A stretch of 64,000 nt of DNA. Source: Patiria pectinifera (Eukaryota; Echinodermata; Asteroidea; Valvatida; Asterinidae). The position numbers were made by a program, and so were the translations under genes. Under the pieces are notes generated by a model, which was not told the DNA's origin, did not search any database, and saw only the letters and a list, made by a program, of their open reading frames with translations. Where the stretch lies: positions 20,672,863 through 20,736,862 of the forward strand of contig CM057135.1 in the NCBI GenBank assembly GCA_029964075.1, given 5' to 3'. Shown one piece after another: positions 1 through 64,000 of this stretch; the stretch's first letter is position 1, and each line of letters starts with the position of its first letter.

Positions 1-890
1 GCACAGACATTTCTATTGTGTCGATAACAAATTCCAAGTATTCAAGGACTTGAGTGGGCTTTTTGTGTGATTTCTTTTCATTAATAACGAACCCCAAATT
101 CTCTACGAGTGAACACCTTGCCTCGACATTTTTGGAGCATTCGTCTTTTGAATCACCAATAAGGAGGGAGTCATCAATGTAATTGGCCGAAATGTAACCC
201 ATGTTACGCAATGTTGCCACTACAGGCTTCATGACTTTGGTGAATATTCGTGGTGCACTTGCAAGGCCAAAACATAAGCAAGTAAACTGCCATAACTTGT
301 CTTTCCACTCAAAACACAAATATTTTTGATGTTCGTTTGCTATAGGGATAGTAAAGTAGGCATCTTTTAAATCAATGGATGCCAAGTAGCAATCTTGACG
401 GATAAGCGTCAGTGTGTATTCAAAAGTCTCCGTTTTGAAATGGTGGTATTTCACGAATGTATTTAACCTTTTCAAGTTAATGATTGGTCTCATCGAACCA
501 TCTTTCTTTGGACGAAGAAAAATATTTGAGACAAATTCTTCAATAGCGGGATGAGCCTGTTTGATTGACCCTTGTCAAGCAACGTTTTTACCACATCATC
601 TATTATCAATGATTCCGATTCTGAAAAGAGAATAGGTTTTGGAACCTCTTTTTGAAAAGGAATTTCTGTGAATTCGATGTGACAATGGGAGATACAGTCC
701 AAAATCCATGTATCTGAGGTAATAGTTTTCCATGTGGAGGCGAAATATCTTAGCCTTCCTGCAAAGTCAATACTATCATTATGACACTTACTCAATTCGC
801 CACTTGCCAGTCTCTTGAATGGTGGTTGGCTTATGGTGATTACTTCTGTTTTCCGCTTGACGTGTCCTGTGTCACGTAAGCAGAAGTTGG
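1..890 (-). pseudogene. DIRS reverse transcriptase region, partial
   Basis: Fossil reverse transcriptase of the DIRS fragment: fingers and palm are recognisable on the minus strand, with the catalytic Asp pair region near 170-195 and the block that precedes it near 345-385. The style of the palm (tyrosine-recombinase retroelement rather than LTR/gypsy) fits the gag-like region just upstream. It runs off the left end of the window, so length and the recombinase cannot be judged. Confidence 0.65.
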
Positions 891-929
891 CCGTGCTTGG
901 CTCTGTTGCATGTAGGGTCGTCGGCCCCT

Positions 930-2094
930 TCGTTAAAATGGTTGTTGCTGCTGGCGGCCATACCGATAGTCTCCCGAATGCGTGATTCGATTGAAGCCAC
1001 GATTAAAGCCACGTCTACGACCACGGTTTGCACCGCCAGTGTCAAACCCGTGAACCTTGGAACCTAGCTTGTTGGTTTCTTGGATGGCCTTACAAGCCTG
1101 TACCAGATCATCACCAAATAAAAATGATGTGCATTGGGTCTGCGAAGAGCACAACGGTGCAAATTTTTGGCTCAATTCGGGACGGATAAGATCTCGTCTC
1201 CGATAATTTAATTGTGCATTACCAGCGCCAAGCATGGCTACTGCATCCACTAGCATTTGGATGAGTTCAGCCGTATCGAGATTAGGCTGATCTTTGGAAT
1301 TTCGAGCATTCAACAGCTTATCTGTGGTCATTGTGATGGCGGTCAGTGCATGCATAATGTAGCCCTGTACTTTTTGCCATTTTACGTCCCGTGCACGGGT
1401 CGCAGGTTTCAAAAATGCCCATATTTCAGGGTTGACTTTTGGAAGGCTGAGATTCGGGCAGTTTTTTTTTGGTTTGTCATATTGTTTGACTTTCTCTTCC
1501 AATTTCTCAGGTGCAATTTTGCCACTAGCCAGTGCATTAATGGTTCCAGCAAGCTTTTTATTAATTGCTGGTCCAACTTTATCGTCGCCCTCGACGAGGG
1601 TCGCCATTTCAGATAACAAATCATCATTTTTCTCTTCTAGAATATTCAGAAGGCTATCTAGATCGCCATCACAAAGACTGTTGCCCCCTTTGGGCACGAC
1701 ATTATCATTCTCATAATTCTCGCCCCTTTCGGGTACGAAATTCCCTCTTGAGGTCAAGTCGAATATATCATGATCATAAAATGCATCATAGAGCGGAGCG
1801 GGTGTGAGTCGTTGCGCAATAGCTTCAGTAAGCGTGGCTACTGTTTTTTTGCAAGTTTGCTACTGTTTCGTGCAAATCAGATTGACCAGCTGCTCTCGAA
1901 GTGCTAGCATCGCGGTTACTTACGCTTTGCGTTGCAGCAGAGTCGACATTTTTGCGCTTGTTTTTTTCTTTTAGGTGGAGTAGGCACAACGCTTGCTGCG
2001 GTTTGTTGCGTGAGACCAGATAGGTCTTCTTCTAGCTGTGTGAAAAAGCACTCGCTTTCAGACGGATCAACATGAATTACGACCTCATCTGCCA
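930..2094 (-). pseudogene. DIRS gag-like region
   Basis: Fossil gag-like region of the DIRS fragment. The longest open part (933-1757) gives about 270 residues with the conserved central block typical of DIRS gag proteins of marine animals, and ends in an Arg/Gly-rich tail suited to RNA binding. The first part (1760-2094) is Ser/Thr- and Lys-rich with a probable start at 2094. It lies directly upstream of the reverse transcriptase on the same strand, as expected for the family. It is broken; relative age cannot be given without a second copy. Confidence 0.65.
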
Positions 2095-2299
2095 TGTTGG
2101 CAAAGCTGTGTGGCCACGAACCGTGGTCCAGAGGCGATGTGTGGTATAAATACCCAAAAGTATCCGCACTACCGGCGATACTAAAGACCAGAAATACACT
2201 GATGAATGAGCACGAAACGGCCGGTTATATAGGCAGGCCCGTTTCTGCTTTCTTTTGTCCTTTAAATGTGTGGCATACCTCAGTATAACCAGACAATAC

Positions 2300-3790
2300 A
2301 ATCTCACGTGATTCCGATTGGAGGTAATGGTGAGGTAGAATGCTTTTTAAATCGTGATGTAAATGTGTGTGTTTATACCCCTCGTACATGTAAGTTTCAA
2401 CCCTTTCCCAGTTTTCCTTTCCCCCGCTCATATCCCCCTGGCTTTCTTACACCCCCCGGCTTGCCATTGTTTCCTTCCCATTTTTTTTGTCTTTATACAT
2501 AATAGCTCTATCAATCCAGATATTTTATTTATTTATTTAATTAGGCTAAATTTGTTGTTCTATTTCTATTACGTGTACTGTTGTCAGTGTTCTTATATTG
2601 TTACGCCTATTTGTAAATTTATGTAATATGTTTTTTTTGGTTTTTAATGTGAAGTTTTTAAGTGTTTTGTACATTATATTTGTGTGCAGAACGAGGAGAC
2701 AAGTTTCATGTTTTTACATGATGAGAATTAATAAATAATAATAATAATAGTAATAGTAGTAATAATAATAATTTCACATGGCCACATTTTTTTACAATAT
2801 TGAACCGAACGAAAGCAATTTCTAATTCATCGTAAAGGAGTGCCCAGTGGTCGGTGAAATAAAACCCATACTGTTACTCTATTTTAAATTCATTGCAAAG
2901 TTTAACGATCTCATTCATAACCCAAAATTCCTTAGTAACAAAATAACACAAAGGCATGGTATTTCGTGACCAACATAAATTACTGATTTTGCTAATGATG
3001 CGTCATGCATGTGGCACGCATATTGTATATGCTACGCGGGCCAATAACGTACTCCCCGAAGTGCAATTCTGTCTGTTTCGAAATTTTCCACCTTGTTTTC
3101 CTTGAATAAAATAATTATTGAACACACACTTTTGAGACTAATTACGTATTTTGAATTCACTAGTACTATTTCGCGAAAAATACGTACAGAATTAATTGAA
3201 AACATACCAAAACACGTCGAGAAAATGTTGCGAAGAACAGCCCACAATGTGGTTTGCAACGCGACAGACACAGTCGATCCCAAAGCAGCCCGTAAGTGCG
3301 CATGCGTTTAATGACCCCAGTCAAATAGAGGGCGATATGACATTATTTTTCCGATACAGCTCGAGTTGTGGCACCTGCCCATAATGTAACAAAAACCCAC
3401 AATGAAAGTTTGTGCTTACAAGTCAGCCCTCATTGTGCACCGTGTAAGAGCAGCCATACGGCCGGATGGACGGACGCCCTAGGCGATGACAATACCCCTC
3501 GAGCCTCTCGGTTGAGGGGTGAAAACTACTAGTTGATCACTCCAGAAATAATGTTGTTTACTTCAACAACCATAGAAAACTTTAGGACCTTCCCTGATGT
3601 GTTAAAAGAATTTAAAAAAAAAATAGCTTTTGTAATGTCATTATAAAGTCATACATTTCTTCCAAATATTTGAAAATATTGTGCATCTACCTATCACCTA
3701 ACAAACATAATACAAAAATAATTTTCATTTTACCATATTGCTATCGTGAGATATGACTTAAAGGTCCAAAAATTCAAACATTTACATCAA
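2300..3790. other. AT-rich stretch without a gene
   Basis: No convincing coding region on either strand. It holds pyrimidine-rich runs (2400-2500), a short AAT microsatellite (2731-2772) and a small hairpin near 3496-3522 (ACCCCTC paired with GAGGGGT). Sequence around that hairpin resembles a dispersed repeat I associate with marine invertebrate genomes, but I cannot assign it. Confidence 0.5.
2731..2772. repeat. AAT/AGT trinucleotide microsatellite
   Basis: An imperfect run of AAT units with a few AGT variants, visible directly. It lies in non-coding AT-rich DNA. Confidence 0.9.
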
Positions 3791-3794
3791 ATGA

Positions 3795-3812
3795 CATGAT
3801 GACGTCATCATG
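3795..3812. promoter_or_regulatory. Perfect 18-bp palindrome with CRE core
   Basis: CATGATGACGTCATCATG is a perfect palindrome centred on TGACGTCA, the consensus site for CREB/ATF bZIP factors. A second imperfect copy lies near 3887-3906. No promoter or gene is recognisable nearby, so function is only a possibility; it sits at the outer flank of the inverted array that begins at about 3960. Confidence 0.4.
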
Positions 3813-3959
3813 AGTTTGCCTATTGCATATAGTGCCAAAGTACCGACAGTTATGTAGATATACAACTTCAGAATATACACGTTTGTGATGACATCATCAT
3901 GACGTCACCCTTCCCGACACAACTTTGCTGTAAGGACAATGCATATAAGTATGGGCTGT

Positions 3960-5050
3960 TATGTACTTTGATTTTTTTTTTCCTAAAGAAGGAATTTTTT
4001 GTCATATTTGGATAGAGTTTACCTTCCAAAGGCAGAAATCCATTGGTAACATATTTTCCATCTACCATGTGGCGGCCATCTTGGATTTCAGAATGGCCGC
4101 CATTTCGGACCTAACGTGTATCGTAACTTCGGACCTAATTGTCACAAAAAGTCCATTTTGGTGGCAAATCCTATGTTTTGGATACCAAGGAACCCAAGTA
4201 AGGTGTTGTTGACGAGGTACTCCCAATGGACGGCAGCCATCTTGGATATTTCAAAATGGCCGCCATTTAGTACCTAATTTGTATCATAACTTTGGACCTG
4301 ATTGTCATACGAAGTCCATTTAGGTGGCAAACCCTATATTTTTGATACCAAGGAACCCAAGTAAATCATTGTTGATGGGGTACTCCCAATGGATGGCAGC
4401 CATCTTGGATATTTCAAAATGGCCGCCATTTCGGACCTTATTTGTATCATAACTTCGGACCTGATTGTCGTAAGAAGTCCATTGTGGTGGCAAACGCCAT
4501 GTTTTTTTATACCAAGGAACCCAAGTAAATCATTGTTGGTTAGGTACTCTCAATGGATGGCAGCCATCTTGGATATTTCAAAATGGCCGCCATTTCGGAG
4601 CTCATTTGTATCATAACTTCGGACCTGATTGTCATATGAAGTCCGGCCACTCTGGTGGCAAATCCTCTGTTTTCAATACCAAGGAACCCAAGTAAATCAA
4701 ATTTGAAGGGGTAGTCCCAAATGATGGCAGCCATCTTGGAAACTTCAAAATATATCGTATGAAGTCCATTTTGATGGCAAACACTATGTTTTCGATACCA
4801 AGGAATCCAAGTAGATCAAATTTGATGGGGAAGACTAATGGATGGCAGCCATCTTGGTTACTTCAAAATAACCGCCATCTTGGATTTCGTTATGTTGCAA
4901 ACCCCATAAATTTGATACCAAGGAATCTAAAAAATACATTATTGATGAGGTATCCCAATGGATGGCAACTATCTTGGATATTTCAGAATGAACGCCATTT
5001 TGCAGTTCAGTTTTTAAAGGGTCTCTATAGCCACAGTGACAATTGTTGAC
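3960..5050 (-). repeat. Tandem array A of ~162-bp unit (inverted arm)
   Basis: Tandem units marked by GGCAGCCATCTTGG at about 4071, 4233, 4395, 4559, 4726, 4844 and 4964. Spacing is 162-167 bp for the first four intervals and about 119 bp for the last two. Each unit also carries a conserved phrase (ATACCAAGGAACCCAAGTA) and a second AAAATGGC-type motif. The outer end (3960-4070) reappears, reverse-complemented, at 7640-7745 beyond array B, so A and B form the two arms of a large inverted repeat with a spacer of about 1.85 kb. Not coding: the open frames across it are by-products of the repeat. Confidence 0.85.
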
Positions 5051-6169
5051 CATTCGTGGGTTGGATTGTTAATTATAGGCAATAGTAGAGCGGCAAAGTG
5101 ACAGAATTGTGCACTTTGCAGTTAAACTTGGCATGTCACGTCTTCATGCCTTGACGAGAATTTTCAGATATGGAGGCATTTCATATCTGACCCCTGGTGA
5201 CCTTTGTGAAGGGTCAATGAATGGCAAGAATGAAGAATCCAGGTGCCACTTCAGCGGTTGTGTACAAAGTCTATGGGGAGTCAAGAACCTTTTTAAGTAT
5301 TTTCCTAACAAAATTGGAATGTCTTTTCATCACTTTTTCAATGACTGACCTTCATTGAGGTAATATGATGAAAAAAAGTGATGTCAAGATGCAACATCTT
5401 TTCTCAATGAACTTTGTATACCCCAAATGCCGCTATTTATTTAGTCTTCCAAATGCCACTTTTCATGACATGTGTGTAAGTCTTAATAATGAAAAAGAAG
5501 TGTATTTTTATAATTATTCTATAGTATGTAATGATTCAGACCCAAAAACAATTTTGTCATGACCTCTGATCTCCATTTTCCTCTTTTGAGAATATAAGAG
5601 GTACATCGGACAATCATCAAACTCTAACAGTGACCAATGGGCAGTGTAAAAAGGTTAAAAATGTGGTTACCCAAGTCTATCTGGATAGCAGAGTATAATA
5701 AGAACAAAATAATGAATACTGCTTGACAGTTCTTAATAAATTCCATTGCATTCCAATCGCAGCATGTTGAGTCTGCCATTAATTAAAACAGAAAGAGATA
5801 TATATGATAGATATCATAGGAAAGTGAAGTGTTCAAGAATAATTGTTACAGGTTGTTGACTCTCAAAGGTCACCAGAAGTCAAAAATGAAGTGCCTCTTA
5901 TATCTAAAAATTGTCTTCAAGGCATTAAGAACCAACATGCGTAGTTTAATTCATAATTTTATCACATATTGCACAATTATTGGTATTATTGGGGCTATGC
6001 CGCTCCACTACAAGTACATGTGAATGATGTCAATAGTTAGCAATTAGTAAGTCCACTTCAGGTTATGTGTGTGCCTGGATTTCTTGTGGTTCGTAAGTGG
6101 CTCTCTGAATCAACTGCATCACATGCCCAGACAACCCCGGCTCTGTCGTGGCTAGCCTAAATATGAAAG
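5051..6169. other. Spacer between the inverted arrays, no gene seen
   Basis: AT-rich sequence with only short open frames and no recognisable protein similarity, terminal repeats or RNA gene. It forms the loop side of the inverted arrangement of arrays A and B together with 6700-6860. Confidence 0.5.
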
Positions 6170-6699
6170 CAGAGTCACAACTTTTGGTGACTCGACTCGA
6201 CTCAAGTCCCTAAGGGTAAATGACTCGACTCGACGGCGAGCAAACGACTCGAGTTCTCATCAGAAGACTCGACTCGACTCGAGCGAAGGATAATTACATG
6301 TAGGCTTGAGTTTTAAATATACAAGCAAAACTTTGCGAAAAAATAATTGCAATGACTTACGATGCAACATTTTTGTTCATACCGCTTTGCGAATACAATT
6401 ACAGCGGCCGCTTGTAATGTCCACGTGTCGCAGACTTCCATACCACATCATTCTGGAAGGCACAAAATACTATCCACCGAGGAACCGGATTTTAAGCACA
6501 TTTTCCAATTTGTTGTTTCATCATTGTCTGTGGGCGATTTCTTATAAAGTTCTTGGATACGAACGCCGGCTAAATTTAAAAAAAAAACCAATTCGACTCA
6601 AATAAAACTAATGACTCAACTCGACTCACTTCTTAAAAATAACTTGACTCGACACGGCTTGACTCGAGTCACAAAAATTAGTGACTCGTTACAACTCTG
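6170..6699. mobile_element. Degenerate hAT-like non-autonomous element
   Basis: About 530 bp bounded by CAGAGTCACAAC on the left and, reversed, CAGAGTTGTAACGAGTCAC on the right. Inside both ends are runs of GACTCGACTCGAG. The terminal CAGAG and the subterminal ACTCG-rich runs match the better preserved element at 27858-28922, which has a clean 8-bp duplication. Here the flanks (TATGAAAG and ATTCACCC) do not match, so the copy is old or its ends are misplaced. No transposase is encoded. Confidence 0.5.
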
Positions 6700-6899
6700 A
6701 TTCACCCCAGTTTCTCTGCTATCAGGTGCCTGGGAAAGACGGTTGAACAAAGTGGTTTAGACCAAGTCTGCATGGGTTGCTTCTGATATGTACAGTCAGG
6801 TTACAGTCAGTCCAATCATATCCAGCAGTCATTATGATCGTGCTCTTGATGCCCATGAGGTAATTACACTCCAAGTTTTATTCCATGTGGTTTGAAACA

Positions 6900-7745
6900 T
6901 AGAGAAACCTGCCATCCATCGGGGTAACAATGTGTAGATTCCTTGGTATCAAATTTATGGGGTTTGCCACCAAAATATTCAAGATGGCTGCCATCCATTT
7001 GGAGTACTCCGTCAACAATACTTGGGTTCCTTTGTATCAAAAATATGACGTTTGCCACCCACAATGGACTTCGTACGACATCCAGATACAACGTTATTAT
7101 TTAAATGAAATCCAAGATGGCGGCTTTTTTGAAAAATCCAAGATGGATGCCATCTATTGGGAGTACCCTGTCAACAATGATTTACATGAACTTGGGTTCC
7201 TTGGTATCAAAAACAAAGGGTTTGCCACCTAAATGGACTTCGTATGACAATCAGGTCCAAAGTTATGATACAAATTAGGTACTAACTGGCGGCCATTTTG
7301 AAATATCCAAGATGGCTGCCATCCATTGGGAGTACCCCATCAACAACACCTTACTTGGGTTCCTTGGTATCAAAAACATAGGGTTTGCCACCACAATGGA
7401 CTTCATATGACATTCAGGTCCGAAGTTATGATACAAATTAGGTACTAACTGGCGGTCATTTTGAAATATCCAAGATGGCTGCCATCCATTGGGAGTACCC
7501 CATCAACAACACCTTACTTGGGTTCCTTGGTATCAAAAACATAGGGTTTGCCACAAAAATGGACTTCATGTGACAATCAGATCCGAAGTTATGATACAAG
7601 TTAGGTCCGAAATGGACGCCATTTTGAAATCCAAGATGGCCGCCACATGGTAGATGGAAAAAAATGATACCAATGGATGTTTGGCTTAAGAAGGTAAACT
7701 CTACCCAAATATGTCAAAAATTCCTTCGTTAGCAAAAATAAATGC
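6900..7745 (+). repeat. Tandem array B of ~162-bp unit (opposite arm)
   Basis: The same unit as array A in the opposite orientation. AAGATGGCTGCC-type motifs lie at about 6981, 7139, 7309, 7472 and 7632, spaced 158-170 bp. The end at 7640-7745 is the reverse complement of the start of array A at 3960-4070, including the phrase around CATGGTAGATGG. The arrangement is that of a foldback-type element, but no terminal duplication was identified. Confidence 0.85.
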
Positions 7746-8219
7746 AAAGGTCAAAAATGTGGCATAATATACTATACTATGTGCTTAATTTGAATGATGT
7801 ATGACAATGCCAAAAGTTGTGCGCACAATAATCATTTACAAAGTCTATATGACTTTGCATGGAACAAATAGAAAGAACTGAAAATAAATTAAAACCAACA
7901 ACGAAAAGGAAAGGCTTTTCGCAAATTTACGAAAAGCCACATCAAGATTTGGCCATTGTTTGCCTTACTCAGTTCCATAGCTCTCAGACAGTCTGCCTGC
8001 CTTGGGCATTCTCCTGTTCGGAAGAACTGTTTGAAGTGTTTCTTCAACTACTCCTCTCCATAAAAATACTGAAGTTGATCACTTCACCAATAATTACGTT
8101 GACTTTAACAATCATAGACAAAAACTGAAGTTGATCACCTCACCAATAATTATCTTGAAGTCAACAACCATTGACAAAAAATGAAGTTGATCATTTCTAG
8201 TACAGGCAAAAAACTTCAT
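7746..8219. other. Flank of array B, short tandem duplication
   Basis: No gene. Near 8070-8190 a phrase (AAGTTGATCAC followed by CCAATAATTA) is repeated two to three times. A related phrase occurs near 3534-3580 outside array A in the same orientation, which suggests the arrays sit in a larger dispersed family. Confidence 0.45.
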
Positions 8220-8760
8220 TTTTGAGTGAACCTCAAACAAATTGCAACAGACATTTTTTTTCCACAGTGCATTTCTATAAGGTCCCTAAAATGACATACT
8301 AAAAGTCTTACGAAAGCCAGGTGGTGGAAATATGCCTAATTTGCATAAATCCAAAATGGCCGCATATTTGAGGACTTTCACACTGATTTGAGGTATTTTG
8401 AGGTATTTTAAACGACCATTTAAGTCCTTTTACATTGATTTACTCATTATTATAGGAGTTGGTAACTTTCAATATCCCTATGTTTCCCAAATTTGCGATA
8501 TGCCAATAATAATTTGTGTAAATGCCAGTTATTAATGTGCATAGATTAAAGTTAAAATTATGGCTGTCATGACTTTGTGGGAACGTCACAATTACACTTT
8601 CCCTGATAATCTAAGTTCAGTCTTGTAGGCCTTTATAGATAAATTTCAAACCATGGTGCATAGCTGTAAGGTTCCTTAAAAAGGGGAAGAAATTCAAGTG
8701 GTGGAAATATGCCTAATTTGCATAAATTCAAAATGGCAACTATTTACATGATTTCTGATT
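8220..8760 (+). repeat. Dispersed module flanking the arrays, two copies
   Basis: Two diverged direct copies (about 8265-8365 and 8665-8745) share TGGAAATATGCCTAATTTGC and an upstream phrase resembling ATAAGGTCCCTAAAA. The module returns in reverse orientation at about 19965-20130 beyond array C. The consistent association of array and module suggests they belong to one repeat family. Confidence 0.6.
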
Positions 8761-9034
8761 CGGCCATTACTCTCGTCCTGAATTGCTTTTTCGGGTACAT
8801 TGATTTCATCATCATTCCAGTCCAGGGTACCTTTTGAGATCTTATGTTTCCTATGGGGTATAATATTTTATATAAGGTTGCTAGCTATTGTCAAAGTTGG
8901 TATAAGTGTTGGAAAATGTGCTATCCCTGCGTCGCAGAGCGAACCCTTGCGCCGCTCTACTCAGACCAAAAATCAAGGAATAACTCAAAGAGAACAGAAA
9001 ATTCAACACAGGATTTATCAATCACAATTAAATA

Positions 9035-10259
9035 TGTTGTAATCCCACGTTGCCATGGAAATATAGGTTGCCAACCAATGAAGATCGAAGGGAGGGGAAG
9101 TTGTTCCCAGAGATGGTAAGGGAGAGCAGAGAATTCGAAGGAACGTCACTCACACACAGACCAGGACGGTGGTTCAGATGTTTTATTTTGCGTCTAATTT
9201 ATTACCCCTGTGAACAATTACACAATCATATTGAAAAGTTTAACTAAATTATACAGACTTCAGTATAAAGAAACAATCAAAATAACCTTTGAATTTAATT
9301 CCCTAATAATAATGGACAATTATAAAGGCGTGCAGACTAGGCGCACTCACCCAACACTCGTTCTTGTCAATGTAAACAAACAGCCGGCCAGGGCTGGCTC
9401 TCGCCTCGCTTCCCTCAAACTGTGAAATAATATGGATAACCTACGTTACACTTTTTCAGTCGAGGTCCCCACTTTGTTACAGAATAGTCCAAGCAATAGA
9501 CTGAAAAAAATATGGTCAAAACTATTAAATGTAAAAATCCTACTTGTGAGCGATTAAATAAGAAGGCAGGGATTCTGATGTGACACCATATGAATATCTT
9601 ACACTATGTTTTAACTATAAACCCCCTGATACAGCAATACGACTTGCAAAGCTGTCCCAAGCCACGCAAACTGCGCGGCTGTACACTCCGTACACCGTAC
9701 ATGCGAGCTACACGGAAACATTAGTACATGTAGTACACAAGTCGCCATTGTGTTTCCTTGGCCCGAGCATTGTGTCAGCAAACATTGGATTTTGGCCCTT
9801 TTGGGGAACTATTATTGCGGACACACGTATTATATCAACAGATCTGAAAAAAAGTATTTCTAAAGACTAAATGAGAATAAAAAGAGACCCTCACCAGAAA
9901 TGTCCTGACTTTTGTCAAAGCGACGCTGAAAGAGATCGAACGATGGCGAACTTATATATCACTGCATTTTGTTTACATAAACATAGCTTAATGAAAGAGA
10001 GTCCAGTATGAAATATATCCCCTTGAAACTAGATAAATTGGGATTTCCTTAACTATTCCACATAATAGAATCATTACAGTATCAATTAATACAAAAGCTC
10101 TCGTAGTTACTTGAAGTAAAGTGTGGGTCTATTTTCCAACGGCGCAAGGACACCTTTTATTAGACCGTGCAGAGCACTTTGCGGCGGCAACTCCCTATTA
10201 AAGGAGCACACTGCGCTATCATTAAAGGGTCAACTAGTAATCATTATAAAATCCCCACA
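9035..10259 (-). repeat. 3' LTR of the gypsy element (1225 bp)
   Basis: Matches 17175-18865 along its length, apart from small indels, a stretch of some 35-40 bp present only in the other LTR (near 17945-17985), and the 430-bp MITE in the other LTR. It preserves the empty site (single TTAA near 10049) that corresponds to that MITE insertion. Confidence 0.93.
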
Positions 10260-11576
10260 ATTTCCCCGCTTTAGAACCATACGCCCTCGGATGGTAGACC
10301 CATGCACCAAAGGTGCAATACTCAACAAACATGAATTGCATCAAGATAAAACACTTGGCAAAGTTTACAATAAACAACATTAGAAGTGAAGAACAATTAA
10401 AACATGTTCCGTTTTGGAACTTGAAATCTAGAATGAATATTAAGAATGACTATATCCGCATACATCAACATAAATCTCAAACATTAAGTGTGCACCTGTA
10501 CACTACTTTCCTCATCACAATTGATTTAGACAACCACATCGATCCTAAATCATCTTTTGCTAGAAAGGGCAGACACCTTCAGGCATTTTCACCTGATTTT
10601 TTTTTCTACTCCATATTTCAGTGTGCGTGCAAGAAATCGGAATCTCTCGTCAGTTCAACATTTTCATGTATTACAATAACTAAACCTTCAGTAAAACTTC
10701 AAAATGACAAAATAATGTTATAAGCTTACATTTTAAGAGAGAGCAGATACTATTGTTAGCTACTGTGTCCTCAGCTGATGTTTGGGCACACTACTTGGTG
10801 AGTGTGGGTAAAACCATGCCTCTCAATTTAAAGAGAGTGTCTACTCTGCATAAATTTCACAATTACATTTATTCATTTAACAGCTTGCTATTCAGCATCT
10901 AGGTCTTTAAACCCAACAGTTGCATATTTCTTCCAGTTGCACATATCAGTGGTACCTAGATCTACACATAAAGTGTCAATAGTGCGCGCTTTAAGTCTTC
11001 GCAAATAGAAACTATCATTTCCTAGGACCTTTTTGAATGTAAGTCCCGATTAATCGTCAGTCTCCAGACTAAACCCCTCCGGAAGACCTACTAACTGTTC
11101 AAGTGGTACGCAGCGTCTATGGGCCTCTCTACGAAGCCTGCAGGGGAAAGAGTGACCAAACCAGGTCGCGGATGTCCCTTCTGCCATCGCAAGTCTGCCC
11201 TATAATGCATAAAATGGCCTAAATCTGGGCCTCTGAACAATATTCACATGAACAATTTAAGAAACAAACAGCAACATGAAGTTAAATTAGAAAGATATAG
11301 TACTATCCTAGAGTGATGTGCGGGAAAACTCCCCCGTCTCGCAACACCCAAGAGAAGCAGGCTATCTCTTCCGATGTACTCCTCTGCCAACACTGTACTA
11401 TAATTCTTATGGAAGTTTAACTTCGAAACTTTCTCAGGGAGTCGTCGACGGCAGGCGAACGGTGCACCAACCTGTGGAGAACGGGACAATTATAAAAAGA
11501 ATAAGTAATCATCATGGAGGCAACGATGTTGTAGCCCGCTAAGCAGGCATACCCCGATTACTTTTAATTATGATAT
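10260..11576 (-). other. 3' non-coding region of the gypsy element
   Basis: Lies between the end of the pol remnant and the 3' LTR. An AT-rich open frame on the opposite strand (10313-10723) has no recognisable similarity and looks fortuitous. A purine-rich stretch (rc of 10260-10272) abuts the LTR and is the likely polypurine tract. Confidence 0.5.
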
Positions 11577-13032
11577 CTACGTGACTGCACCGCACCGTTC
11601 GCGCCTCTTGGCAATGCGTTTAGATCTTCTTGGGGCGCTTGAAACGTTGTCCTCTCTCTTGATAGTATTATGACACCTTGGCAAGGTAGAACAGTTGTAT
11701 TCGGTTTCTGTCGTTGGAATGAAACGGCTTTGTGGGATTATCATTAGTTCTTCGTCGAAAGAAGATTCGTTGTCTACTTCGTCCTCATCATCGGAAGACT
11801 CAACTATAGGTGGCAATACCTCGAAGGTCGTCTCAGGTACCTCTAACTCTCACCTTGGATCCAGGATGACCATTTTGCGATTCAGCCACTTCTCGGGGCC
11901 ACCATAAATTGGGCGGACTGCCAACAGGTCTTTCTCCTCGTTAGATTTCACAACAATGTTCTGCTCCTCCTGGAATGCATCACTCAATTTATGTCTGCCT
12001 GTGAAAGCACACTTCTTTACAAGGACTCTGCTTCCCACTTTGATCGGTTCACCCCAGCTACGAGAGTCATGATATTTCTTTCTTGATTCGGCTGCTTTAA
12101 GAAGACGATCTTTAGTGATGATATACGCCCGTTGAATCAGCTGAGCTTGCCGTTGTAAGAAGTTGTTGCTGTGGTCCTGTTGGGTATTGCCGATCAGATG
12201 GTCCAAAGGAATCGTTGGTTCTCGTCCAATCAGTAAGGTATACGGTGTAACACCCGTAATGCCATGTGGCGTGGAGTTGTAGATGAAGGTTAGATGTGAT
12301 AACAGCTCGGGCCACCGCACCCTCTCTTTGCTGTCTAAAGATAGAATGAGAGAACAAAGCGTTCTATTATAACGCTCCGTCTGGCCATTCCCTTGCGGGT
12401 GATTTGGGCTCGTTCGGGTCTTCTGCACGCCGTACAACTTGCATAGTTCCTTAACCAGGTTACTCTCGAAGTTACGGCCCGGGCCATTATGCAAAAAAAC
12501 ACTCCTCACGTAATACTCTTGCGACAACTGGTGCAGTTTGATCTTTGCACGGGACTGCCAATGCATACTTAGTGAAACAATCAGTCATTACAATGACATG
12601 TTCAAAGCCACCCCGACCTCTCTCAAGCTGAAGAAAATCTATTGCGAGCCTCTCCATGGGTTTGAAGGCAAGTAGATGGCGCATCGGTGGCCTCACCGTT
12701 GGTTTGGAGACTGTGCATCGGAAACACTTAAGAATATGCTCCTTCACATGCTTACTGATTCCCGGCCAAAATGCGCGTCTCCTTAACAGTGACTGGGTAC
12801 GACTCACCCCCTGATGCCCCCATTTGTCATGAGCAGACTCCAACATAGAATCTCGTAGTTTCCTATGAACCAAGAACTGTAGAAGTGGGCCCAACACAGA
12901 ATCCTCCACTTGTCTGTATAGAGTGCCATTTTTCTCTATGAATCGAGGCCACTCTTTTAACCCACCACTCAGGCCAGGGGACCTTGCATTCCATTCTGTT
13001 CTTCCTGTCCTGGTTCCCATCTGATCGACCAA
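11577..13032 (-). pseudogene. Gypsy integrase region
   Basis: Fossil integrase of the 9.0-18.9 kb element: zinc-binding N-terminal part (about 12750-12860), the catalytic core (about 12300-12660) and a C-terminal part (about 11850-12200). A short acidic tail follows (11577-11816). Order and strand follow the Ty3/gypsy plan, integrase downstream of RNase H. Broken. Confidence 0.85.
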
Positions 13033-13384
13033 CGCCTCCAGATCTCTCCGAGTTCATCGTCCTCCCTTTGTAGCAGACCAAGTTCCTCAGAAGAAAATGA
13101 AGGCAGTACTGATGAGGTCTGACCATTAACCTCAGTCGTTGTTTGAGCCTGTGTCTGTTCAAGAACATGAACTTCCCTAGGAATAAATTACGCCTCTGAC
13201 TTGTCCTTGAAGGACCTCCTCGGTTCCAGCCGGGTTTGCATGAGACGGATGACGACTGAGTGCGTCTGCACAACGGTTTGAATTTCCTGGGCGGTACCTG
13301 ATTTCCATATCAAATGGTGCTAGTTGAGCGACCCATCACTGTTCGGTGGCCCCAAGCTTGGCAGTTTGGATATGAACGAGCGGG

Positions 13385-14672
13385 TTATTGTCTGTATACA
13401 CCACAAAATGAGTCCCTAAACTTGTCAGAGACGGCCCACTTTAATCTTAACAACTCGAGCCTGAAGCTTGAGAGGTCTGAGTAGTTCTTTTCAGCACCTC
13501 GCAAGTTGCGACTGGCATACGCGACGGGATGCCTCAATCCGTCTTCCCCGACTTGGGTGAGGCATGCACCTAAGCCCTTCAATGATGCGTCAACTTCCAA
13601 CGTGAACTCCTTACTGAAACAAGGATAGGCTAATACAGGAGCTTGAAATAAGACCTTTGAGTTCTCTGAAGGCCAAGTCGGCCTCCTATGACCATGGGAG
13701 AGGTCGGCTGGACTTCCCCGCTTTTTCATTTGTCTTGTTGGTCAGCGAGTGCAGTGGGCCGGCAATAGCTGCCAAGTGAGGTACGAAGCGTCTAAAATAC
13801 GACGCAAGCCCCAGGAAGGACTGCAGTTGCTCACTAGTCTGAGGGACTGGCCACAACGCAACTCGCTCCACCTTGTCTGTATCTACGGAGACTCCCAAAC
13901 TGTTAATAACGTGCCCCAGATGCTTCACCTCTGTCTTGAAAAGTTGACACTTATTCCCTTTCAATTTCAAGCCATGACAAATCAACCTCTTTAATACCAG
14001 ACCAGGTCTTGTCAGATTCTCCTCGAACGTCTTAGAGAAAACAAGAATGTCATCCAGGTGTAACACTAGCTGGGACAAATTCAAATCGCCAAATATGACC
14101 TCCATAATTCTCTGAAAAGTGCTGGGGCTGTTACATAAACCTTGAAGCAGTCGGTGGAACGAGAACAACCCCCAGGGAACCCGAAAGGCCGTCTTGTCAA
14201 TCGAGTTCTCGTGCAAGGCAACCTGAAAATACCCATGGGCAAGATAAAGAGATGAGAAAAACCGCGACCCACCCAGTGCTTCCAAGGTCTCCTCTATGCG
14301 AGGTAAGGGGAACGAATCTTTTACTGTCAGAGCATTGAGTCTCCGATAATCAATACACAGACGGACCGTGCCATCCTTCTTTCTGACAAGGACGACCGGA
14401 CTGGCATATGAACTTGCAGTCTTCCGAATAACTTCCTTTGCTAGCAAATCTTGAAGCAACCTGCGGACCTCGGGCATGAGATGTGGTGGAATACGCCGAT
14501 ATGGCAAGTTAACTGGCTTGTCGCTCGTGACATGTATCTGGTGTCGAATAAGATCACATTCTCCTAGGTCAAAAGGCCCTTTGGAGAAGGCAGCATCATG
14601 CTTTCTGATCATTTCTGCCACTTTAGCAGATTCCTCTCTGCTGAGACCATCTAAGTTAATCCCCGGAGGCAA
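13385..14672 (-). pseudogene. Gypsy reverse transcriptase and RNase H region
   Basis: Fossil reverse transcriptase (about 13740-14600) with fingers, palm and the catalytic Asp pair block near 14050-14075, followed by the RNase H start (about 13385-13700). The element type (Ty3/gypsy) rests mainly on this region and on the downstream position of integrase. Confidence 0.9.
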
Positions 14673-15147
14673 GAGGTTTTGCGTCCCATCTGGAAATATG
14701 AATTCCTCCCGTGACTCACACGACGGCCCACTAGTGTCCGCCTGCTCCTTAGCACTTGCTTAAAACATGCTGGGATGGTCACCTCTGGACCATTGTTACT
14801 AACCTGTTGCACACATTCGACAACATGTATATTGGACAACTCTGCTTCGTCCAACGACCAAGAACCTAGAGGTATTGTCCTGCCATCTTGTAAACACAAA
14901 GGGTTGGCTTTCACCACAATGTGCTGACAGACGGACGAAAGTTTTTCTAGTCGACAAGACACGAACTTCGCTGTACAAGATGGAAGAACCTCAGTTCGCT
15001 CCGTCCTTAATAACCCTCCTGCTATGCTCTGTGAATCTGCAGGCCGGCAAGATTTCTCTAACTCATCAACACCTAACCACTACAACGCAATATCCCAATC
15101 ACTGCCAGACCGCCCAGACGGAGTTACTCCCATGGAATGAATTGCCC

Positions 15148-15426
15148 TTAATACATTGCACCCTTACAAAATAGGTAGACCCTTCTCCGTTCGGTCAGTG
15201 AAAACTGGTCAGACTTAACCAAAAAGCTCGCATCTACCAATGACCCCAAAACCCGGATAGTAGTGTCTAAGTACCCCTCAATAGGTATCTCCAAGTTATT
15301 TGCCCCATATACCTTTAAGAGCGTTCCTACTGTACCCAGTTCTCCGGTACTCCCAGCCAAATGCTGGTGGTAGAACGTGGATGAGATCAAGGAGGTCTCT
15401 GCGCCAGTATCTAGTACACATTTCAC
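15148..15426 (-). pseudogene. Gypsy aspartic protease region
   Basis: A retropepsin-like stretch with the Asp-Thr-Gly active-site block near 15395-15420. It lies between gag and reverse transcriptase, as the family requires. Confidence 0.75.
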
Positions 15427-15471
15427 AGTTTTACCGCCAATTTCAATACTGGCCGAAGGTCTGCGAGCAAT

Positions 15472-16705
15472 TTACTTTCGGTGCAACTCCTCTTCACTCA
15501 CTGAAGGTCTCCCTGATCTCCTCCCACATCCCTTCCCAGCATTAGCCCCTACACTTAAATTATCTCCGGGCACATTGCTTTCCTCTACCGTGGTGCCCGC
15601 TAAGGCAGAGGACTTGAGTTTCCCTGGGTGACATTTGGCATTTCCTTTTGTTGCGCTTCTTCTTCCGCTTTGCGTTTTCTGAAATAGGGGGAAATGTGTC
15701 CCACTTTCTTGCAGTAGTTGCATGTATACCGCGCATTCGACTTTTGAGCAGAAGCGGATATTGCAGTCCAATTTTTGCGTAAACACACTGGTCAGATTCT
15801 GAATTTGACTCGCTGCTTCTGATCGCGCTTTCGCCAAATTGTCTAGCTTCTCCAAAATCAACTTGTCCGAAGCCGCCATTTTGGGCGACCCGTCGCTGCT
15901 AGGCTTTGCCACCGACGCTGCTTCGAAGTGGTCACTTTCTCCCACTGCGACTAAAGTAGAGCGGACCTTGGGTCTACGGGCACTATTTTCATCCACTTCA
16001 GGCAGCAAGGCAAGTGCATGTTCCCTGAAATGGAAGAACTCGAGTTGAGGCTTTTCTACTAGAACTAGCGTTCCTTGCGCACCGATATGTCTCTAGTTCC
16101 CTTTACAAATTGTTCCTTCAATACCCCATCGCGCAACAATCGCAGTGCAGCACGTTCTTGTTCACCGCAAGCTTGCTCCATTATATCATGGAGCCTCATA
16201 AGCGCTCTGCTGTAGTCCGCGATTGATTCACCCTCAAGTTGCATGCGCGCGTACAATGCGCTCGTTAGTGAGGAAACGCTCTCTAGCGGCCCAAACCGGC
16301 TTTGGAGGAGGGAAGCTATTTTTGCATAGGTGTCCCGTTCTCCCACAGGAGCACATATAATTTTTTTTCTTTTGCCACACCACTCAAATGATCTATGACA
16401 GCTCCCACTTTTTCTTCATCACCAAGCCCCAATTGTCTCCCGTATGCATTGAATTCATCAAGCCACTCATTGATAGTCAGTTCCCCGGACTTCCTTGGTG
16501 GACCACAAAATTTAGGCACGCTAATTTTTGTACTGCGTGTAATCTTAATGTTTTGAAGTGCACCAGCGAGGGTCGCAGCCAAAGCTTCATTAGATTTAGC
16601 TAGTAACTCTGCAAGCCCTTCATTCAACGCCATGGTTAGAGTATTTCTAGTTGTGCAACAATTCGGCGTGGGACCAGTTAATTCGTGTGTATGATTTACT
16701 GGCAC
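15472..16705 (-). pseudogene. Gypsy gag region
   Basis: The gag start lies near 16630-16705, 470 bp inside the 5' LTR. An N-terminal helical capsid-like part (16065-16630) is followed by a basic stretch with a zinc-knuckle-like patch (about 15690-15730). Broken at several points. Confidence 0.75.
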
Positions 16706-17174
16706 GGTTTACATTATGTACATGTACATCACAGAAACATACAATGTAGAACAAAAATGTCATTACACCCGAGCAATTGAATTAATGCACAGCGTTGTGC
16801 CAGATGTTACACATCAACTTGCAAACTTATACAAGTCTGGCCTCATTAATCAATCAATAACTCAAAAAACGCACAGACAACTCGATTTTCTTCTCAGTTT
16901 TAAGAATGTTTCATCTACAAATGCCTAAAAAAGGCATACACAGCATCATATATTCAACACGGTCTATACTATCCAATTATAACTACTTTATTCCATATAA
17001 AGTTTCCTGAAGAAAAATGTAACCTGTCGAATACATGCTTGTCAATTCTTAACCTGAATTCATTTACATTTTACATGTAAGAATCGAGCAATACAACAAT
17101 ACAATAAATTTGACAGGAGCGTTGGGGACAATAATTAATACTTCCACTCTCCAGTCCTGTCTACGACGCCACTT
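16706..17174 (-). other. Gypsy 5' leader with primer-binding site
   Basis: Non-coding leader between the 5' LTR and gag. The primer-binding site is the 18 bases at about 17154-17171, reading TGGCGTCGTAGACAGGAC in element orientation. The matching tRNA could not be assigned with confidence. Confidence 0.6.
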
Positions 17175-18865
17175 TGTTGTAATCCCACGTTGCCATGGAA
17201 ATATAGGTTGCCAACCAATGAAGATCGACGGGAGGGGAAGTTGTTCCCAGCGATGGTAAGGGAGAGCAGAGAATTCGAAGGAACGTCACTCACACACAGA
17301 CCAGGACGGTGGTTCAGATGTTTTATTTTGCGTCTAATTTATTATTCCTGTGAACAATTACACAATCATATTGAAAAGTTTAACTAAATTATACATTCTT
17401 CAGTGTAAAGAAACAATCAACATAACCTTTGAATTTAATTCCTTAATAATAATGGACAATTATAAAGGCGTGCAGACTAGGTTCACTCACCCAACACTCG
17501 TTCTTGTCAATGTAAACAGCCGGCCAGGGCTGGCTCTCGCCTCGCTTCCCTCAAACTGTGAAATAATATGGATAGCCTACGTTACACTTTTTCAGTCGAG
17601 GTCCCCACTTTGTTACAGAATAGTTCAAGCAATAGACTGAAAAATATGGTCAAAACTATTAAATGTAAAAATCCTATTGTGATGCGATTAAATAAGAAGG
17701 CAGGGATTCTGATGTGACACCATATGAATATCATACACTATGTTTTAATTATAAACCCCCTGATACAGCAATACGACTTGCAAAGCTGTCCCAAGCCACG
17801 CAATCTGCGCGGCTGTACACTCCGTACAGCGTACATGCGAGCTACACGGAAACATTAGTACATGTAGTACACAAGTCGCCATTGTGTTTGTTTGGCCCGA
17901 GCATAGCGTCAGCAAACATTGGATTTTGGCCCTTTTTGGGAACTATGTACCCACCAAAATATTTCCCGATGATTCACACAATTATGGCGGACACACGTAT
18001 TATATCAACAGATCTGAAAAAAAGTATTTCTAAAGACTAAAAGAGAATAAAAAGAGACCCTCACCAGAAACGTCCTTCTGACTTTTGTCAAAGCGACGCT
18101 GAAAGAGACCGAACGAAGGCAAACTTATGTATCACTGCGCTTTGTTTACATAAACAATGCTTAATGAAAGAGAGACTAGTATGAAATATATCCCCTTGAG
18201 ACTAGATAAATTGGGATTTCCTTAACCCTAAAGGGGCCGGGGGGGCCGAATCAGCCCCCCCCCCCTCAACATTTTCCGTGATAGCCTCTAAAAAAAATTT
18301 TTTTGCGACCCGAGCTGTTATGACTTTTTAGCCTTGAGCTTTGCGCATCTTTTGATACCAAAAACATAAAAATCGGACCACGGGTTGCCGCGTAGCGAAA
18401 AAAATTGTCGGCGCTACGCGCCGTGAAAACTGAATTTTTGCATATCCGTCGTGTACACAGAGCAGAATTGCCATTCATACATATGAATAATTAATTAGCC
18501 ATAATTCCAAAACCCTTTGACCTATAGTCATGAAATTTCTTGGGTATGTTTAGGACGAGTTGTTCTATGCATGTGTCGAGTTTCAAAATTTTTCGTCACT
18601 CGATGGCCGAGATCTTAGGGTGAGAGATGGTCAAAATAACCCGGCCCCTTTAGGGTTAACTACCCCACATAATAGAATCATTACAAAATCAATTAATACA
18701 AAAGATCTCGTAGTTATTTGAAGTGTGGGTCTGTTTTCCAACGGCGCACGGACACCTTGGAGTAGACCGCGCAGAGCACTTTGCGGCGGCAACTCCCTAT
18801 TAAAGGAGCACACTGCGCTATCACTAAAGGGGCAACTAGCCATCTTTAATTATCAAATCCCCACA
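17175..18865 (-). repeat. 5' LTR of the gypsy element, interrupted by a MITE
   Basis: Pairs with 9035-10259. The extra length (1691 against 1225 bp) is accounted for by the 430-bp MITE with its duplicated TTAA and by small indels. Confidence 0.93.
18226..18655. mobile_element. piggyBac-like MITE, TTAA target
   Basis: A 430-bp element with terminal inverted repeats CCCTAAAGGGGCCGGG and its reverse complement, flanked on both sides by TTAA (18222-18225 and 18656-18659). TTAA targets with CCC-starting ends are the hallmark of the piggyBac superfamily. The sister LTR at about 10049 has a single TTAA and no insert, so the pre-integration site is preserved in the same window. It encodes no transposase; an interior open frame on the minus strand is fortuitous. 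It contains a C-run just inside the left end and a short GCGCTACGCG-type inverted stretch in the middle. Confidence 0.9.
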
Positions 18866-19389
18866 TATATTACGGAAAAGAAATAGCCAAAAAACCGCAA
18901 AACTCAATCCGTAAATACGTGGGCGAGGGTTTTATACCCCTCCCACATGGGTGCAAGCCCGGAATTGGTATGCAAAGGGAAAGGAATTACGATTTGCATT
19001 ATTCACGTAGCATCCACCTCCGAAGTTACAGAACACTTTACAGCCGTATAAATCTAGTGATTAATAACTCAACTCAGACAATAAAAGGAATAATTTCAAC
19101 AGTCTTGTGACACCCTGTGCATGAACACATTTCAGGGACAAAAAAATCCCTACTTTAAATCCACTAGCACACTGCATAGGGATATCTCTGACATGAAAAA
19201 CAATGGTAAATTTGGATTTCTCATGATGTAACCTATCAAAAGTAATCACGATTAACAAATTTGGCTCACAGATTATAGAGATGTGGTCATTTAAAAAATG
19301 GCAGCAATGTCCATTTTGACCAAAATTGCCTGGGCGGTAGCACGAAAACCGTTTGTCCGATGGCGCTAAAACTTACAATTTCGGATTTC
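18866..19389. other. Stretch between the gypsy element and array C
   Basis: No gene or repeat boundary recognised. Only short open frames. It separates the 5' LTR from the third ~162-bp array. Confidence 0.45.
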
Positions 19390-19930
19390 AGCCAAAATGT
19401 CCCCATTTAAAGACATGGACTTCATAGGATATTCAGGTGCAATGTTATTATAATTGAAATCCAAGATGGCGGCTATTTTGAAAAATCCAAGATGGCTGTT
19501 ATCCATCTGGTATACATCATCAGCAATGGGTCATTAAGACTACTCGGTATCAAATGTATGGGGTTTGCCACCGAAATTGACTTTGTACGACATTCGAGTC
19601 CGGATTTATTATGCGAAGCCGAAAATGGCGGCCATTTTAAAATATCCAAGATGGCTGCCATCCATTTGCAGAACATCGTAAATAATAAAGTACTCATGTT
19701 CCTTTGTATCAAAAACATGGGGTTTGCCATCAAAATGAACTTCATGTGACAATCAGCTCCGAAGTAAGATACAAATTAGGCTCAAAATGGCGGCCATTTT
19801 TAAGCCCAAGATGGCCGCCACATGGTAGTTGGCAAAAAAAATGTCTCCAATGCATATCCGATAGACTAAGGGAGGTATACTCTTCCCAAATAAGGCAAAA
19901 AATCCTTCTTAAACAAAAAAATTGCAAAAG
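19390..19930 (+). repeat. Tandem array C of ~162-bp unit
   Basis: About three units in the orientation of array B, with AAGATGGC motifs near 19488, 19648 and 19808 (160-bp spacing). It ends in the same terminal phrase as B (near TGGCCGCCACATGGTAG, then a TACTCTTCCCAAATA stretch). It is more diverged than A and B. Confidence 0.75.
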
Positions 19931-19959
19931 TACATAACGGCCTACGGCCAAATCATATG

Positions 19960-20170
19960 ACCATCATGAAATTAGCGGCCTTTTGAATTTATGCAAAATA
20001 GGAATTTTTCCACTACTTGGATTTTTAACAACTTTTTAGGGACCTTATAGCAACGCACTGTGTTGTAAAATTTGACTTCGATTTTCAGGGAAAATTTAAT
20101 TGGCTTATATCCACACATGGCATCCATTCTTTTAACTTCAATTTAGGCAAATTGATATACGGCATTAATG
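19960..20170 (-). repeat. Dispersed module, inverted copy
   Basis: Reverse complement of the module at 8220-8365: shared phrases include TTAGGGACCTTATA and a TTTATGCAAAATAGGAA-like core. It follows array C directly, as the forward module follows array B. Confidence 0.6.
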
Positions 20171-20504
20171 CAAATCATACGGCATCTGGAAAAAAAATTG
20201 AAACATAGGGATCTTGAAATTTACCCAGGACTATAATAATGAAACCCCTCAGCCGGAGTTTGTTGAAAAGGGAACACGTTAGAAGTAGTGGGATAAGAAC
20301 TGGTAACTGGAAGTACCTGGACATTGACCAATAACCTTGACCGTTTGAATGCAGTTTGCAATGCGCATGAAATTTAAAAATGAACAGTGGTATTAAAAAA
20401 AACATGGGAATGTGGTGACGTGTTTGTGTACTATTCGTAGGCATTTCAATTAGTATCATAGAAAGAAAAGAGAAACGTACTGTAGGAGTTGTCGGAATTC
20501 AGGA

Positions 20505-21246
20505 TGGTTGTACCGGTAAAATACACCACAATGCTTTGTGATATGAGAAATATAGTTCATGAACACCGACACCAGTGACTGCTGTATTGGAGTAGATATG
20601 GTCATTGATTGTATTAAGATCTGTAAGTAGGGTCGGTGATGAGTTGGTGGTAGCCATGGTCTTGAAAGAAAGTGAGAAGCTGAGTTGATGCTGACTGTGT
20701 AGACAGAAGATTGATATTGAAGTCACCCAGCCATATAGAGGGATGTGCCGATACGTTGTAGATATCCGTTATAGATTGTAGACATGGAATGAGTCTTTTC
20801 ACAGGTGGTTTTGGCGGGGAGTAGAGGCCCACAATATTTACAGTTGAGTCAGTTAGTGCGACAGTTGTGGTAATGACCTCTATGTCGGTGGAGTAGGTTG
20901 TGATCTTGGAGTGAATAACTGATGGCTTGAGGTACAGGGCTAGTCCATGGAATGGTCTGGTGAATTGCATGATGTCATCGAGTCTGTAAGGTGGTCGGAA
21001 GCTGGAGAGTGTAGTTGCATGTTGTGTGTCAGTGTCGCAAAATCTGGCTTCTGCAATAAAACGTAAATCAGCTTGAAAGAGACGAGAGTCCACATTTACA
21101 TCCTGCAGGTGTCTGTGTAGAGATTGGGTATTTAGGAAGGCAACATGGAAACCAGCAGGAGGTGAAAATGAAGAGATTGTGGTTGGCAGGTTACGTAGTC
21201 TTTGCACTGACAACGCTTGTGCTAACAGAAACTTTCTTTGGGTCAA
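20505..21246 (-). pseudogene. Helentron endonuclease domain
   Basis: An endonuclease/exonuclease/phosphatase-fold domain fused behind the helicase. Visible blocks on the minus strand: a start FHVAFLNTQSLHRH, then FIAEARF, VGLYSPPKPP, a catalytic-type WLGDFNINL, and, after a frameshift near 20630, DHIYSN and YFSYHKALW close to the end. This nuclease resembles that of non-LTR retrotransposons and is found in Helentrons, not in canonical Helitrons. The link to the helicase is broken by a frameshift near 21240. Confidence 0.8.
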
Positions 21247-22264
21247 AGTTTAGAAGATGCAAGCCGTCCAAAAATTTCACTCTGCTACATGCTACATAAT
21301 GGATATGGGGTTGTGGACGTCCAGTGAAGTCGACAACAAGGGGTTGAATTGTGTCTCCCTGTGATTTGTGTACAGATTTTGCTGATGATGGTCGAATGGG
21401 AAACTGAGTGCAAAGTACTTGGGAAGAGGTCTTTCCACAAGTTATTGGCAAGAGGACCATATGCATGTGGACTACTGAGGAATAAGTACGAGTCACAAAC
21501 TGGTTTCAGTTGAAAGAGATCACCACAGGCAATGATAGAAAATCCTCCAAATGGTTTGGGTCTCAAGCTGATCCCTTGCAGGCTGTTATGTATAAAGTTA
21601 AGCATAGATGTGCCAACCATAGAAACCTCATCAATGAAAATGAATGATGTATGAGCGAGTTGGGCACGCAACGTGTTCTGTCTATCTGAATCAAGGGGCT
21701 TGAATGTTAAGGGACTAGTTGGCAGGGACTTTGAGAGCTGAGTTACTAAGGAAATAAGCAGCTTTTCCAGCTGAAGCAAGTTGTAAGGTCCGACGGAGAG
21801 CAGGGTCAGTTCCAGGAACCTTGTTGAGGTATTTGATAAGAGTCTGATACAACAGATTCAGTAGAAATGTTTTGCCAACTTAAGCACCACCTGTCAAGAA
21901 AGAGTAGAGTGGAGTTGTGGAGGTCTTAGTGTGGTGTAAGATGTTGTAGAGAATGTCCAGCTGGCTTTTGTTGAGCATTCTTATTTTTTGGCGGTATTCA
22001 ACATCCGGCAATTCATACTGTTGTTGGCAAGGTTCTTCTTGATGGATGGGCAGTCCTAGATCTTGTCCTATCGTACTGCATAGGAGGGTTTGTGTTGGTT
22101 GGTTGTTCATCATGAATATCTTGAAGCTCTTGGTGTTGTGTGACAGGAGCGATGTGATCCCAAGCTGCTTGCGGTTCATCTTGTTGCAGTTGTGAGACAG
22201 CTTCATCAACATGGCTTGCGTAAGGTTTAATTTGGTGACGAACTTCATCAACAGTAGACTTGAT
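21191..22264 (-). pseudogene. Helentron PIF1-type helicase (last exon)
   Basis: Helicase superfamily 1 of the PIF1 type, which unwinds DNA during rolling-circle transposition. Seen on the minus strand: Walker A region FLTGGA then VGKTF near 21865-21900, interrupted by a TAA codon at 21880-21882; Walker B FIFIDEVSM (about 21620-21650); FGGFSIIACGDLFQLKP (about 21500-21550); and the final motif VHKSQGDT with HYVACSRVK (about 21270-21380). The exon begins at 22264 after a TTCTAG acceptor. At least one further stop and a frameshift separate Walker A from Walker B. Confidence 0.82.
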
Positions 22265-22385
22265 CTAGAATAAAGAAAAATAAAAAAATGATGGTAGGAG
22301 ATATTGAAATATTTTGTAGTGAATGTAAATTGAATGTTGTACTTTTTCATTTGTTTTAATGAAGAACGTAGGGAAATACCAGTAC

Positions 22386-22532
22386 CTGTTTGTACCTTTC
22401 TTCATATGAATGTGCATGCTGAAGTAGTGAGTCTACACATCTCCAATGTGTATACAACATGAGTTGTTCCCGGAACTGGTTTTCCGGTTGACTGGTTTCA
22501 TCAAAACGGCACGTGCGAAGAATACGAGGAAC
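22386..22532 (-). pseudogene. Helentron internal exon (49 codons)
   Basis: A 147-nt exon between a CTACAG acceptor and a CAG/GTACTG donor. It encodes part of the linker between Rep and helicase and begins VPRILRT. It is open throughout. Its length is divisible by three, so the upstream and downstream introns share the same phase. Confidence 0.6.
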
Positions 22533-22624
22533 CTGTAGATGAGAAAGAGAAAGGTTTATATATATAGGTTGTTATCATTTTGGGGAGGTGCTTTCTTGTT
22601 TTTGTCATTGGCGGCATTTCGTCG

Positions 22625-23328
22625 CACAGTTTTCACGAAGAGACAATTTTGGCAAAAATCAGTAAATTTTCGAAATTCTTTTTTTGGCCGAAATCGATTA
22701 AGTGTATTGCAACGGACATCTTAGCGAATTTATTTTGTCAAAATCAGATGAAATCATTGAGATCATGAGAATCAATAAAGGGAAAATTTCACCCAAAACG
22801 TATTTTCAGTTGTCACGAAGAGACAATTGTAGCAAAAATGCACGTTGTTCTATGGGGACAAAATAACGCGCGTGTGCGATTTGAGTTTTCACAAAGAGCC
22901 AATTTTCGAGCGCGCGCAAGCAAAACGACGCGTGCGGGCAAAACGAAGCGCGTGTGGGATTTTGAGTTTTCACGAAGAGCCAACTTGTGCGTGTTTGGAT
23001 AGCGGAGAGTTTGAGTTTTCACGAAGAGACAATTGGATCATTGCCAATTTTCCCGGCAAAACCAATCGCCTGTGGAATTTGAGTTTTCACGAAGAGACAA
23101 TTGACTATGAACGTTAATTGCTCCGCAATTAATTGGTCTATTGACTCGCAATTGGGACAATATGTAAGTGTGAGATTTCAGCTTACTATCGGTATAAAAC
23201 AATTATCAATATGTCCTCTAAAAATAGGCGGAATCTTCAGTTTAAAAAGGGTTCAACTTTAAAGCCGATTTTCTCAAAACTATGTTTCAACGCCCCGTGG
23301 CCAAAATTGTCTCTTCGTGAAAACTCTG
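22625..23328. repeat. TIR-bounded repeat built on CACGAAGAGACAATT
   Basis: Lies inside the Helentron intron 22533-23485. The motif TTTTCACGAAGAGACAATT or close variants occurs in direct orientation near 22628, 22813, 22888, 22966, 23017 and 23085 and once inverted near 23300-23325. The first and the inverted copy form terminal inverted repeats of about 27 bp with CAcAG/CAGAG ends. Spacing of the inner copies is irregular (50-185 bp). GCGCGCG-rich stretches lie between copies. No matching target duplication was found, so whether this is a hAT-like MITE or a minisatellite is open. Confidence 0.65.
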
Positions 23329-23485
23329 ACGATTTGTTCGTTGTTTGTGAGTGTGTTACAGAGTTGTAATAGAAAAAGAAACAGTGATTCTGCTGTTGAA
23401 TGGAGTTTGATTGAAAGTGAGAAAATGTAGATTTTTTTAGAGTGACAGCTACAATGATGTGAAATCTAATAATTATGTGACTTAC

Positions 23486-24577
23486 CTTTCGGCGAGCTGG
23501 TTCTTTGTTCTTAGTGGGGTGTATATTTGGACTATCATCGTGTAGGACTGAGGTAGGCTGGATGTATGATTCATCATCAGCATCATTTCCCTCTAGTAGG
23601 AAACCATCACTTGACTTGGTTTGTGTTCTCTTGCGAAGGAATGTGAATTCATTGTACCATGCTGCATATTCTGCCAGAGAGATGTTCTCTAAAGATGCTG
23701 GTCGCTTTTGATATCGTGAAAGAATGTTAGAAACACAAACATCATCGTCATCATCTTTTATGGCATCAAGGATGTTGTGTGGCCTTAAGAGGAATATTAC
23801 TTGCTCTGGTGGATTCGTGTTCAGAAACAGACATGTCCTAGATGCTTTTCTCATGGGTAGTCCAAGTAATATGTAGGCAGCTTCCTGTGCAGAGAGTTCA
23901 ACTGCATTGAGGAACTTGTTGGCAACTGTTTTAAGTTGAATTGCGTTATTGTCTTTTTTGAACCTCAGCAGATGCGTTTCGTAGTAGTAGACTCATACCA
24001 CGTTGAGCTTTAGTGATGTATGCAGCTATGTATTTTGCACGCGCATAGACATTGGTCACAAACTGAATATCTAAGTTAGCTTGCCAAGCTAGTAACAGGT
24101 GTGTAGGCATTGACTTGTATTTCCCAGGGAGATCTTCTGAGGAACACTGTGCAAGTTACTATGGATGACCTTAAAGCAGAAATGTAATCTGCTTCACTGA
24201 TGTTTAAACGGAGTAGGAATTCCTGAAATGTAAGTAGTTCTCCATTGTTCATCATATTCAGGGTATTTTGGACAAGTAGCCAATGTTTCTTGGCAGTTGA
24301 AAGTAGTTTTTCATCAGTGTTCTCCGGTAGTGGCTCCAGAAGTTGTGTGGTTCTCATAGGTGGTAGAGGATAGTGAAAGCGACATGTCATTTTGCCTTTT
24401 CGACATGTGTGCGAATGGCGATGCATTTGTCTCTTGACAAGTTTGGCAAGATCGTCTTGTTGTCCCTCATCAGTTGGCCTGTGGGAAGTGATGTGGGCAA
24501 CAATGTAAATGGCTATGTCTTCAGGAGAGTCGATAGTAGGTGAATCTTTGATCCATACAAGCATGTGATTGTGAGGG
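23486..24577 (-). pseudogene. Helentron Rep (HUH) domain, C-terminal part
   Basis: The exon starts after a CTCTCCACAG acceptor at 24578-24579 with SPHNHMLVWIKD, the HUH metal-binding block of Helitron Rep. It continues through a Cys/His stretch (MHRHSHTCRKGKMTCRF) to the second tyrosine motif region near 23990-24060 (YIAAYITKAQRGM), then into the linker (23486-23854). Interruptions near 23940-23960 separate the tyrosine motif from the linker. Rep nicks and rejoins single strands during transposition. Confidence 0.78.
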
Positions 24578-24861
24578 CTGTGGAGAGAAATGGAAAAAAA
24601 TAATGAGAAAATTTAAAGGACTGGTGCAAACAGCTTGCTGACTGGCGAAAATAATTGTTAGAAAAGGGTGCTGAAATTGGTAAAGCTGGGTTGTGTGTGT
24701 CACAGTAGATATAATAAAAAAAGTTAAAACGAAAGAAATAAATTGTCTGTCAATTACTCTAGAAGTAATGAAAGAATACAGAACAAAAAACCAAGTAGCA
24801 TGGATAGGAATGATATGAATTTGTATGTATAACGATAATTGAAGAAGAAATGAAAGGTTAC

Positions 24862-25807
24862 CTGCTACGGTGCTGAAACTCAACTCGGTAGAAGAAGTCT
24901 TGGACTATGCCAAGTGGATATGGTTGTGTTTTCAGGAAGTGAAGGAGACACTGCACTTGGTAATCAAAGTGGCGAGCACAGGTAATTGGATCCGATTGGA
25001 TAAGTTGTGATATTTGTTGCCATGTGAGGTCGGTCATCTATTTGCTCGTCCGATAAATTGTGATTGTTGGAGAACCTGGGACAACATTTTGAGATGTGGC
25101 CACTTTGTTTCCGCTGCACAGAAGCTGAGAAAAGAATGTTGCTGGTCCTAGTATTCTAATCATTGACATGAGGTCTTTGGAGACCTGTTCGAAATAAGGT
25201 AGTGAGCCTCGTAGTGTTTTCATGAACTTGTAGCCAATATCCCTGTGAATGAAGTCTTCAATATTGTCTTTGTTTTTCAAGGTGCCTGCTGTGAGGTCTA
25301 CTCCACCCGTCTTGCACTTTCTCAGGGCGATCTGGATTTTATCAAGAAGACGCTTCATCTGAATTTTTTTAGTTTTGTAGAATATGTTATCAATACATTT
25401 TGCAGCTCTACGATCAGCCCCGCGCATTTCAGACTTGGTAATTTCTGAGTAAAAGACAGGAACAAGTCTGGCTTTATTGTCAAGTCTTTTGAATCCACCA
25501 AATATATTGATGAAAGACAGTTCTTCTGAGTGTGTGTCTGTGAATACACTCAAAGGTGTACTGTTTTGACCTGGAGCAAGGTTGTGAATCTTGTCACGTT
25601 CAGCATCTTCGATAAAGTCTGGGGATGTAAGAAGCGTGTCTTGGACACCAGCAGCAGCAGAATTAGTAATGTCACTGTCAGATTCACTGAATGAATCATC
25701 ATCTCTGGAGGGTTCTGTATCTGTGTGTCCATGCTGTGCCGAGGAACTTGGTTTTTGAGTAATGTGACCTTCACTGGTGGATTTGCTGTTGGTCTGTGGA
25801 ACTAAAG
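24862..25807 (-). pseudogene. Helentron Rep N-terminal region
   Basis: An exon between acceptor TTTTCAG (25808) and donor GCAG/GTAACC (24861). It encodes the Helitron-like N-terminal region (SEELSFINIFGGF near 25500-25530, then RRAAKCIDNIFYKTKK) and ends with VQDFFYRVEFQHRSR just before the HUH block in the next exon. Frameshifts occur near 25550-25580 and near 25090. Confidence 0.75.
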
Positions 25808-25927
25808 CTGAAAATGATAAGAAAACATGGTCAAATGAATATAGTCTGAAGTTGGGTAATGTTCTTTGTTTAAAAGCTGTTTATAAGAAAATCATGAAGA
25901 AATGTATGTAGCAATATGAAAGTGTAC

Positions 25928-26150
25928 CTGATTTAACACCAATGTCATCTTCTGTGCATGGAAGATCCCAGGTAGAGTTGCATTCAATGCCATACTGTAG
26001 GAATATTTCAGAATGGGAGCAAAGATATTCTGTAGCAGCTCTAACTTTCTCTGGTCTGACATTTTGAGACATGACAGCATGTTCATATCTCAGGTGTCTT
26101 TTTAGTTGAACTTTAGGGTAGGCGCATTGACTGATCCCGAATGCACGCAT
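25928..26150 (-). pseudogene. Helentron first exon
   Basis: Probable first coding exon, start codon at 26150, donor ATCAG/GTACAC at 25927. It encodes about 74 residues with a C2H2-like patch (CAYPKVQLKRHLRYEH), a plausible DNA-binding module seen at the N terminus of several Helentron proteins. No promoter is recognisable upstream. Confidence 0.6.
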
Positions 26151-26240
26151 TTTGAAACTACACAACGACTCGTGTAAGTATGAACATGTCACAGTTATAC
26201 ATAATACTGCCCAGAAAAAAATCGTAACCAACTTAAACAT

Positions 26241-27160
26241 TTGCTATCAAAGAGTCAATGCAAATATATTCAAAACAATCACTAGTCTGATTTTTCAAAA
26301 GTAACTGCACAATTTTCCATGTGGTGATTTACTAAAAGTGGTACATTTTATTTAGGCCTAGGCCAACATTAAAATACATCATAGACCCTATTTTAGATAG
26401 ACCTGGCATGCCTGGACTCGAAACATTTCAACTCACAGACTTGACCTGCATAAAGCCGTAGCTGGACTTAATTCACATAACAAATCACTTAATTAAATAT
26501 CTTTTTCAACAATATCATTACATACATCGTGTACCGATTTTGAAAATCAATATCAAAAACATGAACCCCATTGTCTTCACTCAATATTGGGTAAATCATG
26601 CAAGCTTGATACTGATAGTGTTCGGTACGTTATTCATTTCCAAACACTGGCTTGCCTGCATGTACATGTACATGTATTTATATTAGAAAATAGCTGTGAA
26701 AACATTGGAAGCATTTACTGTGGGATTTACTAGTAGGCCTACCTCCAATTTTATTTTCAATATTAAACATGGCTTGGACGCGACCCTGACTCGGACTCAG
26801 ATTCGCCCCACATGACTTGGCACTCAGACTCGGGAGCAATGACTCGGACCCGATTCTTGATGATTTAAATACAAGTCTGATTTGACATGACAAGTTTTGA
26901 CATGCACACTTGGCGTACAACATCTACATGTATGTACAATACAAAACACATGTTAACATATAGACGGATCCAACGGAGACAATTTTGTCACCTTTGTCGT
27001 TGGCGGCGCTGTTGCATTTGCCATTCCGAGGGGCCATTTTTAAAAACCGCAAAAAAATAGTAAACGTAAGTCTTGTAATGTATGGGGCAACAGTGAACAA
27101 ACTGGAACCCTGCGTATCGAGCTCCAATTTTAGGCTTTTATCGGGATTCTTGAAAACATT
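26241..27160. other. Intergenic stretch with an eroded ACTCGG-rich repeat
   Basis: No gene. Around 26770-26860 GACTCGGACTC-type runs recur in both orientations, like those in the hAT-like element at 27858-28922, so an eroded copy of that family is likely. TAGGCCTA palindromes are frequent (for example 26351 and 26735). Confidence 0.45.
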
Positions 27161-27430
27161 ATTGCTAAAGAATCAACGAAGAAGAATAACGAAGGATCAG
27201 GAAAACACTGTGTCGTCGTTGGCTACAAAAATACAAGCAAAAAGCTGAGAAAATGGAAGCTTGCAACATGCGAATTACATGCACCAGAAACGCACGAATA
27301 TTGTGTGTGTTTACAGCCGTACAAAATGCATCGTTTCCCCAACTGTTCCAACGCCAATTCCGCAGCCAATCGAAAGCAGTGGTTAAGGAATATCAACCGA
27401 AAGGACTTCAGACCTTCAAAATACAGCTCT
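27160..27430 (+). pseudogene. THAP domain, exon 1
   Basis: Encodes the N-terminal part of a THAP zinc finger: Cys at HCVVVGYKNTSKK, then CELHAPETHEY, and the HRFPNCSN block, ending RKDFRPSKYSS at the GTAAGT donor (27431). THAP fingers bind DNA at transposon ends. No in-frame ATG lies between the upstream stop (about 27131) and the finger, so an earlier exon or a lost start is likely. A TTTTAG acceptor-like site precedes 27134. Confidence 0.72.
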
Positions 27431-27857
27431 GTAAGTTCCTTTTTCAGGGAAGGATTGTGTAATTCATCAGACGGTACTTCAATTCATACTTCATGTTTGG
27501 TCATGATTTTTGGAATGGTATCCAGTAATTTGGAACATGGGTTTACGGGTAGGCCTAAATCAGCTTTTAATTTTTGTGGTAGGCCTTGTAGAGGTGCGTC
27601 TTTGCCACTTAGTGGCTTGAGTTTAAAATTATGTCCCCAATTTTTATTTATATTACTAATACTAGTAATAGTATGAATATAGCCTGGGAAATTAATGTAT
27701 TTAATTGTATTTTTTATATAAAAAATGGGGGGGGGGGCAATCGTGTAGTGTAGGGCCCCTGTTTAGTTTTGATCAAATTAGAGTCATAGATGTTTGTTGT
27801 TGCTCCAAAATGACGTTTTCAATCAAAAGCAGACTTTTCTCAATTCTAGGTTTTTGT

Positions 27858-28922
27858 CAGTGTTGTAGGACTCGGACTCGGACTCGAGTCCGGACTCGAG
27901 TCCTTTTTTCAAGGACTCGGACTTGGACTCGAGTCCTTTGCTCAAGGACTCGGACTCGGACTCGGACTCGGACCCCAAGGACTCGAGGACTCGGCTTCGA
28001 GTCCGGCTCGAGTCCGGCAAAATCGGGTCTTTTTTAGGTGTTTTATTTCAATTATTTTATGTCTTTCACCTTGATTTGGTTTTGCTGTGGAACCGAATTC
28101 CGCAGTTCTGCCGCTCGCAAAAATAACTTGCCGATTGATCAATGATCAATTGATTCATTCCAACCTAACCTAGCCAATTGCCCATCAAAAAAATCCATTC
28201 ATCAGTTATTCAGTTGCTTGCCGATGTGTTGGACTTTTTGTTCAATATTACTAACATGGTTGACACAATGACAAGGAGCTATCTCAGCCGCATGGAATCA
28301 ACGCCATACAATTGGGCTCGAATTCATACCCATTTAGCGCACGTGGGTGCTTTTACACGCCCAATATGATCAATATCGCCCAACGTGCCGCGTATTGCAT
28401 GTACGATACAACTTCCGGGTTTGGGGTGTTTGGGCGAAAAAAACACCCAAAATCTCAATGATCTGCGTCGCTCGCTTCACTTTACACACAATCAATAATA
28501 TTAATCACGTTCGCGTGTGTTGTTTACCGTGTTGAACTGCATGACTGTTGACTGTTGTTTCAGCTGGATTTTTGATACTTCAAATTTTATTTGTTCCGTT
28601 AAATTCAATATTAATTCCTTAAGCTTATAAATCAGTGGCAGTGCCACTATGTCCGCCACATCCCGAGTTATTCAGTTTGGCTTCAAAGATCATCATGAGT
28701 ATGATACACCGAAAGGCAAGTGACATTTTGAAAACGTTAATATAGTATTGGTGAACCGCGACTTGAATTTGATACATAAGGACTCGGACTCGGACTTGAG
28801 TCCTTTTTTCAAGGACTCGGACTCGGACATCAAAAATTGACAAGGACTCGGACTCGGACTCGAGTCCTTTGCTCAAGGACTCGGATGAGGATGAGGATGA
28901 GGAGGACTCGACTACAACACTG
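27858..28922. mobile_element. hAT-like non-autonomous element (1065 bp)
   Basis: Bounded by CAGTGTTGTA and its reverse complement, flanked by a perfect 8-bp duplication GTTTTTGT (27850-27857 and 28923-28930). An 8-bp duplication with CA-G-type ends is diagnostic of the hAT superfamily. Both subterminal regions (27868-28010 and 28780-28890) are made of GGACTCGGACTCGAG-type runs in both orientations that can fold into hairpins. The unique middle encodes nothing recognisable. It lies inside the first intron of the THAP/transposase gene. Confidence 0.9.
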
Positions 28923-29147
28923 GTTTTTGTAATTCTGAACTGAGTTTCTTGGGGTAGAAATCACAATTTTTATGCACGGTTTTCTGCCAGTTGGTGCCTA
29001 GCAATTCAGCCCTGTTTATGTTCACGGTACATCTTTAATTTCGGGTTGCGTGTTGTCACTGCACTTTCATTGTCATTTTACCCCCCAATTTCCCTTCAAA
29101 ATTTTAAAACATTGCCCTCTATCTATGGAGTACCGGTTTATTCCTAT

Positions 29148-29859
29148 TGTAGCGCAATAGCAGTTTGGTTATTATTTGGTCAATAGAGGGCTCCTCAGTG
29201 ACATTAGTTTAGTTCCTGCGCGTCAGCCTGGGCTGATTTATGCATATAATGCGCGCGGCAGCGTTGGGCCAGACTACGCGCGTAGAGTATATAAACACGC
29301 GCGCGGGCGACCACGCTCAGTTCCCGCTCAGTTTCGTAAGGGGTACGTGGTCTCCCAGTTTAAGTGTGCTGTGTAGCTAGGTAGTAACGGGACAAGTAGG
29401 TGAAGCTCTCAGAGGGAGGAACTCCGTCCACGGGGCAAGACAGACAGTGGTGAGTGGACGTTAAACAACTAGCGGGGAGGATTATTTAGAGATTTGGGAA
29501 CTGCTGTTATTCTCGGGGGGAAGCTTCATTAAGTCTGCATAGTAAAACACCTATTTAGGGCAGTAACTGGTGTGCGCCTCCACCTACACCTTGACAGGCG
29601 GCCTAGATAGGACAAAGAGAGTTCCGTTAATAAACGCAGTGTTAAAGTTTACAGAAGTGAGTCAGTGTTCCTCCTTGTAGATTTCCCGCCCTTCCAGGTT
29701 CCCCATTTACTGTTACCCCTTCCCCTGAGTTGTAGGCGCTACGACGCCTGGTGGTAGATTGCCCCAAAACGAGCCTGCTCCCTTGGCCTGCGATGGTTTG
29801 ACCGCTCGCTGACGTAGGCCTAGGACGACTTAGGGTTGCAACTAGACAGTACCGCCACA
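29148..29859 (+). mobile_element. Solo LTR (712 bp)
   Basis: A solitary LTR, TGTAGCG to CGCCACA, flanked by the 4-bp duplication CTAT (29144-29147 and 29860-29863). It has a TATA box near 29288 (TATATAAAC) and an AATAAA signal near 29630, which gives plus orientation. The 4-bp duplication fits Ty3/gypsy. No internal region remains, as after recombination between two LTRs. It sits in the first intron of the THAP/transposase gene. Confidence 0.85.
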
Positions 29860-30154
29860 CTATTTTCTAATGTCACAAACTAGATTGGTCGGTCTAATAA
29901 TTTTAAAGTGGATTTTTTCCCTATAGGGAACTGGGTCCACAGATACACAATTGCCATTTTTTAATGAAATGCCAGTGTAAAGACAAGTGCAATCAAATTT
30001 ATTTTAATGTATGTTTTGCATGTTTGTTGAGTGCTTCGGCCCCCGTACAAAAAAGTTTGTGTTGCATGGGTTGCTCCCATCCAAAATATTTTGTCAGAAT
30101 TTGTCCACAACTTACAATCAGATCTGCTGTCTGTTTGTTTCTTTTTTATTTCAG

Positions 30155-30235
30155 GTATGCTCTGTCCATTTTGAGGAAGGGAAGCCAACATCAGCTTACC
30201 CTTACCCAACTGTGGCCTTGGGATATATCCCCTAT
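30155..30235 (+). pseudogene. THAP domain, exon 2
   Basis: An 81-nt exon completing the THAP finger with VCSVHFEEGKPT, the conserved Cys-x2-His-Phe end of the domain, followed by a Tyr/Pro-rich tail. It is flanked by TTTCAG and GTAAGT and joins exon 1 without a phase change after removal of a 2.7-kb intron filled with two later insertions. Confidence 0.75.
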
Positions 30236-30824
30236 GTAAGTCTAATTCAAGCTTGTCCTGTAAATTAATAGTCAAGTTTTGTTTCCAGTATGGAGTTTGT
30301 GTTTGTGTTTCAGAGAAATATTCTTGGAAGCATCTCCCCCACCCCCTACAACAAATATAAATATTGATAAAGAAACGTTTATTTCTTTTTGTCTAGTACT
30401 CCTCCAATTTATACAAATATTCTATTTTACTGGGTACATCTGTAATTGCATATAACAAAAAACAGCTACCTACTGACCTAGACCCGTGAACGAGTCATCA
30501 ACAACGCCATGCTCCAGAGTACTGTAGAAACACTCGATGCACATGATTGTACGGGTTACCGGACAGATCCGCTCCTACCATTTTGCACGTGCATGACTCA
30601 GAATACCAGCGATTTGTGTGACCTCGGAAAAATCAAAAGTTGTGCTCGTACAAATGTACGTTTCTTGCTGTGTTGAGGTCGGTTGTTTTTCCCTTCAAAT
30701 TTCTTGGCACTGCAAGATCCTATGCTCGCATGAAATTACAGAAAGATTCAAAACTTGGGGCTTGGACTTGGGGTTTGAGGATTCAACAACAAATGTAATG
30801 TACAGGTATACTTTTCTTTTACAG

Positions 30825-31985
30825 AAACAGCTCTCAAGAGGAAGGCCTCCCCCTAGGAGAAGAGTTTCCACAGCCACACAAGCAGTAACAGTGCAAGAAA
30901 AGGCTGGAGGGGTTGCAAATATGAGTCCACATGGTGTTGAGAGAACATCTACATGTGTACAAACAGCAGGATTAGAGACGAAGGATGCATCAGTACAATG
31001 GTATGATGCCAAGGTATACTGATGCACATGTTAATCCTATCATTAAATCCGAGGCAAAAGGTACGCAAACAGTCAAGGCTCCAGAAGTATCAGCAGTTAA
31101 TCTTCAAGAATCTGATATGAAGTTTTACACCGGACTTAGCGCGCGATCATTCTGGGCGCATGCACTTGTAGTTACTTTAACTACCACCCCTAAATTTCAA
31201 CTACCAGTGCCAGACCAACTTTTGCTTGTTTTGATGAGATTAAGAATAGCCCTGATGATCTGGGATCTTGGAGTACGCTTCAAAGTGTCTCGTTCCACAG
31301 TCTGTGACATTATATCCTTCTGGGTACCACGTTTGGCTACATTCACGAGAGAAAATGTCATATTGTGGCCATCACGTCGTGACACGCTTGCCAGGATACG
31401 TCCCAAATGTTTCGAGTCTTGTCATCCTAAGGCTTCTTGCATCATAGACTGCACTGAAATCTTTGTTAAGAGACCCAAGAACTTGAGAAAATGTGCCCAA
31501 ACGTATTCTAACTACAAACATCACAATACCTACAAGGCCTTGTACTGCATTGCACCGAATGGTTTGGTGACATATGTTTCCAAATTATTTGGAGGTCGTG
31601 CCAGTGAAACTTTCATCTCTCAGAACTCTGGCTTTTTGGACCACTTGCTCCCCGGTGACGAGGTTCTAGCTTACCGCGCCTTCACTAACGAAGATATTCT
31701 TCCACACGGTGTGAAGTTATCTATCCCAGCCTTCACAAGAGGACTCAAGGACAGGCGTACGTGTACCAGAGGAAAGTGTGACAGAAACACGACGTATTGC
31801 CAACGTAAGAATTCATGTTGAAAGGGCAATCAGACAATGGAAATGTTTCAAAATTTTAGCCAATATCATTCCGATGCGTGTAAAAAATGTAGATGACATA
31901 TTGATTACATGTGCTGGACTTTGCAATTTACAGCCTTGCCTAGTTAATGAGGACAGAGCCCAGGAAACAAGTGATAGTTGTTCTG
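30825..31985 (+). pseudogene. DDE_Tnp_4 transposase, exon 3
   Basis: Begins with a basic linker (KQLSRGRPPPRRR), then after a frameshift near 31010 continues into a DDE_Tnp_4 nuclease. Visible parts: helix-turn-helix-like FKVSRSTVCDIISFW; first catalytic Asp in IIDCTEIFV (about 31440); YKHHNTYKALYCIAPNG; LFGGRASETFI. The second catalytic Asp, normally in a DRGF-type block, is Tyr here (LAYRAFTNED, about 31670). A frameshift near 31750 precedes RRIANVRIHVERAI with the Glu-containing helix. It ends at the TAA near 32006. Closest in style to ISL2EU/Harbinger transposases. Confidence 0.85.
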
Positions 31986-32009
31986 GACCGTCTGTCCAGT
32001 TTTCTTAAA

Positions 32010-33350
32010 CAGCGCCCTCTATTGAGCATTTCGTATTGCCAGTTTTTCTCACATGTTCATGTAAAACGTTATTAACAAATTTATGCAAGTATCCCGCATT
32101 TTGCTACTCATTTATTGACACCCGATCAACTGACATCACTGTAGTCACCTGTGAAAGCATTGTCTGTAAGTTTATGCCATTTCTTCTTGCATTTTGTAGC
32201 TATAATTAGAGGTATTTAGGGCTGTTTTTGGACTCGGATTTTATGTCAATAAACTCGTCTATGTCGCTCTGCCATATCGTAACTGGTTAATAACATAGCG
32301 TGTTTTACATGTACATTTCTGTTTTATGGAAATAGGTTTATTAGCACTCTTTTTCTTAATTATTGCATGTTTTGAGATTTAAGATTATGTGGTGTTTAGT
32401 CAACTTTAAACTGTGTTTTTAAGCATTCATAGCCCATGAGCCACATTACTTAGTGCATTTTTTCTACTTCTTGTTACACAGTTTCACTCCTTTTTCACGG
32501 AGCTTAAACTTGGAGCTTGGATGCTAGTTCCTGACTCCCTCGTCGTTCTTTGATAGGAGTTTGGCTGGCTGTCTAATTTTGGTTAGATACACCTTAAGGA
32601 GGACAGTACAATAGTGATTCTAATGACGAAGAGGGAACCGTTTTGTCAGTGGAGGAATAAGTACATTTACATGTATGACTTTGCTGAAATTGATTTTGAA
32701 TGTGTGTTTCCATCTTCAAAACACATGACAAGATTTGAAAGTTCATATGTGCTTGACATAAAGATGTTTTGCTGTTGCAGCAAGTACATGTACATGTGCA
32801 TGTAGTCTAAATAGTGACTGTGCTATTACATGTAGGTTATGAAAACAACATGTGTTTTGATACACAAAGTTTTAGACAGTGTGCTGTCCATTTTCAGGAG
32901 TCTGAAGACAGTCAAAGCATTCTGTCCAACCCGTCACATAACAAAACATGATCTTTTCAGAACCACACATACATGTACAGTAGTAGTCACAAAAACGATT
33001 AGACTTTATGAACATGGTGCTACTTCAAAACATAGGCTTTTGTCCTTCCACCGGGCTGCAAACCTTCAACTTCTCAAGTCATACATGTACATGTACATTG
33101 CAAGCATAATTAAACATCAGGTTTGTGCAGAAGTATTTTTTTTGTACTTTGGCAAGGGGCATCACCCAATGTTCTTCCTTGCCACCCCGCCAGTTGTCCC
33201 CCCTTACTAAATCTCCCAAGTATTAAAGAAAAAAATTGAAAGGGAAAAGAAAGTATTAAAAGGAAAAAGAGAAACATTTAGTCAATACATGTATATTTTA
33301 CTGTACTGTACATTGAATGTTTATTAAGACAGGAAACCCTCACATAAAAA
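32010..33350. other. Gene-free stretch rich in TACATGTA
   Basis: Follows the transposase. No coding region or RNA gene recognised. TACATGTA palindromes recur (near 32660, 32785, 32830, 32970, 33085 and 33290). The 3' end of the Harbinger-type element probably lies here but was not identified. Confidence 0.5.
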
Positions 33351-34684
33351 TTAAGGGTTTTGAACAGCCCCCCTTTTTTTACTGTTCATCTGGCGTGTCT
33401 TTTGGAGTGTCCCGGACACCTGTGTTTGCCACAACCCCCCACTCCCCCACCGAAAAAAGTTTAAAAAAATATAATTATCATTCCACAAGTCAGTTGTAAC
33501 ATATGTCTGGTACAAAGATTTTGCCTTTACTGGGGGCAACTGATAAAAATCACCAGAGCTAATACACTGATATTTCCAAAAGGACTATGATTTCTTGAGT
33601 GTTTTATCTGTCGCATACGACCATGAACATAGCACAAGAGTTTATGACCCAGCATTGAAATTTCATCAACAATCAGAATCTGTAGTTATTTATTATTACT
33701 TATCTTTTCTTCGCTCAGTAGTTGATACGGCAATCTGACATTTGCTGTTATTGACAAAGCACTGTGAATAGTGGCACCATGTATATTATATGCAGCAACA
33801 CCTTTAGGCGCTGTAAGCAAAACTGAGATGTCGTCTGGATTTTCTACCATTCTTCCAAAAAGTCTTGTTGCCTCGTAATAAATACATTTAATCAAATGGC
33901 TTTTCCCTGTGCCTGCTCCACCAGTGACAAATACATGAAACGGTTCAGGATTTTTACCATTCACTTTGTCCAAACACCATTGCCTGACTTTGTAAAACAC
34001 CTGTTTTTGTTTAGCATTGAGACACCTCAACAAATTCATTGCTTCTTGTTTCGATACATTTAATCTGTGTGGCTCAATATTATATTTGATATCATCGTCT
34101 TTCTTGGATTTCAAATCAGGAATTTTTGACTTGTTATCACACTCGTCCACTTGTGCTTGTTGCTGTCCTTCACATTCAAGTCTGTCCTTTTCACTTTCTG
34201 GAGCTATCAATGCCCAAGCATCTTCTTGTGGACCAAACTTCTCCAGCATTTCCTCAGCTTCATATATTGCCTTAGCATTAGCTCCATACAACGACTGGTT
34301 ACTTTCAACAATAATTCTCACAGGTTTCAACATTCCACCAAATATAATAATGCCATTTCTATAAAACTCCTCGTATGTTTCAAACTGTTGCAGTTTTAGC
34401 TGGGCATCAACACGATATGGAAGGTACAACTGCAATATGCTCTGGTAGTACTTTTCAGGACATTTTGCTAATGAAAATCTAGGAATTCGTATAACAGCTG
34501 GATCAGTTCGACTTCGTTTCTGTATGTGGCCTAAACCATTCTCTAATTCATATACCGGGGAACGAGTTGTTTTAGCCATGTTTGTATATATAACTCTACA
34601 ATCTGAGCAAAATGTTGCCAAGCACATTGTTTCGAATTTGTCAGTATTTGGTCTTGCTAGGTACCTATCAACTCTACTAGTCAT
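33351..34684 (-). pseudogene. Helitron PIF1-type helicase, C-terminally truncated
   Basis: The 33686-34684 part is open for 332 residues: it starts in the Rep-helicase linker and includes Walker A (FVTGGAGTGKSHLIK, about 33905-33950) and TAPKGVAAYNIHGATIHS. After a stop at 33686 the Walker B block [10 protein letters not shown] (about 33650-33680) and, in another frame, [10 protein letters not shown] (about 33515-33540) follow; similarity fades near 33420. The last motifs (including the final SF1 motif) are missing, so it cannot unwind DNA. Next to Rep, as in all Helitrons. Confidence 0.85.
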
Positions 34685-34789
34685 CCAAATATTATCATCT
34701 TCATCACACTCAGAGGCTTACTCATTCTAATTGGATTATCACCGACAGGTATAAATTCCACTTTCCTTGAACCTTCTTTCAATCTCAGA

Positions 34790-35773
34790 TTACAGACACG
34801 ATAAACTGCTTCTTGTGCTGAGACGATTATGCAAATACACACAGCCAATTTCCTTCATGCTCTGTCTTGCATCCAAATGTCCTTTCTGAGCCTCTGCCTC
34901 AGCATGTGACAACAACATACCCATTTCACGTTCAGCTTTGGACATATACGATACCACGTAAGCAACACAAGCATAAGCATAACAAATATACTGAATATCC
35001 ATGTTTGCATTCCAACATCTTATCAAATCTGGATTGTACAAATTGACCCATACATCTTGTGGCTGTCTCTTATGAACTAATCTGGCTTTGCAACTTAATA
35101 CATCATTAGCTTTTTCAAAATCACTTTGTGTCAGATTTATACTTGCAAAATAAATCATTGGTTGTCATGTGTTCATTCTCAGTTTTCTGTATTGCAGTCC
35201 ATATTGATTGCAGCAATTCCTTAGCCTTATATTTTTCACTGCTTTCACCATTAGTTTGATCCTCATCGTCAATTGGCATGGAACAGCAATGAATGTTCGT
35301 TCAGATGGAGGTCTTGGGAAATTAAACCTACACTCAGTACCCTTCTTTTTACACGACTTGGAATGCTGACTGCTGTGCAACTGTACGTGACTTATAATTT
35401 CATTTAATTCTTCATCCTTGTCCTTTGATGGTAATTTACAACTTATATATTTGTCAACAAACTGTACAACCTCTCTTTCACTATCATCTCCCAACTTCGG
35501 TGCATTTTCAATCCAAAAAAGACAATGTGTATGTGGCGACCCTCTTTGTTGAAATTCTACTCTGTAAAAATAGTCTATGACTTTTCCTATCGGTTCAGCT
35601 CTGGACAGTATAACATCTCTCAGAAACGTATGGAATCGCTGATCAAACATTCTCACAGCAGTTACAGGATTACTTCGCAATATGGTACATTTCTCATTCC
35701 AGTCCAAACCTTCTACATCTCTAGAATCACCTTGCTGTCTTAAAACTGTATTGATTACCTCAGGCCATCGCAT
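34790..35773 (-). pseudogene. Helitron Rep (HUH nuclease)
   Basis: Rolling-circle nuclease. 35165-35773 starts [15 protein letters not shown] and contains the HUH block [19 protein letters not shown] (about 35500-35560), then [19 protein letters not shown]. 34790-35158 carries the tyrosine region, DIQYICYAYACVAYVVSYMSK (about 34940-35000), in which the two-Tyr spacing of Helitron Rep is preserved. The two parts are separated by a short interruption near 35160. Rep cleaves the donor strand and joins it to the target; here it is followed directly by the helicase. Confidence 0.85.
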
Positions 35774-35815
35774 ATCTGCTGCAGAAAACGAACAAAACCA
35801 TGCTGGTATTCCTAA

Positions 35816-36607
35816 TTATAGCCAAAATCTGATCATAGTCAAAACATCCTTCTGTGCTGCTTGCCAGTATGGGGGTGTACCACGAATAGGCTTCAGAAAT
35901 ATATATCCACTATCTGACTTCAACGTGTCTTGTAATTGGTCCCTGTCAATATACATGGAGGCATTCACACTGTCACCATTATACATTTTATCAGAGCCTT
36001 TTCGCAATGCAATAGAAACACTAGACATAACTCTCTGAATCTCTGACAAATGTTGAGCATAAAAGATATATTGAGTACACATTGCAAATCTATTATCAAC
36101 ATTCATCAATCGGTTATGGAAATATCTGCTAAGTGTCAATTTCACTTCACGATCATCATCAAAAATAGGTTGACCTGACGGAAATAATGCTGGAAAGCAT
36201 TTGGCTTCGTTACCCTTTTCCATTAACTCTCTAATTGGACTATTGCCTTCACATGGAGCCACACACAGCACTTCATCAAAATACTGATCAAGTATTTCCT
36301 GTCCTACATTAGTTGGCTGAAGACAAGTGTCTAATGCAATGCCTCGTAAACGATCATTATCAGTTTCCTCATCACTGTTATCACTTTCATCATTGGCTTC
36401 TTCTTTCAAATCATATAGAGACTGATCGATTTCATTATCATCTTCACACAACGGATTGTCCCAATAAGCATTTAATTGTATGTCACTGAACCATTTATTA
36501 TTATGCTGGAGATGTCGTAATGCATTCTCCACATTTTCTTTATTCACAAACTGATATTGATAATATCCTTTATTAGTCAATTTCCTCTTCAACTTGACTC
36601 GGATCAT
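35816..36607 (-). pseudogene. Helitron-like N-terminal region of Rep
   Basis: Helitron_like_N-type region of 263 residues, open. Acidic in the middle (NDESDNSDEETDND), followed by FPALFPSGQPIFDDDREVKL and YFHNRLMNVDNRFA, the landmark phrases of this domain (about 36050-36200). It ends with PYWQAAQKDVLTMIRFWL next to the Rep start, where a frameshift near 35790-35815 breaks the join. Confidence 0.82.
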
Positions 36608-36631
36608 CTGATCATCACTTTGGGGCCTTGG

Positions 36632-37311
36632 CTATGCTTTGACTGTGTCTGTTACATTTGATGGTACACATACAACTGGACCTCGTACACCATGTTGTCC
36701 GCCTTTAGGCAATGCAATCATTTTCATGAACGGTACATTTATTGCAATTAGATGCTCTTCTAATGTATTCAAACATGCTAATTCCTCAGGGATGTCCATC
36801 AGGTTTAAACTATTCACATTAGCTTCAGCAGGTACTTTATTAACAAGTAATTTTCTATGACAGGTATAACAAATCCATAAACATGATCTGCTAGATTCTG
36901 CAATCATACACAAGCATGAAGATATTTCTCACTAATAGATGTCTGATCTTTGTATTTGTACAGGTTACACTGTATAACTTGCTTTCGAAACAGCAGTTTA
37001 TGACAACAAGCACACACATACTCAGGTCCTTTAGCTATGCTTTCTTTAAATTTCTTTGTAACAAAACAAATTTTACATCTTTTCACTTTGTTAATCACAG
37101 CACGTCTGTAATTCATCTTTGCCATACTTTTACGATATTCACTATTTATTTTATACTTCCTTTTTCCATACTTATTAATTTTACCCTGTAAGATGTCACA
37201 CATCGGTATTTTTGATGCTTGCAATGAGCTTTCTTCTACATGAAGCATTGCCATGATATTTACATTTAGCTCTATTAATTTTCTTCTGTCTATAAGCAAC
37301 ATCTTCATCAT
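36632..37311 (-). pseudogene. Helitron zinc-ribbon-like modules
   Basis: Two Cys-rich modules known upstream of Helitron Rep: RCKICFVTKKF with CACCHKLLFRKQV (about 36960-37080) and WICYTCHRKLLVNKVP (about 36820-36870), the latter followed by PEELACLNTLEEHLI and PFMKMIALPKGGQHG. The Cys pairs suggest metal-bound folds, probably for DNA binding. A frameshift near 36905 lies between the two. Confidence 0.7.
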
Positions 37312-37338
37312 ACTTTGTTTTCAAATCAGCTTCTCTCT

Positions 37339-38589
37339 TTATTCCATATCTTCATGGTACTTTCTTTTCCCCTCAGTGATTAGCTTCTCTCTGTATTCAG
37401 GATTATTGTAATACTTTGTTTTTCCATCATTGATTACCTTGATTCTGTATTCAGCATTATCACAATATTTGCCTTTCAATGTGTTGATCAACTTCTCTCT
37501 GTACTCAGGATTCTGGCAATACTTGGCTTTCCCCTTGTTGATTTTCTTCTCTCTATATTCAGGATTATCATGGTAATTTCTTTTCCCACTGTTTTTTTTC
37601 TTTTCTTTGTTTTCTTGGTTGTTACAATATTTCTCTTTTTTATGCTTTAAAATACCTTTTTTATGCATTTCATTGTTATAGTTTCTTTTTTCAGCCTTTA
37701 ATCGCACTGTTTTATAGTCCATGTCACTATTGTACTTTGTTTTAAGCAATTCCTTCTTCTGGTCTGCATTTTTTTGGTAGTTTTTCTGGTTATAATTTTG
37801 TTTTCTTTGCTTTTGCTCTTTGCTCCTATTCGTGCTATTCTTTTCACCTTCCACCTTGTCTGCATACCTTTCCTTAGCTTTCTCTCTTTTCCTTTTTTGT
37901 TGTAATTTTCTATTTCCTCGCTTACGCCTTTTACACTTCAAAGTGTTTTCTGATTTACTGGAGATGCCATCTTTCACACATTCTGCTTCTTTGTTAGTTG
38001 TTGCTTTTTGTTGTCCATTATCAAATTGCCTTCTTGATTGACTTGAATCATGAACTGACAACACAACATCATAATGAATTCTACGCCTATGATACAAGTA
38101 AATTGCCTCATCTAATGTTACAGCCTCTCTGTCAAAGGTGCTTGCAGAGAAAACATACCACTTATTCACATCTTCAAAAGTATATATGTCTGTATGCAGC
38201 ATGTGTGCAATCTTCATGATTTCAACCTCTGTAGCCCACACTCCACAGTCAAACGTTCTTTGCCTTATGACATATTCTGCCACATTAACAAACCCTTGTC
38301 GCAGAAAACCATTGAATGTATGTCCATTTTTTAACAAGTGATTGACAGTAGCCATTCTTAACTGCAAATGATTATCTTCCGTTCCTGACACAGCAAATGA
38401 TATCCCCCGGAAAAAGCAGTTTCCATCACCTTTAATTTTCTTCACTGAATTAGGTTTTCCCATCTCTTCACATTTATCTGACACCCCATTACATTCCAGA
38501 GATATTTGGCCTATTCCATGTTTTCTGCACAGTCCTTTCTTACTAGCATATGTCAGAGGAACAAACTTAAAACCTTGTATTTGTTTCAC
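37339..38589 (-). pseudogene. OTU protease plus 18-residue basic repeats
   Basis: A 416-residue open frame. Residues about 50-190 form an OTU-type cysteine protease: KGDGNCFFRGIS with the catalytic Asp-Gly-Asn-Cys near 38415-38430, and the catalytic His in RIHYDVVLSVHD near 38050-38070. OTU enzymes remove ubiquitin. A very basic stretch (RRKRGNRKLQQKRKREKAK) follows, then an 18-residue tandem repeat of the type NPEYREKxINxGKxKYxx, at least five clear units at 37345-37620 and more degenerate ones toward 37750 and across the frameshift to about 37210. OTU domains are known in some Helitrons; the repeat is not familiar to me. Confidence 0.8.
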
Positions 38590-38622
38590 TTCCTTGATTT
38601 CAACATCACTACCATCATCAGC

Positions 38623-39017
38623 TTAATTACAACTCGTTTCATTGAAACTAGGTTCCTGACCTTCCTTCTTATTATTTGGCAGGTCACTACATGTACTTGG
38701 CAAGCTGCTACAAAAACCAGGAACTTCTCTAGAACCACCACTTCCTTCATTGCCTTCTCCTTTACTGTGACTACTTCTTCCCAATAACAGTTGCTCCGTC
38801 TCCTGTTTACTATCATCAGCATCTTGCCTTACCTCATCATCCAGCCACACAGATACACCTGTAATTTCAAACTGCTCATTATTAGACAAAGACATCGATC
38901 TTACCAAATCAGTACAATACCTGTGTACATCTTGTCCTGTAGCCACACGTTTCAACAAACTCCGTCCTTCACTGACCTGGCAAACTTGCTGATTTCTACA
39001 GTGAGAATCAAAGATAT
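38623..39017 (-). pseudogene. C-terminal part of the UL36/C76-like protease domain of the Helitron
   Basis: Starts right at the LTR element boundary with the FDSH block (about 39000-39012), where the His would be catalytic, then RNQQVCQVSEGRSLL and an approximately 100-residue tail rich in Ser/Glu. The other half of the domain lies beyond the LTR element at 48310-48937; the ATAT target duplication and the unbroken Helitron frame show they were contiguous. An in-frame TAA near 38621 separates this from the OTU part. Confidence 0.65.
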
Positions 39018-40705
39018 TGTGGCGAAACCGACCCCTGACACTATTTGTGGCGGAACCGGTGATTGGCAGAACCCAGGGGGACCGGTCTTCTTTATCCCAG
39101 GACTCTAGCCAACTCCTATTATCCCACAAAAAATATTTATTAACCTTGCGCAAGGATGAGCGGTTACCCCGACGAAAGGGGGGATATAGTTAACGAACGG
39201 CGGACTAAGCCTAGGGGCAGTTCGTTTGGTGAAAATATACCACCGTTTTGTGATTGCTTGACTCAAATGCGAACAGAGCAATAATAAATTATAATAACCT
39301 TCACAATGATCCAAATAATTATCACAGAGACAAATGTTTTCAAGGACGATCAATAATTGGTCTTATTCTCTGATCAACTATTCAATAATCTTTATATAAA
39401 CAATCAATCAATTTATACAATTATATAAAACACAGCTGTAATAATCCTAATATCTCACATAAGGGTCAACTGCACCCTTTGGAATGATATAGGTTATAAT
39501 CCTCACAAATGATAACCTTCACTTGTGATAAACGTTTTAGTGGTGAACTGCACCACGACTAATAACCCTAACGTGGTCAACCGTACCACGACTAATAACC
39601 CTCACAGCCACCAGAGTAACCCTCAGCTGAATTGGGGTAACACTCACAGGAATTGCACAACGGGGTACTGAACTATAATAACCCTTACACAATCCCAATA
39701 ACCCTCACAGCCACCAGAGTAACCCTCAGCTGAATTGGGGTAACCCTCACAGGAATTGCACAATGGGGTACTGAACTATAATAACCCTTACACAATCCCA
39801 ATAACCCTCACTGCCAGGGTCAATGTGTGTAAATAGTACAGGCAACACGGGATAGACTAACCAGAGAATTGTAATAACCCTCATACGACCCCGAGAACGC
39901 TACACCCGGTAAACCTCACAGAGGACAGGAAGCTCAAGTCAACTAGGGTTGCACTGCACCGGGAACCAAACCAATAGGTCTAGAACAAGCGGCACAAGCA
40001 ATCCTTCTAGTCAATCCGAGCTTCACTTATCTCCTAATCAATTGGTTTACCCCTCACATTGACACAAGGCCCACTATAGTCTAGACCCAAATGTAACCCG
40101 CACCCACTACACAGCAATAGCCCTCAAACAACTACGGGGATTGTTATCTAGGTCAGGATCGACTAATCAGTCAATGGTAACCCTCACACAGGTTCGGGTA
40201 ACCTTCACAAGAACTCAGAGCACGAAACGAGTCAACCTGATAACCAAACTAGTTCAATGATTACACCTAGGATCGCCTCCCCGTCGTTCTCTCACCATAC
40301 GGTGCTCAAGAGTCGACCGGCAATCAACACAAATCAAAGACCCACTAGCCAATAACCCACAGGCTTAACAACTCCTGCTCTCTTGTTCTTACACTGATAC
40401 GGACCCAATAAATATACTAAATCACCCCAGTACAATTCCACTCACCAACTCAGCAAAAACAATGGCGCAGACTCTGGCGTTAGGCTCTTTTGTTTTCCTG
40501 CAACAATATAATAGTTATGTTAGACTCGACGCCATCTTCAGAACTGCCCGGGCGATGTCGCAACACCACGCTAAATCGCCCAGACCTGTGCAAATGCGCG
40601 TCTGTGATTGGTCAAGGCGCGCACTATTAATATTAATGCTCTCGGCGCGCATGCATAATTAATTAGTTAGACTCGCTGCAGTCTGTACTACCCTGTTTCG
40701 CCACA
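39018..40705 (-). repeat. 3' LTR of the nested element
   Basis: 1688 bp, TGTGGCG to CGCCACA. It contains about 18-20 scattered TAACCCTCAC-like decamers between 39480 and 40200 and an internal tandem duplication of about 100 bp (near 39598-39800). It matches 46618-48305 end to end. Confidence 0.95.
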
Positions 40706-41478
40706 CAGGCCCCAGCAAAGCTTAATCCGTCCCGGATTAAATAGCTTAATACAATTATAAGAAACAGGGCCCATATATTTACATAATTATAATATAACTA
40801 AATTCCATGTGTGAGGTTTACCCACACGACAAGTGCCGTGTGAGACCAACATCCTAAATACAATTATAGCAATGAAGCGTCCATAATATCCAAGCTATTA
40901 CCACCGCTTGAGGTTTACCTAACCTCAGAAGTGATTTATACAATGATAAAAGATGTACACATTTGAGGTAGTTTACTAATTTTACAATAATCAATGTCTT
41001 TGGAAATATACATGTTTTATTTCAACAAGCCATACAGTTGTTTGGTGGTTCGCAACACTTTATAAAAAAAATCTCTATAAAAATAGACAAAGCGAAACCC
41101 TTAAAGCAAGAAATATATAACACTTTGGAAAACACGGTGAGCTCAGAAGTAAAATCATGCATAATTAAGCAAAATCACACAAATAGTACACAAATTTCAG
41201 AGTCATTAGTGTTCATTAAACTTCTTGTACTCCCGTTGACCTACTTTTGTACTTAGACACCTCTTCGTGCACCAGTTTTCCATCTAGGTAGGTGTTGCGG
41301 AATATCCGTTCCTCATCTATGGCCTGCCGCATCCTCCTCACTGGTGGCTCGTCGACGGCTTTCTCCAGCTCAGATCCCGCCTGTATGATGGGGCTGAGAG
41401 GGGGCATTGATTCAGGGGTCCCGGAAGTCTCTGGACAAAATGTTTGGTTAGTATCGCTCTCTGCTTGAGATGACTAAC

Positions 41479-42777
41479 CTATCTATACCTAACTGGAAGT
41501 CGATGTTCCCTACGGGGGTACCTTGGGGTCCTCCCAGGGCTACTTGTCACTTCCCCTTCCCCATTACCTATTTGGTCAACAGTTAGATCCTCAAGAGGTT
41601 CTTCACTTAGTTCAGGCTCTACACTCAGCTGTTGCTCATGACTGAGCGTAGCCTCCGGAACCTCTGACACAGGTTCCTCAACAACAGTCACCTCGTGGGT
41701 AACTTCAGTGCAATCAGAAATTTCTTCTGGTTTCACCAGTTGTTCCTCAGCCATGTCAGGCTCATACTTCCACAGTTTTAGGTTCTCACCAGTGTATGGC
41801 TTGAGCCTATCCCCGTGAACTACAAAAGCCTCACCGCCAGGCTTTATCTGAATACGGTAGGTAACATCAGATAGTCTCTTAACCACCAAATATGGTCCTA
41901 CCCATCGCAATTCGAGTTTCTGAGACCTCCCCTTCTTCTTGGCTTTGTTGTACAGCCAGGCGAACTGGCCTTGCTGCAGGCCTTCGCCATGTACCCGGCG
42001 ATCGTAGTTTCGCTTCTGGTTTCTAGCACTCTGCCTCAGGCACCCCCTGGCTCTGCCATGTGCCTCTTGCAGATTCTGCCGTAACCTCTGAGCGAAATCC
42101 GTCGCCGTTGTGTCCTCTACTGTAGGACCTTCTACCAACAAATCTACTGGAAGCCTCGTCTCTCTCCCAAGCATCATCATGTTTGGAGATTCGCCAGTTG
42201 ACTCTTGGGGAGTGCACCGGTAGGCAAAACTTGCATACGGGAGGCACTCATCCCAGTCACGCTGTCTCCTCCTCGGTTCGATCATAATCGCAACCATGTT
42301 GACCAATGTCTTGTTGAAGCGTTCAACCATTCCATCTGACTTTGGGTTGTACGCCGTGGTCCTCGTCTTGGAAATTCCAAGGACCTTGCACATTTCCCCA
42401 AACACGGCCGATTCAAAGTTTGTACCCTGATCGGAATGCAATTCCAAGGGAATGCCAAACCGACAGACAAACTCACTGACAAACTTGTTAGCCACCGTCT
42501 CTGCCTTAGCATATGGCAGAGCGTACGCCTCCATCCATTTGGAGCAGTAATCACCGACTACCATGACCCAGACGTTGCCACTGTCGCTCCCGGGCAGTGG
42601 CCCCAGCAAGTCCACGGCCACTCTCTCCATGGGCTCGCCCACCAAATACTGTTGGAGTGGGGAAACTCTCCTTTTCACAGGAGATTTCTTCCTCCCACAC
42701 AGCTCACAACATCTGATGAATGACCTCACATCCGCTGTCATTCCCGGCCAATAGTATCGAAACTTCACTTTGGCCAA
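41479..42777 (-). pseudogene. Integrase of the nested LTR element
   Basis: The longest open part of the element: zinc-binding region, catalytic core and a C-terminal GPY/F-type module followed by an acidic tail. The order and the GPY/F module are those of Ty3/gypsy integrases. The reading frame upstream is separated from it by the LINE insertion at 42867-45117. Confidence 0.88.
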
Positions 42778-42889
42778 AGTCTTCTTGACACCTAGGTGAC
42801 CGCTAGTCCGACCACCATGTAACTCCTGGAGTACAACCTCTCTAAATTTATCAGGAAATACTAGTCCAGTGCTAGGGATGACCTCTCAT

Positions 42890-44364
42890 CTATCTTCAGT
42901 CAGCGCTTCTCCCCAGCTAGCAGTTCCACTGCCGCTGAGAAGTGGCAGAACTTCAGCTCATGCCTTTACGAAGCTGCTAAAGAAGTACTGGGGCACCCAA
43001 AGTGCAGGAATCAGGACTGGTTCAGTGATTCAGACTCCTGCATTTCAGAGCTCCTCAAAGCTAAGCGTAAAGCCCACCAGGCCTGTCTTGCCAAGCCCAG
43101 ATGCCAGAGAACCAAATCTGAGTTCGCCAGAGTGAAGGCAGAACTGCAACGCAAGCTCAGAGACATGGAAGACAAGTGGTGGGATCAGAAAGCTGAAGAA
43201 ATTCAGAGAATGGCAGACATGGGGGACACCAGAGGCTATTACCAAGCACTGAAGACTGCCTTTGATCATGGAGGAACACAGTCCAGCCCTCTCCTTGCAC
43301 CTGATGGCACTACCCTCTTGACTGAACAGGGCGACATTCTTGAACGATGGCGGACGCATTTCGATCAGCTCCTGAATCGAAGATCAAATGCTGACATCTC
43401 GATTCTTGAGGGAATCCCTCAGCGTCCAGTGCTTCTCAGCGCTGATGACCCTCTGCTCATGGATGAAGTGCGGCAGGCTGTACGAAGCCTTGCCTCCAAC
43501 AAATCCCCTTGAATGGATGGTATCCAGGCGGAGATCTACCAAAATGGAGAACAGATTACCAGTAATCTATATGATGTGCTCTCAGCCATTTGGAATGAGA
43601 AGTCTGTACCACAGGAGTTCAAGGATGCTGTCATCATTCCCATCTTCAAAAAGAAAGGCAACAAGCAAGAGTGTGGCAACTATAGAGGCATCTCACTCCT
43701 GTCAGTCGCTGGCAAAGTGCTTGGCAAAGTAATTCTGGAGCGCCTCAAACCCATCCTCGATGCAGTCCTCCCCGAGTCGCAGTGTGGCTTTCGTAGATCC
43801 AGATCGACCATTGACATGATCTTCACACTGCGCCAACTGCAGGAGAAAGCTCTGGAGCAGAACATGCCCCTGTACATCGTGTTCGTTGACTTTACCAAAG
43901 CCTTTGACACAGTGAACAGGGAGTGTCTCTGGTCTCTCCTGCGTCGATATGGCTGTCCTGAAGGCATTGTCAGCCTCATCTCTCAGCTCCACACTGACAT
44001 GATGGCTCAAGTCTCTCTCAACGGCCAACTCTCAGACCAGTTCACTGGGATTCAAGGTGTCAAACAAGGCTGTGTGCTGGCTCCTTCCCTGTTTTCCATC
44101 TACCTCAGTGCTGTCTTAGATCTGTGTCCAAAGCACGGTGGTGTTTATCTCAGAACACGTTCAGACGGGAAGTTGTTCAGCGCCAGCAGTCTCAAGGCCA
44201 AGACCCTGACCAGAATTGTTTGTGCTCGTGAACTGCTTTATGCAGATGACTCTGCCATGGTGTCACACTCTGCGGCGGAACTCCAGGCCATGCTTGATGC
44301 CTTCCACTCAGTCGCCCAAAGCCTCGGTCTTACCATCAACATCAGGCAGCACAGTTTCCAATGA
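42890..44364 (+). pseudogene. LINE reverse transcriptase
   Basis: The first part (to 43509) is the linker upstream of the polymerase (KWWDQKAEEIQRMADMGDTR). A TGA at 43510-43512 interrupts the SP-MDGIQAE join, where related proteins have Gly. The polymerase then runs open for 283 residues: NYRGISLLSVAGKVLGKV, FVDFTKAFDTVNR with the first catalytic Asp (about 43885), QGVKQGCVLAPSLF, and the YADD active site in ELLYADDSAMVSH (about 44240). Past GLTIN at 44340 the thumb region is lost by an internal deletion of roughly 50-60 codons. The enzyme would have copied LINE RNA at the target site. Confidence 0.88.
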
Positions 44365-45106
44365 TAACAGCCTGGACAAAGAGGTGGAAAGGCGCATTAG
44401 TGCTGCCGCTGCAGCCTATGGGAAGCTCCAGTCAAAGGTTTGGAAGAGACATGGCATCCGGCTAACAACCAAGTGCAAGGTGTACCGTGCAGTAGTCCTC
44501 ACCTGCTTGCTCTACTCCTCTGAAACCTACACTCTGTATCGTCGCCACATCATGAGACTCCAGCGCGTCCAGATGTACCAGCTGAGACATCTCCTCAAGA
44601 TCTCCTGGCGAAACAGGATTAGTAATGTGGAAGTAAGAAGACGAGCAGGCATCCCCAGTGTTGAGGCACTACTCACTCAGAGCCAACTGCGATGGAGCGG
44701 CCATGTAGCCCGCATGGACGACCTGCGGCTTCCTAAGGCCGTCTTATATGGTGAACTTATCAGAGGCGCAAGAAATAGAGGAAGACCCAAGCTGAGATTC
44801 AAAGACTGTCTCAAGAGACACCTGAAGGCCTGTGCCATCGATGTCGACTCCTGGGAGGTCACAGCAAGCGACCGTTTACGGTGGAGATCTGCTGTCAGAG
44901 GTTCTGTTACCCGCATTGATGACCGCCTGGCTGAAGAGACAGCAAAGCGCAGTCGCAAGCGTGCTGCCAGGGCTGCATTAGTGGCCAACCCTCATGCTCA
45001 CATCTCTCGCTTTTGCTGCCGCCACTGCGGCAGTCAGTGTTCTCACCAAATTGGACTCTATGCCCACGAACGATATTGCCGAAGTCGTCATACTCCTCAG
45101 GAGTGA
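44345..45106 (+). pseudogene. LINE C-terminal region with zinc finger
   Basis: After the deletion the frame resumes at GSTVSNDNSLDKEVERRI and continues to the stop at 45104-45106. Landmarks: YKVYRAVVLTCLLY-like stretch, the QLRWSGHVARMDD block (about 44685-44720) with GRPKLRFKDCLKRHLK, both common in the C terminus of many animal LINEs, and a terminal CCRHCGSQCSHQIGLYAH finger (about 45015-45070). Confidence 0.82.
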
Positions 45107-45617
45107 CAGCCAGAGAGACTAGTCGCCACCTAAACAACTTCCCGTCATCGGATTCCCAGTTCCTATAAAGGACACTGTCCCGCACCTCCAACTGATCCCA
45201 CTGGGACCAGAGTGTCTTGTGCGCCGAGGAGGCGGCCGATACAGTCTCCCAACTGGGACGACTGCCCGACTCCTCTTTTGCCCGTACTATCCACCCAACG
45301 TTAGGATCACCATGTTGTGCTTCTCTGACTGCATTCCTAGGCAAGTGTGGTTGGGCAAAGATGCCCCTCACACTCGCCTCAGGAATCGGCAAGTCAGAGT
45401 CAACCTCACGGTAACCCTCAATGGTCTTGGTCACTTTGGCATCATCCGATGCCCCGACGGTCGCTGTCGCTTCATCAGCGTCGGCATGACCGCACTGCTT
45501 GCAGGTCTTCCGGGACAACCCGTCAGCATTTCCATGCTTACGCCCAGGCCTGTGTTGAATTGTCACATCATACTCGCTGATCTCCTCGAGCCACCTCGCA
45601 AGCTGGCCCTCACTCAC
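44907..45617 (-). pseudogene. RNase H-side fragment of pol in the nested LTR element
   Basis: Open stretch whose start resembles the connection/RNase H end of gypsy pol; the genuine part is about 45125-45617, and the rest reads into the LINE. It is followed toward the 5' LTR by a dispersed repeat, beyond which no reverse transcriptase is recognisable. Confidence 0.65.
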
Positions 45618-45649
45618 AATCTTTGGCTGTGCCCCCTTTCTGACAACCT

Positions 45650-45816
45650 CTAACTAATAATAATAGTTAACACTTATATAGCGCCCGGATCCATAATATG
45701 CTCTTAGGCGCTGTACACATTAAAAAGATTTAAAAAAAAATTACAGTGAGGAAAATTTAGCCATTAAAAAAACATACTTTTTCTTTTAGCATTTAGCCAT
45801 TTAAAAACCGTTTTTG

Positions 45817-45847
<31 letters not shown>

Positions 45848-46025
45848 TTTAACATACATTATAAACCCAGCAATTAAAAAATCGTAACCTATGAATTATA
45901 AAGCCTGCTTAAAAAGGTATAGATCAATTCATTAAATTATTTACATTAAATTTATACGTTATAAACCCAGCCAATACAAAAAACTATCCTATGAAGTAAG
46001 AAAGGCTTGCTAAAAAAGATGAGTC
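45650..46025. repeat. Dispersed repeat with GT microsatellite in the LTR element
   Basis: An inserted repeat whose left end (ACACTTATATAGCGCCCGG then GGCGCTGTACAC) resembles the widespread TATATAGCGC-type short repeats of marine invertebrates. It contains (GT)n followed by a T-run at 45815-45853 and a diverged duplication (TAAACCCAGC at about 45863 and 45963). Direction and target duplication are unclear. Confidence 0.6.
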
Positions 46026-46142
46026 CGAAGAGAGACGAGCCCTCTCCCACTTCAACCACTGAACCTCCATTCTTGAGCGGTTAAGCCTCATCATGGACAG
46101 AGCCCTTGTCCGCCTCCACCGAGGTGACACCGCTGTCCTTTC

Positions 46143-46457
46143 TCATACTGACGTTTCCTCCTGACTAGGAAACTCAGTCTCCACGAAACTCTCTACACTT
46201 GGCCACTGACCACTCGGCGATAACGGTACCTCACCAGTAAACTCAGGCTGCGGGACTTCTTGTCCAGGGCCTCCCGAATTTCGAAAATCCTGCGTACTGA
46301 CTACCACCCGGTGGATTCTCAACAGGATCGGCAGCTGCTGTCTTGCAGTATGTCGCAAAGATCGCAACTCGGCCCGAATCCCCAACAGAATGCGCACACC
46401 AACCAACAATACAACAAACAAAACAATACCCAAAGCAGTAACGACCCAGGTTAACAT
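46143..46457 (-). CDS. Small membrane-type open frame near the 5' LTR
   Basis: A 104-residue open frame beginning with a strongly hydrophobic segment of about 25 residues (residues 2-27), then a basic stretch and a Pro/Glu-rich tail. It lies about 140 bp from the primer-binding site, the place where gag would start. I do not recognise a family. It could be a fossil accessory frame of the LTR element or fortuitous. Confidence 0.3.
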   Translation of the reverse strand: MLTWVVTALGIVLFVVLLVGVRILLGIRAELRSLRHTARQQLPILLRIHRVVVSTQDFRNSGGPGQEVPQPEFTGEVPLSPSGQWPSVESFVETEFPSQEETSV

Positions 46458-46617
46458 AACCCGCTAACCTCGTTACCAATAATCCTGGCAGTGTACCTAA
46501 CTGAGGTGCACTCACTAACAAAAAAATCAACCACACTTTATCACTCTTTATTCCAAGTTCACAAGTTACAACAATTGAATTTATACAATCACAAAATATC
46601 CCACTTCTGACACCATT

Positions 46618-48305
46618 TGTGGCGAAACCGACCCCTGACACTATTTGTGGTGGAACCGGTGATTGGCAGAACCCAGGGGGACCGGTCTTCTATATCCCAG
46701 GACTCTAGCCAACTCATATTATCCCACAAAAAATATTTATTAACCTTGCGCAAGGATGAGCGGTTACCCCGACGAAAGGGGGGATATAGTTAACGAACGG
46801 CGGACTAAGCCTAGGGGCAGTTCGTTTGGTGAAAATATACCACCGTTTTGTGATTGCTTGACTCAAATGCGAACAGAGCAATAATAAATTATAATAACCT
46901 TCACAATGATCCAAATAATTATCACAGAGACAAATGTTTTCAAGGACGATCAATAATTGGTCTTATTCTCTGATCAACTATTCAATTATCTTTATATAAA
47001 CAATCAATCAATTTATACAATTATATAAAACACAGCTGTAATAATCCTAATATCTCACATAAGGGTCAACTGCACCCTTTGGAATGATATAGGTTATAAT
47101 CCTCACAAATGATAACCTTCACTTGTGATAAACGTTATAGTGGTGAACTGCACCACGACTAATAACCCTCACGTGGTCAACTGCACCACGACTAATAACC
47201 CTCACAGCCACCAGAGTAACCCTCAGCTGAATTGGGGTAACCCTCACAGGAATTGCACAATGGGGTACTGAACTATAATAACCCTTACACAATCCCAATA
47301 AACCTCACAGCCACCAGAGTAACCCTCAGCTGAATTGGGGTAACCCTCACAGGAATTGCACAATGGGGTACTGAACTATAATAACCCTTACACAATCCCT
47401 ATAACCCTCACTGCCAGGGTCAATGTGTGTAAATAGTACAGGCAACACGGGATAGACTAACCAGAGAATTGTAATAACCCTCACACGACCCCGAGAACGC
47501 TACACCCGGTAAACCTCACAGAGGACAGGAAGCTCAAGTCAACTAGGGTTGCACTGCACCGGGAACCAAACCAATAGGTCTAGAACAAGCGGCACAAGCA
47601 GTCCCTCTAGTCAATCCGAGCTTCACTTATCTCCTAATCAATTGGTTTACCCCTCACATTGACACAAGGCCCACTATAGTCTAGACCCAAATGTAACCCG
47701 CACCCAATACACAGCAATAGCCCTCATACAACTACGGGGATTGTTATCTAGGTCAGGATCGACTAATCAGTCAATGGTAACCCTCACACAGGTTCGGGTA
47801 TCCTTCACAAGAACTCAGAGCACGAAACGAGTCAATCTGATAACCAAACTAGTTCAATGATTACACATAGGATCGCCTCCCCGTCGTTCTCTCACCATAC
47901 GGTGCTCAAGAGTCGACCGGCAATCAACACAAATCAAAGACCCACTAGCCAATAACCCACAGGCTTAACAACTCCTGCTCTCTTGTTCTAACACTGATAC
48001 GGACCCAATAAATATACTAAATCACCCCAGTACAATTCCACTCACCAACTCAGCGAAAACAATGGCGCAGACTCTGGCGTTAGGCTCTTTTGTTTTCCTG
48101 CGACAATATAATAGTTATATTACACTCGACGCCATCTTCAGAACTGCCCGGGCGATGTCGCAACACCACGCTAAATCGCCCAGACCTGTGCAAATGCGCG
48201 TCTGTGATTGGTCAAGGCGCGCACAATTAATATTAATGCTCTCGGCGCGCATGAATAATTAATTAGTTAGACTCGCTGCAGTCTGTACTACCCTGTTTCG
48301 CCACA
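46618..48305 (-). repeat. 5' LTR of the nested element
   Basis: 1688 bp, same length as the 3' LTR and close to identical. It carries the same TAACCCTCAC-like series and internal duplication. The outer end borders the ATAT target duplication at 48306-48309. Confidence 0.95.
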
Positions 48306-48937
48306 ATATAATACATCCCATCTTGAGCAATTGCAACAAATGTATTTCCATGGACGGTTATGAAACATGCATAGTACTGCTGAAGAGTCTGTTCTAAGGC
48401 ACGATTCATGGGCACCATATGAAATTCAGCTAAATTATACTCTTCTCCTAATGTACCACATACAGGATCATGAAACCTCATACTGAAATGATGATTGAGC
48501 AAATCCAAATCATTTGGCAATTCATTTATCAACAAGTATCGATTATTCATTGTAGAACGGTGAGATAAATGTCTGTATAACTCATTTCCAGTATTCAGTG
48601 GAGTATTAACATCACTACGACACCACTCTTTCAACTGCTTCACTTTGCTGTATAAGACACAGCACAAACTGTTTGGTATGCATTGTTTCCCTGAACTCCA
48701 TCCAAATCTATGATGACCTTGATGAAAGCTTCCCTGTAAAGTCTTTGTTGCCGATCTATTATGGTTCCCAACTCCTGCAATATCACTGCAACTCCTTTGT
48801 CTACTACCATCTATACCCTCATGGCTTATTTCTTTGTGTTTGCTACTCACCAACTTGCACATTGCACGTAGCATTTTACTTTTGACATCATGCTCCTCTA
48901 CCATTTCATGTACCACCTTCTTTTCTTTACATTTCAT
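48306..48937 (-). pseudogene. N-terminal part of the UL36/C76-like protease domain of the Helitron
   Basis: Carries the likely catalytic Cys in FGWSSGKQCIPNSLCCVLY (about 48680-48735), then a typical run TPLNTGNELYRHL and NNRYLLINELPNDLDL and, close to the LTR boundary, ACFITVHGNTFVAIAQDG leading into the Tyr-Tyr-Ile before the FDSH block at 39000. The plan Cys - NELP - FVAI - DSH resembles the herpesvirus UL36 tegument deubiquitinase (peptidase C76), relatives of which occur in transposon polyproteins. The assignment is by motif pattern only. Confidence 0.6.
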
Positions 48938-48980
48938 TTCACAGCTTTCAGTGATAGGTGACAGCTGTCGTTTCCTGTTT

Positions 48981-49838
48981 CTAACTACATACGATTTTTT
49001 TCTGTCTGCTTTCAGATGTCATATCATTATCTTTTTGATTATTCTTCAATTCACAACCTTGCTTATCAGTATTACTGCTCAGGCCCACACTGTCTTCAAC
49101 CTTTTCATTTCTTCTACATTTTCTACTTCCTCTTCCAACAGTTTTGGAGGTGTTAGTTTTATTTTCACCTGCATCATCTACTTTTGGAGACTGGCCTTTC
49201 TTGCTCCTTAATGAGTAACCACTAGTCTGCTTTGGCAACAACACTTCTATCATACAACCTGTACTTGTTTCCTTTCGTTTTGTTTCACTTACGATTTTTG
49301 TTTCATTGTCCTGGATGCTGTCCTTTGTGCACATTCCTCTCACAGGGCTCTGATTGACCACATCATCACCGGCGCATGTCTCCTGAACTGTCAAATCAAA
49401 CATGTTGTCATCTGTTGGAATACTAAGATCATACAAAAGAGACTGAGAATAAGTGCTCTTAGCACATTTTAGACACACCCATGTCACTGATTTGTTTGCC
49501 AACTCCTGTTCAATCTTCAAGAAATTCATACACTTGACATGATACCAAAGGCTACAGCCATCACATTGCACTTTATTGTCAGCTGAATAAATCTTCTCAT
49601 CACACAACCAGCACTGTTTATCATGATCAATGTGTGTAATCTGCATTGTCCTTCTTTTACATACCCTCTCCTTATTTCCATCATGTACTTCCGAGTTCAT
49701 TACTTTTGCCTTCTTTGACATGCTTACATTCATTTCCTTTTGTCTGAAGGTATCACTGTGATTGACACACCCCTTTACATTTGTCATACAAGTTCCACTT
49801 GTCTTCCTTTTCGTACTTTTCTTTTCTCCATTTCTCAC
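48981..49838 (-). pseudogene. Helitron PHD-finger region
   Basis: A 285-residue open frame. A PHD-type C4HC3 finger is visible: CWLCDEKIYS, CDGCSLWYHVKC, then WVCLKCAK (about 49460-49630). PHD fingers read histone tails or ubiquitin-like signals. The rest is basic and Ser/Thr-rich, with YSLRSKKGQSP near 49190. A frameshift in a T-run near 48998 separates it from the protease part, and an in-frame TAG (49839-49841) from the upstream frame. Confidence 0.78.
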
Positions 49839-49841
49839 AAC

Positions 49842-50765
49842 CTACATCTTCTTTATGATTAGCGAAACACTTCGTTTTGTTTGGCTGAATATTTTCTTCT
49901 GAACCTTTTCATAGACTTGCCTTTCTTCCTTGCTCAACCACAATTCAATCACTTTCCCATTTCTCCTTCTATTGTACGATTCTTTGCAGATTTCTCTTCT
50001 TACTTTCTTTCTACTGACTTTTACCTGCTTCTTTCTTGATCCCTTGCCACACCCATCACATACATCTTTTCCAGTGTTACCTCTAGCACAGGGCTTCTTC
50101 TTTAGCAAACTACTGAGCCATTTTACTGCTCGCTGATTACAAACCCTCTTCCTGGTCAGCTTGTGGATTCTTCTTCGTCTCAGTTCACATACCTTTGCTC
50201 TTGTACCACGGTTCAGGCTCTTCAAATGTCCAACTGGTATCACCACACTATGTTCATAGTCTCCAGCCAAGCTGTTAACAGGCACGCTGGCCATAGAACT
50301 CATACATATCTCAAGACACTGCTTGATTCCTTTAGACTGTTTTGCCATGCTCTGTTCATAATCTTTATCCCGACTGTTTTCTGACTGTTTATCCGACTGT
50401 TTGCACCTTTTCTGAGAATCCACCCAATTGACGGGTACGCTGGCCCTTGTACCTGAACAGAGAGGACGCTGCCTCATCTGTTCTGATGACACTGCATCTA
50501 GTACAATCACGTCACTGTGAATCAATTGGTTTGCGCACTGTCCAGCAGTCATGGACAGACGACGTCCCCGAGGAGGTACCAACCTCAGAACTATTTGCGA
50601 AGAGGAGATGGAAATGGGAGATGGTGACAAGTGACAAAAGGACCATGACTTAAGAGGGGAATGACAAACGTACTGCAAACAAAACACAGACAATGATGGA
50701 AAAGGATCTTCATCTTGCAGACGGCATCGTCGCACAGGGCTCTCAGCTTTCGTGAACTTCACCAT
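49842..50765 (-). pseudogene. N-terminal region of the Helitron polyprotein
   Basis: Begins with Met at 50765 and is open for 307 residues up to an in-frame TAG. No known domain is recognised in the first 100 residues. The C-terminal half is strongly basic with Cys pairs (CDGCGKGSRKKQVKVSRKK) and two copies of an ASVPVN phrase (about 50280 and 50435). It may bind nucleic acid. Either start or upstream exon is uncertain. Confidence 0.55.
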
Positions 50766-51166
50766 TTTCTGAGGAAAAAAGAAAACATATAATAACCCAA
50801 CTAAGTTGTTTTTTCAATGAGACATACTCTTTTGTTTCAAACATGTCATTCTCTTTATTTTCAAGTCCCGTTCCCCACCCTTAAATTAGAACTTTAAACA
50901 TCACTGACCAAACAAATCTCCATAATGTGTATTATGTACATGTACATGTAACCATTTACACCATCGGGGACGTAAATGGGGGATCCCCCCTCCTTTTTTT
51001 TACCAGGTGGATGGGCCATTGAATCATCTCCTCTCTCCCCCCCCCCCCAACACACTTTTTCCGTTATGATAAAAAAGCGGACTTCAAAGTACAGTCAAAT
51101 CCCCATAAGTGGAACTCCGATAACTCAAAAGAACTGTTTACTCAAACAAATTTGAGTCCATTGCCC
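50766..51166. other. Flank of the Helitron, no gene
   Basis: AT-rich with a T/C-run near 50985-51055. The 5' end of the Helitron (expected to start with TC after an A) must lie here or slightly upstream but is not distinctive. Confidence 0.45.
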
Positions 51167-51545
51167 CCATAGTCCGCGGGACGCGATATTTTTTATTACA
51201 CAACTATCTGGGGTACTTTGTGCGCTTTCCTATGGGGCTTGGTTTTTATAACCAGGCTTGAGGGGAGGCTACTATTTTTCAACTTGGTACGGATTTCGGA
51301 CTTTATTTCCCTTTAAAAAAAATCCTCCAGAGCCTCAGATCAGGAAAAGAAAAAGTAAATTGCCGCTATACAAGTAGTATCCGACTGAAAAATAACGTTT
51401 TTAAGATTCAACTTAAAATTGTTGAAAAAAAGAGCAAAATCTTTCATGATCGAGCGAGGAATCGAACTCGAGACCTCCGATCATTAGCCAATATGCCTAA
51501 CTACTAGGCAACGGCGGTGCTCGAAAAATCCCTGCAATTCATAAG
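51167..51545 (-). repeat. tRNA-derived SINE, copy 1
   Basis: A 380-bp repeat with a tRNA-like head on the minus strand (about 51453-51527): A-box-like TTGCCTAGTAGTTAGGC and B-box GAGTTCGATTCC. Its body ends near an ACACAACTATCTGGGGTAC phrase (rc). It is about 90 percent like 57985-58368 in the opposite orientation. RNA polymerase III boxes in the head are the basis for calling it a SINE. Target duplications were not resolved. Confidence 0.75.
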
Positions 51546-51577
51546 TACCGAGTCCGAGACCGCAGCGGAGACAGAAG

Positions 51578-54060
51578 GTGAAAATGCTCCAAAATCATCA
51601 GTTCAGTGTCTCATGCACTTTCCGACTGGAGTGTACTGGAAAGGGTGAAGTGCAGTTATTTACGGAGCACAGCTGGTCACGTTTCCTTGAGTATACCGAC
51701 GTCTGGAAGGCCTTCACAAAAGGACCGCAAGCCGAGATAGCAAGGGCCAGGCATGCCAGGGCCAAGGCAGTTCATCGCCAAAACATGCGCCACGTCAGCC
51801 GGCGCAAATGTTGCTACGGATCAGCATGATCAGCCCGTCAGTATGCGGTTGCAATCTCGCGATCCTAGAGAATGCCGATCATCATCGGCGAGATACAAAT
51901 CGTACACTTCCCTCCACTTCGAGATTGTGTAATATAAATATCTAGTAACCTACCATCATGTCCATGACCAGCATGACCAGATGACTTGACTATTTATGAT
52001 CATGATGATCGAGATAAAATAAGGGCAAGGGCATTAAGGGGGGGGGGGGCTCTGAAACCTTATGGCATAGGGGGGCCTGCATGCATAGTACATGTAGATT
52101 TGTATGCCTTCCTAAAACTACTGAAGCCCCTGTCACAGCCACACTACGTGGAGCCTCATCAGCTCATAATTCTAGGAGTAACCTTTGCGTATCCTAATTC
52201 CTTATGAGTTCCTTATCAATTTTTTTCAATACTCAGCCGTACGCTTAAAACGTCGAATTTTTTTGATTACTTTGACTTATGTGCGACGCACATCTAACGT
52301 ACAAGTAACGAATTCAGCCCATCCATTGCGTATGAGATGCGTATGTGTTGCGTATGCAGTGCACAACGTTATTTTTTGGGCTGCAAATAGGTCAGTATGC
52401 AGTGCGCATGCCGAACGTATTCCGGACGCACCCGACTTATGCCGACCGCATGCTTGACGCACTTCTGAGCGTATTCCCGCCGCATTTCCGCCGCTCGCCG
52501 TCCAGCGTGCGTTGCATCTGCGCTGCAAGTACGCTATGTATACGTCCAATACAGGCGGCTCATATGCAGACGGGGTGCGTCACGAACACATAGCGTACTC
52601 GTAACGCACTTGACCGATGCGGGACCGATGAGCTGCGTATTTTTAAATTTATACCTGCGTAACAGCGTACGCAGCGTAGTTTTGTGCATGCCCAAAACTA
52701 TCCTGCGTACTGGGCCGTACCATGCGTATATCTGCGTACATAAAACCTTCACAAAACGATAGAGATGCATATGAGGTGCGTATTGTGCGTACGACTGCGT
52801 ATGAAAAAAATGTCAATGCGCAACTCATAAGGAATTAGGATACGCAGAAGTGTGACAGGGCCCTTAAATGCAGTCAATGATTGTGTAAACGTTAGTGAAC
52901 ATGTTCTGATGTTAGTGCCTTGCAATTGTGTAGTCATGGTATGCCTATTGGTCATGTTGGTACTATGTAAATGTAAACCTCCACATTTTTTTTCTGTATA
53001 GGTCATGCTACAGTTAGTACACTGACAAGTCCAAGGTGAAGAGAGCAGTTCAAGCCCAGCAAAAAGAGAAGTCTAAAGTTGCAGGTACATTTTATTTGTA
53101 TAGAAACTGCTGCTTCCATTTCTATTCATTAACAAATTTGGTAACCTTCATGAAAAAAAAACTGCAGGGGGAGGATGATGTGATAAACTTATACAAGTAT
53201 ACTTGTGAGGCGCTGTTGATAATCTCCCTCACCCAGTATTTATCTGATGTCTGTAACTAAGTTACACTCGAAAACTGTTGTCATATAGTTCAGTTCACCC
53301 AGTGTCCATGGGAAATGTATTTTGTTTATGAAAAGACAGTCCAAAGAGTTTAATGTATCTTTTGAAACCTTTACTTTTAGCTATAAAAACGCAATGTACG
53401 TGTAACGTGTACCATCCACAAATATATACATGGCCATGTACATGCACATGTGTAAACCAGTATTAGGCCCAAGAACTGATAACTTTCTTTCCATTTATTT
53501 GTAATTTCGAAGAAGGGGAATGTTTTAATGTATACTGTTGTTTACCCTCCCCAACCGACACCCCCCCCCAAAGATAATGTCACAAATTTATGGAAGAAAC
53601 ATGACATATATCCTCCTGATTTTGTTTATTTGAGAGCAACACAACATTTTCATTGAAAAACATGGCCTTATTTCAATAAATACAACCAAATAAATGTTAA
53701 TTACATGTAAACAGTTGAATAAGATTGTATTTTCTGTTTCTCTACTGTATTCTAGAAACTGAAACAGCCAAAAAGGTTCCCCACCCTCCCTGTGAAAACG
53801 AGAAGACTCCGTTCAGCCACGCAAACGGTTTCCAAGACTGCAGCAAGATCTCAACATGTTTTTCCCAAACAGTGCATCCTTTGCAGGAAGGAAAAGTGTG
53901 TGACCTGCCGAGTCACAAGGAAGAGGAGGCAAGAACCCCTGGTCACATGTACTACCCTACAGGCTGAAAGATTGCTACAGGCGGCGGAAGACAACAACAA
54001 TGAAGAACTTTTTATGCACATTGTCAATTCCAAAATGGATGTGCTCAGAATTGTTTCGGT
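51578..54060 (+). pseudogene. Remnant of an uncharacterised multi-exon gene
   Basis: Three putative exons on the plus strand. Exon A (51578-51829) encodes LFTEHSWSRFLEYTDVWKAF-type sequence. Exon B (53002-53084; acceptor CTGTATAG, donor GCAG/GTACAT) encodes SCYS, an in-frame TAG, then YTDKSKVKRAVQAQQKEKS. Exon C (53756 to about 54060; acceptor TATTCTAG) encodes a basic stretch and FPKQCILCRKEKCVTCR, then TCTTLQAERLLQAAEDN. Order and phrases match a family of uncharacterised invertebrate proteins with Cys-rich ILC-type modules. Exons B and C do not join in phase by the obvious sites and A has no clear donor, so this is probably a pseudogene. A MITE sits between A and B. Confidence 0.45.
52126..52863. 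mobile_element. Non-autonomous TIR element rich in TGCGTA
   Basis: About 740 bp with inverted ends: CCCTGTCACA-type outer part and a longer shared inner phrase, GCGTATCCTAATTCCTTATG at about 52187-52206 and, reversed, at 52824-52845. The left arm has a ~35-bp insertion relative to the right. The interior holds dozens of TGCGTA/TACGCA or close variants. No transposase; target duplication unclear, so the superfamily is not assigned. Confidence 0.7.
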
Positions 54061-54119
54061 GCATTTGTGTAATTGCTCCTATTGTTTCTTGTATTTGACA
54101 CTTATACATGTACTGTAAT

Positions 54120-55885
54120 TGCAGAAATTCAACTGAGGAAGTGCCATTGCATTGGTGTGGTCAGAATAATTGATATCTGTGAAAACACATTTGTGTTTGT
54201 TTACAAACTGGCATTTAGAAAACTTATTTTTGTTTTAATTTCTTTTTCATGAAGGCTGTTAACCAAATTGGCAAAAAAGAAACATGTTACACTGCATAAG
54301 GTGTGTTTGAAGTTGTATTAAACCCTTATGAATGTTTGATGTGGTGTATATTGGGATTTGGGGAATGGATAGGGCCAAAAAGGAAATAATTGGTTGTATC
54401 GTCGTTTAGAACAGAAGTTCAAGAAACAAATGTATACTAGATGGTTTTGAATCCAAGTTTTTACTTAAAGTGGAATTCCTGCACACCTTAAACAACTTTT
54501 GTAAAGTTATCTGCTACTGGAAGCTGTTCTTTTGGGGCTCTTTCTTCTGGGGAGGATCTTTGTCATTTAATTTGGAATACATTAACTTATCCTGTTTGAG
54601 GTACCTGCCGTCTTTACTCAAATTGTTCATTCAAGAAAACAACACTAACTGGTTAAGATTTTTCCATTTGTGTATTTCTTTTGGCTGAATGCAGTATTCA
54701 ATGTACAGCACATCCAAGTTGGAATAAAAAAGTTATAGAAACAGTATTTGGATCGTATTTGTTATTTATTGTTTCAAATCGTTCTTATCAAATTTAATCT
54801 AAATTTAAATCAATTTAAGAATGACACCTGCCCCATATTAATGATGATCATGCGTTTCAGCTAACTAGCAGCCATTTAGAGAAGATTGACTGATTTACAG
54901 TTTTTTTTTTATCATAACGAAGCAACTTGCAAGTTCTGGGGCTCATGGGTTTTACACATTATTCTTTCATAAAGGCTTGTCATTTACAAGATATTTTATA
55001 ATATAAGGAACTCCCTGGTATTTCAAATTTAAATTAACTGTAATAAGCATCTTGCTTTAGAAATAATTACAAATAAAAAGGCTAGAATCTAACATTAAAC
55101 AAATGTTCAGCAAGACGGGCGAACCCGCCTCGCGCGCGCATGCATTGCGTGTAAAATGTATATTTGCTGTGTCAAAAGAGGGCGCTATTTCTTTCTTTTT
55201 TCTCATGCACAATTCGTGCGTGTTTTTGTCGTAGAATTTCTCATTCCCAAACAATTCGTGGACCGGGGAACAACGTTTTTCTGATATGGTACACCATAAT
55301 CTACATATCTGGCAAGTTTTATAAAATTCGATGACCAGATCGCCTATCTCGAAAACTAAAGCGTTTTCGGGCTCTCGTCCCACGGACTACCAGTAGTATA
55401 ACAATGATACACAACCCTGCTTAACTCAAATGTACATGTATGTGTACATAATACACATTATACATGATACACATGATAGACCCTATCAACATTACAAGCC
55501 GTAGAAGTACAAGTACTATATATAACATGCAAGTACGCAACATTTCCCAGCCCATGTTTACTTAAACAAAATATCATATAAGGCACTTTGTACTATTTGG
55601 GGCTAGCACCACTTTTTTTTAAAATTAATCCACACAAAAAATAAAATTGTCCCCAAATACTATATTTATCCAAGTGTAGTGTGTATTTTACACTCGATCT
55701 CTTACCCGTGCTCACTCACTCGTTCACACACTGGTGCGCTGGAGTATGGCTTTTCCAAGTAATTTAGTCCTACATAAATATACACAACACAAAATGTGTC
55801 TTTAATTACTTTCAGTGCTCATTATTTGTTAAATGTTACAAAACATAATTAAATGTCTCAAAACAAATCTTTCAGTTGTTCATGC
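54120..55885. other. AT-rich stretch, no confident gene
   Basis: Only short open frames. A minus-strand frame at 55057-55383 has several Cys residues but no ATG and an upstream in-frame stop. Frequent TACATGTA. Confidence 0.45.
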
Positions 55886-55889
55886 TTAA

Positions 55890-56413
55890 AGGGAATATAC
55901 AACATTTGCAAACACCGAAGAATAAAACTACCAAGTTTTTACGAAATACCTTACTAGGATGTTGGTAAATGACAGTCAAAACCATCCTGTAAAATTATGG
56001 CACCTGGTGTCAAGTCATTTTTAAGAAAATGGTATTTTTGTATATATTTCCAACGGTGGTCGGCCGACCACCGTTGGAAAAACCTAACTGTTTTTCAACT
56101 ACTGCTCCAAATTTACACTTTTTTCAGTCTAAATTTTGTTTGCTATTGGTTACAAGTTCATGAACGGGTGCAGGCCAGCTAGACTGGTTCCCTTACCTTC
56201 AATTTTTCCGACATCTATAAATTGATCCATTTTATCTTTAGTGGAGTCAGGGAACCAGACTACTTAAACATTTTAGTTTTCCTTGGTTTTTCAAGCATTT
56301 TCGAACACAAAACTTCAATCATGTCAGTTAAACAATATTTGATCTATTATACTAACCCCTCAAATAAGTTCATTTCTGAAAATTACAACAAAAGCCAATG
56401 ATGTACATTCCCT
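55890..56413. mobile_element. T2/Kolobok-like MITE, TTAA target
   Basis: A 524-bp element with imperfect terminal inverted repeats (AGGGAATATACAACATT and, reversed, AGGGAATGTACATCATT), flanked by TTAA at 55886-55889 and 56414-56417. TTAAAGGRR-type ends are those described for the T2 MITE group linked to Kolobok transposons. It contains a perfect 34-bp palindrome (56047-56080) and an inner inverted pair around CTGGTTCCCT (56184 and 56265). No coding capacity. Confidence 0.8.
56047..56080. repeat. Perfect 34-bp palindrome
   Basis: TTTCCAACGGTGGTCGG followed at once by its exact reverse complement, without loop. It lies within the T2-like MITE but not at its centre. Confidence 0.95.
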
Positions 56414-56417
56414 TTAA

Positions 56418-57811
56418 TATATCACAAATTTTATAATCAACCTTCCAGGTAGTACATCACATCACCAACAACATCACAACAATTCCCAATTTCAATTTCC
56501 AAATATTTCCATAAATGAATAACCAAACAATCATAATTAATCACTATTAATACCTTAACTCAACTCATCTGCGGTACATGTCAACCATCATTTGCTTTCC
56601 ACTGACATTAATGTATTCATGACAACCTGCCCACTACTCGAACAACACATAACACATGTGTGGCTCTACTGAGTGGAGCGCTAAAACCGAGGTAACCTTC
56701 ATACTAGCGCTGCACCGAATAGACATACTTATTGTACATGTTAAGCACTGTTTCCAAAACCGACATACCCTGGAGGACATAAGGCCCCAAATAAACTACT
56801 GAAGAGAATGGGTCTTATTCACGATTTGACCATATAATATTGAGAGTGAGGTAAAAATCAATAGGATTTTCAGCATATGTTTGCTTTTCCTGGTTTATAT
56901 TCACGATTTGACCATATTAGATATTAGATTTCTTCCTCATTTGTATTCTGTTTACCAGTTTTTGGGACCTTATCCTCCAACTATGTCAATTTTCCAAACA
57001 CAGAAAGATTCCCATATCTGCCCATCCCTTTTAAATCTTGGTAGGGGCCTATCCCTAACTTCCCTTCAGTGACCAATCAAGTATCAACCATCAGAAAGTG
57101 AAAAAGTGATAATATGTCCTAAAAACTAAAAAGTCCAATTAAGCACTAGAAGAAAGAAGCTTTGAAGATATTGAACTTTAAAAACACTTACAAATTCTAA
57201 CTAGTATAACTAGACCAGCCACATACAAATTGGGTGTCTACACAGGGCATGCAGGGTGACAAGTGATGGCCAGACATGGGAATCTTTCCCTTAATACCGC
57301 TAAACATTTAGAAGCAGGCCTATGTCTATGGTCTATCACATGAGTTCTAGAATACAGAGCGTACCGCAGTTGCAGTACTCCACTGCACTCAGCATGCTCA
57401 CGCAGTCACAGTCAGTACACGCGCACAGAGTCAGTCATGTCAGTGGCTCACATGTCGCGGTGTCATGACTCGACCACCTCCCCCACTTCGGTTCACATAT
57501 TCATCGAAATTTGCCACCATATCACACCCGATGTATCGACTTATAAAATCACCCTTATTAATTCCAAATATTGTAAAACAAACGTACGCGCAAATGCACA
57601 TATTCTCATAAAAATACACAAAAATTGTCTCTATTCCAATAAGTTCCGTGCAGCCTTCTTACCGTGTTGCTGGTAATAGTCTGGTGCACCTTGTCCATAC
57701 AGCACGGCCAAACGCTTTCTGAAGCCGCGATACCATTGCTTCGAACACGTTCCATTCTGGGATCGGGTCAATGCACTTTCTGTTTTAATAGAGGGCGCCA
57801 GCCACACTACG
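56418..57811. other. Gene-free stretch
   Basis: AT-rich, no recognisable coding, RNA or repeat feature apart from a short duplication of TTCACGATTTGACCATAT (56819 and 56901). Confidence 0.45.
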
Positions 57812-58368
57812 GGCTAGGCAGGCTGCGAATATTTTATGTACACAACTATCTGGGGGTATCCATTTTTCAGGCGACTTGAATCACGGTTATAGGATTGTAG
57901 AGCGCCGCGTAGCGGCGCTCTACAATCCTGTAACTTTTTACCTACGCGCGCGCGCGTATATACTCTCTCCACATGTGTGAAAGTATATAATTTATGAATT
58001 GCAGGGATTTTTCGAGCACCGTCGTTGCCTAGTGGTTAGGCATACTGGCTAACGATCGGAGGTCTGGAGTTCGATTCCTCGCTTTGCCCCCCCAAGATTT
58101 TGCTCTTTTTTTCAACAATTTTAAGTTGAATCTTAAAAACGTTATTTTTCAGTCGGATACTACTTGTATAGCAGCAATTTCCTTTTTCTTTTCCTGATCT
58201 GAGGCTCTGGAGGATTTTTTTAAAAAGGGAAATAAAGTCCGAAATCCGTACCAAGTTGAAAAATAGTAGCCTCCACTCAAGCCTGGTTATAAAAACCAAT
58301 CCCCATAGGAAAGCGCACAAAGTACCCCAGATAGTTGTGTAAAAAAATATATCGCAGGCAGGCTAGGC
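57812..58368. repeat. SINE copy 2 with inverted partial copy at its flank
   Basis: 57985-58368 is a plus-strand copy of the SINE at 51167-51545: tRNA-like head 58012-58083 with A-box TTGCCTAGTGGTTAGGC and B-box GAGTTCGATTCC; the anticodon-like loop reads AAC. The last ~45 bp of the SINE (58325-58368, ending GCAGGCAGGCTAGGC) are repeated inverted at 57812-57860, so the unit is bracketed by inverted repeats. Between them lies a perfect hairpin (57891-57929). Confidence 0.7.
57891..57929. repeat. Perfect 18-bp stem hairpin with GTA loop
   Basis: AGGATTGTAGAGCGCCGC, loop GTA, then the exact reverse complement. It is followed by a CGCGCGCGCG run (57945-57955). Confidence 0.95.
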
Positions 58369-58557
58369 ATAATTCTACCTCCATGTTCAGACAAAATTAA
58401 CGCCAGGCAGTCATCAGCGCCCAGCCCCCCCTCGTCATGCCTGACGCTTTTTGTGGGAAATTATTTTTACGGTTTTACACGAAAAATATGCCTACTGGCA
58501 CTTTCATATGTATGCTTGACTTTAGACTTGTCAGACACTTATTACTAGACCACTATA

Positions 58558-58879
58558 CAAGGGCGGATGGGGGGGGGGGGACCAAAGGGGGCCATGCCCC
58601 CCCCCCCCCAAAAAAAACGAAACCAATTTTTTGTTTTTGTATGTGACATCGCAATAAAGGCAGGCAATGAGTACACCACCATCTTTTCCTCCAAAAAACA
58701 TTGGTTAAAGTGGTCATAAATTGCCTCAGATCGCACCACAGAGCATCCAGAATCCAAACAAAATTCGGGCCCTTAAGCGGGCCCCGAACTCCACGCCGTA
58801 ATTTTGGTGACCCACTGTTTGGGGGACCAAACTTTTTTTGGCCCCCCCCCGAAAAAAATGTGTTCTGGATACGCCCTTG
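58558..58879. mobile_element. hAT-like MITE (322 bp)
   Basis: Terminal inverted repeats CAAGGGCGGAT and, reversed, CAAGGGCGTAT; flanks CCACTATA (58550-58557) and CCACCATA (58880-58887), an 8-bp duplication with one mismatch. Long G and C runs lie just inside each end (58568-58580, 58598-58611 and 58841-58852). The ends resemble the CAGGGGCGGATCC-type hAT MITEs common in animals. Open frames through it are fortuitous. Confidence 0.8.
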
Positions 58880-58887
58880 CCACCATA

Positions 58888-59199
58888 GCGCAACAGCGTG
58901 CAGGAGATGACGTCGAACGCATGCAAAGGGGGCGCAATCACAGAAATGTAAAAAAAAATGTGTCACTCGACACATAACTATACACAAGTCACGTCAACGC
59001 ACGTAACGCCAGCCAGAGAGACATCGATCAAGAGGGAGCACTGTTCACATTTTTGCACAATGCAGAAAGGCTTGGTGCAAAAAGGAGTTACCAGTACAGT
59101 ACGCAAGTAGCGTCAACGTTTGGTGCCAAAAGGAGCCAATAGACGAAAAAAAAATCATTTTTGTAATAGGCCTACATCTCTATCCCATGTTTTTTTTAA
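58888..59199. other. Gene-free spacer
   Basis: No feature recognised. A direct repeat of a TTGGTGC-AAAAGGAG phrase occurs near 59072 and 59119. Confidence 0.4.
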
Positions 59200-59420
59200 G
59201 GACTTCTACGCTATAGTGTCATGGATACTACATTGTATTACAAATCCAATGGTGTGAGTTCGATTCCCATTGGATGCTTTTTTTAATTTCTTCTTTTTTA
59301 CTTCTTTTTTCGATTCAAAAAGTGTGTTTGTCATTTGGAACATTTTTCTCCTGTCTTGCAACTCAACCATAACTCGAAATGCGTACAGAACAAATTTCAC
59401 GCGCACGGGCAAGGTGACAA
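59200..59420 (+). repeat. Second tRNA-derived SINE family, partial
   Basis: A tRNA-like head at about 59203-59275: A-box-like TAGTGTCATGGATAC and B-box GAGTTCGATTCCC, followed by a T-rich tail. It differs in sequence from the SINE at 51.2/58.0 kb. Boundaries are approximate. Confidence 0.55.
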
Positions 59421-59790
59421 GCTTTAATTAGCTATGATATCATCACTTCTTTTACATGCATACAGGGTACATAGTCCACTGCCCCATGCCGACTGTTCTC
59501 GTGCGATCAATCGAGCGCCCCCGCCCCGGGCCCCTGGCTCCATGCATATGCACGCACATCTAGCAGACTCTCACAACCGTTGTTTCTATCCCCCAGGCGA
59601 GTGTTTGTTGGATGGAGAAGGCGCCCAGTTAGACTTGGCCTGCGACCATTGACAAGTAATGAATAAGCAATTAGCGATCACGCGGTGACCTCATTTGACC
59701 GCGTTCATACGCAGTAAACAATGACGATTAGCCAGTCAGAATACAGTAACGTGCGTGAAGAACAACCTGCACGTACGTGCGCGGACGCCC

Positions 59791-59915
59791 CACACAAGCC
59801 AAAATTGGGTCATCGGTTGATTACATACAACATTAACAGTGATCAACTTCACAGGTATGCCGCACACACAAGCCAAAATTGGGTCATCCGTCCATTATAC
59901 AGTCGATCAACTTCA
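59791..59915 (+). repeat. Two-copy tandem duplication (74-bp unit)
   Basis: CACACAAGCCAAAATTGGG begins at 59791 and again at 59865, each followed by TCATC and, after some 30-40 bp, GATCAACTTCA. The copies differ by indels. Confidence 0.8.
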
Positions 59916-60123
59916 GATCGGATTATGAATATTGCATAGGTACATACAAGCTATTATTTTGGTCAATTTCATATAAATCTGGTCTAAATATTCACTAAAG
60001 TTGACAGCAACTAGCTGTACTGTGCAGTTACTGAATATGAATAAACATCGTGACAGGCAAATAGACTAGATTGCCCCCCCCCCCCCCGGCCCGCGGCGCG
60101 CGGCGATGGCCGAGCGTATTATA

Positions 60124-60287
60124 TCGAATTCTAAGCGACCACAATTTGGCACACTTCTGTCGCACATGCATTAACTACATAAGCTTTTCAGGCGGCCGAG
60201 TCACGCGACTCGCGGCCGCCTCAAAACCATATGTGGTTAGTGCATGTCTGACAAAAGTGTGCCAAAGTGTTTTGGCTTTGAATTCGA
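60124..60287. mobile_element. Palindromic MITE with TA target (164 bp)
   Basis: Two ~80-bp arms that are imperfect inverted copies over their whole length, from TCGAATTC to GAATTCGA, with the centre at an AGGCGGCCG/CGGCCGCCT stem. TA dinucleotides at 60122-60123 and 60288-60289 fit a Tc1/mariner- or Harbinger-like target. The whole element can fold into one long hairpin. Confidence 0.75.
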
Positions 60288-60289
60288 TA

Positions 60290-61506
60290 ACTCAGTACGG
60301 ATACATATACTTTTTTCACAAGCAGAAATCTTTGAATTCTACACCAAACAGACCAACTAAATTGACATTGGATACATTTACTGTGTCCTAGCTGTATCGT
60401 TCAATACTCCTTTCTTTTACAAGTTGTGGCTTCAGTAAGTTGATGTACATGTACATGTATGTATGAGCCTATATACCCGGGCCCATCTCTGTCAGTAGTG
60501 TGAATACAATGTATACATGCTGCACGTACATAGTATTATAGCCGGTCGTTTGTCACGTACGTTAATGAAATATGACACCCGCGGAAACTTAGTCTGAGCA
60601 TGCGCACATTAATTATTATAATTGTAATCCGAAACCACGCGAGAAGACGCATTACGCACGCGTTTGTGACGTCTCTATGCAAAAACGCGCATGAACTTTG
60701 AGCGCGCAAAAACGAGCCCCATAATTCTGCTTTCTCTCTCATAATCCGGATTTTTTTGGCGATTTTCCCTTGGCTATTATAATACTCCATGAATTATTGT
60801 AATTTTCCAATTTTGCGAGAACCGAGCTAATATTTTTTGCAATGAAAGATAGGTTCATCTCGTTCGCGTATTTCACGCTTTCCATGTCATGTTTACGTGT
60901 AATTGTATAGGGAACTTACCTGCGTGCAAAAGTATAGGCAGATTCACGAGTGCTTAACCAGTTCCGTGAGAATCTTGTTTATTGCAGCTGGGGGTCTTTT
61001 AAATCACAAGATAATCCATTCCAATTGAATAGTACAAATAGTAATTATTAGATTATAAGCTTTTTATTTTAATTGCTACCATTTTTAAAGTAAAATTTGC
61101 CATTTTCCCCTTCTTTACATTAAGCCAAACTTTGTCCACCATTGCAATTTTCAGTTTCAAACTCTCTCCTGTTTTGAGTGTTTTGCCTTTTTGGGCATAG
61201 TTCATGAATCTCCTACCCTCAGAATTCGCAAATAATTAACAAATCAATTGTTTATTAGTAAATCACTGGAATTTAATATTAAACTCTTACTACAATCTTT
61301 AAATTAACTCCAATGCCAGCGTTTGAAGAGGCTAGACCCAAGATGTTTGTTAAAATTTACATTTTATTTTAATTTATAAAGGTCTTTATTATGATTACAA
61401 TAGGAACAAGTTAAAAATATATTTCAATTATATAAAAGGGTTATTTTTGAATTAATTTTTTTAAAGGCTGGTCATAGTTCTTTTCTTCATAGTGTCCTTC
61501 ATCATG
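60290..61506. other. Gene-free AT-rich stretch
   Basis: No coding, RNA or repeat feature recognised, beyond TACATGTACATGTA near 60445. Confidence 0.45.
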
Positions 61507-61810
61507 TCATCTTGTAGATTCAGGCATTGTAGATTCCTTGTAGAAGTCTGCATCTTCATCATCAGAAGGAACGACAGTCCCCGGACGACACTCAAAGCAT
61601 CTCCATACAGCTAAAAAAAAACGTACACATATAAGGAAAAATAAGCAATGTTAAAATATTTCAAAACGCAACATAATAAATAATAGATATCAGAAACAAT
61701 TTGACAGATTTGAGTTTGGCATGGAGAAAAGAACCCTAGCCTATATTTTTTGGGCCTCATGTATGACCACTTACAATTATTTGCTTTGGTCTCTTTCCAT
61801 TCTTTATAAC
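61507..61810 (-). CDS. Possible terminal two exons of a minus-strand gene
   Basis: Putative last exon 61507-61610 after a TTTTTTTTAG acceptor; it ends in TGA and encodes VWRCFECRPGTVVPSDDED and a short acidic tail. The preceding putative exon, 61775-61810 (36 nt, GYKEWKETKANN), has a GTAAGT donor and joins in phase through a Ser codon. The in-phase join and the acidic C terminus are the only support. The upstream acceptor is weak. No family recognised. A GC-richer open stretch at 62150-62299 on the same strand could belong to the same gene. Confidence 0.3.
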
Positions 61811-63540
61811 CTTTAAAAAAATTCAATATTATTTTTTTTTTCCCAGTGAAAAACGACTTGGTCTAAAACATGAATTTATTTGTATATTTTGTCTGTAAAG
61901 TTGTGGGTAAAAATCGTGTAGGCCTAGTGTAGGCCTAGACACGACTTCTACAACAAAAACTTAATTCATTGAGCCCCCCCCCCCTTTTTCTGGCCTTTAA
62001 ATTTATAAAAAAGGGGAAAAGATTGTAGTGTTGCCGTCATGGCCGTTGGAATTACATGAATTGTATGTTAACTTCTACTTCTTAGTCTCCAATTTCCAAA
62101 GGCAACTTGCAATTGAATCAGTTTTCGTATTTGACTGAACAGACCCAAATCCCCTTTTACCCGTATAGCTCTCAAAACTCGACTCCAAAGCGACGGTATA
62201 ACCACCAGTCAAAAGCGATGTGTGTTGTGGGGGCGCGAGCTCCAACTCCCGGCACGCTGTTGCAGACTGCACGGTGCCCGTGATGCCTGGCGACTTCACC
62301 GCGTGGTCCGTGCGGTGTCAAATTTCTTCCCACGAGTATCGGTTTGCATGCAAGTCATGACATGTCGTTGTAGGTGGTTTAGAATGGCAGATCCGAGGTT
62401 TCTTGACTTCCACAAGACATAATAGAGGCACAAAATCCTCTATTTCCTGAAAGATTCAGCATTTCGTACTCATTCAGCCACTTCCCAGTGTACATTTCCT
62501 GATGCTCACCGCGAGTCACATGCGTTTTTGAGTCAAAATGTCGCCGAAAATGCGATATTCAAGGACGAATTTTGACGATTAAAAAAAATATTAGCTTCTT
62601 TCCCGTATGGAAAACAATGAAGTGTACACCCTCGTTCACTACATTTAAGAAGTGAGAATTCCCTAAAAAATCCGGTTTTTATAAAAATACCAAAAGTTGA
62701 TGTGATATCAGAAAAAAGTAAGATTTTCGTGCAAAATCATACTAAAATTCAAACTTTCATAAAACAATTTTGCAAGCTGATATTTTCATAATTAAAAAAA
62801 TATTTATCATGTTGATGAAGCCTCCTTACCAACTGGGGTGCATAGAAACCGCCAGGGGCGATGTCGTCACTGATATAGGGTAGTTTAATTGGTGAGTAAC
62901 TTCGCGTTTTGATAAATGAATATTCATAATCCGATAATGAGGCACGTGTGTACGCGCGCGTACAGCCGCCATTTTGCGCGTGCGCATACTAAATTTCGCG
63001 GAATGCATTACGTGTTGTGTGGAGGATGCGGTTTAATGGGTTTAAAATCATGAACATTATGCGCCTATCAACTCCCCCGCCCCTCCAAAAACGTCGGGAT
63101 TGCCGACAATCGATTGCCAGTTTTGAAGTGACAAAATTCTCCCCCCCCCCCCGGGCAAAATTTAACTGCCAATACGTACGTGAGCATGCCCCAATACATA
63201 CCAGCGCACGCGGTACACTAACAATTCCCTTTACATGGATATGCATGTACGCCAATGGCAACAAATTTGAGTGACCAAAATCCGCACCCTGGGGCATAAA
63301 AATGTGACCAAATCCCGACATCCGATTTTCGGACCTGGGGCGTGTGGGCGATTTTCCCCCAAACGACATATCCCCATCCACGTGGAATGTACACTATGAC
63401 GTTCTGGACTAATACTTCTATTAAAACATTTAGAAATATATACAATTACAAAAAAGAAAAAATGCATTTGTACGTAATGAAATTTGTACTTAATTCCCCG
63501 TATATTTTTTTTCCTTCAAAGCGTCAGATATTATAATAAA
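61811..63540. other. Stretch with a GC/CpG-rich patch, no confident gene
   Basis: CpG-rich patch at about 62220-62350 inside otherwise AT-rich DNA. A minus-strand frame (62075-62299, with ATG) overlaps it and might be a first exon, but there is no independent support. Pyrimidine and C runs at 61974-61986 and 63140-63155. Confidence 0.35.
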
Positions 63541-63655
63541 ATAGAAAAAAATGGGGTACAAGCGGTAATCCCAACCCATATGATACCGCAAGGATCCCTC
63601 GCGGTACAAAATCACGGCCCCTAGTGCCTACCAGGTGAGCTATCCATAAATCACG
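63540..63655 (-). repeat. tRNA-like sequence, possible SINE head
   Basis: On the minus strand an A-box-like TAGCTCACCTGGTAGGCAC lies near 63624-63648 and a weaker B-box-like GGGTTGGGATTACC near 63562-63578. A tRNA cloverleaf is not complete, so this is only a possible SINE head. The remaining bases to 64000 show no feature. Confidence 0.3.
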
Positions 63656-64000
63656 GACATTCATATTAATAGTAATTAATCCGTCTAGACGACCGTTATG
63701 ACACGCAGGTCACAGGTCTCGCAAAATCTAACCAATCACTGCGTGAATTCATCACAGAGTATCCCAGCACCAGGACGCGGCGGGGGGTACCGGGTACGAG
63801 CAAACATTAAAACGCATGACATAAAATAAAAAGAATCTAAACAAATTGAAATTGAAATTAAATTTAAATCCAATGTAAAAAAAATACATACAATTACATA
63901 ATATTAAAGTAAACAGAAAAGTACAATTAGGTTACAAAACATTGATATTTGCCCGATTTTAATGCAGCGTCACCCGATAATCTTCTGACCAATCACACCC

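What the first reader, a model, noticed from the sequence alone, without database searches (positions are those of the whole stretch)
37339..50765. Helitron polyprotein with a PHD finger and two different deubiquitinase-like protease domains
Seen: a C4HC3 PHD finger (49460-49630), a Cys-NELP-FVAI-DSH plan like UL36/C76 proteases (48310-48735 plus about 38990-39012), and an OTU protease with DGNCFFRG and RIHYDVV (38050-38430), all in one largely continuous minus-strand frame that runs into HUH Rep and helicase. OTU in Helitrons is known; a second protease of the C76 type together with a PHD finger in one element would suggest that these transposons edit ubiquitin and read chromatin. The C76 assignment is inferred from motif order.
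Basis: partly seen in the sequence, partly recalled or inferred. Interest (0 to 1): 0.78.

Follow-up and report, generated by a model that had tools for sequence, protein, structure and literature searches.

The report
Dead Helitron with two deubiquitinase domains
This is a broken animal jumping gene of a known kind that once carried two different ubiquitin-cutting enzyme domains plus a chromatin-type zinc finger; the enzyme pair was already described in 2022, and only the added zinc finger looks unreported.

Summary
The domain calls hold. On the minus strand a decayed Helitron reads PHD finger (Pfam E 3.5e-7), UL36/C76-type protease, OTU protease (E 7e-7), DUF6570, HUH Rep, PIF1 helicase. The C76-type domain is cut by an LTR retrotransposon (39018-48305, LTRs 98.4% alike, 4-bp target duplication). 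The part before the cut scores 21.8-23.1 bits to Herpes_teg_N, below the cut-off of 25; with the flanks joined in frame it scores 35.3-37.3 bits, whereas 4 of 4 shuffled tails stay at 22.2-22.8. The copy is dead: at least eight in-frame stops, five frame changes, the insertion, and a helicase cut off near 33.45 kb.

Erven et al. 2022 (PMC9741609, passages seen) reported UL36-like 'VTD' deubiquitinases in Helitrons, 121 of them also with OTU, and activity of three zebrafish domains. A PHD finger together with both was not found in my literature searches, but it rests on one dead copy, and no relatives were found in collections that hold no animal genomes. The PHD lacks two tyrosines of the methyl-lysine cage, so histone reading is unsupported.

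The parts
49842..50765 (-). N-terminal Lys/Arg-rich region, ATG at 50765, preceded by a pyrimidine-rich stretch ending CAG (possible splice acceptor, by eye); no Pfam match; ends at an in-frame stop
49464..49613 (-). PHD finger (C4HC3), inside open frame 48984-49841
   Evidence: PF00628 E 3.5e-7, 30.6 bits, cut-off 24; PDB PHD chains E 8.4e-5 and weaker
48306..48730 (-). VTD (UL36/C76-type) deubiquitinase-like domain, first part with catalytic Cys (48680-48682), cut by the LTR element
   Evidence: PF04843 E 1.6e-4 alone; E 1.2e-8 joined; controls
38986..39017 (-). VTD domain, second part as matched by the profile, with the Asp-x-His motif FDSH (DSH at 39001-39009); 39014-39017 is one copy of the ATAT target duplication
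39018..48305 (-). LTR retrotransposon (Gypsy type by its integrase) inserted into the VTD coding region; LTRs 39018-40705 and 46618-48305, 98.4% alike; 4-bp target duplication ATAT
   Evidence: integrase domains
38086..38433 (-). OTU cysteine protease domain; Cys codon 38416-38418, His codon 38074-38076 just beyond the profile match
   Evidence: PF02338 E 7e-7; OTUD5 3tmo E 5.9e-10
37342..37900 (-). Lys/Arg-rich degenerate repeats (KY-NPEYREK type) after the OTU domain; approximate limits, by eye
   Evidence: translation; self-match 37325-37512 with 37379-37566 at 73%
36470..36841 (-). DUF6570, interrupted by an in-frame stop at 36632
   Evidence: PF20209 E 4.3e-10 (above cut-off) and 6.9e-5 (just below) on the two sides
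35519..36121 (-). Helitron_like_N / HUH Rep with HTH motif at 35533; stop at 35816
   Evidence: PF14214 E 5.2e-22 for the C-terminal part (above cut-off) and 6.5e-5 for the N-terminal part (below); REP_ORF2-G2P E 7e-7
33737..34024 (-). PIF1 helicase N-terminal part (Walker A GGAGTGKS at 33922); readable helicase sequence ends near 33.45 kb (by eye)
   Evidence: PF05970 E 1.6e-8

Best explanation
It is the dead remnant of an autonomous animal Helitron whose ancestor encoded, in order, a basic N-terminal region, a PHD finger, a UL36-like (VTD) deubiquitinase, an OTU deubiquitinase, a basic repeat linker, DUF6570, an HUH Rep nuclease and a PIF1 helicase, as one long protein or as neighbouring proteins. 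Stops, frame changes and truncation broke it, and an LTR retrotransposon landed in the VTD region (order of these events not determined). In life the Rep-helicase would have driven rolling-circle transposition (general knowledge of Helitrons). The VTD and OTU domains most likely removed ubiquitin from element proteins or host repair proteins, sparing them from degradation (inferred). The PHD most likely tethered the protein to chromatin or to a partner protein (weakly inferred; binding to methylated H3K4 is not supported). The confidence given is for the anatomy; I put the deubiquitination role at about 0.6 and the PHD tether role at about 0.3.
For: Domain matches. In-frame continuation of VTD across the insertion with a target duplication, and a 14-bit gain over the trimmed first part that 4 of 4 shuffled tails do not show. 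Cys and His/Asp-x-His kept in both proteases. Long open stretches beyond randomisations. The domains lie on one strand, upstream of Rep. Published VTD+OTU Helitrons and in vitro activity of Helitron VTDs.
Against: One broken copy only; no relative found in viral contigs (4 scans), genome contigs (1 scan), plasmids or phages (1 tblastn each), none of which holds animal genomes. The PHD part is joined to the VTD part through a change of frame, so fusion in one protein is inferred. No element termini and no AP-endonuclease were identified for this copy. The single-sequence fold of the VTD first part was uninformative (mean pLDDT 31.9). phmmer to solved structures gave nothing for the unjoined VTD piece and only a tegument protein at E 0.77 for the joined one; the solved Helitron VTD was not among the hits.
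Confidence: 0.82

Rival explanations
1. The PHD-bearing region (48984-50765) is a host gene fragment captured by this copy or this lineage, or part of another element lying beside the Helitron, not a standing component of the element.
For: Helitrons capture genes (general knowledge; also PMC4021074 title). The PHD frame differs from the VTD frame. PHD does not occur in the main text of the VTD paper. Only one copy is available.
Against: The PHD frame overlaps the VTD frame at a run of A's, with 594 codons and one stop in the frame, as if both had decayed as one coding unit. I saw no element boundary between them, by eye.
Confidence: 0.3
2. The domains are separate proteins made from separate ORFs or spliced exons of the element, not one polyprotein. 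Some apparent stops and frame changes are introns or true gene ends.
For: Helentrons are described with additional ORFs for OTU proteases and other proteins (PMC4067079). A pyrimidine tract ending in CAG lies just before the ATG at 50765. There is a stop between VTD and OTU at 38623.
Against: VTD (beyond the insertion) and OTU lie in the same frame. Stops also fall inside DUF6570, Rep and the helicase, so decay explains them. [quoted passage not shown]
Confidence: 0.35
3. The proteases mainly cut the element's own polyprotein into pieces, not ubiquitin from substrates.
For: Viral deubiquitinases often process polyproteins, and cutting of the Rep/helicase/endonuclease by the OTU protease has been suggested.
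Against: Zebrafish Helitron VTDs cleave ubiquitin substrates in vitro. Cleavage sites were not looked for here.
Confidence: 0.15

Closest known systems
VTD-containing Helitrons/Helentrons with OTU (Erven et al. 2022, PMC9741609), e.g. zebrafish DrT2 with one VTD and one OTU
   Same: UL36-like protease with Cys and Asp-x-His plus an OTU domain in a Helitron with Rep and helicase; [quoted passage not shown]
   Different: This copy also has a PHD finger upstream, is dead, and shows no AP-endonuclease; it is cut off within the helicase
OTU-bearing Helentrons (Thomas et al. 2014, PMC4067079; also PMC5148889)
   Same: OTU cysteine protease with Rep/helicase
   Different: VTD and PHD were not in the passages seen; those elements carry a C-terminal endonuclease
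Ginger1 transposons (PMC2836005)
   Same: A DNA transposon protein combining a ubiquitin-like protease (Ulp1 or OTU) and, in Ginger1-9_HM, a PHD finger with Ulp1
   Different: Integrase-type DDE transposase; OTU or Ulp1 but not both; unrelated transposition machinery
Herpesvirus large tegument protein deubiquitinase (UL36, BPLF1, M48)
   Same: Same protease family by Pfam PF04843
   Different: Distant match; the virus protein is a tegument protein, not a transposon protein

Membership tests
Helitron (rolling-circle transposon) | HUH Rep nuclease domain | tested here: met
   PF14214 E 5.2e-22, REP_ORF2-G2P E 7e-7, HTH motif at 35533
Helitron (rolling-circle transposon) | PIF1-family helicase following Rep | tested here: met
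   PF05970 E 1.6e-8 with Walker A; readable only to about 33.45 kb
Helitron (rolling-circle transposon) | Element termini and host-site junctions | not tested
   No second copy was available to define the ends
Helentron | AP-type endonuclease after the helicase | tested here: inconclusive
   Not seen in this copy, whose helicase is cut off. The motif scan found no later helicase motif on the minus strand between 21.3 and 33.4 kb, but it is insensitive: it also missed the readable motif III of this element near 33.55 kb
VTD (UL36/C76-type) deubiquitinase | Significant match to the Herpes_teg_N profile | tested here: met
   Joined: 35.3 and 37.3 bits, cut-off 25. Unjoined pieces: 21.8 bits and no match
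VTD (UL36/C76-type) deubiquitinase | Catalytic Cys and Asp-x-His | tested here: met
   Cys at 48680-48682 and DSH at 39001-39009; paired with the tegument deneddylase Cys and FD-x-H in a non-significant alignment, E 0.77
VTD (UL36/C76-type) deubiquitinase | Papain-like VTD fold | tested here: inconclusive
   Single-sequence model of the first part only, mean pLDDT 31.9
VTD (UL36/C76-type) deubiquitinase | Ubiquitin cleavage | not testable with these tools
   Reported for three zebrafish Helitron VTDs (PMC9741609)
OTU protease | Profile match and catalytic Cys and His | tested here: met
   PF02338 E 7e-7; 3tmo E 5.9e-10 aligned over Cys and His
PHD finger | C4HC3 zinc ligands and profile match | tested here: met
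   PF00628 30.6 bits, cut-off 24; ligands read by eye
H3K4me3-reading PHD | Aromatic cage (BPTF Y17, Y23, W32; positions recalled) | tested here: not met
   Aligned residues are Ile, Lys and Trp in the alignment; the fourth cage position lies outside that alignment

The most novel reading that the evidence does not exclude
A lineage of animal Helitrons has stably fused a PHD finger to two non-homologous deubiquitinases and the Rep-helicase, so that deubiquitination is directed to a chromatin or chromatin-protein site during transposition.
Probability: 0.3. Interest if true: 0.55.

Novelty: new member of a known kind. Interest (0 to 1): 0.3.

Why it matters
Two unrelated deubiquitinases in one transposon suggest that escaping or using the host ubiquitin system matters for rolling-circle transposition; this has been noted before (PMC9741609), and the window adds one more case. 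If the PHD proves to be a standing part, it gives a testable targeting module for that activity.

Tried and rejected
No whole genome is held for the window. Relatives were sought without success: viral contigs with the VTD first part, the OTU piece, the Rep piece and a two-sequence Rep alignment, genome contigs with the joined VTD, plasmids with the joined VTD, phages with the OTU piece; going by their descriptions none of these collections holds animal genomes, so the misses say little. phmmer against solved structures found nothing for the unjoined VTD piece and only E 0.77 for the joined one. The AlphaFold model of the VTD first part was too poor to use, so no fold search was run. I rejected 'motif resemblance by chance' for the C76 call because the score gain depends on the true sequence beyond the insertion. 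I rejected 'intact, working gene' because of the stops, frame changes, insertion and truncation. Weak Pfam rows such as TALPID3, Disintegrin and zf-P11 were set aside as below their cut-offs.

Literature for PHD together with Helitron: searches (21 of 21 papers listed; 25 of 84; whole-word 'helitron', which misses papers using only the plural; 25 of 10,038; 20 of 1,155; 5 of 5; 25 of 824; 7 of 7) did not ask for PHD. For most listed papers I saw only the listing and the start of the abstract. Passages on the PHD term were opened in PMC9741609 (0 occurrences), PMC4289320 (0 occurrences), PMC2836005 (PHD in Ginger1), PMC4021074 and PMC6875170 (a fellowship, a thesis and a reference title on CR1). 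[quoted passage not shown] it does not call it PHD in the passages seen. Supplements and Repbase were not available, so the claim that the PHD is unreported is limited to these searches.
Full report
WHAT IS THERE. On the minus strand of the window, from about 50765 down to about 33450, lies a decayed Helitron. In coding order: a Lys/Arg-rich region without Pfam match (49842-50765); a PHD finger (49464-49613, PF00628 E 3.5e-7, above its cut-off); a UL36/C76-type protease domain; an OTU protease (38086-38433, PF02338 E 7e-7; best solved relative OTUD5, E 5.9e-10); a basic repeat linker; DUF6570 (E 4.3e-10 and 6.9e-5 on the two sides of a stop); the HUH Rep region (PF14214 E 5.2e-22, REP_ORF2-G2P E 7e-7; HTH motif at 35533); and the first part of a PIF1 helicase (E 1.6e-8), readable by eye to about 33.45 kb.

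THE SPLIT PROTEASE. This is right. An LTR retrotransposon occupies 39018-48305: its two LTRs align over 1689 bases at 98.4% identity, it is flanked by the 4-bp duplication ATAT, and it carries an integrase on the minus strand (rve E 8.1e-11, Integrase_H2C2 E 3e-20). With the flanks joined in a script and one duplication kept, the frame runs straight into FDSH. Pfam Herpes_teg_N gives 21.8 bits for the first piece alone and no match for the second piece, but 35.3 bits (E 1.2e-8, profile 1-164 of 183, cut-off 25) for the joined read and 37.3 bits for a trimmed read. The trimmed first part alone gives 23.1, and 4 of 4 shuffled tails give 22.2-22.8 bits (six tails were made, four submitted). The catalytic Cys (codon 48680-48682) and Asp-x-His (39001-39009) are both present. 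A direct phmmer comparison with solved structures gave only one, non-significant row, a large tegument protein deneddylase at E 0.77, whose alignment pairs the Cys and the FD-x-H; the unjoined piece gave none, and the solved zebrafish Helitron VTD did not appear.

STATE OF THE COPY. It is dead. In-frame stops lie at 49842, 38623, 37339, 37321, 36632, 35816, 35165 and 33686, and the frame changes at about 49.0 kb, 36.9 kb, twice at 34.7-34.8 kb and at about 33.55 kb (read by eye). The open stretches are still far longer than chance: 307, 251 and 427 codons, against maxima of 190, 131 and 186 in 2000 first-order Markov randomisations each (a rough control, because the segments were picked for being open). 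So the region was coding and decayed later. 'Largely continuous frame' in the finding is therefore generous. The LTR insertion looks fairly recent by its LTR identity, but I did not date it or order the events.

WHETHER PHD BELONGS TO IT. The PHD frame runs 594 codons from the ATG with one stop and overlaps the VTD frame at a run of A's near 48.99 kb. That is what one coding unit with a small length change would look like, but a captured fragment cannot be excluded with one copy. In the alignment with the BPTF PHD, two of the aromatic cage tyrosines (cage positions recalled from the literature, not from a call) are Ile and Lys while the Trp is kept. So methylated-H3K4 reading is not supported; another histone state or a non-histone partner remains possible.

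RELATIVES. None found: 4 scans of viral contigs, 1 of genome contigs, 1 tblastn in plasmids, 1 in phages. The window itself holds a second, different Helitron remnant (20614-26243 minus), five pieces of which match this one at 25-46% identity and which ends in a weak endonuclease match (Exo_endo_phos E 4.7e-4, below its cut-off).

WHAT IS KNOWN. Erven et al. 2022 (PMC9741609; abstract, outline and 12 passages of 21 seen, supplements not seen) named the VTD family. [quoted passage not shown] and that three zebrafish Helitron VTDs react with or cleave ubiquitin substrates, one with a crystal structure. They suggest protection of transposition proteins from degradation. PHD does not occur in the main text (0 occurrences). 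Thomas et al. 2014 (PMC4067079, passages) describe OTU proteases in Helentrons. [quoted passage not shown] PMC2836005 (passages) describes Ginger1 transposons with OTU or Ulp1 and, in one listed family, Ulp1 with PHD. A UL36-related domain in a fungal Helitron was noted in PMC4289320 (passages). My searches for PHD with Helitron showed no report of a PHD finger in a Helitron protein, within the papers listed and mostly from listings alone.

HOW IT LIKELY WORKED. Shown here: the domain content, the catalytic residues and the order. Established for the family: rolling-circle transposition by Rep-helicase (general knowledge) and ubiquitin cleavage by Helitron VTDs. Inferred: the two proteases keep element or repair proteins from being degraded or marked; the PHD tethers the protein. 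Self-processing of a polyprotein is a live rival.

VERDICT. The reading of the domains was accurate and the C76 inference is confirmed with a control. The main surprise was already in print. The remaining novelty is the PHD in a VTD+OTU Helitron, from one dead copy. I file it as a new member of the known kind of VTD+OTU Helitrons, interest 0.3.

Noticed in passing
39018-48305: LTR retrotransposon (Gypsy type by its integrase) with 98.4% alike LTRs and target duplication ATAT; its interior seems interrupted by another element.
   Followed up: yes
42865-45106: LINE-type element on the plus strand (approximate limits from open frames) with a reverse transcriptase domain (RVT_1 E 1e-31), lying inside the LTR element.
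   Followed up: partly
20614-26243: Second, different Helitron remnant on the minus strand with PIF1 helicase (E 8.8e-10) and a weak, below-cut-off endonuclease match after it, so Helentron-like.
   Followed up: partly
30976-31821: Plus-strand DDE_Tnp_4 transposase (E 6.5e-25) with HTH_Tnp_4 (E 3.1e-13), perhaps a Harbinger-like element (that name recalled).
   Followed up: no
51183-51544 and 57992-58355: Inverted repeats of about 364 bases, 94% alike, about 6.4 kb apart, which look like long terminal inverted repeats of an unidentified element; one open frame between them (53759-54118 plus) had no Pfam match.
   Followed up: partly
9035-10259 and 17175-18865: Another pair of long direct repeats (88-96% alike in three pieces) with integrase-like matches between them at 12033-12888 minus, probably a second LTR retrotransposon.
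   Followed up: no
3954-5013, 6972-7749 and 19415-19942: Related arrays of roughly 160-base repeats, the second and third in opposite orientation to the first.
   Followed up: no
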